Shown: in pieces, positions 1 to 64,000 of the stretch | Numbering within the stretch: position 1 is the stretch's first letter | Layout: each line of letters starts with the position of its first letter | Assembly: GCA_949358305.1 (NCBI GenBank) | Contig: OX442314.1 | Location: forward strand, 57,297,369-57,361,368 | From: Strigamia acuminata | Taxonomy: Eukaryota; Arthropoda; Chilopoda; Geophilomorpha; Linotaeniidae | DNA length: 64,000 nt | Reading direction: 5' to 3' | Translations under genes and position numbers: made by a program | The notes under the pieces: generated by a model | The model's database searches: none | The model's input: only the letters and a program-made list of their open reading frames with translations | What the model was told of the DNA's origin: nothing

Positions 1-1740
1 TTTTTGCTCGTCATGCCGATGTGTTTACAACCCATTTATTTTATGCTATTTGTATTCTTAGTTATTTATCACCTAGAATATTTGTGTTATATATTAGTTA
101 TACGCTTTTTGGATACAGTTATATTTTTATTCAATTTGTATTTTGGGTTTTAAGTGGCATGCAATGCGTATTCACGTGTTTTTCTTGATATTGCATATTG
201 TCACGCGTACAGATCGTCCCGATCAACGACCGATCTGTACCGCCCATTCTGACATTTTAAGTTGCTAAATTCCACCGATAGATGGCATTGCCATCAGGCA
301 GCATCATCGGATCACTTAACTACCTGAATAGGGGGGACATAAGGTGACTTAATGGATAGAAGCACCCAGTTAAGTAAGTTCTCTCCAGGATCTCAAACCT
401 GAATGATCTACTTTGACATTTCACAAAGAAAGACTTGGTGTCAGCCTGTTTTAGGCTTGGCCCTCGTCTCTCCTAACAGTTTATTTGAATTGCTTTGGTC
501 ATATAAGATTGATTGATTTACTTATTTATTTATTGTGTAAGTGTATAAAATTGATTGACATTCAAACTCATGTAAAAAAAAATAGAGTAGACTTTAACTT
601 AGTTAATCTTTACAAATTGATTTAGTCTCGAAAATTTCTGAATAGAAATATCCGGCTTAAGTTAATAAAGAATAATTGGAATTTAACGTTACAAATCTGA
701 GTCATTCCTTACAAACCCCTCATTTATAACTTACGTGGTTTAAACACATTGGGCAGGTAAACCAAATAACAATATCTTGTGCATCATTACGTACGCCATA
801 TTTCTTGAATGTTCTTGGGGTTTTTTCACATATTTATATTGCTCTTTCCGAGTTGTTAGATTATTTATGTATGCGTGGTTAGCCTTACCACATTAGGGTT
901 GCGTATAATACTCTCATATGTTTACATTAGTGTTATTTTTTCTAACTTTCGGATTCTTTATAAATTATTGCTTGCATTGTTGTATGTATATTTTGATTAG
1001 ATATTATCTTTAGTCTCACGTGTTAAGCATGCAGATTAGTTGTACGGCTTATGCATTTTTCGTATTGATACTAACAATTTATACTTTTTTTTGGCTATGT
1101 TAATTTCCTTATTAAGACAGGAGTGATACTTTTGAGCAAGATTTATTTTTTGTTTATACGCCATTGTTGGGCTTGACTTTTCATTCATTTTGTAATTTCA
1201 ATTTATTTATCTACACATATTTTTACTTTTTATAGTTAGTTCAGCCTAAGATTTTGGCATGCTTTGCATCTTTGATTTTATTATGAGTTCCTATAATGTC
1301 ATTTTGTATAAGCGCCGCCTAGCGCACTATGTTAAATACCGGAACAAAACTTTAGGGAACCACTTCGGTTTCCACGTTAACGCTAACACGTTGTCCCTTA
1401 TTCCTACATCCACTTCAATCGCTTTACATCCAACAGATTTGACCCGTACACCCGAGGAGTTGATGCTGTACGATCCACCAGGAAAGCCAGCGTCCTTTAA
1501 AAAGAAATATTGGCTGAACATAGACTCAACATTAAGGCTGAGGGCTTGTCCCACGCGAATGGGTACAGTTACACAGTGATTCTTGCGCCCCCCACAACGT
1601 GAAGGGAACAGTCATGCTATACACTTCAAAACTGCATTAATTGGTATGTCAGCACCTGTTTTATTTAGTGCTGCTTTACCAGTAAAGGCCAGGCAATGTA
1701 AATGCAGCAAGCCTTAAAACGAAGGGATTTGTATCAATTA
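1..1740. other. AT-rich stretch, no gene recognised
   Basis: I see no protein domain or RNA gene here. A 106-codon open frame at 1259-1579 (plus) has no recognisable motif and lies in AT-rich sequence, so I do not call it a gene. A short run of ATTG-like repeats near 505-525 after a GC-richer block (about 240-480) could be the tail of an old non-LTR element, but this is a guess. Confidence 0.4.
208..240. repeat. Short perfect inverted repeat
   Basis: GTACAGATCG at 208-217 is exactly inverted as CGATCTGTAC at 231-240 with a 13-nt spacer. It could form a hairpin in DNA or RNA. No neighbouring gene gives it a role. Confidence 0.6.
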
Positions 1741-1744
1741 CCAG

Positions 1745-2931
1745 TATAAATGCTACATTCACGATGGAATGAAGGTCTTATGATACCAAGACCAAGAGAT
1801 GTAAATGCCACATTCATGTGGAAATGCGGGCTTACAATACATATCCATGTAAATGCCACATTCATGTGGAAATGCGGGCTTACAATACAGAAATTTTCAA
1901 ATGACCAGAGCTCTCTTCTGGTTCCACCGAGACCTGTCAAGTCATCAGTTTATCCAGGGGTGACCACGTGGAGGTAGAGAGTTGGATTTGACACCCCCTT
2001 GCAAACCATGCTGAAAAGCAATGGGAACAAATCAATCGTTTCCAATAAAAATGTTCTGGGACTGGAAAACTTAACATAATTTTAGAGATTACTAAAGTAA
2101 AGTTTTAATTAAAAATTCTTTTCAAATTAAAGAAAAAAATTGATATACAAAACACTAAAGCCAGCATTTTTAAAAAGTTTTTCTAAAAATTGAATTGGAC
2201 TTGTTATCAGATATTGGTTTTTATAAAGGAGATGCATGTTAGTACTAATGATGAAATGTTAAGATTAGTGTTCTTTTTTCACATGGTGACTCACAAAACG
2301 CATATTTTTTCTAATGTAAAACGAAACGTAAATTTTTTTAACAGGAAAACAATATTTTGCCCAAAAATAAGCCTGAAATGCATTTTTACACAAAATGTGC
2401 GATACGTTTACGATAAGAATCCGAAATGGCATTTTCCAGCCCGAAAATATTGTAAATAAAATACTATAATTTACTTATTTTTCACAAAATTGCTAGTTTG
2501 TCCATTCCATATCCGAATTACCACGATTAGTTGACGTAACTTAATTCGGCAACATCGCACGAAAATTTTAACTCGCAGATACTACCTGAAAAATATAAAA
2601 ATGAAAATGGATTACATGAAAATATGTACAAACTCTCAAATTGCGGTAAAATGTTACGCATTACGTGAGAAATAACCAGTTTTAACCTTCAATTCAGGTA
2701 AAATCATCGCCTCCGCGTCAGTACCGAAACGTATACAACAACAAATGTGTTTTCTTTGTCTCGACTGGATACGGGGTTCACCGGCGAAAATCAAGACATA
2801 TCCAGTCTAGACAGAACAAATCTCTAAGCAAATCTCGCCGTATATTCTCACTTCCTTGATATTCAAGTAACCTCCTTGCTTGAATGATATCACATGTAAG
2901 CACATTTGCATTTAAATCGCATAATTAGAAA
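1745..2931. repeat. Dispersed 1.2-kb repeat, copy 1
   Basis: This stretch matches 35705-36885 over nearly its full length with moderate divergence and small indels. It begins with two or three short units carrying the near-palindrome CCACATTCATGTGG followed by AAATGCGGGCTTACAATAC. A well-conserved core follows at about 1905-2005, then AT-rich sequence. No coding capacity is visible, so it looks like a non-autonomous element. The core alone recurs at 47680-47773, and the start unit recurs at the window end (63953-64000). Confidence 0.75.
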
Positions 2932-3215
2932 GAGCTTAATCAAAAAATTCCCTTCTTATTTTAATTATTCTTTTTAATTTCTTTCTTGTCTTGTTTAATT
3001 TTCTTCCACGAAAATATTTATAATTTATTTTTATTTTATTTTTGTATTTAAAGCATTTAATGAATTTCAAATTGAATTTGGGAAGAAGAATGTAGATGAA
3101 GATGCTGTAATTACGATTGATGCTGTAAAAAAGGAACAAGCTGGCAATGTTGAGTATGACCAGTTTTACCGAATACAAAAGTACAGATGAAGTCGTTTGC
3201 ATCGAGAAGTGAGAT

Positions 3216-3440
3216 TTGGATGCTGTATTAACAGCTGACATTTATATCGACACACAAGACCTTTATTTGCCACCTCATTGTCATTTGCAATGCGCCGCCC
3301 ATACGATGAACTTAATTGCATCCTACATATCGAATCATATTGTAAACTTTACACAGATGCTATGCAGAAGTGTGCCAACCTATGGAACCGCTATTCCCGA
3401 CATACGGTTGGACCTGACATAATTCGCATTTTCACAAAGT
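3216..3440 (+). pseudogene. hAT transposase remnant
   Basis: Two overlapping frames together carry hallmarks of the hAT transposase catalytic region. The first reads a PPH...C-A-H-T-x-N-L-I-A stretch at about 3258-3320. The second, shifted by one base, reads a K-C-A-N-L-W-N-R-x-S-R stretch at about 3366-3400. In intact hAT transposases these motifs follow each other in a single frame, so I infer at least one frameshift. The remnant is short, lacks both ends, and runs straight into a Tc1 fragment at 3445. Confidence 0.6.
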
Positions 3441-3444
3441 TTGC

Positions 3445-3760
3445 GTGGCAACTAAATGGAGAGAAGAACACAATGTAGATTGTCAAGTTGGCAGCAGGAG
3501 ACTGAGAAAAACCAACCCACAGAAAGACGAAGACATTGTTACTCATGCCTTAGCCAATCGTTTTGATGGCACACAGGCGGTAAAGGCAGAGATCCACCTG
3601 CAGGTCACTTCAAAGACAATTCAGAGGCTCTTGTGCGAGCACGGGTTTCATGGGCGAGTTGCGGCACAAAAAGACTTCCTCACTGACAACCTTCAAGCTC
3701 AGAGAAGACAGTTTACAGAATTAAACTGCTCAGAAACTGAAACAATGTTGTCTTCTCAGA
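3445..3760 (+). pseudogene. Tc1-like transposase, N-terminal HTH fragment
   Basis: The frame reads a G-S-R-R-L-R-K-T linker, then I-V-T-H-A-L-A-N and T-S-K-T-I-Q-R-L-L-C-E-H-G-F-H-G-R. This is the paired helix-turn-helix DNA-binding region of Tc1-type transposases, normally followed by a DDE catalytic domain. The match fades after about 3725 and the catalytic domain does not follow. A matching C-terminal piece lies at 5190-5510 on the same strand, so the gene looks interrupted and decayed. Confidence 0.75.
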
Positions 3761-3849
3761 CAAGTGTCATGTCAGTGTTGGAGGAATTGGGCAAGTCTGT
3801 GTGCGCAGACCAATCAGAGATAGATTTGACCCAGCTTTTTTACAGCTAA

Positions 3850-5185
3850 AATTAAATACGTATTTAATTTTAAATTTATCTCATATTTATCTAATTTTAG
3901 AAAGTGGTCGATTTGATGTAAACATATGAGGGTGACTGTCTCAGAGCGAACTTGGGCAAATTTGCTGACTCATCGGCTATTCATGTGTCGATATCCTGGG
4001 TCAAGTCTTATTGCTGTGACCGCTTAGCCACCCTCGGTTCCCTGTGTTACTCCAACTCCACACACCGCCTGGTGGCCCCAAGGCTGACCCCTCTTGCGAG
4101 GTGGACTGGCCCAGCTGGGGAGGAGGGAGCTGAGTGGTGTGGTGAGAGAGAGACATTGCTGGGAGAAGAGAGAAGAAATATGTGTGAATACGTGTGAAAA
4201 CCGACACGATTTTACGCGTTTTGATTATTATTGCCACTGTTTATTTGTTTTTCATGTTGATTATTAAATTTTAATTGTTTTTATAATAATGTGAAATTTT
4301 GATATATTGCTGATTTTAATTGCTCATTAATTGATGTGTTGTTAATTTAATTTTGACAAACTATTATTTTATTGTGTTTTATTTGAACCTTTTTGAAATT
4401 ATATTTGTTTAGTTAAAAATAGTTGTTTTTTACTTCAAATCACTTATCTTTTCCATTCCAAGAATTCACCTACTTTTAAATGTGTAACCAATTATCTTGC
4501 GCTCCCCTTTTGGAGCGCATCATCTTTTCTCTGTGTGCTTTACTTGTAGCACAGAAATATTAGTCATTTCCTTTTTGTATATTTAATTATCGTTGTTTGA
4601 AAGAAAGAATAAACCAGTCTTGAGGAAGTTTTTGAGTAGAAAAGTCATGCTTCTTTATTTCTCACAAAAATTACATTTCAATTTGAAATAAGCATTGTTA
4701 TTCAGGGATTTAATTATTTTATCCGCAATACCTTATTGCATTTCAAAATACGGGAGAAATGTTTGTGCTGTCGCGGTACCAATGCCAGAGAGGCAACCCT
4801 TCCTGCTGCAGATTCTGCTCCTCTCACTATTCACCACTGTGACGCTCAGTAACATGGCTTGGAGCCTGTTGTAGCCTCCATGAGTGGCTACATGGATCGT
4901 ACGCGGTTGATTACGATAGAATGTTCATCCAGAGTAACTGACCACATCACTCATGGTGTTCCGACCCTGTGCGTGATGGGACGGTTGCTGGTGTAGAGTG
5001 CCTAATAGCACTGCCGCACAAGGGAGATGAGAGACTCCGACCCCTAGACAACGGGTTAAATGCCAAAACCCCTGTCTCATTCTGACGTGAGTATGCGTCC
5101 CTCCCATTGTAGTAAATCTCCATACTGTCCGCAACACCTTTAAATCAATAGCACAACATACTGTATGGGCCTGAATCAGCACATT
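3850..5185. other. Non-coding stretch between Tc1 halves
   Basis: I recognise no gene. The stretch separates the N- and C-terminal Tc1 fragments and is far longer than the missing catalytic region, so it probably contains inserted sequence. One notable element is a perfect 7-bp hairpin, GCGCTCC at 4499-4505 with GGAGCGC at 4512-4518. Open frames at 3952-4197 (plus) and 4925-5278 (minus) show no known motif. Confidence 0.4.
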
Positions 5186-5189
5186 GAAA

Positions 5190-5510
5190 TTTTGTGTTGT
5201 GGCCAGGCAAAGGGACTGATTTGAACCCTCTAGAAAAAATTTGGACAATTTTAAAGTCAAATCTACAAAAGAGAGCAATTCAGTTACAAATAAAAAATTA
5301 ATTCTTTATGATTTATTTAAATTTACTAAATTATGTCAGACACTTGCTAGAGATACTGATGATCTGTGGGACCAAATACTCGACATTTGCCAACAGCTTG
5401 CATTGTATCCAGAGCTGGCTCCTAATATGGTCACGTCAATGCCAAGGCGCATCCAGAAAGTCATTGACATCGACTGTGAGAAAAAGTATCCAAAAAATTT
5501 TGAAAATCCT
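5190..5510 (+). pseudogene. Tc1-like transposase, C-terminal fragment
   Basis: Around 5195-5250 the sequence reads V-L-W-P-G-K-G-T-D-L-N-P-L-E-K-I-W. This is the Tc1 signature in which the glutamate is the last residue of the catalytic DDE/D triad. After a frame change near 5330 it continues with a D-L-W-D-Q-I segment and S-M-P-R-R-I-Q-K-V-I, the normal C-terminal end of the family. The frame change and the missing middle mark it as dead. It belongs with the fragment at 3445-3760. Confidence 0.75.
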
Positions 5511-6079
5511 CCACTTCGAGCAGGTGCATTTAAGCACCCCAATTATCATCCCGATGATCCTTTAGAACAATTTCAAAATATGTTGCATTTGTTCGAGGTA
5601 TGGGATTGAAACAACGCCGCGGGAGTAAGACGTGGTATGCTGTGAAAACCGAGTGGTTTTACTCAAGTGCAGTTTTTATTAATTCCTAATTCTGTATCAA
5701 TTGCCATTTTTATATTTTCCTAACTTTGTATTTTCTAGTGTTTGTTGCATTTTATCTCAATTTTTAAACTCAATTTATTTTCTCAAACTCATGTACCTAT
5801 TATATCTCCTACCTTCTCACCCTAAATTCCATATCCTACAACTTCCATCTGACCCTTCCAGAAATCCCCTAATTAGGATCACCAATAAGAGAGCGCCACA
5901 TACCCTTTTCCCCCTTCCTTTATTCTCTAGTCTTTTGAAAATAAAATACAACCAGTATTCTTTTTACAACTCACCAAGAAGGTCTCCTTTATTATCACTT
6001 CAATTTACATTTTAACCAAGGCCTGAAGATATCTATATAATACAAGTGTGATTTCACATATGCCGAGCATGTGATGGAG

Positions 6080-6183
6080 CTGGAGAGTTACAACGACATC
6101 TTTTCCGGATGTGGATGCGTCTATACTACAACTGGAGAGTTACGACGACATCTTTTCCGGATGTGGATGCGTCTATACTACAA
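6080..6183. repeat. Two-copy 52-bp tandem duplication
   Basis: Units 6080-6131 and 6132-6183 differ at one visible position (TTACAACGAC versus TTACGACGAC). A third partial unit starts at 6184. The near identity points to a recent duplication. Confidence 0.85.
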
Positions 6184-6589
6184 CTGGAAATGAAATACCA
6201 CGACCACAAATTTTGCAAGGAAGCATCGCGGCTGTGCTCCAATTTAGATCTACCAATTACTGGCATTGGGCCCGAGCGCAGCAAATTGCTATACACAGAG
6301 ATGTCGTACCGCGAAGGTGGATTTATCCGCCTGGCAACACCATCCGGGCGACGAAATAACCTGACAACAAACTGATACCACAACATAAAAGAAACAGAAA
6401 ACATGATCATTTCGGCGCCAATTTAGGCGACGAAATAATCGGCGACGAAACGTGGGCGACGTAATGATTGAACTCCTGCAAATCACGTTGGGATCTTTCT
6501 GATGCTAGTGGCGCTGCGTCGAGAACAGGGCGACACAGAAGCCGCAGTCGAAGGCATCATCACAGGAGTCCTTTCGTGACCCATTTCTT

Positions 6590-6707
6590 GACAGTTCAGT
6601 AGAGTTGAGTTGGCTTTCGAAATTTTGTTCTTGGTGGTGGCATATTTGGCTATCTTATAAATGACCACAAATGGTCACAAACATCGAGTGTTTGTTTCAA
6701 GTTTTTG
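6590..6707. repeat. Dispersed repeat, copy A
   Basis: This matches 18782-18910 with scattered substitutions and a short length difference. Shared landmarks include GTTGGCTTTCGAAATTTT and ATTTGGCTATCT. It carries no coding sequence. The two copies lie outside element 1, one on each side. Confidence 0.75.
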
Positions 6708-6894
6708 GACCCACACGGCAATGAATTGCCCAAATCATGAATTTTTGCACTAAAATGCATAGTTTTGTGCCTAAAATTGCTTTTTATTTAGTTTCAAATT
6801 TTTATTTTAGTGAAAATGTCATGTGAATGATTTACTTGCTGCGTGGGGCGTTATACGTATTTATATACGTACAAGGTTCCTTGCAAGTACCACC

Positions 6895-6898
6895 ATAA
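6895..6898. repeat. Target-site duplication ATAA, left of element 1
   Basis: ATAA directly abuts the outer end of the left LTR and is repeated at 17695-17698 directly outside the right LTR. A 4-bp duplication is within the usual range for Ty3/gypsy integrases. Confidence 0.85.
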
Positions 6899-7521
6899 TG
6901 TGAGTGTTCGGACGGACGCCACGTGGTCGGGGGAGAGCCACGGAGGCGCTGGACGCAACACACACGATAAAACAAACCACGAAATACACGGAGACACAAT
7001 ATAGTTTTAGTTATGGCTTTATTGGATGTCTAGGGGTATGATTGTAGTGTCCCATAGTGTATTTCCCAAGGCGGCGGTTCCTTCGAACCGTCCCTAATCA
7101 GACCGCGTGGCACGGCGGCCATCGGCCGCCATGACACACGAGGTCGGTAATCGGTTTTGGGCCACGCCGCCGAAGTTACGGTTAACGTCCGGCGGACGTG
7201 GCGCAACTGGACGCTCAGGTCCCGGCGGGCGATATCATCGCCACGCCGATAGTTTGGGTTATCTCAATAGCCAGTTTCGGAGGCGGTCGCAACACGACCG
7301 TTCGCCTTGCTGGTTGATCAACAACTCTCTTGTCCCTACGGGGACCAACCACTTCCGGAAGGGCGACTTCCGGGGCCCGATCCTGCTTGACCAAAGGCCC
7401 GCAGCTCCACCTGGTTGCGGGGGACCGCAACAGGCTGCGCGAGATACGAGAGGCGCTGGAGCTGCGCCAAGTGCATTGCCGTTGCAGTGCAGCGACCCGT
7501 GCGCAGGGGCAGCTGGTCACA
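6899..7521 (-). repeat. 3' LTR of element 1
   Basis: This 623-bp LTR is the same length as 17072-17694 and visually identical to it. It lies next to the purine tract, so it is the 3' LTR in minus-strand orientation. AATAAA on the minus strand (7018-7023) is a candidate polyadenylation signal. It is GC-rich and full of short inverted repeats, the longest at about 7105-7139. Open frames inside it are incidental. Confidence 0.93.
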
Positions 7522-7532
7522 TTTCCCCCCCC
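7522..7532 (-). promoter_or_regulatory. Polypurine tract of element 1
   Basis: On the minus strand GGGGGGGGAAA directly precedes the 3' LTR. This is the expected place for the primer of plus-strand DNA synthesis. Confidence 0.85.
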
Positions 7533-8019
7533 TGGAAAAAGGTAAGTACGAGGGGGTACAACGCAATCACTGAAGTGGTTGTTGAAAGTTAACACATCGC
7601 ATTACTTTTCTTTTTTCAGTTTATCAGATGACCATATTTCGGACGAGCCATCAGCTAGAACGAAGATCACCGGTAGGAATGCACTTGGGAAAATAACAAC
7701 ACTACAAAGGAACACACACACACTTACCCCCAGGATGGAAAACTTGTACAATTTAAACACTATTGAAAAATAAAAATGTAAAATAACACTTGTAATTTAA
7801 AAATATATATGAATAAAAAACACTTTTTGAACTTTAAAATCTAACATTTGTAGTTATTGAATCCATTTAACATTAAAAGGTAAGTATGCTAATTTTAACA
7901 CTTTGGAATAATTAATAATAAAAAAAAACTTGTTTTGACAATAAAAAAAAATTATTTCTGGCACTATAAAAGTCTTAACAGGCTTGGCCAAAATCTCCTT
8001 TAAAACGGCGGCGAAAACT
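7533..8019 (-). other. 3' untranslated stretch of element 1
   Basis: AT-rich sequence between the end of the third ORF and the purine tract, with no conserved coding frame. A consensus-like GGTAAGT on the plus strand near 7540 is probably fortuitous. Confidence 0.6.
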
Positions 8020-9294
8020 TCACTGCAGCGATTTCCCCGGTGTGGGTGGCGTATCGTCGGTTTTTGGCTCTTCTTCAGTTTTGTCGTCGACGAATTCTTC
8101 TGCTAGCTTCTTGCGTGACTTCTTATTCGACTTCTTTTTCACGGCGGTAGCTTTGGGCTCGGGAACGACTGGCGGTGGTGGTGGCGGCGTGTGCGACTCC
8201 TCGTTCGATGCGCCGTCAATTTGCATCGCGGTCTCGATCGTTGCTTCGGCGGTGACTACATTGTTGCCGCAAACTGGTGGAGGATCCGCGAATCCCTGGA
8301 ACACGACGTTCGTCGGGCGTTCTCCAACCATCGGCGGCATAATGACAGCCGGCGTCGCTGCTGTATTGGCACCAAACATCGTTTGTGCCGTTTGCGGTAG
8401 TTGGCAGGCCGCTGGAAAAGCGATTGCGGCCGCCGTGGCTTTGGTCGGGATCAGGTTCACAATACCTTGGATTGGTTGAGGACCGTACTGTCCCGCCCAA
8501 GCTGTTCGTAGCTCATCGGGAGTTTTTTCCGTTTGAGCTGGGATTTTCTTAACGAGTGCGCGTGGCGCATTCGATGTGATTGTGGCCGATGGCGCAGTCA
8601 ATTGCTGATGAGCCGCTTTCTCGGCGTCTCTTTTCGCCATTCGGTCCCTATGGTCCGCGTGTTTTTTCGCTCTGTACCGAATTTTTGCTTCGGTATTCAC
8701 GCTTCGTTCACTCAACGTGGGATTTTCGATCGCCACGAGCCGTCTCATTTCCAGCAATTTCTCCGAAATGTTTGGACGGGCGGTCGGTGGTTGGTGAGGA
8801 GCTTGGGCGACGGTACTTTGTACGGTCGCTTTTGTCTCCTCGGCAGCCTTCTTTTTAAGCACAAATGGCTTATGTGGCGGACGAAGAACCTTCTGCGACG
8901 TCGTCGCTGCGGGTTTCTTCGTAGAGATATTAGTAGAGGCAGTCGGCGGCGGTTGAGAGCGTACGCTCTTCGTTGCCGTTTTCTGTCTTTTCTTTGGGGG
9001 TTCCGTCGGTGTGGCATTCGCCACACGCGCTTGTTCCCTGTCTGCGATTTCCTTCTCGCGTTCTGCGCGCGATCGGACGCGCATCCAGTTAATATGTCGG
9101 TGGTGCAGCGGAATCGGCTGACCGGGCAGCGTCATGAACATGACAAACCATTCCTCGAGTGGTTGGTCCGCCAGAACGATTTCGTCTCCGCCGCAGTTCA
9201 TGCACGGGATCCGCGATAGATTCCACAGCGTGATGTAGCCGAAGCCGTTACAGATTGGGCACTGAACCCATTCGTTGTTTCGGTGATTTTCCAT
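8020..9294 (-). CDS. Element 1 third ORF, zinc-binding basic protein, function unknown
   Basis: This 424-residue frame lies after pol, where envelope genes sit in some gypsy elements, but it is not an envelope. I see no signal peptide and no membrane segment. Residues about 12-36 carry two Cys-x2-Cys pairs (C-P-I-C ... C-M-N-C-G-G), a treble-clef or rubredoxin-like zinc site. Lysine-rich patches near residues 100-112 and in the last 60 residues look like nuclear-localisation signals. The middle is rich in Ala, Pro and Thr and is probably disordered. The start is an ATG, and the frame is uninterrupted despite low-complexity composition. How it is translated is unclear: about 220 bp separate it from pol, so a spliced subgenomic RNA is plausible. 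A nucleic-acid-binding accessory role is my inference. Confidence 0.75.
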   Translation of the reverse strand: MENHRNNEWVQCPICNGFGYITLWNLSRIPCMNCGGDEIVLADQPLEEWFVMFMTLPGQPIPLHHRHINWMRVRSRAEREKEIADREQARVANATPTEPPKKRQKTATKSVRSQPPPTASTNISTKKPAATTSQKVLRPPHKPFVLKKKAAEETKATVQSTVAQAPHQPPTARPNISEKLLEMRRLVAIENPTLSERSVNTEAKIRYRAKKHADHRDRMAKRDAEKAAHQQLTAPSATITSNAPRALVKKIPAQTEKTPDELRTAWAGQYGPQPIQGIVNLIPTKATAAAIAFPAACQLPQTAQTMFGANTAATPAVIMPPMVGERPTNVVFQGFADPPPVCGNNVVTAEATIETAMQIDGASNEESHTPPPPPPVVPEPKATAVKKKSNKKSRKKLAEEFVDDKTEEEPKTDDTPPTPGKSLQ

Positions 9295-9515
9295 CGTTTT
9301 TCCAATCTTTTCGTTTCGATTTTCCAGAGAAGTTCCACACGACTGGTCAGTGGCGATCGCAGCGAATAAGTGATTTGGACAACGAATGGTGGTGGCTAAG
9401 TATAGAACCGGAAGACGTTTCGCGAACGTTTAATTGGCGTATGGACCGCAGATGTTTTGTAAACAGTCTGTGATTGGTCCAAATGGGTCTCCCGATTTGA
9501 AGTGTCACCTAGCGG

Positions 9516-12500
9516 TCAATCCCGATATCGGATCGGTAAAACGTGATTTCTCGAAGGTCTATTTGAGTCCGAATTTGGTTTTGGTCGAGCCGTCGTGGGT
9601 TTTTGTGAATCCACTTGTGGCAACAGCAAGGGTTTTATTCTTTTTGGTTTCCCAAAAGGTTTTACTGGTGTTGGCAACTTAGTTGCGATACCAGATTCCG
9701 TTGGTTGCACTGGAGTTGGCAATATCGTTGCTGTTCCAGTGTCCACAGGTTGGTTTTCAAGAACTTCTTCATCTTCCTTATCTAAAATGGGCCATTCAGC
9801 CTTTTCTTCTGAGGGGATGAATCTCCTGAGTTTTACAATGTTGTGTGTACCCCTCGCTTGCAAAGTTATTGGTTTCGCAAGGGCATACGCATTGTTGTTA
9901 AAGACTTTAGTTATTACATAAGGTCCTTCAAAGCGATCCTCAAGGGACGCAGCATATCGATTAGCAGCATTGGACAATGGGTGGGTCTTTAGTAGAACCA
10001 AGTCTCCAATTTCGAACTTATCGTCGCTGCGGTGTTGATCGTAGTAAGTTTTCTGTTTTGCTTGGGCCAGACTCTTATTTTTAAGAGCTGCAGCAATCAG
10101 AGTACGGTGTCTAGCGACTAGCATTCTGACAGCGTCGTAGGGCCTATTTGGGTCGAATGGGGTGTCATAAGACACATCTCGATTATCCCAAAATGGTCGT
10201 AATTCCCTGCCATACGTCAGCATTGCTGGTGTAAAACCGGTAGACACATTTGGGGCAGAGTGCAAAGCAAAATTTATCTGGTCAATGCATCTGTCCCAGT
10301 GATCGTGCTCAAATGTAAAAATTCGAAGCATAATCTTGATATTCCTGTTTACGCGTTCAGTCAGGTTAGTCTGGGGATGGTAAGGCGTTGCTTTAATTGG
10401 TACAACCCCTGCATCGTCACAGAGAGTCTGAAACACGTCAGAAATGAATTGGGGGCCATTATCGCTCAACATAAAACGAGGGCACCCATGACAGCTGAAA
10501 AATCGTCTTAAAATTGGTGCAATTGCAGTCATTTTAGCGGATCTCAGCGGTGTAGCTTCCATCCAGCCGGTGGCATAATCCACCACAACTAGAATGAAGC
10601 GATTTCTGTTCGAGGTTCTAGGTAATGGACCTATTAGATCGATTCCTATCTTCTCAAAACGACCAATTTTTGGAGAAGTTGGGACCATCAATCCCTTTGG
10701 TTTTCTCTGAATCGGTTTGCAGCGTTGGCAGCGATTGCAGCTTGCTACATGAAGTTTTACTTCTTTTTGCATGCCAGGCCAGAAATAAACTCTTTTCAAT
10801 CGCTCTAGAGTTACTTCAACTCCTCCGTGACCAGCCATCGGATGGTCGTGAATTAGTTGAAGTGCTGCGAGTTGCAGAGATGGTGGAATAAAGATTTTAA
10901 ATCCAATTCCCAAATCCTCTTCCTCCACAAAGAAATCAGTTTTAAAAGGTGCATAAATAATAAGCATTCCTTTTCTAGTGAGTGTGCAGTCGTACTGCCT
11001 TTCTTCCAAGAACTTAGGAAGTTCTGGTCGAGGTTGTCCATCATCCAATTCCAACCATTCGATTAGTTTTGAAAGATGTTTATCTGCACGCTGCTGTAAT
11101 ATAATGTTCTCGAAAGACATCGGGTAATCGGTCTCATTGGTGAGATATGCCAGAGCAACAGGCTCTATAATCTCAGTTAGAGTTGCTTTCCCTTCTAATG
11201 GATTGCCATTATCAAGAGAGACTCTGGATAAGGCATCTGCGACTTGATTGTCGGTGCCTTTCCGGTACTTGATGGTGAAATTTTCATTCTGCAATTTCAT
11301 TGCCCACCTAGCCAGTCTTCCAGCTGGATTTTCCATTGTCATGAGAAATCTCAGAGCATGATGGTCAGTCTCAACTTGGTACTCAGAATATTCAATGTAT
11401 GGCTTGAACTTATCAACCGCCCAAACCACAGCTAAACATTCCAAATCGGTGGTGCTGTAGTTGTTTTCCGCGCCTTGCAGAGTTCTGCTGGCGTACGCAA
11501 CTGGTCTTAAAGCACCATGGTCATCAATTTGCATGAGGACAGCTCCGAGCCCGCCGCCACTAGCATCTGTATGGATGGTGAAGTTGCGTGCGAAATCAGG
11601 CAGAGGCAGCATAATTCCTTTTGCAAGTTGATTTTTCAAATATTCGAAGGCAACATTGCATTCTTCAGACCATTCCCATTTTGTATCTTTCTTTAGAAGG
11701 GCAAAGAATGGTTTTTGAGTAATACTCAATTTTGGAATTAGAGCAGCATAGAAACCCACCATTCCAATAAAACGCTGAAGTTGTTTTATACTGGAAGGGG
11801 TTGGATAATTTAAAATTGCTTCCACTTTGTCGTTGTTTGGGCTGTAACTCCCATTTGACATCGTGAAACCAAGAAAACTTAGTTCTTCTGGGCAAATAAA
11901 TGACTTTGACGGACTCGCTGTCAATTTATTTTTGTCTAATTTTGACAATATGTCATCTAAATGCTGAAGGTGTTCTTCAAATGAGTCGCTAAAGATGATA
12001 ATATCATCGAGGTAAGCGAGTGCCCACTTGTGTTGTGCAGTTCCAAGAACTTGATCCATCATTCTCTGAAACGCACTGGGTGCATTGCACAGTCCGAAAG
12101 GCATACGAGTAAACTGGTATGTTCCATCAGAAGTAGAAAAAGCAGTTTTCTTCTTGTCACTTGGTTTAAGTTTTATTTGGTAATAACCTTTAGTTAAATC
12201 CAAAGTAGAAAAGAACTTTTTTCCACCTAAACAGGCCAAAATCATAGAAATTGAGGGCATCTGATAGACGTCCTTAATTGTGATTTTATTTAGCCAGCGA
12301 AAGTCAATACAGAGGCGGTACCCTCCGTCTTTCTTTGCAACAATCACGGGGGGATTTTTATAACTCCCCTCGCAAGGTTCGGCCCAACCATCTCTCAGCA
12401 ATTCGGCAACCAATTCGCGATAAATCTCAGCTTTCTTGGGATTCATTGGTCGGTCTTTGCATCGAAATGAAGGCGCATCTCCAGTCGGAATTGGATGTTC

Positions 12501-13283
12501 CAACGTGGGGTGGCAGCCAGCTTTGTCACTAAACACATGTCTGTATTTTTCTACAAGAGTTAAGATTTGAGATCTCTGCCTTGGTGACAAATTGCTTTTT
12601 GCTAACAGTCTCTGGCTCAAATCAGCCGTGGAGACAGAAGGTGACTTTGATTCTGCAACCAAAGCATCCCATCGATCCATTATTGCATTTCCAAGTTCTT
12701 CAGGCGATGGTGGGTCGTCGAAGGGAAATGTGTCATGTGGAAAATCAAGAAAGAAATATTCTCGATCTGTTAGATTGAGAACAATCCTATTTTCGATAAT
12801 CCAAGAGCAACCTAATAATATAAATTTGGAAGCTGATGGAAGAACAGTAAATGTCACAGGGATTTCGCCACCCCGCCACTTGAGTGACAGCGTGATTGTC
12901 CCGATTGGACGTGTTGGCCTATCGCCAGTGTATACAACTCGATTTTCTAAAAATGGAGTCATAAAGTGCAAGAGGTTTAGCTTTTTAAGCATTCCCCCGC
13001 TGATGTACCTGTGGGTTGCCCCAGAATCCATCAGAGCGGTGACCTTTAAACCGTTTAGTGTTGCCTTGATGTAAGGCAGGGGAGTAATACTCTTTCCTGT
13101 CTTCAATGCAACGTTTACATGGTCGATTTCAGGTTCTGTGGAAAAAACCACGCGAGGATCTGGCTCTGTGGATGAAATGTCATCAAATAGAGCATCCTCC
13201 ATGTCCTCTTCCATTGGAATCAACACTATAGTAAGAGCGCAGTCGTCAGTTACTCGGGGGTTTCTGTCGACTGCGACTCCTCG
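9516..13283 (-). CDS. pol: Element 1 pol polyprotein (protease, RT, RNase H, integrase)
   Basis: The frame encodes the enzymes for reverse transcription and integration. Counting from the first possible start near 13226, the aspartic protease motif D-S-G-A is at about residue 67, the reverse transcriptase Y-L-D-D at about 404, and the RNase H H-T-D-A-S at about 549. The integrase H-H-C-C zinc site is at about 795-835, with D, D and E catalytic residues near 863, 922 and 955, the latter two in S-D-N-G-P-Q and L-T-E-R-V-N-R. All key residues are present and there is no stop, so it looks functional. It has no convincing ATG at its head. The frame is open back to the slippery site at 13283-13289 and overlaps the end of gag by 34 bp, so I place its start there, reached by -1 frameshifting. 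Confidence 0.93.
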   Translation of the reverse strand, partial: RGVAVDRNPRVTDDCALTIVLIPMEEDMEDALFDDISSTEPDPRVVFSTEPEIDHVNVALKTGKSITPLPYIKATLNGLKVTALMDSGATHRYISGGMLKKLNLLHFMTPFLENRVVYTGDRPTRPIGTITLSLKWRGGEIPVTFTVLPSASKFILLGCSWIIENRIVLNLTDREYFFLDFPHDTFPFDDPPSPEELGNAIMDRWDALVAESKSPSVSTADLSQRLLAKSNLSPRQRSQILTLVEKYRHVFSDKAGCHPTLEHPIPTGDAPSFRCKDRPMNPKKAEIYRELVAELLRDGWAEPCEGSYKNPPVIVAKKDGGYRLCIDFRWLNKITIKDVYQMPSISMILACLGGKKFFSTLDLTKGYYQIKLKPSDKKKTAFSTSDGTYQFTRMPFGLCNAPSAFQRMMDQVLGTAQHKWALAYLDDIIIFSDSFEEHLQHLDDILSKLDKNKLTASPSKSFICPEELSFLGFTMSNGSYSPNNDKVEAILNYPTPSSIKQLQRFIGMVGFYAALIPKLSITQKPFFALLKKDTKWEWSEECNVAFEYLKNQLAKGIMLPLPDFARNFTIHTDASGGGLGAVLMQIDDHGALRPVAYASRTLQGAENNYSTTDLECLAVVWAVDKFKPYIEYSEYQVETDHHALRFLMTMENPAGRLARWAMKLQNENFTIKYRKGTDNQVADALSRVSLDNGNPLEGKATLTEIIEPVALAYLTNETDYPMSFENIILQQRADKHLSKLIEWLELDDGQPRPELPKFLEERQYDCTLTRKGMLIIYAPFKTDFFVEEEDLGIGFKIFIPPSLQLAALQLIHDHPMAGHGGVEVTLERLKRVYFWPGMQKEVKLHVASCNRCQRCKPIQRKPKGLMVPTSPKIGRFEKIGIDLIGPLPRTSNRNRFILVVVDYATGWMEATPLRSAKMTAIAPILRRFFSCHGCPRFMLSDNGPQFISDVFQTLCDDAGVVPIKATPYHPQTNLTERVNRNIKIMLRIFTFEHDHWDRCIDQINFALHSAPNVSTGFTPAMLTYGRELRPFWDNRDVSYDTPFDPNRPYDAVRMLVARHRTLIAAALKNKSLAQAKQKTYYDQHRSDDKFEIGDLVLLKTHPLSNAANRYAASLEDRFEGPYVITKVFNNNAYALAKPITLQARGTHNIVKLRRFIPSEEKAEWPILDKEDEEVLENQPVDTGTATILPTPVQPTESGIATKLPTPVKPFGKPKRIKPLLLPQVDSQKPTTARPKPNSDSNRPSRNHVLPIRYRD

Positions 13284-13289
13284 TTTCCC
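13238..13289 (-). promoter_or_regulatory. -1 ribosomal frameshift signal of element 1
   Basis: In the gag frame on the minus strand the heptamer G-GGA-AAC (13283-13289) fits the X-XXY-YYZ rule, and pol lies in exactly the -1 frame. Seven bases downstream, CGCAGTC (complement of 13269-13275) can pair with GACTGCG (complement of 13238-13244), with extra pairs beyond a one-base bulge. The gag stop falls inside the loop. The same heptamer is known at the gag-pro junction of simian type D retroviruses. Confidence 0.8.
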
Positions 13290-14851
13290 GACATTTCAGG
13301 CCAGCCACCAAATTCATTGGCTGCAAGCATAGCCTGCATCATGCTGTGTTGGGCAGCGGCGATTGTTTCCATTGCTGCTTTAGCGGCTTCCACTTTAAGG
13401 GGGCAATCCCTTTCAAAGTGTGCGCCACCGCAGCCCCAGCAACCGCCAACTCTTGGTTTGGTCGCATAGTCTTTGAGCCTATTGCTCGGGACTAGCGCCT
13501 TCTCGTTGCCTTCTGCGGCCTTTGTTGCTGCTATCGCAGCATTTTTAGGCGCAGGGAACAGTGTTCTATTGTTTGGATTTCTCAATCCAAACGGAACAAA
13601 TTTCGGTTTATCTCCACCCGCAGCATTTGGTATTGTTACCATTTGCTGGTTGGATTTTTGAATTGGCGTAACAGTTTCTGTTTTTGCCGCCTCAATGATT
13701 GCTGCATTTGTCACAGTTTCCTGATTTATGATCGCGGCCTCCGTAGCAATGCAAGCTTTCCTGAGCGACGCCCAAGTGTTCTCTAAATTAATGGCATTTG
13801 CGACCATGTTCTTGGCCGCTGGGCGCAGAATTGCCAGCACTTTTTGAATTTGCTGGCTCTCGTGCACAGGAATAGTCAATTGAGCGTATAACTTCTCGAG
13901 TCTTATCACCACTTGGGTGGCAGACTCATGAGACAGTTGCTGTGTTTTAGCAATTTCTGCTAAAAGCAGCGCATCGCTCGGACGAAAATGGGTGATAAAT
14001 TCATGTTCGAATTCCTCCCAATTCGTTTTGGCATGAGAAGAGAACCATGTGGCCGCATCTCCTCGGAAAAACTTAAACAAATGCTCAGCAAGCACTTGGT
14101 TCAGATAGGGCAAAGCAAAGCGTAGAGAACGTTTTAAATCAATAAGGAAAGACTTAGCTTTCGTTTTGTCCCCTGCAAACGCTTCAATTCCAATGGATTT
14201 GACTCGTTTACTTAGCTCTACTTCATCCATTGGCCTGGGAGCAGGCATAGCCTGGTCAGTTTTGTGAAGAAACTTTTCTCCCCAAGCCAGAAAAAGAGGA
14301 TTTCCAGTCGTAGGCGTTGAGCCTGTGCTGGATCCAGAGTTTGGTGTTGTCACGGTGGGAGAAATCGTGTTTGAGATTGCAGATTGTGCTCTCAAATTCG
14401 ATTGTCCAGCCGCCACCACGCTGTCAACGATAGCTTTTTGACTAGCTATCATCTTCAACAAGCTTTCATTCGATAATTTCGCAGAGTCTAACTCCTGCAA
14501 AGCATGAGTTAACCGGTCGCTAATATCACCGAATTCCGTGCGCGTTTGCGTTAATTGACGCATAGTGCTATCCGATTTGTCTTGGAGTTCCACCAAGTGA
14601 TCGGCTACTTTCAGAAGCGTGTCTTCCCACACTTCGTAGGTTGTCATATCATCGATAACTAGATTAAAGACGTTGCAAGTCGTTTCAAGCATCGCTTGAT
14701 CCAACAATTTAACTTTAGGACTTGACATATCGTCGTTTGAAGAAGCAATCGAATTGTTATCCGAGTCGTTCAAATCTGAATCCGTTGCGGGTGTGAAAGA
14801 ATTAGGTGCAGGAGAGTCCCACGTGGTCTTACCAGTTCTGGTCGCTGGCAT
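13250..14851 (-). CDS. gag: Element 1 gag, capsid and nucleocapsid precursor
   Basis: This structural polyprotein has about 533 residues from the start I chose at 14851, an ATG whose following residues (M-P-x-T-R-x-G-K) are shared with the related gag at 53681. The open frame extends to 14944, but those 31 codons lack that support. A coiled-coil-like N-terminal region is followed by a capsid-type domain (about residues 215-370, with F-K-F-F-R-G-D and H-F-R-P-S-D-A-L-L). Near residue 470 a single zinc knuckle of spacing C-x2-C-x3-H-x4-C appears. The stop at 13250-13252 lies 10 codons after the slippery heptamer. Confidence 0.9.
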   Translation of the reverse strand: MPATRTGKTTWDSPAPNSFTPATDSDLNDSDNNSIASSNDDMSSPKVKLLDQAMLETTCNVFNLVIDDMTTYEVWEDTLLKVADHLVELQDKSDSTMRQLTQTRTEFGDISDRLTHALQELDSAKLSNESLLKMIASQKAIVDSVVAAGQSNLRAQSAISNTISPTVTTPNSGSSTGSTPTTGNPLFLAWGEKFLHKTDQAMPAPRPMDEVELSKRVKSIGIEAFAGDKTKAKSFLIDLKRSLRFALPYLNQVLAEHLFKFFRGDAATWFSSHAKTNWEEFEHEFITHFRPSDALLLAEIAKTQQLSHESATQVVIRLEKLYAQLTIPVHESQQIQKVLAILRPAAKNMVANAINLENTWASLRKACIATEAAIINQETVTNAAIIEAAKTETVTPIQKSNQQMVTIPNAAGGDKPKFVPFGLRNPNNRTLFPAPKNAAIAATKAAEGNEKALVPSNRLKDYATKPRVGGCWGCGGAHFERDCPLKVEAAKAAMETIAAAQHSMMQAMLAANEFGGWPEMSGNEESQSTETPE

Positions 14852-17053
14852 TGACACAATGTGACCAAAAGCAGGACCGCAGCTTGCAAGGTGAACAAGT
14901 GGAATTAAGTCACGACCAATGAGGAGACAGGAGATTAGGCTCAAGTAGCCATTCTTGGGAGAGGGATTAGTGATGTCACTTCCCCCCCCTGGTTTCCCAT
15001 TGGTAGAAAAATTAAATTAATTCATGGAATTGATTTCCCAGAGTTCCAAGAAAATGTCAAAATTTAAAATTCCAATCATTCTCGAAAATTCCGAGATTTC
15101 CACATGTTTTTCTATTGTTTTCAGGTCGCCATCTTGATTTTTTGACAAAAAATAAAACTTTGACCAATATAAATGCCGAATTTTCTCCATTTCTGAAGAG
15201 AAACAACATTTTTTTGAAAGCAAAATAGAAATTTGTTTGGAACTAGAAGTTCTGAACCAGATCAAAATGGTCTGATTCCACAAAAACATGACTTTTGTGC
15301 TTTCCTAAAAAAGCACGAAATCATGTCTGTAGAACTTCGAAATTTTCAAACCAGTTAATTTTATCATTGTTGGCAACAAATAACAAAATCAAACCGCGCT
15401 AGCGCGCAGACAAACCGATTCTTGATGCCTCGCAAGAAGAAACAGAGGAAGAAAGATAAGAAAATAAAAATAAAAAATTACAAAATACTGGGTGTTTTTT
15501 AATCTAAAAGACACTCAAAAAGTTCCAATTTTTAGCAGAAGGTTTTTGCAGATATTTACACTACGGGGATATTGTTGCAATCTCTTCTTCTGCCCCAAGA
15601 GACCAACAAACGCGCCCGCTCACCCCTTTCGGAGACTCATTCCAGTCTGCACGAGGCTGCCTTTCGACAGAAACGTGCCTACACTGAGATGTCTGTTCAT
15701 CCCAATGAAATGGTGTTTTTTGTGGAACAGTCAGTTGCACTTAAAGTAAGAAGGAAATACATCTTCTGTCCCTAGTCGCCTTGGGTCCCACCCTTCAGCC
15801 GCCATTGTGAAGCCATATCGCCCTCCATTTGGCGCTGTATACAACCCGGCATTTGAGGTGATTACTACCGCTGTCAGGTGTGGAGTCCCAAGAAAACCAT
15901 GAAAATCATAGATAGGGAAGTTTAGAGAAAAAGTAAAAAATGAAAAAGATGTAAAAACAACTAATTTCCAAATTACAGAGATTGCTCCAGACTGTGGTTC
16001 GAGCACAGTCCTTTAACAAACTGCAGTAGCCCAGAAATCAAGCAAGAGTGAATAAAATTCAGAAACAAAAGTTACAGGCTAGATTCCCAATCTTTTTTCA
16101 AAGTTGGTAGCTACCTGATCGCACAGATATCGTTCCTACGCCCTAACGAACTCTCTGTGCCATTTGAGCACTTCACCATCGGTATCCCCGTACCTCTGGC
16201 AGCTCTCCCTGCTGTCCGTGTCCCAATTTCAGCAACTCTTGGGTTAAATACGTTAACTTGCAGTTGCCTACCAACCAGTACACGGGACAGGGTAGGATTA
16301 TGACCGATGTGAACCCGGATGAGCGCCTTGAGCAGCCACAACGCAACCCATAAATTATGAGTCGCAACAAAAATCAAGGCAGTCTTCCCATGTGTGCGGA
16401 CACTTCGCTGCTACTCGGGTCCAACTACACGCCAACTCACCGCACGTGACTGTTCCCGCGCCAGCGACCACTAAGCTAGCAACCTGCATCCAAGCGACTA
16501 AACGTCCTACAAGAAATTTGGTGTCACTCAAAGCTCAGTTCAACATCGCCTCCTCGCCCGGCCCATAATGGAACCAGTGATTGCAGCGTGGCACCTGGAA
16601 TATGACCGCTTCTCCCCCGTGGGATTTGGTTTGCTGGTGGCCAACAGCGCGCCTCCTCCACGAATCGAGTTTGAATACGCTGCAGACTGTCCCATTACTT
16701 TTACTTGGGCTGCGCACCAAGAAATAGAAATAATAAAGAAGGTTTGGAATTATATTCCCCTCCCAACCACTCAGTTTTTTAGGCTAAGCTAGAAAGGAAT
16801 AGAAGACCGTTGGAAAGTGTGGCTAGTGTAAGTCCCGGCTTGCCAGTACCCAGGCAAGCTGGACATGCAAAGCCACCAATTTTTGTCTGATCAGGGTCCA
16901 ATGGTCAGCGATTAGCGGCCGTTTCGCCTGCTGACCCCCTGTCACAATCATGACCAAGGAAATTTCCCCCTCTAGTTGAAAGAAAAAATTCATTTAATAT
17001 TGTGCTTCGCACAATCAGTAAATTAGAATAGTATTCGCAAGAGAATTCAAAAT
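14852..17053 (-). other. 5' leader of element 1
   Basis: A 2.2-kb untranslated leader between primer-binding site and gag. It is clearly related to 51410-53680 of element 3; landmarks near 16905 and 51540 are nearly identical. Only short open frames occur. Such a long conserved leader may hold packaging or translation-initiation signals. Confidence 0.7.
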
Positions 17054-17071
17054 CCTGGACGGGCCCACAAT
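17054..17071 (-). promoter_or_regulatory. Primer-binding site of element 1
   Basis: Directly inside the 5' LTR the minus strand reads ATTGTGGGCCCGTCCAGG then ATTTTGAA. This resembles the tRNA-Pro-complementary site used by several retroviruses (TGGGGGCTCGTCCGGGAT), with a few mismatches and a short offset from the LTR. Confidence 0.65.
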
Positions 17072-17694
17072 TGTGAGTGTTCGGACGGACGCCACGTGGT
17101 CGGGGGAGAGCCACGGAGGCGCTGGACGCAACACACACGATAAAACAAACCACGAAATACACGGAGACACAATATAGTTTTAGTTATGGCTTTATTGGAT
17201 GTCTAGGGGTATGATTGTAGTGTCCCATAGTGTATTTCCCAAGGCGGCGGTTCCTTCGAACCGTCCCTAATCAGACCGCGTGGCACGGCGGCCATCGGCC
17301 GCCATGACACACGAGGTCGGTAATCGGTTTTGGGCCACGCCGCCGAAGTTACGGTTAACGTCCGGCGGACGTGGCGCAACTGGACGCTCAGGTCCCGGCG
17401 GGCGATATCATCGCCACGCCGATAGTTTGGGTTATCTCAATAGCCAGTTTCGGAGGCGGTCGCAACACGACCGTTCGCCTTGCTGGTTGATCAACAACTC
17501 TCTTGTCCCTACGGGGACCAACCACTTCCGGAAGGGCGACTTCCGGGGCCCGATCCTGCTTGACCAAAGGCCCGCAGCTCCACCTGGTTGCGGGGGACCG
17601 CAACAGGCTGCGCGAGATACGAGAGGCGCTGGAGCTGCGCCAAGTGCATTGCCGTTGCAGTGCAGCGACCCGTGCGCAGGGGCAGCTGGTCACA
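17072..17694 (-). repeat. 5' LTR of element 1
   Basis: This 623-bp copy is identical, as far as I can read, to 6899-7521, with a primer-binding site on its inner side and ATAA outside. The U3 start is TGTGACCAGCTGCCCC and the end is ACACTCACA. Confidence 0.93.
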
Positions 17695-17698
17695 ATAA
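17695..17698. repeat. Target-site duplication ATAA, right of element 1
   Basis: Matches ATAA at 6895-6898 on the other side of the element. Confidence 0.85.
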
Positions 17699-18940
17699 TA
17701 AATAGTGAATTACACCTTGGACTACTATAATAGTCAAAGATTACATCGACATCGAAGCTGACTTGTGAGTTTGTTTGGGTTCTAAATGTTGTATAATGCT
17801 TTTTCCTAATTTCGCGTTTTATTTTTTCGCGTTTTATTTTATCGCGTTTCCGCCTTTTTGCGATTGCTTTTTTCGCGATTTGATTGTTCGCGATTAATTT
17901 CATTTAATTTTGTAATCGCAAAAATCGCGTTTTCTCCTTTTCTCGATTTCTTTTATCGCGACGTCCCGGCAGCTTTGTTTCGTTTCCTTTCCTGCTTCAC
18001 GTTCTACTGGCTTGACCGGTGCGACAGAACTCTCGAGGTAAGTTATTTGTGTTGCATATTACACCTAACACCGCACTAATTTACGTGTTTCTTTTCCCTT
18101 AGATCTCCGAGAGTCCCGCATCTCGACGCATCAAATCCAACAACGGTAAAACACAGATTAAACCAATGGACGTTTAATACCTCTTATAGCGGAAACGATC
18201 CGGACTGGAGTGTACGAATTTAAGCAAGACGAGTTCATCGCTAATTTCCACACCACCTAAAGGCTTTCTTCAACCCTAGTAAAAAATATCGAGACCATTT
18301 GAAAGAATTGGAATCGATACCTTAGGACCATTTCCACTATCAAATTGTTTTGCATAGATGACTTTTGATTTTATATTTATCAAATTCAGAAGGTTCTTAT
18401 TATCAGTGCACTAAGTGTTTGCATGTCAGCGTGACATTTTTTCTGTTTATCTAACAAGTAAGTTTTTCGTTTTTAGTCTCGAACTCAGGTTATTGTACTT
18501 TTAGGCATTCATTTGTTCCTGCAATGGTAGGAATCTGCACTTTAATTCCCCGTTTTCGTGTTAATGTTAACAGCCCCATTTTCGAGTGATATGTTGACCT
18601 GCCTGTGTTTTATTTTTTCTTACAAGTTAGTTTGTAGCTGCTTGCCTTATTTTGTTAAACCAACGAATTTTGGACAAGGAGTCCATTCGCGGGTGATGCG
18701 TACAGGCAGCGAGATTGGTTGGCGCGCCATGCCAATTCGCACCAACCAATCTCGTAGGTACAGCACAAGATGTATAAGAGCGACAGTTCAGTGGAGTTAA
18801 GTTGGCTTTCGAAATTTTATTCTCGGTAGTGACATATTTGGCTATCTCACAAATGACCACAAATGCGCACAAATGCGCCAGCAATATGAAGTGTTTGTGT
18901 CAAGTTTTTGCCACTACAGCCCGCCAAGTTTGGCCATGGG
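17699..18940. other. Intergenic stretch with a TCGCG-rich block
   Basis: No gene recognised. At 17811-17962 the pentamer TCGCG occurs about seven times in T-rich sequence. A dispersed repeat shared with 6590-6707 lies at 18782-18910. The rest is unassigned. Confidence 0.5.
18782..18910. repeat. Dispersed repeat, copy B
   Basis: Diverged copy of 6590-6707, slightly longer because of a duplicated GCGCACAAAT-like segment. Confidence 0.75.
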
Positions 18941-20141
18941 GCAGTCATACTGCCAAAATGAATTTGTTTGAATTTTTCCCTTAGTTTGTGTGTGTTGAAA
19001 GTGTTATCAATTGTGTTCATAATTTTCCCGCAAGTTATTGTGCATAATTTAAGTTTTGTTTAATATAATTCCAAACGTGTAAAATGCTGTCCTCTGATTG
19101 GTCAGTTCGTGAAAAGATTTGTGCTTTTCTTTAATGTTCACTCTTTTGTAGTTGGGTTACAGTTAGGTTTGTCATGTCATGTATTTCTAACCTTTATTAT
19201 GACCAATTTGGCACATTCAGTTTGTAGTTAAGTGTATTTTTACGGTATAAGTTGTCACAGGAATGGATTTCACACTTGTGTTTAGAATTTCCCACCTAGT
19301 TTGAATGTCAATCCAATCTCTTTTTGTTTCGCGCCCTAAACCAGCGCACCCATTTCCCACCTAGCCGTATCTAGAAGTTCTCTAGAAGCCACGATTTTTT
19401 ACCACCACGCCTAGTGTCATTCTCTTCCCCAGTTTTGAGTGATGAAACTAGGTATTCTACATTATTTTAGCAAACATACACGTGAGCAGGAATTCTGTAC
19501 TGTAATAAGTACGGAAGTCTCATGTTCTGTTGTTTATTTATTACAGTAATCTCTCACTTGGGATTTATTTTTCATGCACTTTAATTCTCCGTTCAGGAGG
19601 TGTTGAGAAAATTCCTGCAGAAAGCACGCAGTTGCAAATCGATGGAAATAATGAATTCGATTATTGCAACGATGATAAATCCGTTAAAAGTGATGGTCCT
19701 GATCCTAATAATGAAGGCGACATTGATTGAAATACCGCAGCTCTTAATTTGAAACCGGGCGTTTATACAAACCCAACCAGAAAAAGTCTAAAATCAATAA
19801 AAAATAATAATACCAGTAATAATTTATCTGGAAAATTAACGGAATGTGTTTTTTTGTAATTAATGAATGTTTTTTTGTAATTAATGAATGTTTTTTTGTA
19901 ATTAATGAATTTTTTTTTGAAATTGATGAATGTTTCTTTTTGATTGGAGCCATAACGTTGGTTTACCGTCGCGCGTGGAACGTAACACCAAAATGGAGAA
20001 ATTGTACAATATAGGACCGACTAACCAACCGAACGTCTGAGGCACGTTATCTGAACGTTACATTTACCCGGCGCCAATTTGAAGCCCGGGGCGTATTGAA
20101 TTTTGGGCGGCTCATACGGGGCCGGCGTTTTAATAAACCCC

Positions 20142-20145
20142 GGCT
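20142..20145. repeat. Target-site duplication GGCT, left of element 2
   Basis: GGCT precedes the LTR start here and at 33334-33337. It follows the LTR end at 34426-34429. Confidence 0.8.
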
Positions 20146-21233
20146 TGTGGTGACCTCAAATATTCCTATTTGAGTGCGCACCATATTTCCAAATTGTCTT
20201 ATAAACATATTCAACAAGCGTATATGTTTTGTTTCAATGTAAATTGAAATAAAACATACATTAATAAAATATAAAACAAGACACAATATTACCCAAATAA
20301 TATTGTGTTTTGCAGCAAGTTTTGGCCCAGCAACAGCGTCAACCAATCGCGCTGCAGCGTGCATTGCTTTGATGATGCTGCTAGGCGTGTGCCTGGGCGG
20401 AGCATCCCTTCCCCTCGCGCGTGCCCGGCTCAATTGTTGCACACGACCCGAAGGCGGCCGTGTGTGATCTTTGTGCAACTCGTCATCTGCGCAGCTTTTC
20501 TGAGCAGATTTAGAAGTGAGCCAAACGGTTTTGGCCCACTCTTCCCGCACTCTTGATTCCACCTCCAAACTGTTCACAACCGTGTCAAACTTCTGCCAAA
20601 ACTGCAAAGTGTGATCTGTGATTCTTGGACGAATTGAGTTTCATTGCTGGTCTGTACCAACTGTACAGAATAGCGCCTTCCTGCTTGAATTACTACGTGT
20701 AATTTAAGCCATTTCTGTGTGTGAATTGACATTGAGCTTGCTCTGTCAATTTGAAGGCTTTGTGTCGAGTTTAACTCCACAAAGCGATCTGTGTTAAGAC
20801 GGATTGTTACGTCGAGCTTGCTCCGTAATAATCGAACCGCTGTGTGCAAGACGTATTCTCGTGTTGAGCTTGCTCCGCGAGGATTTTTAGTATATTCAGC
20901 AACGTATTTTAGCGTTGAGTTTACTCCGCTAAAATCCCGCGCTCACACGACGCCATCGACGCCATTTTGGAGCCAACGGTCAACTGTGAGTGTCCAAGTA
21001 CAAAGAGAAGCCAGATCGACCCAGTCATTACATTATTATTATTATTTCCCCTTTGCATATATCCAGTGTATTTAGAACGATTAAAACAATCTAATTTTTC
21101 CTTTTACTCTCCGTGTAAAAATCATTCCCCTAGACAACCATTTAGCCACAGAGTAGAAGTCCTGTACGGCATCTCACCGACGATTGCTTATTGAATTTAT
21201 ATAATTTAATAAGTAAAAACCCGGATCGCCGCA
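20146..21233 (+). repeat. 5' LTR of element 2
   Basis: This 1088-bp LTR lies between GGCT and the primer-binding site. AATAAA-like signals occur about 100-120 bp from its start. Its centre carries the hairpin array described separately. A consensus splice donor, AACT/GTGAGT at 20985-20986, lies downstream of the array and could serve a spliced RNA. Confidence 0.92.
20651..20935 (+). promoter_or_regulatory. Array of seven hairpins in the LTR, five sharing one apical motif
   Basis: Two plain hairpins come first: TCTGTAC/GTACAGA (20651-20669) and a 10-bp stem at 20684-20708. Five motif-bearing ones follow, with stems AATTGACA/TGTCAATT (20724-20751), GCTTTGTG/CACAAAGC (20757-20785), GATTGTTACG/CGTAATAATC (20802-20833), ATTCTCGTG/CGCGAGGAT (20855-20884) and ATTTTAGCG/CGCTAAAAT (20906-20935). 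The stems are unrelated in sequence, yet each encloses T-Y-GAG-Y-TT-R-CTC; the second has one extra base. That apex can form a 2-nt 5' bulge, a GAG/CTC upper stem and a Y-TT-R loop whose closing pair covaries (C-G or T-A). This suggests a repeated RNA recognition element, provided the region is transcribed. An exact copy lies at 33843-34127. Confidence 0.8.
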
Positions 21234-21234
21234 C

Positions 21235-21254
21235 TTGGGGGCCCGGCCGGGATT
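21235..21254 (+). promoter_or_regulatory. Primer-binding site of element 2
   Basis: TGGGGGCCCGGCCGGGAT starts two or three bases after the LTR. It matches the tRNA-Pro-complementary site TGGGGGCTCGTCCGGGAT except at two positions. Confidence 0.75.
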
Positions 21255-21325
21255 GTTTTGATTGTTAAAATCCGATTTTTGCAAAAAGATCCTTTATTTC
21301 CATTGTTCTTTTTCAATTTGACAAA

Positions 21326-24220
21326 ATGGCGACGCCAATGCAAATTGTAAAACGACAGCGAGGTCGACCAAGCACTCAGAAACGAGCAGCGACGGTTTTG
21401 CCGGCTCTCGAACCTGAAATGCTTATGGAGAAAATTATTTCCGAGGAAATAACACCAGTTCCAGATCCGAAACAACTTAAGGATGCTGAAAATGAAGTTG
21501 CTAGAGCATTAAGCGCTTCAAGTGCGAGTTCTAACGACCAAGAACTCCCGCCACTTCCACTGGAGGAAGTGGAAAATACGTTACGTGAAATGGAAAGTGA
21601 ATCGTCTCACGAATCACCTCCTCGCATGACCATGCTGGATGCTTTGAGAAATCAAGCACGCCAGGATGGCGCCCAAATAACGGACGACATGACGGTGGAA
21701 GAGATTCATCGCGCCATGATACGACTTCACACTGATCGTGCCGTTTCAAATTTACAATTTGAAATGAAACGAAAAGAAGCTGAGCTTCAACAACAAAAAG
21801 CGGAGGTTGAGCTCCAACACATGGAACTCAATCGACAAAATGAGGAATTTCTAGCCCAAAAAGCTAGAGAATACAGATTAAAAGGTGAAGTGGAAGATCT
21901 TTCTAAAATGAATACTAGAAATGAACTTTCAATTCGCTCACACCAAGAGGCGCAAAGACAGCTCGAGCTTACCAAAAGTAAGCTGGAGCAGAAAAATAAA
22001 GAACTGATTGATTTGGCAGACCACTACCAACGCAATCATAATCAACTAGTGAGATATGCTGCTGAATTAGACACACGTGCTAAAACACAGCGTACTCGCG
22101 AAAGCAAAATAGCTAAGCGTGAAGACGAGATTTTCCACTCGCTGGATCAACCCAGTACGAGCGGACAAGTCAAGTCTAGCGGCCCTGCTAAGCGATTACA
22201 ACCAGAAGAATCGCAAAATCAAATAAATGAGAATGAAATTCTCCGAGCTGATTTGTTGCGCGCTCAAGAAGAGCTTGCAGAAATGAAAGATCGTTTACAA
22301 GCAAGAAATTATACTGACCAATTGGTGCAACCAGAAATGGCTGCGCCAACTGTCCCTATTTTGACTCCCGAAACAATAACAATTTCTGTTGTTTCAGAGT
22401 TAAGTAGCCAATCTGGATTATCGAGTGATGACGACCAACGTTCGCGTCGTCGCCATCGCTCAAAAAGAAAACGTCCTTCAGATTCTGAGGAACGGAGAGC
22501 TGATCGCAATCCGCTCCCTGGTAATCGAAACCCTATTTTTCACAATAGTGACCGACTGTTGGGAATGGTAGACGATCGAAACAGACGACATGAAACAGGT
22601 ATTCACGTTGCCCGAACGATACCCCTGGCTCAGCAGCAAGATTCGTCGAAAAGAAGTCGACGAGACACCAATCCAGCACGCGAACCGCCGGACAGACATG
22701 AAAGCCCGCCAGGTGGGGGTCAGTATAGAAGAAATCCACCAGATGGAGGAAATCCAGATGGACATGGAGATGGACCACCTGGAGGTGGACGTCGACCGCC
22801 AGACGATGACGGCGACCCACCCGACCCACCTGAAACACCACATTTTAACACGCCTTCAAATTCACAATCTGATTCAAGGTCGGATTCTGATGTGAATGCG
22901 CAACAAGAACGCGATAATCGACATCGATCTCATCGACGTCGACATCGAGGCCATTCTTCTCGGCGTAATACGCATTATTACACTGCTGAAGAAATTGATC
23001 GATTATTAGCTGATCGTCGATCTTCCGATCGATCTGACGCTACTGCCGATAATGCTGACATCGCATTACGACAGAAAATTGCCCAATATACTGCAATCAA
23101 CTGGACTCACGATCTAGTTGATGAAAGAACTATTAGATGGGATCACATCAAACCCGCTTTATTCGATGGAGAATGGGAAGCTGGATCCACTCTTTTAGAT
23201 GAAGTTTTACGAATTTCAAGGTTGAATGGCATTGCATGTCACACTGCTTTGAAAAGAGTAGTACCTAAAGCTCTTATAGACCGAGCTGAGAAATGGTTTT
23301 ATTCTAAACAATTTCAAAATTGGAACCACTTTGTAGAAGAATTCATGACTGAGTATGGAGAGTCAAGTAAAGACTTATTACAAATGTGGGATAATCTTTC
23401 TCAAAATAAAGGCGAAAGTCTTCGCTCTTATTTAAGAAGGACTGAGGATTTATTGGTCACTCTCCCTTATACGATGGGAGACGCAGCCATTGATCGTCAA
23501 TTCCGACGTGGATTGACAGATTATTCAAAGAATGTTCTACTTTCTGTACGAGCACCTTATCCGGGTGGTTTCGCTGAATTAGCCAAATTTATGCGAGCTA
23601 ACCAGATAAGAATTGATGAGAATTATAAAGCTTATCTACCAGCTGATGAAAAAGTTGCGTATGCTAAGCGACAGCAACGGAGAAAGGAGTTGGCAAACGA
23701 CACACGTTTTGCTAACACCCCTCTTTTGCAACCCCCAAAACGAGGAGATTTTTTGGCAGAAACTGCTAAAGAATCAAAAAAGGGATCGGATGGAAAAAAT
23801 CCTCATCCAACCCCTAAAGCTCACTTAGCCGAAGTGACTGAAATGGAGGCTGCTTCTGAACCAGAGAAATCTGACTCGGAACCAGAAAGTGAGGCTGCAG
23901 CTGCTTTATTAGCCCGTAATAACGCAGTAGCTCGAAAATTTGGACCAAAGATGGCGCCTAAAAACGTTACTTTTGGTTCACCAAAGACAGACGCGCTCAG
24001 TAGATCGAAGTCGCCGACCCCTAAAAAGGACGAAGCCAAACGTTCAAGTTCGCCTTCGCCAAAAGTCGCGAAATCACCTGCTACTGACCCATGTAACATC
24101 TGCAAAAAATTGGGACATTGGGCTAAAGAATGTCCTGATAGGAAATCGAGCAAAGACAAGATCATTGAGGAGTTCGAAAAATCGATGAAATCAATCGGCG
24201 AACTTCTAAAAAACTTGTAA
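21326..24220 (+). CDS. gag: Element 2 gag, large capsid-nucleocapsid precursor
   Basis: The 964-residue protein starts at an ATG 92 bp after the LTR and is long for a gypsy gag. Residues about 140-280 form a strong coiled coil rich in Gln, Glu and Lys. Residues about 360-560 are disordered, with Arg/Ser/His-rich and Gly/Pro-rich blocks. Residues about 600-770 resemble the Ty3/gypsy capsid domain (W-F-Y-S-K-x-F near 665, F-R-R-G-L near 730). An acidic linker leads to a zinc knuckle, C-N-I-C-K-K-L-G-H-W-A-K-E-C (C-x2-C-x4-H-x4-C), at about residue 922. The stop follows a slippery heptamer by one codon. Confidence 0.9.
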   Translation: MATPMQIVKRQRGRPSTQKRAATVLPALEPEMLMEKIISEEITPVPDPKQLKDAENEVARALSASSASSNDQELPPLPLEEVENTLREMESESSHESPPRMTMLDALRNQARQDGAQITDDMTVEEIHRAMIRLHTDRAVSNLQFEMKRKEAELQQQKAEVELQHMELNRQNEEFLAQKAREYRLKGEVEDLSKMNTRNELSIRSHQEAQRQLELTKSKLEQKNKELIDLADHYQRNHNQLVRYAAELDTRAKTQRTRESKIAKREDEIFHSLDQPSTSGQVKSSGPAKRLQPEESQNQINENEILRADLLRAQEELAEMKDRLQARNYTDQLVQPEMAAPTVPILTPETITISVVSELSSQSGLSSDDDQRSRRRHRSKRKRPSDSEERRADRNPLPGNRNPIFHNSDRLLGMVDDRNRRHETGIHVARTIPLAQQQDSSKRSRRDTNPAREPPDRHESPPGGGQYRRNPPDGGNPDGHGDGPPGGGRRPPDDDGDPPDPPETPHFNTPSNSQSDSRSDSDVNAQQERDNRHRSHRRRHRGHSSRRNTHYYTAEEIDRLLADRRSSDRSDATADNADIALRQKIAQYTAINWTHDLVDERTIRWDHIKPALFDGEWEAGSTLLDEVLRISRLNGIACHTALKRVVPKALIDRAEKWFYSKQFQNWNHFVEEFMTEYGESSKDLLQMWDNLSQNKGESLRSYLRRTEDLLVTLPYTMGDAAIDRQFRRGLTDYSKNVLLSVRAPYPGGFAELAKFMRANQIRIDENYKAYLPADEKVAYAKRQQRRKELANDTRFANTPLLQPPKRGDFLAETAKESKKGSDGKNPHPTPKAHLAEVTEMEAASEPEKSDSEPESEAAAALLARNNAVARKFGPKMAPKNVTFGSPKTDALSRSKSPTPKKDEAKRSSSPSPKVAKSPATDPCNICKKLGHWAKECPDRKSSKDKIIEEFEKSMKSIGELLKNL

Positions 24221-24249
24221 GCGCGCATCCAGACGGTCTAGTGGATGCG
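24208..24249 (+). promoter_or_regulatory. -1 ribosomal frameshift signal of element 2
   Basis: The heptamer A-AAA-AAC (24208-24214) lies in the gag frame one codon before its stop, and pol continues in the -1 frame. Nine bases downstream CGCATCC (24224-24230) pairs perfectly with GGATGCG (24243-24249). Inside the loop AGAC can pair with GTCT. The heptamer, spacing and stem fit the classic retroviral arrangement; the same heptamer is used by MMTV gag-pro. Confidence 0.88.
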
Positions 24250-27200
24250 ACGCCCAACGCCTCGGAAAATGAACTAACACCATCTCAAATTTTAGATGAA
24301 TTTTTGAATACTCAGATTAAATTAGAAATCGAAAATAATTTAATATTTCCAAAAATTGATGTTTCCAGTTTAAGGCTTGTGCTGCAAAATGAAAACATCA
24401 CTGAGGAATTTTTTAAAGAAAAAGTTCAACAAATAAAAGTTGATTGGGAATCTAAAATAAAAGATGCTGTTACTTTACTAGATGGAAAAGCTAGGCCCAC
24501 ACCTGAAATTGTTGAAAGGTCAGATAAAATTGATTTACCTGGTCTTGACGATTGTATTGAAAAATTAATGGCTACAACATTAGTCACTAATGATTTATTG
24601 GACGAATTACCATTGGATCCGCCGATAGAAATTAAGCCACCGCGACGTTTTAGATGCAAGTACGCGGACATACCAAACAGCAATGATTTGCCGACAATTC
24701 GATTACAGACGGCAAACGGTATGATAACAGGGATGTTAGACTCTGGAGCTAATCGAAGCTTCATGGCCTACTCCGTAGTAATTTCGCTGAAACTGGAAGA
24801 TGAAATTCGACCAATTGGACCGGATGTGAGAGTTACGACTGCTTCCGAAGACGTAGTCCCTGAAGGAACTCTCCTACTTTCTTTTGCGTGGACACACGGG
24901 ATGTTAAGTCATCCATTCATAATTTTAAGAAATAAATATCTTATTATTTTATTAGGATGTGATTTCATGAATCGACTCAACATACAACCAAATCCTAAGA
25001 CCATGTCTTGGAATTTTGTTAAGTCTTTGAAAGAAGATTTACCTTTTGTTCCTCAAGCGATTCTTGATCGTTATCAAGAGTTCCTTGATCCACCCGAAGA
25101 AATAATGAGACGCGACTTTATTAAAGCAAATCACATGAAAGCTGGTTCCGCCACTGCATGTCAAGCTAAAGTTGCCGATGAAGAAAATATAGTACAAAGA
25201 CTTGTTAGCGATGCTAATTTGTCAATGGAAAATAATTTAATGCTTGAAAAAGTATTAAAGAAACATGAAAAGATTTTATCACGCCGACCAGGTAGAACAC
25301 ACCTCGTTAGGCATGAAATTAAACTGGACACTAAAGTTCCAATTAGAGTTCCGTTTAAAAGCGTAAATCCACAAAAACGTGAAATTATCCGTCAAATCTG
25401 TCAAGATATGTTGGATAATGGGTACGTTGAACAAGCCACTGGAGACTATGGGATGCGAATAGTTCTAGTGATGCGTCCGGATTGTGATCCGAGACTCTGC
25501 ATTGATTTTAGACCACTCAATGCACATACATTATACGATCCTCCTCAAATGCCGAGCATTGAGGAAATCTTGCGAGAACTCGGAAGATTTGAATGGGTCA
25601 CAACGATAGATTTGTCAAAAGGCTATTGGCAGATAGAGGTTCATCCGAACGACCGTGCTAAAACTGCGTTTTGGAGCCCTTTGGGTCGACTACAATTTCG
25701 AGTCATGCCCTTTGGCCTCGTAAATGCGCCGTCAACTTTCCAAAAGTTGATAGAAAAGATTTTGGGGGACGCCTATCGAAAATTCGCATGGGCATACCTC
25801 GATGATATAATTATTATATCAAAAAATTTTGAAGAACACATGATTCATCTGGAAGAAATTCTGAGTAAACTTGAAAATGCAAATCTTCATGTTCATCCAG
25901 AAAAATCGAAATTTGGCAGAAAAGAATTAACTTTTCTAGGTTACAAGTTAAGTGTTCAAGGAGTTAGTGTCGACCCTAAAAAAGTCGCCGCTATTAAAGA
26001 AATGCCAGCTCCTTCAAATTTGAAAGAGTTGCAGAGATTTTTGGGAATGGTGAACTTTTTTCACCGATTACTTAAAAATCTGGCAGTCATGACAGAACCT
26101 CTACGTCCTTTACTCAAAAAGGATGTGGAATTTATTTGGTCAGAAATTCAGCAAGAAGCTTTTGATCAAATAAAAGATGCTTTAACGAATGCAGAGACGA
26201 TGGCCATGCCTGATTTGACAGAACCATTTATTGTGCATACCGACGCTAGCAGGAAAGGACTAGGCGCCGCGCTTATGCAAATGAGAAAAATCGATGATCA
26301 AAATATCGAAGTGCCTTGTGTTTATGCCAGCAGAAGTTTGCAACCTGCTGAGATAAATTACAGCGCCACAGAATTAGAATGCCTTGCGGTAATATGGGCA
26401 TTACGTAAATTTCGACATTATTTGGAATTTACCACATTTATAGTAAGGACTGACCATCAAGCATTAAAATGGTTGATGCAGTTAGACGAACCTGCCGGAA
26501 GGTTGGCACGTTGGCAAATGGAGCTGATGCGCTATTCTTTCGAAATACAATACATTAAAGGTCCACTAAATGTTTTAGCGGATGCTTTATCCAGATCACC
26601 GATTGACAAACCGGAAAATCCTGAAGATGATGGAGATAATGACGAATTATTATCTTACTGTCCATCACCTCAACGAAATTGGAAAATGGGAAAATTTCAT
26701 GAACTTCCTGTCTCCACGCTGGAGGAAAAGGAAGATCACGAATTCGTCAACTACTGGACTAAAATTTATGACCCCTCTGAGGAATCAGATGACGTCATAA
26801 GAGCGCAAATTTCAAGGAAATTTCAAATTCCTTCGTCAAATGTTTTAATAAAAGCATTTGTCGCCAAAGTCGTAGAGCGTCTTGATTGTGAACCCCCCAC
26901 AAGGGAAGACATAATCAAGGCCCAAAAAGAAGATAAAGTTTGCCAATTGATGCGTAATTTTTTAAATTGTAATCAATTTCCGCCTGACGTCACAACGCGA
27001 CTCCAGAAGAAACAATATAGAAAACACGCAACCACCTTCTTAATTGAAGATGACTTATTAATGCAATTTCATCCCACAATGTCTGATGAATTGGGGGAGG
27101 ATGGGAGAGCACTCAAAGTTTTTGTACCTCAGACATTGAAGTATAAAATTATTTGGCTAATGCATGGCCACCCACTTTCTGGCCACCCAGGAATTGCAAG

Positions 27201-28689
27201 GACTCTTTATCGAGCACGCCGAATTTATACCTGGAAAGGCATGAAATCGGACATTACGAGATTCATTCGACATTGTGAGCGTTGCCAAGCTTGCAAACCT
27301 CGAACGAAAGGACAAATTGAAGCAGCGCAAATGGGTCCTTACAGCCCATTTGACTGTCTAAGTGTTGATTTGACCGGCCCGAAACCTCGGACGCGCAAAA
27401 ATAACACACATATTTTAGTCATACTTGACGTGGCAACTCATTGGCCAGAATTATATCCAATGTGTAACCCCACTGCTGGAAAAGTGGCAAATTGTATTTA
27501 TCACCTTTCCATGAGCATGGGATTCCCTCGTAAAATTATTTCTGACAACGGCCCGCAATTTCGTGCCCAAGTCTTTAAAAAATTTTGTGAAAAGTTCAAG
27601 ATGGTTCCAACACCAACTTCAACGTATCACCCACAAGCTAACCCGGTTGAAAGGATTAACCGTGACATCAAATATTTGGTTGCAATTTATTCATCTGTTC
27701 ATTCCAAATGGGACGAATATTTGCGTGAATTTGCATTTAGTTTGAGAACTACGGTGACGAGAGGAAGAGACTTCTCTCCCGCATTTCTTAACTTTTTTCG
27801 CGAACTCAGAGTACCTTGGGATCCAAGAATACCTGAAGGAATTTTGGTCGTAGATCCAAAAAACCCACATTTATACGTGCAAAAGTTAGAAGCCGTTATC
27901 GCCGAAACATATCAACACATGATGTCACACGTGTTAGATTTGCGTAGACGAGTTAATCTTAAAAAAGAAGGTGAGAAGTTCTCCAATTTTAAATTAAACG
28001 ATTTAGTTTGGAGAGATTCTCATGTTTTGTCGAGCGCTGCCCGCGGCATTGCAGCTGGCATCGCTGATAAAAGAACAGGACCTTATGTAATAACCAAAGT
28101 ATTACAGGGAGGTTCGGTGGAATTGAGAAAGCTAGAAAATAACGAAATATTTCCAGCTGTCCATTCGTCAGAATTAACTCCGTATTTCCCGAGTTTCGAT
28201 CAGGAAGTATGGTTAGAAGGCGAAGAAGTCGGTCAAAAGACTGAAAATATAATTAATACGTTAGATGACGATGAATTAAAGAAAATACCTGTCGATAATT
28301 CATCCAAACCACAAATGGAGTCAGACCTCGTGAATAACGACGTTGAACTTCGTGACAGTTTCAAAAAGCTTGAAATTGCTAAAAAATTAAATAAAAAGGT
28401 GTTTTTAGAAAAGAAACAAAAAACATCTGAAATAAAAGACTCATCTGACTCAGTCTCCGATGACAATGAAGACGGCGATTTAAATACAATAAATCCCTCG
28501 CCGACAAAGAGATATAATCTTCGGACTCGTAAACCGAGAGGAAAAAACAACATGTGTCTTCTCCCCTCGATAACCTCGAGATCCAGGGATCAGCCGTATG
28601 ACGTAAGGAGCAGTTCCCCAAGCCATACGCAAACCAATCAAACAATAAGATTGGATGACGTCACTAACCGCGACGTTACCCAAACGTAA
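24214..28689 (+). CDS. pol: Element 2 pol polyprotein (protease, RT, RNase H, integrase)
   Basis: The frame starts at the slippery site and has no ATG at its head, consistent with translation as a gag-pol fusion. Counting from 24241, the protease D-S-G-A is near residue 166, the reverse transcriptase Y-L-D-D near 518 and the RNase H H-T-D-A-S near 665. The integrase H-H-C-C zinc site is near 973-1017, with catalytic D, D and E near 1041, 1100 and 1136. The C-terminal tail after about residue 1310 is acidic then basic and unlike known domains. No stop or frameshift is present. Confidence 0.93.
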   Translation, partial: LVSAHPDGLVDATPNASENELTPSQILDEFLNTQIKLEIENNLIFPKIDVSSLRLVLQNENITEEFFKEKVQQIKVDWESKIKDAVTLLDGKARPTPEIVERSDKIDLPGLDDCIEKLMATTLVTNDLLDELPLDPPIEIKPPRRFRCKYADIPNSNDLPTIRLQTANGMITGMLDSGANRSFMAYSVVISLKLEDEIRPIGPDVRVTTASEDVVPEGTLLLSFAWTHGMLSHPFIILRNKYLIILLGCDFMNRLNIQPNPKTMSWNFVKSLKEDLPFVPQAILDRYQEFLDPPEEIMRRDFIKANHMKAGSATACQAKVADEENIVQRLVSDANLSMENNLMLEKVLKKHEKILSRRPGRTHLVRHEIKLDTKVPIRVPFKSVNPQKREIIRQICQDMLDNGYVEQATGDYGMRIVLVMRPDCDPRLCIDFRPLNAHTLYDPPQMPSIEEILRELGRFEWVTTIDLSKGYWQIEVHPNDRAKTAFWSPLGRLQFRVMPFGLVNAPSTFQKLIEKILGDAYRKFAWAYLDDIIIISKNFEEHMIHLEEILSKLENANLHVHPEKSKFGRKELTFLGYKLSVQGVSVDPKKVAAIKEMPAPSNLKELQRFLGMVNFFHRLLKNLAVMTEPLRPLLKKDVEFIWSEIQQEAFDQIKDALTNAETMAMPDLTEPFIVHTDASRKGLGAALMQMRKIDDQNIEVPCVYASRSLQPAEINYSATELECLAVIWALRKFRHYLEFTTFIVRTDHQALKWLMQLDEPAGRLARWQMELMRYSFEIQYIKGPLNVLADALSRSPIDKPENPEDDGDNDELLSYCPSPQRNWKMGKFHELPVSTLEEKEDHEFVNYWTKIYDPSEESDDVIRAQISRKFQIPSSNVLIKAFVAKVVERLDCEPPTREDIIKAQKEDKVCQLMRNFLNCNQFPPDVTTRLQKKQYRKHATTFLIEDDLLMQFHPTMSDELGEDGRALKVFVPQTLKYKIIWLMHGHPLSGHPGIARTLYRARRIYTWKGMKSDITRFIRHCERCQACKPRTKGQIEAAQMGPYSPFDCLSVDLTGPKPRTRKNNTHILVILDVATHWPELYPMCNPTAGKVANCIYHLSMSMGFPRKIISDNGPQFRAQVFKKFCEKFKMVPTPTSTYHPQANPVERINRDIKYLVAIYSSVHSKWDEYLREFAFSLRTTVTRGRDFSPAFLNFFRELRVPWDPRIPEGILVVDPKNPHLYVQKLEAVIAETYQHMMSHVLDLRRRVNLKKEGEKFSNFKLNDLVWRDSHVLSSAARGIAAGIADKRTGPYVITKVLQGGSVELRKLENNEIFPAVHSSELTPYFPSFDQEVWLEGEEVGQKTENIINTLDDDELKKIPVDNSSKPQMESDLVNNDVELRDSFKKLEIAKKLNKKVFLEKKQKTSEIKDSSDSVSDDNEDGDLNTINPSPTKRYNLRTRKPRGKNNMCLLPSITSRSRDQPYDVRSSSPSHTQTNQTIRLDDVTNRDVTQT

Positions 28690-28810
28690 CTTCCGGTATT
28701 TGAACTGATCACTTCGCGTCTGAGTTCACTTCGATCTCACACGTGTGTTAAGTGCTCATCCCCAAAACCAAAAGAGAAACCGTTGGATAAATTCTCCCGA
28801 ATCTTCAATT

Positions 28811-28889
28811 GTAAGTAGTTTTTTCTTTGGAATTTTCCAAAGAAAAACTAATAAATTAATTTTCGTTTTTTCTTTTCCATTTGGATTAG
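28811..28889 (+). other. Predicted 79-bp intron in the 5' leader of the third gene
   Basis: The donor AATT/GTAAGTAG is a near-perfect consensus. The acceptor TTTCCATTTGGATTAG ends at 28889, 8 bp before the ATG of the third gene. Removing it shortens the leader without changing the protein. The acceptor could also receive an LTR-derived donor such as 20986. Confidence 0.55.
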
Positions 28890-28897
28890 TCGTTCAA

Positions 28898-31732
28898 ATG
28901 GAAGGAGAGGAACCGAAAGAAGGAAGCGAAGCCGGTGCCAACAGCCTCGAACTAGAAACGAATTCGACGCTGCTTGGTTCCGCAAATACTTCGAATACAT
29001 CCGTGGATGTCACCGAAGAATCCGCCGAAGCGTCCGCCGAAGCTCAAGCCGCTCTGGCCGACGCTGCAGCCCGTTTGCCAGTCGCGCCGCCCCGACCACA
29101 ACTTCGAGGAGGCCTATTCGCCGATCCAAACGGCGAAACTCGTGCACAGAGACACGACCGGGTAAATAATTTAAAATAAAATTACCTTTCAGTCATGAAA
29201 AGTAATTAAAAGTGCATTTTCACTCAGAAAAAGCGAAAAGTTCGTTGGTAACGCCTTCGCAAGAAGGCGCCGCCATTATTATCATCAGATGGCGCTGTGT
29301 CTCGTTTTTGAGGCGTTGCTACGGTAACGCTCCAACATTGAAACATAGCCGTCGGAAACAACGTTTTTCACGATTTTTCAGATATTTTGAAAAATTTAAT
29401 GAATCTAAACTGTCGAATGAAATCTCACCCGTGATTTTATTCACTGAAAATTCGGAAATAATTATTTTACACGAAAAAATGGATTTTAATTATTTCTTCG
29501 AATATTTTACAGATCATCCAGCTTCGGGAGACGCATCTCGAACTGCACCCCGATGTTCCGACCGCTCCTGGAGTCTGGCGACATGCATTGCCGCCAGAAA
29601 TCATCAAGTCCAAGGGGAGACTGACGTTTTGGGCGGCCCGACACAAATTCTCCAAGGCCTTAAACAAGCGATGGGGAACGAAGTTTCGGATCGCCTATTT
29701 AATCGATGGATTCGGTCATCGCGACGCCCTCGAGTGGGCAATGAAGCGCGATACCTTCGGACCACTGCGAAACGTGTTGCTCGACTTCGCCTTCACAGTG
29801 ATCACCCAAGAAACACGAGACCATCGCCGTTACTTCAACGCTCCTGCGTGGGAGCGTCGACAGATTTTGGAGGACATCTTCCAACGTCTTGACCAAACCA
29901 AGGCCGAGGTTGTACGCCTCTACCACGAATCTTTCCGTGTAACAACGGACGGAAAGAAACGTTGGGTGCCGACATGCCAGTCGGAAATGCATCAACTAGC
30001 CATGGGCGGATGTTTCCATGCTGATTTCGTGCCAAACCCGTATCCAGAGCCTGAGCCCCGGGTACAGGTCGCTTCCACCATCCACGTGGTGCCACCGCGC
30101 TCCACGTCGAGGTCACGATCATCGAGGTCGCCCTACAGTGGCCGTCGCTCCTCCCCAACACAGTCGTCGGGGGAAGGCGCCATTGGAGGGTTACCTCCAC
30201 TCCAGAAGGCTCGTCATCGCTCACATCACCGACGCGAGTCGACGCCGCCAAAAAGACATTCAAAGTCCGTTTCGAGACACTCGTCCCGAAGCCGACCTCG
30301 AGTGCAATCGCGCCAATCTTCCACGAGGAGTTCACTCTCGTCGCGTGAAGAACGATCCAACGCTTCACAGCTTAACGCTTCCTCCTCCGGCCGGATTGAC
30401 TGGTCGGACGAGATAGCGAAAGAAGATCGACGCATCGCCGCATTACAAGCCGGTCAAGGAGACGTCAACACCTCTTTGCCGTTCGCTTGCCGTCCAGTCA
30501 CCAGCGACATGCGACCAGACCCATCGGTGCCCGTGCCACAAGTGACATCGGTCATCCGTTTTGAGGGATACGTCTCTCAAGAACCATTTCCCGCACAGGA
30601 GTGCGCTGATCTCTGGAGGCGATTCTCATCGTTTCCCGAGACAGCCCAAGCGATGTACCTCGCGCATCTGGACGAATACCAACTCGCTCAGATCCGCGAA
30701 GGTGAGAAAGAATGGCAATGGCTTGCGCGAGAGCTTGCGTCGTGCAAGTCCGACAAGCAACTGCAACGGACGCTGCAGAAGATGAACAGGAAGTTGTCGG
30801 AGGGACTTCTTCGAATCCTGTTCCAAGGAGTCTTTCCCGACCCACAGATTGCTCTGGCAGCCGCCACTCGATTGTGGACCGTGCCGTTAGGGCTTCCACG
30901 AGCCTTGCTGGACGATTGGGAGTCAGTTCGCCCCGATCCTCCAACGATGCTCGCCGAATTGACGCAACAAGCCGAGGCGACTGGCGAAACTCCGGCTGGA
31001 TCCGCCATTCGACTACGGCAAGAATGGGCTACACTGAAGCAGCAGCGCGCAACGGAACGAGCCACCGCCCGTCCCGCTGGCGCACCACCGTCATCCGCAG
31101 CTCCACTCCACGCTGCCATCACGGCAACGTCGAGTGTTTCCCGTGCAACCGAGGCACCGAGTTGCAACATCTCGTCTCCAATGGAGTGGCTCGACAGCGA
31201 CGATCGCGAGTTCGTCGTGCCTGTGGCCAGCGGTGCCAGACCAAAGACGCGCACCCCGGCTTCGCGCAGATCCAGATCCCTCTCGATCTGCAAAAAGTCG
31301 CCGCCACCGCCGCCTCCTCCAAAGGATTCGCCGCCGAGAGATAGGGGATCAAAGATGGCCACCTACCTCACCGCCAATCAACGTTTGCGCTCATTATACG
31401 CCTTTTGCTACATAACGAGCGCAACGAAAACGATTCTCCAGAACAGCGAGGATTTATGGAACCGAGTCCTCGCGTGGCTGGAAAACCACATCAAGGAACA
31501 ACAGCCGTGGATCCTGCATCAACGCCTGGTGTTCGCCCGAATTACGCCTCAAGACCCGCAGGAGTATTTCGAGATGGGTTTTGGACGAAGGGATGGTGTA
31601 GACCGCATAAAGCAAGTGTGGCTCCACATCAACCCTGGCTTCCGGTCAGGACCAAACGCCGGCCGACCTTTGTGCACCGTCACAGAGCACAAAGATCCAA
31701 ACGATCATTCAACGGACATGCTGCCTAAATAA
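28898..31732 (+). CDS. Element 2 third gene, two coding exons, function unknown
   Basis: Coding exon 1 (28898-29161, 88 codons) begins M-E-G-E-E-P and is acidic. The donor CGG/GTAAAT and the acceptor TATTTTACAG/ATC keep the frame across a 351-bp intron (29162-29512). Exon 2 (29513-31732) gives a total of about 827 residues. The first 150 residues of exon 2 look globular, with W-A-A-R-H-K-F and W-E-R-R-Q-I segments. An Arg/Ser-rich stretch follows, then an alpha-helical part, a Pro-rich linker and a C-terminal domain of about 110 residues. There is no signal peptide, membrane segment or envelope motif. It occupies the envelope position but looks like a nuclear or RNA-associated accessory protein; that role is my inference. 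I recognise no family. Confidence 0.7.
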
Positions 31733-31884
31733 TTAGGGAACATGCCCATTCATTAAAAATAATTCCTTTTTTATTTACTGTAATAAAAAAGAATAAATAT
31801 CCTGTTCCATTTTTACTTTGAAACCTTGTGTATTTATTCCTATACTTACCGGTCTCTTTTTGGAAAAGAATAAGATTCTTTCTT

Positions 31885-31898
31885 AAAAGGGGGGGAAG
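31885..31898 (+). promoter_or_regulatory. Polypurine tract of element 2
   Basis: AAAAGGGGGGGAAG directly precedes the TGTGGTGACC start of the 3' LTR fragment. Confidence 0.85.
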
Positions 31899-32120
31899 TG
31901 TGGTGACCTCAAATATTCCTATTTGAGTGCGCACCATATTTCCAAATTGTCTTATAAACATATTCAACAAGCGTATATGTTTTGTTTCAATGTAAATTGA
32001 AATAAAACATACATTAATAAAATATAAAACAAGACACAATATTACCCAAATAATATTGTTTTGCAGCAAGTTTTGGCCCAGCAACAGCGTCAACCAATCG
32101 CGCTGCAGCGTGCATTGCTT
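31899..32120 (+). repeat. Truncated 3' LTR of element 2
   Basis: The first 222 bp of the LTR, equivalent to 20146-20369 with a 2-bp deletion. It ends abruptly at GCATTGCTT and joins a 12-bp tandem pair (TGCAGTCATACT twice), after which the duplicated flank starts at 32133. Confidence 0.9.
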
Positions 32121-32132
32121 GCAGTCATACTT

Positions 32133-34425
32133 GCAGTCATACTGCCAAAATGAATTTGTTTGAATTTTTCCCTTAGTTTGTGTGTGTTGAAAGTGTTATC
32201 AATTGTGTTCATAATTTTCCCGCAAGTTATTGTGCATAATTTAAGTTTTGTTTAATATAATTCCAAACGTGTAAAATGCTGTCCTCTGATTGGTCAGTTC
32301 GTGAAAAGATTTGTGCTTTTCTTTAATGTTCACTCTTTTGTAGTTGGGTTACAGTTAGGTTTGTCATGTCATGTATTTCTAACCTTTATTATGACCAATT
32401 TGGCACATTCAGTTTGTAGTTAAGTGTATTTTTACGGTATAAGTTGTCACAGGAATGGATTTCACACTTGTGTTTAGAATTTCCCACCTAGTTTGAATGT
32501 CAATCCAATCTCTTTTTGTTTCGCGCCCTAAACCAGCGCACCCATTTCCCACCTAGCCGTATCTAGAAGTTCTCTAGAAGCCACGATTTTTTACCACCAC
32601 GCCTAGTGTCATTCTCTTCCCCAGTTTTGAGTGATGAAACTAGGTATTCTACATTATTTTAGCAAACATACACGTGAGCAGGAATTCTGTACTGTAATAA
32701 GTACGGAAGTCTCATGTTCTGTTGTTTATTTATTACAGTAATCTCTCACTTGGGATTTATTTTTCATGCACTTTAATTCTCCGTTCAGGAGGTGTTGAGA
32801 AAATTCCTGCAGAAAGCACGCAGTTGCAAATCGATGGAAATAATGAATTCGATTATTGCAACGATGATAAATCCGTTAAAAGTGATGGTCCTGATCCTAA
32901 TAATGAAGGCGACATTGATTGAAATACCGCAGCTCTTAATTTGAAACCGGGCGTTTATACAAACCCAACCAGAAAAAGTCTAAAATCAATAAAAAATAAT
33001 AATACCAGTAATAATTTATCTGGAAAATTAACGGAATGTGTTTTTTTGTAATTAATGAATGTTTTTTTGTAATTAATGAATGTTTTTTTGTAATTAATGA
33101 ATTTTTTTTTGAAATTGATGAATGTTTCTTTTTGATTGGAGCCATAACGTTGGTTTACCGTCGCGCGTGGAACGTAACACCAAAATGGAGAAATTGTACA
33201 ATATAGGACCGACTAACCAACCGAACGTCTGAGGCACGTTATCTGAACGTTACATTTACCCGGCGCCAATTTGAAGCCCGGGGCGTATTGAATTTTGGGC
33301 GGCTCATACGGGGCCGGCGTTTTAATAAACCCCGGCTTGTGGTGACCTCAAATATTCCTATTTGAGTGCGCACCATATTTCCAAATTGTCTTATAAACAT
33401 ATTCAACAAGCGTATATGTTTTGTTTCAATGTAAATTGAAATAAAACATACATTAATAAAATATAAAACAAGACACAATATTACCCAAATAATATTGTGT
33501 TTTGCAGCAAGTTTTGGCCCAGCAACAGCGTCAACCAATCGCGCTGCAGCGTGCATTGCTTTGATGATGCTGCTAGGCGTGTGCCTGGGCGGAGCATCCC
33601 TTCCCCTCGCGCGTGCCCGGCTCAATTGTTGCACACGACCCGAAGGCGGCCGTGTGTGATCTTTGTGCAACTCGTCATCTGCGCAGCTTTTCTGAGCAGA
33701 TTTAGAAGTGAGCCAAACGGTTTTGGCCCACTCTTCCCGCACTCTTGATTCCACCTCCAAACTGTTCACAACCGTGTCAAACTTCTGCCAAAACTGCAAA
33801 GTGTGATCTGTGATTCTTGGACGAATTGAGTTTCATTGCTGGTCTGTACCAACTGTACAGAATAGCGCCTTCCTGCTTGAATTACTACGTGTAATTTAAG
33901 CCATTTCTGTGTGTGAATTGACATTGAGCTTGCTCTGTCAATTTGAAGGCTTTGTGTCGAGTTTAACTCCACAAAGCGATCTGTGTTAAGACGGATTGTT
34001 ACGTCGAGCTTGCTCCGTAATAATCGAACCGCTGTGTGCAAGACGTATTCTCGTGTTGAGCTTGCTCCGCGAGGATTTTTAGTATATTCAGCAACGTATT
34101 TTAGCGTTGAGTTTACTCCGCTAAAATCCCGCGCTCACACGACGCCATCGACGCCATTTTGGAGCCAACGGTCAACTGTGAGTGTCCAAGTACAAAGAGA
34201 AGCCAGATCGACCCAGTCATTACATTATTATTATTATTTCCCCTTTGCATATATCCAGTGTATTTAGAACGATTAAAACAATCTAATTTTTCCTTTTACT
34301 CTCCGTGTAAAAATCATTCCCCTAGACAACCATTTAGCCACAGAGTAGAAGTCCTGTACGGCATCTCACCGACGATTGCTTATTGAATTTATATAATTTA
34401 ATAAGTAAAAACCCGGATCGCCGCA
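32133..34425. repeat. 2.3-kb duplicated block, second copy, ending in a complete LTR
   Basis: Same sequence as 18941-21233. The LTR within it (33338-34425) is bordered by GGCT on both sides (33334-33337 and 34426-34429), so it has the structure of a solo LTR at the original insertion site. The array of hairpins is present again at 33843-34127. Confidence 0.92.
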
Positions 34426-34444
34426 GGCTATTAAACGGGACATG

Positions 34445-34465
34445 TGTGACCAGCTGCCCCTGCGC
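34445..34465 (+). repeat. 21-bp fragment of an element-1-type LTR start
   Basis: TGTGACCAGCTGCCCCTGCG matches the first bases of the element 1 LTR exactly, then the match stops. It lies 20 bp outside the solo LTR and is probably the stub of an older insertion. Confidence 0.6.
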
Positions 34466-34590
34466 GCCAATCTGTAGGCCCATGGTTAATTTAGCCAGAG
34501 AGCCTAGTACTTTGTTGTGGCATAGCAGCAACTTGTTAACTTAAATGAGTTGTAATTTATTGCATTTTGTTGAGTTATACATTTTTTTTA

Positions 34591-34683
34591 TTTGTCTATA
34601 GATTTAGGCCTACATATTTTTCTCTTTGTCTACAGATTTAGGCTGACATATTTTTTTCTTTGTCTACAGATTTAGGCCTACAT
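34591..34683. repeat. Three-copy 34-bp tandem repeat
   Basis: Units begin TTTGTCTAYAGATTTAGGCY and start at 34591, 34625 and 34659; the last is shortened. No gene is associated. Confidence 0.8.
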
Positions 34684-35290
34684 AATAAGCGACATGGTTC
34701 GGGCATTTTGTTTTATTTTATTTTATCATTTAAATTTGTTATTTATCGGGATTTTCGTTAGTTTTTCAACGTTTTTCACGGCTTTTGCTCTCGAATTTAG
34801 TCTTTTTTTCATGAAATTTCATTCGTTTTTACCGTTTTCTTTAGTTTATCCACGACGGTTTAGGGGTCCGAATTTATCATTCGTAGGAAAACCGCTCAGC
34901 AAGCTGAGTGTAATGCAAAGCAGCAAGAACAGAAAAAACAAGAGGTCCTTGAATGGAAGAGAAAAGAAACTGAGCGATGCAAAATTGTTCACTTGCAACG
35001 CATGTGTCGATGCAGCTTTACACATTATATAATTACAAGAGTATAATTTATTTAAGCCTACATTGTAAAGTTACAAAAAACGGAGGGGCATGTTATGGTT
35101 TTTTTGTCTCGCCAGTTGGCGCTACTTATGTTCATGTTAATGATCTAATTTTTATACTCTATGACCTTTGTATACTTTTTCATGTTAGTCAGTTAAAATG
35201 CGAACTGGTGATTAAAACTTCACTTTGCAACTTTCACCATTGTTTATTTATTAAACCATCCACACCAACAATCACAGCGCAAGGCACTTG
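34684..35290. other. Unassigned stretch, possible decayed coding sequence
   Basis: Around 34890-35030 one plus-strand frame reads a Gln/Lys/Glu-rich segment that could be a coiled coil, but stops and frame changes surround it. I recognise no family. The remainder is AT-rich. Confidence 0.3.
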
Positions 35291-35514
35291 TTTTGTTTTA
35301 CTGCAGAGTCGCATTAGTATTGTTTTGTTTTACTGCAGAGTCGCATTAGTATTGTTTTGTTTTACTGCAGAGTCGCATTAGTATTGTTTTGTTTTACTGC
35401 AGAGTCGCATTAGTATTGTTTTGTTTTACTGCAGAGTCGCATTAGTATTGTTTTGTTTTACTGCAGAGTCGCATTAGTATTGTTTTGTTTTACTGCAGAG
35501 TCGCATTAGTGTTG
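35291..35514. repeat. 32-bp tandem repeat, seven copies
   Basis: Near-identical units contain TTTTACTGCAGAGTCGCATT followed by AGTATTGTTTTG. Each contains one CTGCAG. The homogeneity suggests recent expansion. Confidence 0.93.
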
Positions 35515-35704
35515 TTTTATGTTATTGTTCTATTGTTTTTATTATGCGCGCGTGAGAAGCGGAAAAAATTGATTCTGGCAGTGAAGGCAGAAAATCCATC
35601 TGAATTTAAAGGTCGTCCTTTGTTTCGTGTGTGGAAAGATGAACCAATGAAAAATTATGTTTAAAAGAAGCGGAACTTCAGTACAAGCAAGAACGAGCCA
35701 AAAT

Positions 35705-36885
35705 ATTGGCTACATTCACGATGGAATGAATGTCTTACGATACCAAAGACCAAGAGATGTAAATGCCACATTCATGTAAGAATGCAGTCTTACAATACAT
35801 ATTCAAGTAAATGCCACATTCATGTGGAAATGCGGGCTTACAATACAGAAATATCAAATTCGAGAAATATGAAAAAGAAAAAGATGCGACAGAAATTTTC
35901 AAATGACCAGAGCTCTCTTCTGGTTCCACCGAGACGTGTCAAGTCATCAGTTTATCCAGGGGTGACCACGTGGAGGTAGAGAGTTGGATTTGACACCCCC
36001 TTGCAAACCATGCTGAAAAGCAATGCGAACAAATCAATCATTTCCAATAAAAATGTTCTGGGACTGGAAAACTTAACATAATTTTAGAGATTACTAAAGT
36101 AAAAGTAAATTAAAAATTCGTTTTAAATTAAAGAAAAAAATTGATATGCAAAAAATTAAATCCAACATTTTTAAAAAGTTTTTCAAAAAATCGAATTGGA
36201 CTTATCAGATATTTGTTTTTATAAAGCAGATGCATGTTAGTACTGAAAAATATTAAGGTTAGTGTTCTTTTTTCATGAAACGAAACAAAACGTGATTTTT
36301 TTTTTAACAGGAAAACAATATTTTGCCCAAAAATAAGCCTGGAGTGCATTTTTACACGTAAAATGTACGTTTATGATAAGATTCCGAAATGGCATTTTTC
36401 CGCCCGAAAATATTGTAAATAAAATACTATAATTTACTTCTTTCAAACCAAATTGAAAGTTTGTCCATTTCATATCAAAATTACCACGATTAGTTGACGT
36501 AACTTAATTCGGCAACGTCGCACGAAAATTTGAACTCGCAGATACCACCTGAAAAATATAAAAATGAAAATGGATTGCAATAAAAATATGTTCAAATTCT
36601 CACATTGAGATAAAATGTTACACATTACGTGAGAAATAACCAGTTCTGACCTTCAATTCAGGTAAAATCATCGGCTTCGCGTCGGAACCAAAACGTAGAC
36701 ACCAACGAATGTTTTCTTTGTCCCGACTGGATACGGGGTTTACATGCGAAAATCAGGAAAATTCCAGTCTAGACAGAACAAATCTCGCCGTGTATTCGCA
36801 TATTCTCATCTCCTTGCTTGAATGATGTCACGTGTCAGCACATTTCCATTTAAATCGCATAATTTAAATCGCATAACGAGAAAAA
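35705..36885. repeat. Dispersed 1.2-kb repeat, copy 2
   Basis: Matches 1745-2931 in the same orientation, with the same short-unit start, the same conserved core (about 35900-36005) and AT-rich remainder. Small deletions distinguish the copies. The tRNA-Gly pseudogene begins about 100 bp after it ends. Confidence 0.75.
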
Positions 36886-36982
36886 TATTTCATAAATAAA
36901 TTTGCCTAAGCTGGGAGATGACCCCATTTAAAAATCCTTTGGGAATTGTTTTAAATGACAACCAAGCAACTTTCTTCAACAA

Positions 36983-37041
36983 GCGATGGTGGTATAATGG
37001 TCAGCATAGCTGCCTTCCGGGTTCAATTCCTGGCCATCGCA
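36983..37041 (+). pseudogene. tRNA-Gly(TCC) pseudogene lacking the 3' anticodon arm
   Basis: The 5' half GCGATGGTGGTATAATGG and the AGCATAGCTGCCTTCC that follows match eukaryotic tRNA-Gly(UCC) closely up to the anticodon. The T loop GGGTTCAATTCC and acceptor 3' strand CCATCGC with a terminal A also match, and the acceptor stem is fully paired. About 13 nt covering the 3' anticodon stem, variable loop and start of the T stem are missing. A poly-T terminator follows at 37047-37058. The gene could be transcribed but cannot give a normal tRNA. Confidence 0.8.
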
Positions 37042-37171
37042 AACATTCATTTTTTTTTTTATTTTATTGTGTGTATCAATAAACAATGAGAAAATAAAAG
37101 AAAAGCTTGTTTTTTGCTGCAATTCAATGTCAAAATTTAAAAAAATAAATCAATTTGCCAAAAAAGAAATT

Positions 37172-37244
37172 CGCCCGAACAGGGACTCGAACCCTGGACC
37201 CTTAGGTTAAAAGCCTAATGCTCTACCGACTGAGCTATCCGGGC
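37172..37244 (-). tRNA. tRNA-Lys(UUU)
   Basis: The minus strand reads GCCCGGATAGCTCAGTCGG at the 5' end, an anticodon loop CTTTTAA with anticodon TTT, the T-arm GGTTCGAGTCC, and acceptor TTCGGGC plus discriminator G. All arms pair, and the 73-nt length is normal. It closely matches metazoan nuclear tRNA-Lys(UUU). There is no intron. A six-T terminator follows on the minus strand at about 37161-37166. Confidence 0.97.
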
Positions 37245-38256
37245 ACTTTCCGTTTGAGTCATGTGTGTTGATGGTGTGTTAGGCTTATGGCTTTGACTTC
37301 TACAAAACAAACGAATAAACCCCATAAACTTTCACCTTTCACAAACAAATGACACTTACTGTACACCATGTTCTTCTTTTAAAACCAAAAGGACCCTTTG
37401 CAGCATTATCATCACTTATAGCTAACGTAAACAAATACAAGTAGAAGGAATCCAAAATGCTGCTTAAAGATTTCTTCCAACTTAGCCATGTGTGCAATTT
37501 CGCATACGTTAATTTCTTTAAAGAGTGAAGGATATTAGCAAGTTTGCGGGATGCATTTTTTCCTTATAGTTAAGGACTATACGGTGATGGACCCGCTATC
37601 GATCCCGTCACCTCTTCATTCTTCGAGACAGTCCACCAGCCACCTGTTGTTATGTGGTTTGAATTTAATTCCGGTGTTTTATTATTAGTTAAGTTCGAAT
37701 AATACCGTGGTTGGCGACATCGTCGTCCTCAATTTTGCGAATGGGGTCGATTTTTCTTTTTCGTTTTAATTTTTTCACCTTCCTGGAATTTACAAAAATG
37801 GATGAATAGATTGAAATAAAATAATTTCCTCGATTTTACCCCGATTTTTCGCCTTTCAACGACAGTTTTCCACGATTAACTTTGGTGTATTCACTCATGT
37901 TTACAAGTCGGGACGATAGATGTCACAACACTTGATTTTTGGATTGTTTGATACGATGTGTGGTTTCCTTGCTTTCTGTGACCAGAAAATTTGTTTTTGC
38001 ACGAAAAAGCTAATAAAATTTATTTATACCTAAAAAATTTGTGCACGACTAGCCAAAATGCCCCATTCTTCCCCCATTATAACGATAATATATGACGTCA
38101 TCTCGGCATTTAAACCCCCACGTGTGAAACACCGTGCCAATTTTGTGAATCATCCACCACATTTGTCAGCGTCGTTCAGGAAACTTTTTGAAGTGGGTCG
38201 TGCAAAACTTTCAATTTGTTTGTTGTTCTCCGCTATAAATTTATCATAACAAAATA
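37245..38256. other. Upstream region of the N4BP2-like gene
   Basis: About 1 kb between tRNA-Lys and the first coding exon. I see no other gene. It should hold the promoter and 5' UTR of the downstream gene, but I find no convincing TATA box or initiator to place the start of transcription. Confidence 0.45.
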
Positions 38257-41200
38257 ATGCACGCGACTCGATTCATCATGCCGAAGAAAAAGCTGGACAA
38301 TTATGAATACCCATCGTCTGCGGAGAAAGAAAAGACACTCAAACATTTACAAGACACGTTTGATAACCGAATCGACCCAGATGTCGTTTACTTTATTTTA
38401 TCGGAACGAGACTACAATTGTAATTTTTTTTTTTTTTTTTTTTTTTAAATTATCTAAAAAAAAACAAAATGCATAATTTCTAATTTCTTGTATTTTTCAG
38501 TGGATTCCGCTTTACAAGCCTTGCTGACCATATCAAATGATACCCACGCACCTTACACAGAAGAACAAGACCCGGAACTAGAACCAGAACCGGCACAAAA
38601 CGAGAACAACTGCGGCGAAATATTAACGTTATCCGAAATATTGAATTCGGAAGTCATGCCACCAGTATGCTGCTCCTCGGCCGAAACTTGTCGAACAACA
38701 CAGACAACGTCAGACCGCATGTACGCCGCATCGACGAGTTTATACCAATCGAACGAAGCCCTGTACACCGAGGAAAGCGCGGCCGACAAAACCACCGCGG
38801 ATTCGCACGGCCTAGACTACGAACTATCGTCTCCGGACAAACAAAGCACCACCAACGCGTCTCTGGACCGACAATGCACCACCCACCCGCTCTCGGAGAA
38901 GAAAAATTGGATCCCAAACGTTACCAAACCCAAAATATCGATCATCGAGAAAAAAAACGACCTAAACGAAGTGTTAAGTCCTCAATCCGACATCTCCATC
39001 GAGGCGGACGCTGCCTCAGATATTATCCACGTCACCAGCCCTTCGCACGAGCCCCGAAAGGACGATCGGCCGTGCGCGGTCAACGGAGAACACTTTAACC
39101 CGTCGGAAATGTGCGCTTCAAACCGTCCGTTTTATTACTTCCCGTTCCTGCAGCCACAACAGCCGTCTATTTACTCTAGTTCGAAGCCCCAGCCGCGTGG
39201 GATCGAGCCGAAGATGCAGCCGCAACAGCCGTCCAATTTGTCGTCGTCGTCGGTGGACCGGGTGCTCGACGTTCGGCGCACCGAGGAGAAACTGTTGGTG
39301 CTGTTGCGCGGGCTGCCGGGCAGCGGCAAATCGACGCTCGCGTCTAAGCTGTCGGCGCAGGACAGCGTGATCTGCAGTTCGGACTACTACTTCACGCACC
39401 GGGGCAAGTACAATTTCGATCCGTCCAAGCTGGCCGAGGCGCACGAGTGGAACCAGCGGCGCGCCAGGAAGTTCATGGCGGAGGGCAAGCCGCTCGTTGT
39501 GATCGACAACACCAACATCGAGGCGTGGGAGATGAAACCGTACGTGATGTACGCGCAGAGTTACGGCTACCGGGTCGAGATACTCGAGCCGGACACGTCG
39601 TGGAAGTTCAAACCGAACGAGCTGGCGCTGCGCAACGTGCACGGCATCACGCGCGAGAAGATACAGAGCATGCTGGACAGATACGACAGGAATTTGACGA
39701 TCGGCTCGATACTGGCGCGGCCGAAACGAGGCGTTGGTTCGCCGTCGGTAGACGACGACTCGCTGGAAGACGCGCTGAGCGACCGCACGACGCGCAGCAG
39801 CAGTTGTTGCGATTCGCCGAGGAGTTCGTCGAGCAGGGAGTTGAAGCAGTCGGCCAAGTCTAGCAATTCGTCGGAGTCGATTAGTCCCGTGAGTCCGCCG
39901 TTGAGTCCGGCGCGGAGTTTCGGGTCGCCGGTCAAGAAGGACGCGAAGGTTTACGTCGACAATGTGAATTTGAACGACCGACATTCGAGCAAGCACGGCG
40001 CGGCGAAACGCGTGAATAAGTGGCCGCGGAAAACGGAGACCCACGGCGACGGTTTGCCGAAAATACAAAACACGACGACGAGGAAAGCGACGGCGAAGAC
40101 CGGCCCGAAACGCCGAACGAGCCGGGACATGCACTGCCAAACCGAGAGTCCCGTGCGAGACGTGACTTTGCGGAAAAACGCGGCGGACAGCTGGAAAGAC
40201 GACTACGCGAATGAGGACGAGGAGTTGTGGGGTTTCGACGACCGAAGCGGCGCGTGCAAGAGCTCGAAAGCGAAGGACGGGTCGCCGCACAGGGCCCGGT
40301 ACAGGACGAGGCAATCCAAGGGCGATGCGCGTGCCGAGTGTTCGGTGCCGCAGAGCCGCGACATGTGCGGCGACTTTCCTCAGGTGACGGCGCCGGACGA
40401 GACGACGTGGACGAAGAAGAAGTGCAGCGAGCTCAAGGAGTTGTTTCCGCACGTGCCTGGAGTGAGTCTGGCGAAGCTGATCGCCAAGTGCGAGGGGGAC
40501 GTGGAGTGGGCGAGCAATTTGTTGCTCGACTCGACAAACGAGGTCGAGGGTTGCGAGGAGATGCAGTCGGGCGATTCGAAGGCGCCGAAGCGGGAACCGA
40601 GCAGCCACGTGAACGCGGCGATCGACGAGGCGCTCAATTTGATCGATCGGAGAACGGAGTCGGTGGCGAGCGATTTGCTGCAGGACGCGGCGACCGAGAC
40701 GAATTTGGCCGACCCGGAGGTGGAGGCGCGCGACAGGCTGGACGAGGAGGACGAGCTGGTGTTTGAAATGGAGCCGGCGTTCGCGTTGCAGCTGGAGCAG
40801 CTGTTTGGACCGCCGAGCCACTCGGGGCAGAGTTGCGCGCACAAGTTGGAGATCAAGATCGATTTGAACCTGGCGTGGCAGATCCACAAGTGCTGGGCGA
40901 AGTCTGTGCAGAAGAGATTGTGCGAGGAGGACTGCGAGTTCGTGCGGAGGATGGAGGAGGAGGAGAATCCGAGGCGCGGGGTGGCTGCGAGGCACAAGCG
41001 CTCGTTGTCGTTGGATAGGAAAAGGTCGAGGTCGTGCGATTCGAGGCACCGTTCGCCTAGGATGGAGAAGACGGACAGCGTGCCGAATATGCGAGATATT
41101 ATGGACTTGGAGCTGGCGTTGCAAATGAGTCGAGAAGACGCAGTAAGGATGATTTATTTGAGTTAATAAGATAGAATTGGTTATTTTTTCATTGTAATTG

Positions 41201-42445
41201 ACGTTAATGTTATTAAACTCGTCATGTGCACGCGGTAACGTGGGTTTATTTACAATGCGAGTGTGGTGGAATGTGGTTTGGGGCCTTGAATGCGAAGAAA
41301 ATGGTATTTTTCGCGTTTTAGTTTGATGTTTTAGACTAATTTCGGATTTTTGTTCTTTTTTTTGTAGAGTGAAAAAGTGCGCTGCATGTGGAACGATGTG
41401 GACCTTGCTACTAAAATGAAACGGAAGTTGTTGTACGAGCGGTATCCGTTTCTGGAGAGGAGTTCGTTGGACGAAGTATTTGCATCCAACAAGTGAGCAG
41501 AAAAGAAATGAAAATTAGAATATTAATTGGATTGAATAATTGTAATCAAACAGTTTCTCGTTGCCTCAAACCGAAGAGCAAATCCAAAGCGCATTCTGTG
41601 GTGAACTTCCCCCGCTGGGACGAAACGAGGTTCACGCCACCAACGGTCAAGTACAAAGGTCAGTACTAGTTAGGAAAGTATCTGTAAGTTTTTAGCGCAT
41701 TGCTTAACGGGCTTGTTAGTGCTAAATAAGCGTTCGGTTTTTCATAGAAACGTTTGAGTCGCGCTTTGAACGTGCCGTCGATTCATTCGTTTTAATTTCC
41801 TTACGTTTTCAGACGACACAATCGCCCGTCCTGACCCCCGTCGTGGAAGAAGTGCAGGATTTTCGAGCAGAGTCGGTGTTGTATCACCAATTGCGACAGG
41901 AATGCTTCGCCAAAGCTAAGGAGGCGTACCAAGGCGGCAGGCGTGGTGCGGCGAGCTTTTATGCGCAGGAGGTTGGAGGATTTGGAGGGGGAAATTGAAT
42001 TTTTGTGACGGTTTTTGTCGATGCAGGGTCACGCTTACACGGAGAAAATATGGGAGGCGAATAGACACGCGTCTATGAAGATTTTGGTGCATCGCAACCT
42101 GGGAAGGGACCGGAACACGATCGATTTGCACCTGTTGTATGTGAGGGAGGCGCTGGAAATGCTGGAGATTTTCCTGAAAATCAAACTGCAGGAATTGATG
42201 AATTGTAACGACCGACGGGTGGTGCTCGCTGTCATAACGGGGCGGGGAAAACATAGCGTTAATCAAGTACCGCGACTCAAACGTAGTGTGATTAATTATT
42301 TGTGTAGAAAAAATATTACGTGAGGAGAATAATTTTGAAGAAAAAAAGAGAAAAAAATTATTTTATTTTTATTTTTATTTTTAGGTATCATGAAAAGCAA
42401 GCTGGTTTGATTGAAGTGGCGTTGACGAGAAAAGAGAAGCTTTGA
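38257..42445 (+). CDS. N4BP2: N4BP2-like protein: CUE domains, P-loop kinase, DUF1771 and Smr domain
   Basis: Seven coding exons are predicted: 38257-38419, 38501-41142, 41368-41492, 41554-41683, 41813-41971, 42027-42319 and 42385-42445. All introns are GT-AG and in phase, giving about 1190 residues. A CUE domain (residues about 25-70) spans the first intron. The P-loop kinase has the Walker motif G-L-P-G-S-G-K-S near 325. A second CUE-like segment is near 690-730. DUF1771 is at about 1040-1095 and a C-terminal Smr domain at about 1105-1185 with T-G-R-G-K-H-S. Human N4BP2 has polynucleotide 5'-kinase and nicking activity and binds ubiquitin ligases; I infer a similar RNA/DNA-processing and ubiquitin-linked role. 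The alternative start at 38278 is possible. Exons are GC-rich and introns AT-rich. Reading past the donor at 41143 gives a form ending after seven codons, without DUF1771 and Smr. Confidence 0.93.
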
Positions 42446-43012
42446 CTTGATATATTTTTATTTTGTTTTTCTCTTTTTTAAATGCAAAAATAATGTGTCA
42501 GTATTTTATAGGCTACATTGGATATTTTTTTAACACGTTTTTCAGCATCTGCCATCATGTTAACAGTGTATAATTGTAAATAACTTAAGAATTTTGATTT
42601 TTATTGATTAATTGTTGAGATTAAATGATCGCGAATGGATTTTAATTCGGTTTATTAATTGGTTATTTCTTGAGGATTTCTAAGACACTTAGCATTTTCA
42701 TCTTTGTCTTTGGTTTGCTTTTTAGTTGGACCGGTTCGCTCGAATAGACAAGATCCGCAATACTGAACTGCGCATGCGCGAGACAGTTTGCGCTCTCTGT
42801 TGGCGTAAAAAGCAACCTGCCAATACTGACGAGCAGCATGCGGTACAAAACAGTGCAGATGGAAATTTTCAATTGACATGCATGCTGTCAATTAATAAAA
42901 ATAAACAAATGTCCCATAAACAAAGTACCATATCTTAATATTAGATACATACAAGTTTTTATCCGTTAATTTTTTTTGAACTATTTTTTAATGGAATTGT
43001 TGTTGCTTACAC
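42446..43012. other. Downstream flank of N4BP2-like gene with an NRF1-type site
   Basis: The 3' UTR probably uses ATTAAA near 42619 as polyadenylation signal. The palindrome GCGCATGCGC at 42770-42779 matches the NRF1 consensus and lies in a local GC-rich patch (about 42725-42850). That could mark a promoter, but no gene beside it is recognisable. Confidence 0.4.
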
Positions 43013-43390
43013 AATTTCATGATTCCAATCATGGTTTTCATGTTTTTAATCATAGTTTTCATGATTTTAATCATAATTTTCATGAATTTAATCACGATTT
43101 TCGTGAATTTAATCATGATTTTCACGATTTCAATCATGTTTTCGCAAATTTAATCTAGCTTTTCATGATTTCAATCATGATTTTTACGAATTTAATCTAA
43201 CTTTTCATGATTTTAATCTAGATTTTCATAATTTATTCAAGATTTTCATGATTTTAATCAAGATTTTCATGATTTTAATCAAGATTTTCATGATTTTAAT
43301 CAAGATTTTCATGATTTTAATCAAGATTTTCATGATTTTAATCAGGATTTTCATGATTTTCATCAAGATTTTCATGATTTAAGTCGATTT
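43013..43390. repeat. 21-bp minisatellite, about 18 units
   Basis: Units approximate GATTTTCATGATTTTAATCA with a 21-bp period. The right half is nearly homogeneous (AATCAAG variant), while the left half is diverged. Because 21 is a multiple of 3, frames stay open through it; these are not genes. Confidence 0.93.
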
Positions 43391-43747
43391 TTTTCAAATT
43401 TTCCAAAACTTCAATTGATGCCAAAGAAATATACTGATCTCACAACATCCAAATGTAATATGCAAATGTGAGATTTAAAAAATAGGTGCACATGCCTATT
43501 TAGAATCATTTAAAATGAATAAAATTATACAAACGCATCGTGTTGATTCTCCCGGCTGTATCTCAGGAAAAAAGAGAGGAAAATTAATGAAATTTTAACT
43601 GGATGCTTGTATAACATCCTACTTTATTCACCTAAAATTTTATCAAAATCTATCCATTAGTTTCTGAGAAAAGAATTTGTTTGTGAAGTGACATCAAAAA
43701 GTAAGAGACAAAAATAAGTTTACAAACTCTGTTTAGCATCGAAAAAC

Positions 43748-43980
43748 CTTAAAACAATGTCTGCTAAGGCTTTGTTGGCCCTCCTTTAGCCTGTACTATT
43801 GCTTTCAATCATTCAGCCATACTTCCAAGCAATTTCAGTAGCACTGATGGAGATATTTTACACCAATCTTCAAGAATTGCTAATTTCAACCATGGAACGT
43901 TTTTTCTAGAACTCTAAGAGGAACTATTTGTTCCAAATCAAGAAATTATCTCTAAATGTTCAATTGGATTAAGGATAAAA
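43748..43980 (-). pseudogene. Tc1-like transposase C-terminal remnant
   Basis: The minus strand reads L-N-P-I-E-H-L, then a W-C-K-I-S-P-S segment, L-L-G-S-M-A-E and A-I-V-Q-A-K-G-G-P-T-K. This is the end of a Tc1-type transposase, including the catalytic glutamate. Three in-frame stops interrupt it. Sequence to its left (about 43550-43740) is probably the 3' UTR and inverted repeat of the same dead element. Confidence 0.75.
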
Positions 43981-44134
43981 CAACTGAGAAAGCATTGAAG
44001 TTGTCTGATTTTATTTTTGCGTGAAACACACTCGCGCAAATTTTGATTTGTTTTCAGTTGTTGTCTTGTTGCTACAACCAAACTCAATATTTTTTTATTA
44101 GTCAAGATTTCTTTCTAAAATGCCTTTGTTAATA

Positions 44135-44889
44135 CAGGGTGAGTCAAAAGTCCAGAAACACCTTTTTTTCTTGAAAATGACCAAAGATATATCAATTCTG
44201 TTGATGTAGACATATAGGAAGTCGATGGTGGGCTATCCAGTGGTCACCTTAAATTTGACCCAGAAGGTCATTTTCAAGGTCATTCATTTCTTAACTTTTA
44301 AACCGTTTAAGATAGAGCAAAATTTCCAATTACAAAGTTGCAGAGCACCATCAAATTAGTACTATCCAAATTATCCTAGTCACCTTAAGTTAAATGGTTT
44401 TTTTTTTAAAAGGAAAACAAATCAGCAAATTGAAATTTTTTATTCTTATGAAAATAAAATAATTTAGACATTTAAAAAAAAGACAGTGGTTTTTCTTGTT
44501 TACTTACATGATAATGCAAATTTGAATACATTTATTGAAGAAATTCAGTACTTTTGCAGTAGAAATTGAAGTTTTGCCACAATGCTGGCTTTATTTCAGC
44601 TGATTTGTTTTCATTTTAAAATGAAAACATTAAAATGAAGATGTCTAAGATAAGTTGGATAGTACTAAATCGAAGGTGTTCTACAACTTTGTAATTGGAA
44701 ATTTTGCTGTATCTCCAACAGTTTAAAAGTTAGAAAGTGAATAACCTTGAAAATGACCTTCTGGGTCAAATTTAAGGTGACCACTGGATAGCCCACCATC
44801 GACTTCCTATATGTCTACATCAACAGAATTGATATATCTTTGGTCATTTTCAAGAAAAAAAGGTGTTTCTGGACTTTTGACTCACCCTG
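44135..44889. mobile_element. 755-bp long-inverted-repeat MITE, TA target duplication
   Basis: The ends are CAGGGTGAGTCAAAAGTCC and its exact inverse. Arms of roughly 240-290 bp remain complementary apart from scattered changes, with an AT-rich centre. TA flanks both ends (44133-44134 and 44890-44891). The TA duplication and the absence of coding sequence fit a non-autonomous Tc1/mariner-type element. Confidence 0.9.
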
Positions 44890-44939
44890 TATAGGAATCC
44901 ATTATTTCATTGATGGATTGGAGATTTCCAACGTTTCAC

Positions 44940-46549
44940 ATCCCCAAACCAACACTCATGTAGAGTGTTTTACAGTCTACATCAGTAGGGGGTTTCATTA
45001 TATGAATGATTTTGCAATTTTGTGATTTTGCATTAATCACAAAATCATTATTTTTTGATGCCTCCAAAAATGAGTTTACATTGAATTAACCCAGTCAATT
45101 TTGCAATTGTGTGATCTGGACAATTTTGTGATTTTTGAGTATTGTCATGTGATATCTGTTCTACCAATCACATTCACATTCACTAAAGCACAAAAGAGTA
45201 AAAACACAAAATCCCAAAAACATCTAAAAGGTAGTTTTTGTGATTTTGATAAGAAGTGATTTTGAGGCTTGTGAAACTCAAAACAAAATGGAGGCATCCA
45301 AGCTCTATCTAAGTGGCCAACTTGTATCCTTGTATATCATCAAAATGCTGATGCATCCATGACTGTATAACAGCTAGGAAACTCAATACTTCGATTCGGG
45401 TAAAAAAAAGTACCGATTCAGGGCGATTTTAGCGGGTGCCCGAATGGAAATTCAAGCGGAAATGTTCGTCGCGTATCGTTTTTTATTGTTTTCTATGTCA
45501 AGATGAGCTCAGAAAATTATGGAACCAAGCTCATTTTGAAGAGGAGACAATTCTGCACAAGCCTGTATTTTTTATTTTTTGATTCGGGCGAGGAAAAGTG
45601 CCGATTCGGGCCATCTTAGCGGGGGACCGAATGGGAAAATTTGGAAATTTGGTGCAGAATTTGGATTCGAGATTCGACCATGACAAAACCAAAAATTCGT
45701 AAAATTAACCGAATGAAATGTTTAAAACAGGTTTCCAGAGAAGAAAATCCCGCTGAAAACGATGGTACAGATAACTTTTTGATCGGATTAACCGTTGATT
45801 TTAAATTTTGGAAAAAACGATCTTTTTTGGGTTGATTTATAAGAAAAAGTTGGAAAAAGTGGTTGAATAATAAAGGAGGACAAAATAGCAGGTTGCAGTG
45901 GTTTGGGCCAAAATTGAATTGGCTGGATTGGCGTTGGGTTTAGGTTAACTTTTGGGTTTGATTGTGTTTGGGTATTGGCCAGATTGGCATTGGTTTTGGT
46001 TTGGTGTGGTTTGGGTTTGGGTTGCATTATTATGGGTTTGGTTTAGTTTTGCAAAAATTTATTTTATGATTTGGTTGTATACATTTGTCTGATCTATGGC
46101 TTTGGCTTTGTGGGTAAACAGCTAGTATTTATTAAAATGCACCTTATTAAAAAATATTTTGTTCCATCACACAAATAAGAACTAGTTTTTTTGCATCACA
46201 TTTTAAAATTGGTTGGATATAACTATAACCTAATATGGTGGATAGGAAGTCACGTGACTATTTAAATAATTGCAAAATTGCAAAATTATGAGATTGTTTT
46301 TGAAACTAATTATTAATCACAATTTGTGATGGCCACTTGGATTGAGTTTGGCTGCTGCCATTTTTGCCAAAATAGCAAAACTACCTTTGATTTTGTGATT
46401 GTGTATTTTTTCTGTTTTGTGTTTTTGCAATTATGCACATGATTGGTGGAACTGATATCATGTGACAAATCCAAAAGTGCAAAATTGCTAAAGTTGCAAA
46501 ATTACAAAATTGCTTAATTAATGAAACCCCCTAGTGTTGGTTTGGGGAT
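44940..46549. mobile_element. 1.6-kb inverted-repeat element
   Basis: ATCCCCAAACCAACAC at 44940-44955 is inverted at 46534-46549, and TAGGGGGTTTCATTA at 44986-45000 is inverted at 46519-46533. On the left a 30-bp insertion separates the two segments. Inside are AT-rich, TGCAAAATTGC-type sequences, two direct repeats with GATTCGGG and GCGGG landmarks (near 45393 and 45582), and a TTGGGTTTGG-rich simple tract (about 45930-46045). There is no transposase, and I see no clear target duplication. Confidence 0.65.
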
Positions 46550-46809
46550 ACAAAAGATACATACATAGAAAAGGGCAATTGGCCAGATCTGATTGAGACA
46601 AATTCAACAATTAACAATTATCACAAATCATTTTCAAATTTGATAATTTTTTTGAAAATAATTTTTAATTTTTAATAAAAGAAAATTAGCATTAGCAAAA
46701 CCATCACAATTTAAAAAAATTATCCAAACATAACCGAATAAAATTTTAAATCTTGAAAACGTTACCAAAATTTCACACACAAAAAATTCAAAATTTTTGA
46801 CTCAGGGTA

Positions 46810-47140
46810 CAGATGCGTTATGGAAGTGACAGTGAGCCAACTAATATATCAAAGATAAGAAGTGTATGGGTTGAAAGTAAGTTCATGTGGGCTATTTGTG
46901 GATCTAGAGGAGGAGTACTTGGGAGCCAGTCTTGATGCCATAACCGAAACAAATGAAATTGTTGAAGTAAAATGTCTCGCGTGTGCAAAGGATTTAACGC
47001 CTTTGCAGGCAGTTGAGAAAAGAAAATAACTTACTGCTTCATTCAAAAAGGAAAGCTGATCCTCAAACACACTTATGAAGATTACTACGTACCAAATCGA
47101 GGAAGAGTTACACATTACTGGGAAATGGAAATGTTAAATC
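46810..47140 (+). pseudogene. YqaJ-type nuclease remnant
   Basis: Frames read, in order, M-R-Y-G-S-D-S-E-P, then C-G-L-F-V-D...Y-L-G-A-S-L-D-A-I, E-I-V-E-V-K-C-L, L-T-P-L-Q-A-V, and finally Y-Q-I-E-E-E-L-H-I-T-G-K-W-K-C. This is the motif order of the YqaJ exonuclease fold, with the metal-binding D and E-x-K. At least two frame changes and one stop break it. In animals such genes often come from DNA transposons or viruses, and a transposon origin fits the context. Confidence 0.75.
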
Positions 47141-48249
47141 TTTTATCTTGCATCCAGAAATGAAACAAATAAAAAATTAAGACTTAGCAATTTAAATTAA
47201 ATTAATTGCAGTTTATAAATATTAACCAAGTTAAAAAAATCCCAGAGCGCCTAAAAAATAGCTCGTTCCGATGTAAATATGTTTAATTACGACCTTTCTT
47301 AAATGGATGCATTAAATTTCGAAGCATAAAATTACTTCAATGACCTTTGGTGACATAATAAAACCTTTAAACTGTAACAAAATAAATCAATTACATGCAG
47401 GGATTTTACAACGAAAATGAAAAAAAATACATTCAATTTTCTACAATACAGAATCACTCTCTTTAAAAGCGATTTTATCACCACGATGGACCTGTCAAAG
47501 GAATAGACAGAACGAAATGAAACCTGTACACCCGCTAAATACCAGTCTACTCGCAAACCAACAATTAAATTGAATTAAATGTCACATCGGATAAATGCTG
47601 CAATCATTTATAGAATGCAGACTAACAGAACCACATTGTACACACTGGTTCCTATGACTTATAAACCAGCACAGAAATATCAAACACCAGAGCTCTCATT
47701 TAGTACCAACTGGAACGAGTCCAGTGGTCCAGGGGCAACCACGAGGAGGTAGAGAGTTGGATTTGCTGCCCCCAATTCAAATTTAGAAAATAAAACGATG
47801 AAATGATCGATAAACTCAGCTGAATGGAGGCGGGATATTTTTATCGCCGTCGTTGAATCGTTCATGTGGTCCGCGTGAAAGTGGCGACACGAGCAATCTA
47901 GGATAAAAAATAACATTTTAACATCACTACGAACATAATGCCAAACAAATAAATTCGATGTTAATGGATTTTGAAGATAAATGGCAGAAACTTACGACTA
48001 ACAGAATGAAGCCGAAAAACAGACGGCTGAAACACTGAAATAAATAAAAATAAGATTGTTAAATTTTACCGGAGATGTGCATTCATGGACCCAAAAATTA
48101 GGCAGTTAACAGACATAAATACTACTAGACTGCGAACTGAGGGATTGTGAGTAAGAAGCTTGTGAATACAGGAAGTGATATCACTATAATATCTGTCACT
48201 TCCTGTCAACGTAATGGCTGCCTGAAAACAGCATTCAAGCAAAATTTCC
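47141..48249. other. Unassigned stretch with an isolated repeat core
   Basis: Apart from the repeat core at 47680-47773, I recognise nothing. Short open frames on the minus strand have no motif. Confidence 0.4.
47680..47773. repeat. Diverged core of the 1.2-kb dispersed repeat
   Basis: Shares CAGAGCTCTC, TCCAGGGG, ACCACG and GGAGGTAGAGAGTTGGATTT, in the same order, with the cores of the copies at about 1905-2005 and 35900-36005. Flanking sequence does not match, so this core evolves more slowly than the rest. Confidence 0.65.
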
Positions 48250-48560
48250 AAACGAAAATAACTCGAATTTTGATGAAAATGAATCCAATTTAAAAATGAC
48301 TAAAATTTTGATGAAAATGACTCAAATTTTGATAAAAATAAATTCAATTTTGATGAAAATAACTCGAATTTTGATGAAAATAACTCGAATTTTGATGAAA
48401 ATAACTCGAATTTTGATGAAAATAACTCGAATTTTGATGAAAATAACTCGAATTTTGATGAAAACGAATCGAATTTTGATAAAAATGAATCAAATTTTGA
48501 TAAAAATGAATCGAATTTTGATAAAAATGAATCGAATTTTGATGAAAATGACGCAAATTT
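48250..48560. repeat. 21-bp minisatellite, about 14 units
   Basis: Units approximate AACTCGAATTTTGATGAAAA with a 21-bp period. Frames remain open on both strands only because of the period. Confidence 0.93.
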
Positions 48561-48777
48561 GAAAATGACTAGAAATTAAGTGAAATTTACGAATTTCAGT
48601 TGTAAATGACTCTAAATCGTATTTCATTTACAAATTTAACCCGAAAATAACACGAAATTTTATTAAATTCACAAATTTAAGACGACAGGTAGTTGTAGCG
48701 GATCAGTGACGTCACTTTCTGACAACAATGCCTCCTCCACTCACAAGCTGGGCCCAATGTAAAGTTCGCAGTCTAGT

Positions 48778-48932
48778 CAGGGCTGGACTGGGAACAAATT
48801 TATGGCCGGGAAATCTGGGTGTCGGGGCCACAATTAATGAAATCGGGACAGGCCACACCAGGCCGCGACAGAACACAGCAGCCACGGGCCACCGGGAAAC
48901 TCCCGGTAGCCCGCCGGGCCAGTCCAGCACTG
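48778..48932. mobile_element. 155-bp hAT-type MITE with 8-bp target duplication
   Basis: The ends are CAGGGCTGGACTGG and CCAGTCCAGCACTG. The 8-bp AGTCTAGT precedes (48770-48777) and follows (48933-48940) the element exactly. An 8-bp duplication and CAG...CTG ends are typical of hAT transposons. The interior is GC-rich and non-coding. Confidence 0.93.
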
Positions 48933-48940
48933 AGTCTAGT

Positions 48941-49446
48941 GTATTTAGGTCTGTGGTTAGTTTTAAATGCAAATAGCACTAAAATTGGAGTAAAAGTGCG
49001 GTAGGAACGACTCAAATTTAAATTAACACACACAACACGATAAAAACAACTCGTGCTTACACATCTGAGGAAATTATACGTACGATTCATGAGTGATTTT
49101 TCCGACCGAAGTTTTCGCATCCCATCCAGTCCTTTGTCTGTTTCGTGGCTACGAGGTTTACAGACGTGAACCATGGGCATCGTTCTCGACAGAACGAATC
49201 TTTACGCTTTACCACATCTTTCGTATGGTAGCCTAGAAGGATCATTCCTCCGGTGTAGTTACCGCCACATTTGCCAGGAAGAACCAGATAAATGCAGAAC
49301 GAAGCAGTCCCTCACTTATACTCTTTCCACACTCAAGAGGAGCCCCGGGAAATGCAAAGTACACACGGTAAATTGGATCATTTAAGCTTTTTTAAAGTGA
49401 TTTTAATATTTCATTTTTGTTTGTTTATTTTAAAACTTTATGTCCT
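48941..49446. other. Unassigned stretch before the THAP remnant
   Basis: I see no recognisable gene or repeat. Short frames at 49173-49385 (plus) lack motifs. Confidence 0.35.
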
Positions 49447-49740
49447 ACTTTGCTCCTGGATGCAGCTCAGGATACAGAAGTAACAGGGATAAAAAAAATA
49501 TCATTTATTTAAACCACAGACCCTGAGTTCTTTAAGAAATGGGAAAGTAACATTCCAAGGAAAGATTTGAAGTTCGTGTGCCACCTACATTTTCAGAATA
49601 AATTCATTGTAAAAAGTGACAAGTTTATAAATAATGTAAAGGAAGTGTAGCTAAAAAGAGACAGGTGGAAGGTAACAAATGATGCAATTCTTGAAATTTT
49701 CCCTCATTTACCAAAACCAAAACATCTAACTAAAACAAGT
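49447..49740 (+). pseudogene. THAP-domain gene remnant
   Basis: One frame reads F-A-P-G-C-S-S-G-Y with a following basic stretch. After a frame change it continues F-F-K-K-W-E-S-N-I-P-R-K-D-L-K-F-V-C-H-L-H-F, the C-x2-H-F end of a C2CH THAP zinc finger. After an in-frame stop, the sequence reads K-R-D-R-W-K and a D-A-I-L-E-I-F-P segment as in transposon-borne THAP proteins. The expected upstream Cys pair is not clear. The stop and frame change mark it as a pseudogene. Confidence 0.7.
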
Positions 49741-49769
49741 GCTACAAGGAAGTCTCCTAAATAAGAATG

Positions 49770-49800
49770 CCTTAATGCCCTTATCATAAGGGCATTAAGG
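49770..49800. repeat. Perfect 31-bp palindrome
   Basis: CCTTAATGCCCTTAT is followed by one C and then its exact inverse. It could be a transcription terminator-like hairpin or a transposon end. It lies 30 bp after the THAP remnant. Confidence 0.85.
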
Positions 49801-49876
49801 ATCATATATCCTAGGGCCTTATGTATTGGTGTTTCATAGTTATCTGAGTAGTTTTTATATTGTTAACTGAAACAGA

Positions 49877-50039
49877 GCAGAAAATCCAGTTTTCTGCCCA
49901 GTAAATTTTCTGCTATAACGTCACTTCCTCCTAGTTGGGCAGAAAATAGGGAGCAGAAAAAGTCAACTCTATTTCTATTTTTTCTGCTGCAGAAAACCCC
50001 ACAAGCCAATCAGATGATTTTCTGCCCAGTGACGTCATA
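49877..50039. promoter_or_regulatory. Cluster of eight GCAGAAAA / TTTTCTGC motifs plus a CRE-like site
   Basis: Exact octamers occur at 49877, 49890, 49906, 49939, 49953, 49980, 49989 and 50018, four in each orientation, within 149 bp. GTGACGTCAT follows at 50030-50039, and an ATG-led MADF-type remnant begins about 50 bp further on. Such a cluster suggests binding sites for one protein, for example a transposon's own DNA-binding protein or promoter factor. That role is an inference. Confidence 0.6.
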
Positions 50040-50084
50040 TTGACCTTTGGTCACTTCTGCAATCTGCGCAAAATTTAGGCAAAA

Positions 50085-50540
50085 TGGCTCCCTTTACCCG
50101 ATCCTAAGTCAACAATGAATTGTTTCCATTCTTGTACGACACAAGGGATAATCGATATAAGGACGTAGGCCTTAAAGAAAATCGATGGGCATTAATAGCA
50201 GCCCAGTTGAAGTTAGACGGTAATTTTTTTTTTAAATTTTTTTTTCAAAAATCTGATTGAATTTTTGCCGGTAAAAAGTGCGTAAAATGCCGCACTTCTT
50301 ACCCGCATTCGATCGCACGTGGGTTAACAAATTTTTAGCGAGAAAGATGTGGATCTCCTCACGTTTTTCCGTGCCCGTTTTTGTGCCATTCAGGCAAGAG
50401 TAGTGCGAGGAGAGTTAGATGCGATCATCCAGCGCTTGGTGGACGACAACCAGGCGCTTGATGTCATAATTGCAGATGGTCAGATTGCGAGAGATTTCTT
50501 TCGAAGAAGAGAACACTGTCGTAACTTTGATTCCGGTAAT
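50085..50540 (+). pseudogene. MADF-domain gene fragment
   Basis: After an ATG at 50085 and a disrupted start, the frame at about 50117-50218 reads L-F-P-F-L-Y-D-T-R-D-N-R-Y-K-D-V and then W-A-L-I-A-A-Q-L-K-L-D. This matches the first two-thirds of a MADF (Myb/SANT-like) DNA-binding domain. A GGTAAT donor ends it at about 50219. A further open segment (about 50330-50537) may be the next exon, followed by a second GTAATA donor-like site. A stop lies between the ATG and the domain. MADF proteins occur both as host regulators and as accessory proteins of Harbinger-type transposons. Confidence 0.6.
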
Positions 50541-50758
50541 AAACTTTACACAAATATCTTACAAATAAACCTTTTATTTAGCACACTGTAATAATACAAT
50601 AATAATTAATACTGCTGTGATCTCGGATCCTATCGGCGGATACGATTTGTTGCTACAAAGTAGTCTTACACGCGGCTTCTCTTTGTCTAGGGTAATGGCG
50701 TCTTGCGACAAAACACGTGTTCGCAAACGCTTCGCTTCGGTAGATATTTCGATCGTAG

Positions 50759-51388
50759 TGTGACCGGCTGCCCACACAGTCTGTCACTTCACTGCAACAC
50801 ACGGCGCTTCCCAGCTCTCGCGCACCTCGTGTGTTTCTCGTGCGCGACCTGGCGCGGTCCCCCGCACCAGGTGGAGCTGTCGGTCATTGGCTCCGGCCAA
50901 TTGGGAACCGGAAGTGCCCCTTCCGGAAGTGGTGGGCCCCGCAGTAGCCCGACAGTTGAATCTTGACCAGCATGGCGAACGGTCGCTTCCCGACCTTCTT
51001 CCCATACCTGATCACGAGAGAGACCCGAATGACCGACGCAGCAATGCTGTCGCCGGTCGGGACCTGAGCGTCCAACGCGCCGTGCTCGCCGGACGTTCCT
51101 AAAGAACGTTGCGGCGACGCGGCACAAACTGCGATAACCGATCTCGCGTGTCATGGCGATCTACCGATTGCCGTGACACGTGGTCAATCAGGAATGGCGG
51201 CAAAACCGTCATTACACTTGGGAAATACACCTTGAGACACCATATCATACCCCTAGACAACAATAAAGCAATAACCAAAACCTAAACTTGTGTCTTTTGT
51301 GTATTTCGTGGATTTAATCATCGTGTGTGTTGCGTCCAGCGCCTCGCGGGCCTCCCCAGACCACGTGGCGTCCGTCCGAACACTCACA
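50759..51388 (+). repeat. 5' LTR of element 3
   Basis: Starts TGTGACCGGCTGCCC and ends CCGAACACTCACA, matching the two ends of the element 1 LTR. CAATAAAGC near 51262 is a polyadenylation candidate. The middle is diverged, but several hairpins persist with altered stem or loop sequence. Confidence 0.88.
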
Positions 51389-51411
51389 ATTGTGGGCCCG
51401 TCCGAGATTTT
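51389..51411 (+). promoter_or_regulatory. Primer-binding site of element 3
   Basis: ATTGTGGGCCCGTCCGAGAT follows the LTR directly. It resembles the tRNA-Pro-complementary site and matches element 1 at 17054-17071 apart from single changes. Confidence 0.65.
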
Positions 51412-53680
51412 GAACTCTCTGGCGAAAAATTTTTTGTTTACTGATTGTGCAAAAACACAATATTAGACAAATCTCTTTTCTTTCAAAAGAGGGGGAAACT
51501 TTATTGGTCATGGTTGTGACAGGGGGTCAGCAAGCGAAACGGCCGCTAATCGCTGACCATTGGACCCTGATTTGACAAAATTTTTGGCTGTGCATGTCCA
51601 GCTTGCCTGGGTAATGGCAAGCAGGGACTTACTCTAGCCATACTTTCCAAAAGTCTCCTATTTCTCTCTAGCTCAGCTTAAACAACTGGGTGGTTGGGAG
51701 GAAAATATGATTCTGAACCTTGCTTTTTATTTTTATTTTTTCTTGGTGCGAAGCCCAAGTAAATAATGACACTGTAACTGCGGAAGTTTTGAATCCGATT
51801 AGAGGTGGAGGCGCGCCGGCAGCCACCGGCAAACCAGAAACCCACGGAGGATAAGCAGGCATAATCCAATTGCCACACTGCAGCCAATGGTTCCATTATG
51901 GGCCGGGCGAGGAGGCGAGAATGGACTGAGCTTTGAGCACAAAGACCTTTTGAAGACCGGGGTATTACCTGGTATCCAGGTTGCTATTACGGGGAAGTTG
52001 CATGGCATGGAACGTTCAGGATGCACTGAGCGGTTGTCAATAAATGGGATCCGGGTAGCAGCGAAGTGCTGGCAAGCATGGGAAAAGTGGCTTGGAGGTT
52101 GCTGTGGCGATTCATAAGCTCTGAATTGCCCTGCTGCTGCTCAAGGCGCTCATCCGGGTTCATTTCGTATAACTCCTACCCTGTCCCAAGTACTGGTTAG
52201 AAGCAATTGCAAGTTGCAAATTACAACCCAAGAATTGCTGAAATTGGGACTTGGACAGCAGGGCGAGCTGCCGGAGGTACGGGGATACCAATGGTGAAGT
52301 GCTCAACTGGTGCAGAGAGCTCGTTAGGGCGTAGGAACGATATCTGTATCTTTCAGGTGTCTACCAGCTTTGAAAAAAGACTGGGAATCCAGCCTGTAAC
52401 TTTTTATTTCCAATTTTTTATTTCATCTTCTTTGAAATTTTCGAATTGTTGCTGGTTGTGCAAAGATTGTGCTCAAACCACAGTTTTAAGCAATCTCTGC
52501 AATCTGGAAGTTTTATATATTTTACACTTTTTCTCATTTTTCTTTCTCTTCAAATTTTTTCTCTATTTTATTATTTTCATGGTTTCCTTGGGACTCCACA
52601 TCGGACAGTAGTTACATGTAACTCGTAAAAGTGTTGGCGATATAATACCAAAATGGAGGGTATTGTAGCTTCGTGATGACAGCTGAAAGATGGGACCCAG
52701 GGAGACTAGGGACAACAGGTGCGTTTGCCTTCTACTTATAAGATGTACCTGATTGTCTCAAACAAACAACCACTTCATTGGGATGAGCAGACATTCCAGT
52801 GTAGGCACGTTTTTGTCGTGCAGACGGAGGTGAAGGCCTCAGCGTAGGCGAGCGGGCGCAGTTGCGCTGATCTCTTGGGGCAGAAGAAGAGATTAACAAT
52901 ATCCCCGTTTATTTCTGCAGACTTCTGCTAAAAATCGTAAGTTTTGGGGTGATTTTTTTTAGGAAATTCACACATCTTTTATCATTTTTTCATTGTATTT
53001 TTTCTTGTCTTTCTTCTTTTAAAAATGTGAATTCTACTTCTTTGTTGCAAAACAATAAAGTCTTGGGATTATTTTGTGTATTCTACTCTTTGTTGCAAAA
53101 ACAATAAAGTTGTGGGATTATTTAACGCTTTTTGCGTGTCACTTTACCGTTGTTTTAAACAATGGTAAAAACCATTCGTTTGGTAATGTCGAAGCTTTTG
53201 GGACATGATTTGAGTGCTTTTAAAAAGTACAAAAGTCATGTTTCTTTGGAATCAGACCATTTATGATCTGGTTCTATGGCTTCTAGTACCAAGCAATCAC
53301 CTACTGTTGTTTTCGAAATGTTGGTTTTTCTGCAAAAACAGAAATAATCAAATCATTTTTGTGGTCAAAGTTTTTATTTTTTTCTAAAATCAAAGATGGC
53401 GACCCGGAAACAATAGGAAAACCATGTGGAAATCTAAGATTTTTCCGGAAATTCTGGAATTTCGAGAAACTAAAAGTTTTTGGAACTCTGGGAAACAACT
53501 TCTGGAATTTTCGAACCAATCACGTGATTTATGGGGATAATGGGGGGGAGTGACATCACTAATCCCTCCCCCATGAATGACTAATTCACACAACGTCGCT
53601 GACCTCTAATTGGTTGCAAACTAGTCCTTTGCGTCCATTTTGTTTTTTTCTGCGGACCTGTCTTCTGGCACAATTCGGCA
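51412..53680 (+). other. 5' leader of element 3
   Basis: Homologous to the element 1 leader along its length. Only short frames occur. The final 60 bp before gag contain the same GTGACATCACTAATCCCTC landmark found (inverted) near 14960 and again near 62550. Confidence 0.75.
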
Positions 53681-54905
53681 AATGCCACACACCAGATCAG
53701 GCAAGCCCACGTGGAAATCGCCAGCGACCAAAACCGTTACAAGAGAAGAAGATTTCCGACGTCGATTCAAACAATTCGAACCTGAATTCAACAATCAAAG
53801 AAGAAATGGCGGATGAAGGTAATAATAAAACGTTGGATCGAGCAATGCTCGAGACGACTTGTCAAATTTTCGATCTGAAAATCGAGAATATAACCACGTA
53901 CGCCGTATGGGAAAGCGCGCTGCTTGCAGTGGCCAACCATACGGTGGAAATCGAGCACGAAGCTGATGTTTTTAAGCAACATTCAGTGGATTCTACCGCG
54001 GAAATTGGCGACCTAACCAGCCGTCTCAAAGAAGCGGAAATAGCAAATCAAACCCATTTGCGATCAATAAAAACCTTGTCTGACTTGTTAACCCAACAGA
54101 AATCAGTCATGGACAGTGTAACAGCGGCGGGCCAAGCAATGGTCGAAGCCAATAAAGTGACGACCGCTGCAAAAACAGTTGTGTCGCACACGCGTTCAAG
54201 CCAACCAGTAAATGTGAACGGCAATACGCAAAACGTAGCGCCACAAGCAGTTACTACGAATCCGACATTTTTGGCCTGGGGTGATACCATCGGCCAAGAA
54301 GTGGAAAAACCATTAGGCGACTTTAAACCTAAAGACGCGATAACGGTATCACGCACTTTAAACAATTTCGAATTGAGTAAGCGCGTGAATGCCATCTGTT
54401 TGGAACCGTTTCTTGGTAACAAAATGGAAGCTCACGACTTCTTAATGGACTTGAAAGGGGCTCTTGCTTTTGCAGAACCTTCTATCAACCAGGTGCTCAA
54501 AGAGCATCTATTTAAGTTTTTCAAAGGTGAAGCAGGAACATGGTTCTCTTCGACTGCTAAAAATACTTGGCAAGAATTTGAGAACGAATTCCTTCTACAT
54601 TTTAGGCCAAGCGACGCATTGTTACTGGCAGAAATAGACAAGATGCAACAGGCATCACATGAGTCTGCCACTCAAGTAGTGTTCAGATTGGAGAGGCTGT
54701 ATACACAGCTGGCTATCCCGGTCCATGAGAGCCTACAACTCCGTAAGGTTTTGACTATTTTGCGACCGGCAGCAAGAGACATGGCACGTACTGCATTACA
54801 TGCGGATAATACGTGGGCATCTCTCAGAAAAGCTTGTGTAGCAACAGAAGCTTCGATCCTCAACGAGGAAGCGATAGCAATAGCAACTTCAAAAGTTGAG
54901 AAAGC
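53681..54905 (+). pseudogene. gag: Element 3 gag, frameshifted and truncated
   Basis: The ATG at 53681 opens M-P-H-T-R-S-G-K, the same start as element 1 gag. That frame is left after about 22 codons, and the homologous reading continues in another frame (from about 53750), which implies an indel. The coiled-coil and capsid parts follow (F-K-F-F-K-G-E, H-F-R-P-S-D-A-L-L). Similarity ends near 54905, before the zinc knuckle, and the frame runs into unrelated sequence until 54999. Confidence 0.85.
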
Positions 54906-55199
54906 AAGACTGTTTTTTCAAACCTTGATGAAACATACTGGATTGCTTGTGTGCCTTTCACTTTGTGTAATACATCTTGTGCATTTTAAAGGACGATAAA
55001 CAAAGTTCTAGAAACTGCACAGAACATGGACTCTTGCCTGAATTTGGACATCATCATTTATGATTGAGTCCATGACAGAGCTCCTCCAAGATCTAGGTGA
55101 AATTGAATCGATGGCTAGTCCATTGAAACCGTTTTTCCTACGCCCAGAGAAGATTGACTTTTTCTTTCTCAAATTATTACTGAGTCTGATGGGAGTTAT
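54906..55199. other. Unassigned junction sequence
   Basis: About 290 bp between truncated gag and the next leader fragment. No motif recognised. Confidence 0.35.
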
Positions 55200-55569
55200 A
55201 ACCCAAAAGTGACAAAGTCCAAGCAGATTCTGACTGGATGATGACTATTCTCTGTTGCAATGCGACAAGGATTGTTTTTTATCTGCGCACCAACGCGGGT
55301 AAATTTATTGTTGCAAAACAACGATAAAAGTCTCTGGTTTGAAAATTTAGAAGTTCTTTGGACACGATTTCGTGCTTTTTTAGAGCACAAAAGTCATGTT
55401 CTCATGGAATCAGACCAATATTTGATCTGGTTCTGAACTTCTAGTTCCAAACAAATTTCTATTTGCTTTCAAAAAATGTTGTTTTTCTTCAGAAATGAAG
55501 AAATTTTGGCATTTATTTGGTCAATATTGTTGTTTTTTTCGTAAAAATACAGAATGGGGACCAGGAAAC
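55200..55569 (+). repeat. Leader fragment of another element-1-family copy, left part
   Basis: Aligns with the late leader of element 1 (inverted, about 15120-15400) and of element 3 (about 53080-53410). The alignment breaks at 55569 and resumes at 62404, where the copia element was inserted. Confidence 0.75.
55565..55569. repeat. Target-site duplication GAAAC, left of copia element
   Basis: GAAAC is repeated at 62404-62408. A 5-bp duplication is standard for Ty1/copia integrases. Confidence 0.9.
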
Positions 55570-55881
55570 TGTTTAATAGTGTTGCAGAGTTGTCCAAATA
55601 GTTGACTTCTGCAGTGGTTTGGAATAACATGTCTAGTGGAAATAATTGCACAACATCTTTACAGGTGAAAAACCAGATAACAAGTGAAGCTTTATTCACA
55701 GGCCATGTGACCTTTTACAAAGAGTGCCACCTGTGGGCAACATATACAAACTGAATGTAAACAATAACAGTGATTGAGTGCAAACATAAACACCGACTAA
55801 AGAAAGCATTATCGCTTGAATAATACGATACAAATATGTCTCAATACAATTGGTACGGTAATTAAACATGACATTCTAACA
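55570..55881 (-). repeat. 3' LTR of the copia element
   Basis: 312 bp, near-identical to 62097-62403. It contains an extra 5 nt (within TTGGTACGGTAATT) and a few substitutions. The adjoining inner sequence on the minus strand is the purine tract GAGGGGGCCGAT (55882-55893). Confidence 0.93.
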
Positions 55882-55893
55882 ATCGGCCCCCTC
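55882..55893 (-). promoter_or_regulatory. Polypurine tract of the copia element
   Basis: The minus strand reads GAGGGGGCCGAT immediately before the 3' LTR and just after the pol stop codon. Confidence 0.75.
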
Positions 55894-55899
55894 GTATTA

Positions 55900-58017
55900 T
55901 TAAGCACTCAAGACATTCAAATCAATAAGAAAACGATTACAAAAATGCACCAAATCGGTCTTGTCGACCGACTTTGTAAAAATATCAGCGAAATTCGACT
56001 TTGTTCCAACATGTATTACTTGGAGATTATCCCTTTTAACGAGCTCACGAATGAAGTGATATCGAACATCGATATGCTTCGTTTTCCTATTTTCGATATT
56101 TGACTTAGTAAAATCGACTGTGGAGATATTATCACATAACACTCGATGATAGAATCGATTTGCCAAATCAGGGACAATCTCGTACAACACTCTAACGATC
56201 CATATGTAGTCTTTCACTGTTTCTGTGAGAGCTACATACTCCGCTTCCATGGTGGACAATGTCACGTTCCGCTGTTTGAATGTCCTCCAGAAAATTGGCG
56301 TACATCCCAATGTTATGAGAGTTCCACCAACTGAAATTCGGTCATCACGGTTATTGGCATAATCAGAGTCACTGTAACCAATAACCTCGATTCGGTTGTT
56401 AGGAAACAACATCAATCCGTGGTTCCTAGTCGTCCTTAAATAGCTTAATAAGTCCAACAATACAAGCCAATGATCCCATCCTGGGTTGGATTGGAATTGA
56501 CTTAAGATGTTAACTGCGTAAGTCAAGTCAGGTCTGGTCCTTGATGCTATGAATGCTAATGATCCAAGTAGGCTTCTGTACGGGATCTTCTCCATGATCT
56601 TAAAGTCCTCAATCGTACTTGGACATTGCTTCTTGGTGAGAATAGTTGATTTGATCATAGGCTGTGACCTGATTTTCACTGATTCCAGGTGGTTCTGGAA
56701 TCTCAGCAACACTTTGTTGACATATGTCCTTTGATGTAAAATCATTTGTTGTTTAAATGGGTAAAACTCGACTCCCAACAATTTCTTAGTTTTTCCCAAA
56801 ATTACGAGGTCGAATTGCGTCTTGACCATATCGAGAACGTCCATAGCATCTTGGTGTTGTTTGCCGAAAATGACGATGTCATCGACGTACACGATCAAAT
56901 AGGCAATATTCTTGAACTTGTAGACACAGTTGCACCAATCGACATGTTGAAGACCAAGTTTCAATAAAGTCTCCTCTAGTTCAATGCCCCATTCTCTTCC
57001 AGATTGATGCAAACCGTATATTGCTCGAAGTAATTTGCAGACGTAATTTTCTTTGCCGCGATGAACAAATCCTTTGGGTTGATGCATGTACACCGTCTTA
57101 TGTAGCTTTGCGTATAAATAGGCGCATTTAACATCGGCCTGAATGTACGACCATTTGAGCATGCACACGAGCAGCGTGAACATAAAACGTACAATTGAAA
57201 AGTCCACTACTGGAGAGAAAGTCTCCTCATAGGACTCGCCATAGACTTGTGAAAAGCCCTGCGCCACGAGTCTTGCCTTATATCGTGCAACTTCTCCTTT
57301 GTCGTTCTGTTTGACAGTATAAATCCATTTACATCCTATGATCTTAGTGTCGGATGGTGGCGGAACCAACTCCCAAACTTCACGTTCGTGCATTGTGCTG
57401 ATTTCATCACACATAGCTTCATCCCACTCAGTCTTCTGTGGTAATCCTATTACTTCTTCATAACGCGTGGGTATGTGGATGTCGAGATGATTTGCTTCTA
57501 AGTCGAAATCAAACTCATCCGTCGTTACATTCGACTCTGAAGGTTTCTTTCTTCGTTTGTCGTCAAAAAGATGTTCCGGGACACGAAGGTTGTGATCCAC
57601 AGAATAACGTTTGACTTCCGGTATTGAACGTAACCTTGGCTTATCATATCCTTCGATTGTGTACTCAATGTCCTTTTGTCCAGTTGGCCTCGTTTTTTCG
57701 GTCTTTTTCCAAACAAGTGCAGGTATTGTCGCGACTGGATTTACAAGTGCTTGTCCAGGTTGCGGCAAAACGTTTGGGTGCTTTATAGCTGGCAAGTTAG
57801 GTTGCAGTTTCTCTTCTGGCAATCTGAACTTCAACTTAAGTTGAGGCAACTCTTCTTCCTCTTTCTTCTTGATAGGTTGCGGCGGAGGTAGCGGTGGCCT
57901 TATATCTTCATCTGACAAGGAGACCGCAAGAGTGTGTAATCCAAAATTGTTAAAATAATTGTTAAATAAAGTATTCACATGACCTGAGCAATCTATTTTT
58001 CTCATATTAAAATGCAC
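55900..58017 (-). pseudogene. pol: Copia reverse transcriptase and RNase H half (split by insertion)
   Basis: This 705-codon frame holds the reverse transcriptase, including W-I-Y-T-V-K and the catalytic Y-V-D-D at about codon 372. The copia RNase H follows, with S-D-S-D-Y-A near 540, S-T-M-E-A-E-Y near 589 and A-D-I-F-T-K near the end. The first 35 codons are read from the palindromic insert, not from copia. The authentic copia part begins at the TCA codon complementary to 57913-57915. It lacks its own gag and is cut off from the upstream half, so it is a broken part of a single ancestral polyprotein. Confidence 0.9.
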
Positions 58018-58241
58018 CTCTCTCTCACATTGTTACAAACAGTTACAACACACAGGATTTCTTACTGTGTGTTGAAACACCTTTTTTCACTTTTTTGAGT
58101 AAAAAGGTCAAGTGTAGCATTACACTTGGTGATTAGCCTGTTCAAACCTTACTCTGGAACCCAGGTAATTTGATATCACATGACATATGACATCACAACT
58201 TTGTTCACCAACATGACTGCCTGCTTGAAGCAACAATAGTG

Positions 58242-58322
58242 TGTTGTGGTGGCTCAGTGGTTAAGGCAATGAACCAGTAATCTTTTCACACAGGTTCAAA
58301 TCCCTGTTGTCTGTGAAAATTT
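58242..58322 (+). ncRNA. tRNA-like Pol III unit, left arm
   Basis: A-box TGGCTCAGTGG (58250-58260) and B-box GGTTCAAATCC (58293-58303) match consensus, with 32 nt between them. TTTTT ends the unit at 58318-58322. The 5' part resembles tRNA-Ser (GTGGCTCAGTGGTTAAGGC), but the anticodon and acceptor arms do not pair, so it is tRNA-derived rather than a tRNA gene. Confidence 0.6.
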
Positions 58323-58479
58323 TTACTTTAATTTTTTATTTATTTTTAGCAGTAAAGTTAATGTTTATTATTTTATACTTGTTTTTAAAAAAATTTAATA
58401 TAATTAATTTTAATTTTTTAACATATATAAAAAACACAAACATCAACTTTACTGCTAAAAAAAAATAAAAAATTAAAGT

Positions 58480-58562
58480 AAAAATTTTCACAGACAACAG
58501 GGATTTGAACCTGTGTGAAAAGATTACTGGTTCATTGCCTTAACCACTGAGCCACCACAACA
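58480..58562 (-). ncRNA. tRNA-like Pol III unit, right arm
   Basis: Mirror copy of the left-arm unit: A-box complement at 58544-58554, B-box complement at 58501-58511, and AAAAA at 58480-58484 as terminator on the minus strand. The two units converge. Confidence 0.6.
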
Positions 58563-58864
58563 CACTATTGTTGCTTCAAGCAGGCAGTCATGTTGGTGAA
58601 CAAAGTTGTGATGTCATATGTCATGTGATAGCAAATTACCTGGGTTCCAGAGTAAGGTTTGAACAGGCTAATCACCAAGTGTAGTGCTACACTTGACCTT
58701 TTTACTCAAAAAAGTGAAAAAAGGTGTTTCAACACACAGTAAGGAATCCTGTGTGTTGTAACTGTTTGTAACAATGTGAGAGAGAGGTGCATTTTAATAT
58801 GAGAAAAATAGATTGCTCAGGTCATGTGAATACTTTATTTAACAATTATTTTAACAATTGTGGA

Positions 58865-61327
58865 TTACACACTCTTGCGGTCTCCTTGTGAGTAGTACTG
58901 ACGATCGTTGTTGTCGTCCAAATTATCGTTCAAATTGTCAATAAATGTGGTATATTTCTCAGGTAGGCCCAGCACGCCTTCAACTCCGCGCTTGCTTTCG
59001 ACAAATTTCACATCACTTGTCTCGATGACTTTGGAAAAGTCTGGCAACCAAATTCTATAGCCCTTCGTAATCCTGGAATAGCCGAGCATAATTCCATGCA
59101 AACGTTTGTTGTCAATCTTGCTGTCTCGTATTCTTTTCTGCACGAAGCAGAGACTTCCGAATTTTCTCAAGTGACGCAAAGATGGTTTCCGGCCATAGTA
59201 GAGTTCCATCGGCGTCTTCTCCGAGTTGAGTTTTGCAATTCTGTTCCTCAAATAGTTGAATGTGAGAATGGCTTCGCCCCAGAAACGATGCTCCAATTGC
59301 GCATCATAAATGAGAGCCCGCATCCCATTGGCCAAAGTTTGGTTAAGTCTCTCAGAAACTCCATTTTGGACTGGTGTGTACGCGTTGGTCCTTTCGTGTG
59401 CAATTCCTTGTTCCTCGAGATATTGTCCAAACTTGTTGGAGCAAAACTCCATTCCGTTGTCAGTACGAATGGCAAGAATTGACTTTCCTAGTAGCCGCTC
59501 GATTCTCTTCGCATGTTTTCGAAATAAATCAAATACTTCGTCCTTTCTCTTCATCAAATAGACGGTAGAGTATCGGGAATAGTCGTCTGTAATTGTGAGA
59601 AAGTACTTATTTCCCGAAAGCGTTTCCGTGCTAAAAGCTCCGCATATGTCCATGTGCAGAAGTTGAAGTGGTTCCTTCGATCTAATGCCCGGTATGGACT
59701 TGTGAGAAACTGCTTTCTTCTTTGCCAAATCACAAACGTCGCATTGTGTAATGGGCACGTCCAAAAAAGGTAATCCGACTACGGCTTCGCGTTTGCTCAT
59801 GTCCTGAACACTCGGAAAATGAATATGCCCTAATCGCTCGTGCCACAGTCTAGCCTCTTCTGGATTCGACCTTTTCTTGCTTGTGTTCGATGGTTCTTCA
59901 TTTTTCTGCTCGCCGACGTTTGCTTTGTTTGATTCCTTCGCCTTTAACTTGTCCAAATCGGGTTTGTGGTCGCTAATCCTAATGTAATACAGTCTGTCTC
60001 TCTTCACTCCTTCCATTAACTGCCTTTTCCATTGCGGATCGTAAATTTTTACCAAACCCGCTCCGATAGCGACTCTGCATCTTGCTTCGTCGATGCACGG
60101 TCCCGACATCAAATTCCTACGTAAATCTGGTGCATAATAGACCTTTTTGAGCGTAATTGGGATTGTGTCGTTCCCAACTAGACACATGATGCAAACGTCC
60201 CCGACTCCTTGTATTTGGATGAGGGTCTTCTTGTCCGCCTGACTAATTGTTCCGGTCATTTCTCTGAAATTGTGGAATTGACTTCTGTCCTTGCAGAAAT
60301 GTCCAGTGGCCCCGGTGTCGTAAATCCAGCAATTGCTGGCTGCACTGCACTGCAACATCTCCTCTTCGCTCAATTCCGTGAGGAATCTGACATCCAGCAT
60401 GTTGGAGTCAAGTTCCTCCACCGTATTCGACTTCATATTGTTGTTTGGCGCCAATTGTAATTGCACAGTGCAATCCTTGGCCCAATGTCCGGGCTGGTTA
60501 CAACGGAAACACGGCCCCCGTCCCGTTGACCCGGTGCTGTTTCCTCTGAAGTTTCCTCTTGTGTTTCGGCCGCCTCGATAATTCGATTTGCTGCCTCTCT
60601 GTCCAGTATAATTCGCCTTATTGCTTTGGTTGTTGCTCTGTTGCTGGGACTTCGACAAATTATCATTAGCTTTAGTGTTGGTAGAGCCCGGTCCAGTGCT
60701 AAACGCGTCCACAATTGGTCCTTGGCCAGAATCTCTCCTTTGTTGTGCGAGTCTGCCTTCTTCCGCGACCAATTCGATTTCTACCTTTTCCAAGGTGAAA
60801 TTGATGTCTTCCCATCTATAAATGGTTTGAACGATTGATTGATATTCTTGTGGTAAATATCTAATCAATTGGAGCGCCTGGTATAAGTCCTCAAGTTTGT
60901 GTTTGACGTCCGACAATTTCTTCGCCGCGTTTCGTATTCTCGCCGCAAAAACTCCAATCGTTTCCGTCGCCGGGTCGTATTTTAGACTGAAGAATTCGTC
61001 CAACAGACGTATTATTCGCGCCCTCGAGACCGGTTCGAAATTGGTTTTCAGCGTGTCCCACGCCTTTTTAGCGTCCTCGACTCCGCTGAGCAATTCATGA
61101 TACTGTTCCTCGATGGAATAATAAATCAAGCTGAAGGCTCTTCCTTTGCGTAGCTTATAGTCCGAGCAATCACGCCACGATGCTCCTGGTGCCAACGCTT
61201 CTTCAGTTCCATCGATAAATCCCCAACAGCCGTGGTGCATTAAAAGCACTTTGATTTGCTGCTTCCAACTATCATAGTTCAGTCTGTTTAGCAAAGTGAT
61301 TTTCTTCTCGAGTTTGTCTGAATCCAT
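58865..61327 (-). pseudogene. gag-pol: Copia gag, protease and integrase half (split by insertion)
   Basis: The 820-codon frame starts at an ATG 770 bp inside the 5' LTR. It opens with a copia gag domain (L-N-x-x-N-Y-x-x-W-K near residue 15). The zinc knuckle C-F-R-C-N-Q-P-G-H-W-A-K-D-C is near 272 and the protease D-T-G-A near 337. The integrase zinc site (H-E-R-L-G-H...C-D-V-C) is near 495-535, and the D, D, E core is near 557, 622 and 659. The last eight codons and the stop come from the palindromic insert, so reverse transcriptase is not reached. All visible catalytic residues are intact, so disruption by the insert looks recent. Confidence 0.92.
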
Positions 61328-62081
61328 GACTGTCCAATAGTTCCTTTGTATAAACTAACACTTTGCACACGAACCACCTCAAAAACACTTTCAGTACTGA
61401 TAATCACAACGAGGTGCAGTGTTGTGATGTTAGTTCGCTCTTAAATTATGTTAGTACTAATTCTAATGACAAGTAATTTCGACTGGTACATGATTTGATT
61501 TGTTAAAGCTAAACAATGCTAATTTGATAAATTCAACAAAAGTATTGGAAAAAGACGTCTTCAAGATGTTTTCCTGCTGTACTTCACGTTGAATTACGCC
61601 TCGTGTCGTGTCGCAGTTTACTGTTGTGTTTTTCTCCTCGAATCTCGTATCGAATCGTCCTAATTCCGCAAATTGTTCAGCAATTGTCCGTGGTTTTTCA
61701 GTTCCTTCCCGTTTATTCTTCTCCAGAATCTCGATTCACACTTCACGTGTGGTTGGCGAGAATTATCGCATTTGTTGACACGTTTCTTTGTCGAGAATTA
61801 TCGTCACGTCGACGATACGTATCGCGCCTCGCGATACGCGAATAAACTTTCCAAAATAAAAGGAAAAACTCGTTTAAATATAATGTATTTTGTTTTTCGA
61901 ACCCGTCAATGTTCCTGTGCTGCTTGATGGCTAGTAGTTGCTTCATTTCCACGAAGATTCTGGCACAAACACAAACAAACTGCTTTTCCTATGGGCGCCG
62001 CCATTTTGGATGAAATGGAGTGGATTTTTCCTAGTGACCTCCAAACGTTTGTGAATCGTTCCAGACGTTATTCCGACGATT
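61328..62081 (-). other. 5' leader of the copia element
   Basis: About 750 bp between primer-binding site and gag. No conserved frame or structure recognised. Confidence 0.6.
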
Positions 62082-62096
62082 TGCGGCCCATAACCT
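62082..62096 (-). promoter_or_regulatory. Copia primer-binding site (initiator-tRNA half)
   Basis: The minus strand reads AGGTTATGGGCCGC directly after the 5' LTR. GGTTATGGGCC is complementary to the anticodon arm of initiator tRNA-Met. This is how Drosophila copia primes, from a tRNA fragment rather than the tRNA 3' end. Confidence 0.8.
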
Positions 62097-62403
62097 TGTT
62101 GAATAGTGTTGCAGAGTTGTCCAAATAGTTGACTTCTGCAGTGGTTTGGAATAACATGTCTAGTGGAAATAATTGCACAACATCTTTACAGGTGAAAAAC
62201 CAGATAACAAGTGAAGCTTTATTCACAGGCCATGTGACCTTTTACAAAGAGTGCCACCTGTGGGCAACATATACAAACTGAATGTAAACAATAACAGTGA
62301 TTGAGTGCAAACATAAACACCGACTAAAGAAAGCATTATTGCTTGAATAATACGATACAAATATGTCTCAATACAATTGGTAATTAAACATGACATTCTA
62401 ACA
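62097..62403 (-). repeat. 5' LTR of the copia element
   Basis: 307 bp, near-identical to 55570-55881. Plus-strand ends are TGTTGAATAG and ATTCTAACA. GAAAC follows at 62404. Confidence 0.93.
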
Positions 62404-62640
62404 GAAACAATGGAAAAACATGTGGTGATCACAGATTTTTCGAGAAAAGATTTGATTTTCAAACAAATTTTCGAAAATTGTGGGATCTCTGAGAATTTAA
62501 TTCCACACAATTAAATAAATTCACTACCAATGAGAGAACAGAGGGGAAAGTGACATCCCTAATCCCTCTCTCATGAACAATTACACTCACTACAAATGAA
62601 AGTTGTTAGACCTATGGTGGCAGACATTTTTAAAAAAAAC
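62404..62640 (+). repeat. Leader fragment of an element-1-family copy, right part
   Basis: Continues the alignment broken at 55569, including the GTGACATCCCTAATCCCTC landmark near 62550. No gag follows that I can recognise. Confidence 0.7.
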
Positions 62641-62860
62641 AAGGAATGTCCCACGAGGTGAAAACAGCAGCAATCAGAAGAATGCATCTGCATTTGAGTT
62701 TGAGAACCAATTTGCAGAAAGAATTATGCTGTCTCTGCCTGATTCGCTCGCACTTTGTCACCCTTACGGATGCAAAAGTAGCAGCTGGCTCAAAGCAGTC
62801 CTTCTGCAAATGGACGACCAAGGTGCTTTGTTTTAAAGACTAAATTAGTTGTTTTTGTAA

Positions 62861-62894
62861 ACCAGACCACGTGGCGTCCGTCCGAACACTCACA
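62861..62894 (+). repeat. LTR-end fragment of the element 1 family
   Basis: CCACGTGGCGTCCGTCCGAA followed by CACTCACA is identical to the end of the element 1 and 3 LTRs. Only about 30 bp are present. Confidence 0.7.
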
Positions 62895-63952
62895 GTAGTT
62901 TTGCTACGATAAATATCAATGATTCGGTATTATAGATGACTTGGGCAACGGGCATCGGCCCTCGATCAATCCGTGGTATTCGGCCTGAAAGATGAGGTGT
63001 TGATGCTATGTTGCTGCTGGATCTATAAGTGGCGCTTCCGGTCAAGACACGGGTTTAAATACCTGTTGGACCGGAAATGACGTATTCGCATAAATTCGGG
63101 AAATTATGCAAATCTGTGACGTCAGTGACGTCACGTCACTACGTCAAGCCCGCAGAAACGGTAAAACTAGTATAGCTAGTTATCCCGTAATAATCTGACG
63201 ATGAATTATTATAAATACTAAAACACTTTTTATTATATTATACAATTATTAAAACACTTTGTGACCTCGTGGTCACCACAACACATAAAACATTATAGTA
63301 TAGCGTTGTCGGTATTGTTAGAAATTTTGGCTATGTTTCAACATTTACACCATTTCACTCTAAAACTCATCACCTTTTCCATCATTTAGCACTTTAAAAA
63401 AATTTCTAACACGACTTGGAATTTGGTTCCGATCGATCGAATTGACGTTGAACTCATTGACATTTCGGCAAAGGATGAGCCCATCGAGATCGTTCAAGTG
63501 GAGACGGACTCGGACTCCCACGATGAACCGATGGTTATTATGCAACCAATTAACGAGGTCCCGTTTAGACGATTTCCGCCGAGAGTTGATCCTTATACAT
63601 TTGTGAAGACACTTGTTTTGTAGTTTAAGTTTAGGCATGTTTAATTAAACGCAATTTTACTTTCAATAATTTTTTGTGGGAATTATTGAGTGTATTATTC
63701 AATTGCAAGTGTACGTATCTTTCTGATTAGTAGAGTAAATTCATCCAGAAATTAAATAAGGTCCTTCTAGCATCATAAGTGTTAGAAAAAGCAAATTCGA
63801 ATGTGTGCACCATTAAAAATATAGAATACCAAAAAGAAAAATGTATTTTTATCAACATTTCTCAGGAAAATAAGGATTACTCCGGGGTGAATTTGTATAA
63901 CCTTTTCATAAGAAATGTCAGAAAAAATAAAGTTCCAGCAGAAATATTTACA
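62895..63952. other. Unassigned stretch with CRE-like cluster
   Basis: At 63117-63146 two TGACGTCA sites and two CGTCA half-sites are packed together, which could be a CREB/ATF-responsive enhancer. No gene is recognised immediately downstream except the small frame at 63423-63623. Confidence 0.4.
63423..63623 (+). CDS. Possible terminal exon of an unknown acidic protein
   Basis: About 66 codons ending in a stop at 63621-63623. The frame is acidic, with two hydrophobic-acidic segments (V-E-L-I-D-I and I-E-I-V-Q-V-E-T-D-S-D-S) resembling SUMO-interacting motifs, and a Pro/Arg-rich tail. There is no ATG at its head, and I cannot place an acceptor with confidence. It may equally be chance. Confidence 0.22.
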   Translation: MVPIDRIDVELIDISAKDEPIEIVQVETDSDSHDEPMVIMQPINEVPFRRFPPRVDPYTFVKTLVL

Positions 63953-64000
63953 AAATTCAAATGCTACATTCATGTAGGAATGCAGTTTTACAAAACTTTA
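63953..64000. repeat. Start of another 1.2-kb-family repeat
   Basis: AAATGCTACATTCATGTAGG and AATGCAG then TTTTACAA match the start unit of the copies at 1745 and 35705. The window ends inside it. Confidence 0.6.

Follow-up and report, generated by a model that had tools for sequence, protein, structure and literature searches.

A selected array of bulged RNA hairpins in the long terminal repeat of a Ty3-type retrotransposon from Strigamia acuminata

The retrotransposon and its surroundings

The window, that is, the whole 64,000-nt stretch of DNA analyzed here, comes from the centipede Strigamia acuminata and encompasses a plus-strand retrotransposon. Its 5' LTR, delimited by self-comparison and by the PPT preceding the start of the 3' LTR, occupies positions 20146..21233 (1088 bp, TGTGGTGACC...CGCCGCA), and a second full LTR with an identical hairpin array lies on the same strand at 33338..34425. 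The outer flanks carry a 4-bp target duplication, GGCT, read directly at 20142-20145 and 34426-34429. Within the LTR, ATTAAA at 21080..21085 on the plus strand is the likely poly(A) signal; AATAAA occurs at roughly matching places in LTRs of sister families, and variation among copies is lower in the bins from 21080 to about 21160 than in those just upstream. A likely primer binding site (PBS), TGGGGGCCCGGCCGGGAT, follows at 21236..21253 (plus strand), which we take to be tRNA-Pro-like.

Three plus-strand genes follow. The gag gene (21326..24220, 964 aa) encodes Retrotrans_gag and CCHC domains and an arginine-rich stretch near residues 529-550, pol (24241..28689, 1482 aa) has the RT-RNaseH-integrase order of the Ty3 type, and the third gene is an open frame of 714 aa (29588..31732) with an Arg/Ser-rich region at about residues 174-253. 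By domain order, TG..CA LTRs, PPT, putative PBS and short target duplication, this is a Ty3/gypsy LTR retrotransposon with a third gene. Its RT region is 33-45% identical to protein matches (among the 120 matches listed of 4913). The third gene, with its Arg/Ser-rich middle and well conserved C-terminal part, occurs in the sister families as well, including as an intact frame, 36% identical, in the family designated fam75, and had no Pfam, PDB or homologue match outside those families. Its profile yielded only a weak match to PDB (E 0.23), comparison with Gag profiles gave a probability of 0.7%, so that the idea of a second Gag was rejected, and the structure model built from the single sequence was not confident (pLDDT 40).

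The region has a complicated history. About 1.2 kb of duplicated DNA outside the LTR proper precedes both full LTRs (18941-20145 and 32133-33337), and the expected 3' LTR stops after 222 bp (31899-32120), an arrangement that looks like tandem duplication followed by LTR-LTR recombination, or like an assembly error. Elsewhere in the window, a second Ty3-type element on the minus strand (6899-17694) has identical 623-bp LTRs whose predicted fold is full of hairpins; it also contains another frame, of 424 aa, that matched nothing in Pfam. Copia-type frames lie on the minus strand at 55900-61327. A frame unrelated to transposons (38488-41166) contains an AAA_33 domain and is a probable host gene like NEDD4-binding protein 2; its best match is a protein of the centipede Strigamia maritima with 50% identity over 98% of residues 200-600, which by itself makes a myriapod, or another arthropod, the probable host.

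A hairpin array kept by selection

The array lies on the plus strand at LTR positions of about 500-790 and ends 145 nt before ATTAAA. It opens with two plain hairpins, P1 (20645..20675, with 5 outer bp that include wobbles and 7 inner bp at 20651-20657/20663-20669) and P2 (20683..20709, 11 bp). Five hairpins with a common apex follow: H1 (20722..20753, lower stem of 10 bp, bulge TT, GAGCTTGCTC), H2 (20757..20785, 8 bp, bulge TC, GAGTTTAACTC, with one extra base), H3 (20802..20833, 10 bp, bulge TC, GAGCTTGCTC), H4 (20855..20884, 9 bp, bulge TT, GAGCTTGCTC) and H5 (20906..20935, 9 bp, bulge TT, GAGTTTACTC). The first-pass annotation, made from the letters of the window, had described just such an array inside an LTR, with two plain hairpins ahead of five that share one apex on stems of 8-10 bp, and our analysis agrees, each stem abutting a 2-nt bulge on its 5' side; the extra apical base of the second hairpin and the closing pair of C-G (H1, H3, H4) or T-A (H2, H5) were likewise read correctly. 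Two details need amendment. G.T wobbles occur in three of the five stems rather than two (two pairs in H1, one in H3, two in H4), and the statement that the stems have no sequence in common, although right in that they differ, is slightly too strong. Specifically, H3, H4 and H5 are related: the 30-nt stretches ending at the apex of H4 and H5 are 80% and 67% identical, respectively, to that of H3, which makes tandem duplication the probable origin of part of the array.

Folding of the 285-nt region gave z = -5.2 for the plus strand and z = -4.0 for the minus strand, and on neither strand did any of 200 shuffles attain that stability. In windows of 150 nt across the array, z was only -1.0 to -4.8. 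A scan for the structure itself (a lower stem, a bulge starting with U and a GA../..TC upper stem) recovered exactly H1-H5 in the LTR, compared with a mean of 0.07 and a maximum of 1 apex hairpin in 300 mononucleotide shuffles, and detected none in four other LTRs, two of which belong to one family. In viral contigs (80 checked of the 113 stretches found), 206 GAGYTTRCTC motifs were present, the longest abutting stem being 3 bp. A known RNA family was rejected, as Rfam 15 covariance models gave no match at E up to 1 over 18900-21400, and so were miRNA-type hairpins, for which stems of 8-12 bp appear too short.

To assess conservation of the pairing, we collected 89 sequences, namely the 38 top BLAST matches of the array, 50 matches to an exact-apex pattern (some of which are one LTR taken twice or both LTRs of one element) and the window itself, and aligned the 51 distinct arrays among them. 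Standard pairs fill 4035 of the 4042 pair cells in these arrays (99.8%), compared with 35-45% when the partners are slid. Under a null in which an equal number of changes was placed randomly on a tree built from the non-stem columns, two sets of 500 runs gave means of 95.9 and 96.0% paired and maxima of 97.8 and 97.9%, so that none attained the observed value. Paralogous modules are mixed in two apex hairpins of the alignment, the first and the fourth (H1 and H2 in the window); when these are left out, 3003 of 3010 cells remain paired, the maximum of the null is 99.0%, and again 0/500 runs reach the observation. Compensated pairs number seven, a count reached in 0/500 and 1/500 null runs, but four of the seven sit in the mixed-paralogue hairpins and the remaining three were matched in 30/500 runs, so that this count alone is weaker evidence than it appears and not decisive. 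Clean cases do exist, namely pair 3 of P1, an inner pair that is C-G, T-A or T.G across copies, and window H5, with stems ATTTTAGCG/CGCTAAAAT, ATTTTGGCG/CGCCAAAAT or TTTTGGCA/TGCCAAAA.

One-sided changes of Watson-Crick pairs retained pairing in 16 of 22 cases (p = 4e-5), or 12 of 18 without the mixed hairpins (p = 0.001). When hairpins within one array were compared, 87 of the 168 pair comparisons differed on both sides and still paired, and 59 were identical. Upper stems vary by 1.4%, lower stems by 2.6%, the P1/P2 stems by 3.5%, linkers by 5.8% and the flanks outside by 7.1%, while the bulge/loop class reaches 6.2%, arising from the second bulge base and the loop. The hairpin array is thus a real RNA structure kept by selection, as the first-pass annotation had supposed, mainly on the strength of the pairing of 4035 of 4042 cells against the tree-aware null together with an excess of G.U over A.C among one-sided changes.

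Transcribed strand, apex and sister families

The latter excess also bears on the strand. Among the one-sided variants gained from Watson-Crick pairs, 16 are G.U, 3 are A.C and 3 are other (G.U versus A.C, p = 0.004), and omission of the two mixed hairpins leaves 12, 3 and 3 (p = 0.035). In addition, G.U is the majority form among copies for 7 of the 110 pairs, and these would be A.C mismatches if read on the minus strand. This bias, together with the majority G.U pairs, indicates that the selected molecule is likely the sense RNA, and an antisense or DNA reading is disfavored by the same polarity. The first-pass annotation had regarded a transcription start downstream of 20935, with no antisense RNA, as fatal to its proposal, and this objection is not valid. 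Transcripts of LTR elements run through U3 at their 3' end, and the genomic RNA would therefore still contain the array if it began downstream of 20935. The genomic RNA contains the array whether the start is upstream or downstream, and for the 5' leader to contain it as well, the array would have to fall within R or U5. The distances from P1 to the end of the LTR, 589, 612 and 633 nt in three families, would fit a start just upstream; initiator-like words (53 in the window compared with 68.5 expected) are too common to establish it.

Copies were sought in 237.5 Mb of genome (157 contigs). A two-apex pattern had 289 matches, a single LTR being able to yield several, and the reversed control gave 0. 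This is a young, abundant family: 85 of the 97 scored pol matches are 97-100% identical and 12 are 75-79% identical, and the copies scored, 40 of 271 candidates, are 95-100% identical. The number of hairpins varies by subfamily, with seven recognizable apex hairpins in 2, five in 13 and four in 5 of 20 loci found by pattern. As a check on ascertainment bias, six loci were picked by pol alone from the 85 matches at 97-100%; five of these have five hairpins each, and in the sixth (L224) the expected position shows no sequence similar to the window.

The apex consists of a U-N bulge, a G-A-G/C-U-C stem and a loop closed by Y-R. All 259 apices have U as their first bulge base; the second is U, C or, in two, A, the stem is GAG/CTC in 257 and GAG/CTT in the other two, and the loop, in the forms CTTG, TTTA, TTTAA and CGTG, ends in C-G or U-A throughout; most of these loci were found through array similarity or the exact-apex pattern, which favors a constant apex, so that some of the constancy is built in. 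A looser finder recovered the same apex features in 25 hairpins from five of the pol-chosen loci.

Two sister families, fam75 and a second family (c3, with c13 and c48), have pol genes 75-79% identical to that of the element and different LTR middles. Their LTRs contain hairpins at the places of P1 and P2 that match these in order and resemble them in shape, on other stem sequences (in c13, the P1 stem is imperfect), and from place and order we infer that these are homologous to P1 and P2 of the array. Comparison of c3 with c48 found five changed pairs, of which four keep pairing and one breaks it, too few to use. The structure scan detected no apex hairpins in the LTRs of either family. On this evidence, P1-P2 may represent the older core, and the apex array may be a module particular to one lineage. 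Beyond P2, the c3-family LTR is hairpin-rich, without a shared apex, and that of fam75 is not clearly so: we claim no array there, given that downstream of P2 the sequence folds barely more stably than its shuffles (z of -0.5 and -1.7 in windows from 451 and 526). The Gag of both sister families has arginine stretches, and by the same rule the third gene has one in c3 and none in fam75, so that the candidate arginine-rich binder and the apex do not track each other across these families.

The fam75 family (L210-L213, L220, L221) is itself very abundant, with 97 of 97 scored matches 98-100% identical and 81 with a 1422-aa open pol frame. Separately, the starts of U3 fold very stably, both in fam75 (first 150 nt of the L210 LTR, z = -7.4) and in the window (20146-20295, z = -5.0), and contain long palindromes that stand apart from the array.

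Candidate functions and comparison with known systems

Our proposal is that selection maintains the array as a sense-strand element of the retrotransposon's RNA, in which each of the five to seven hairpins would present an arginine-sandwich pocket, formed by the U-first bulge under an upper stem of G-C, A-U, G-C and Y-R pairs. The element's own arginine-rich protein, either Gag through residues ~529-550 or the third-gene product through its Arg/Ser region, would bind these pockets, the repetition of hairpins would allow multivalent, cooperative loading, and the protein, once loaded, could mark genomic RNA that has not been spliced, with nuclear export or packaging as the most likely purposes. 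The data establish the hairpins, their conserved pairing, the wobble bias towards the sense strand and the position-wise match to the core of the lentiviral TAR element; the binder, the cooperativity and the function are what we infer from these features. Protein docking is the likely function of the array, and the original suggestion that Gag, the third-gene protein or a host factor docks there is plausible. The complete scheme, in which an arginine-rich protein encoded by the element docks multivalently on the array and marks genomic RNA for export or packaging, we advance tentatively, rating its chances at slightly below even. The arginine-rich stretches in both Gag and the third-gene product were counted in its favor, and the sister families, which have arginine stretches but no apex, were counted against it, as were the difference of the loop from that of TAR and the absence of a homologue or a confident structure model for the third-gene product. 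In a bolder version, which we consider rather unlikely, an arthropod Ty3 lineage would have independently evolved a circuit of the Tat/TAR or Rex/RxRE type, with an arginine-rich element protein reading the hairpins of its own LTR. The third-gene product is the boldest candidate for this reader, and one might speculate that the sister families run the circuit with other RNA tips.

The failure of the arginine stretches of Gag and the third-gene product in the sister families to track the apex would be accommodated if the hairpins recruited a host arginine-rich protein, of the HEXIM/P-TEFb or SR type, to nascent or exported RNA, and 7SK RNA employs arginine sandwich motifs (PMC6189040); nevertheless, the element has arginine-rich proteins of its own, and we regard host docking as doubtful. 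It is similarly improbable, in our estimate, that the array is a general structural element serving as a translation leader or in RNA stability or genome dimerization. Each apex is nearly self-complementary and copies could pair between two RNAs, windows of 150 nt that fold much more stably than their shuffles occur in all four LTRs tested, folding alone shows a fifth LTR to be rich in hairpins, and the c3-family LTR has many hairpins without the shared apex; such a role, however, leaves the contrast between the fixed first and variable second bulge base unexplained, and the loops look too small for a kissing contact.

Two further explanations dispense with selection on the apex or on RNA. If the constant apex reflected only inheritance, in recent copies and recent duplications that have yet to diverge, then the 95-100% identity of the 40 scored copies (of 271 candidates) and the flanks common to H3-H5 would be expected; but linkers and flanks vary more (5.8 and 7.1%) than the upper, lower and P1/P2 stems (1.4, 2.6 and 3.5%), paralogous stems have diverged through paired changes beneath one apex, and the tree-aware null on pairing speaks against this account, which we consider highly improbable. 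Even less credence can be given to a feature of the DNA, such as repeated palindromic binding sites, cruciforms or palindromes produced by template-switch correction, arising without selection on RNA. Palindromes are abundant in U3 as well, the array seems to grow by duplication, and the minus strand folds well too (z = -4.0), and yet G.T is the majority form at seven pairs, and gains of G.U exceed those of A.C. Template-switch correction would give perfect complements and DNA sites would have no one-strand preference for G.T, so the DNA-level reading is disfavored.

Our search of the literature, covering titles and abstract openings of the papers listed and leaving most subscription journals outside its scope, found no such array in an LTR retrotransposon. 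If docking of an element-encoded protein holds, the array would stand as a well-defined cis-acting RNA element, open to experimental test, of an animal Ty3-type retrotransposon, and arginine-sandwich recognition of RNA, known from HIV and 7SK, would have arisen independently, and in repeated form, in an invertebrate retrotransposon. The natural subfamilies that differ in hairpin number, along with built-in stem variants, open structure and valency to comparison.

Among known systems, the packaging elements of Ty1 and Ty3 resemble this proposal in that they are cis-acting RNA of LTR retrotransposons on which Gag draws; the packaging sequences are described as not precisely defined and the RNA structure of Ty3 as uncharacterized in a 2016 review (PMC4974528), so direct comparison is impossible on that basis. 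With the RxRE of HTLV, an LTR RNA bound by Rex for export, the analogy is one of position only, as RxRE is a stem-loop element of 226-254 nt and the array is a row of equal hairpins in an element without an identified Rex-like protein. Stem-loop 1 of 7SK is similar in that a single RNA holds several arginine sandwiches, to which HEXIM or Tat binds (PMC6189040). It differs in that these motifs share a single helical turn, in a host RNA, whereas the array, with its candidate sandwiches, has one per hairpin in a transposon.

A further likeness is to lentiviral TAR (of HIV-1, and of HIV-2 with its UU bulge), also an RNA hairpin of a retroelement LTR with a U-first bulge below a GAGC/GCUC upper stem, and it is the arginine-binding core of TAR that the tips of the array resemble. 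TAR makes up the first nucleotides of its transcript. The apical hexaloop of TAR is the cyclin T1 contact; it is absent from the array, where the loop is YNUR, and the array further differs in belonging to a Ty3 element, in comprising five to seven copies and in the lack of a known Tat. As reported in PMC11885821, U23C and U23A abolish Tat binding to TAR, as does swapping G26-C39 or G28-C37, while any base serves at position 24, U25 is deletable and UU is natural in HIV-2. The array has a bulge of this kind, with the first U that is essential in TAR, under G-C, A-U and G-C pairs. The first-pass annotation had called the apex reminiscent of, and not homologous to, TAR; the likeness holds, but it is closer than was claimed, because the positions essential in TAR are fixed here and the dispensable one varies. 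The sequence prerequisites of an arginine sandwich, in which the bulge binds an arginine and a U-A-U triple takes part, are present, although its formation is at most predicted, and this position-by-position match to the demands of TAR is probably a case of convergence.
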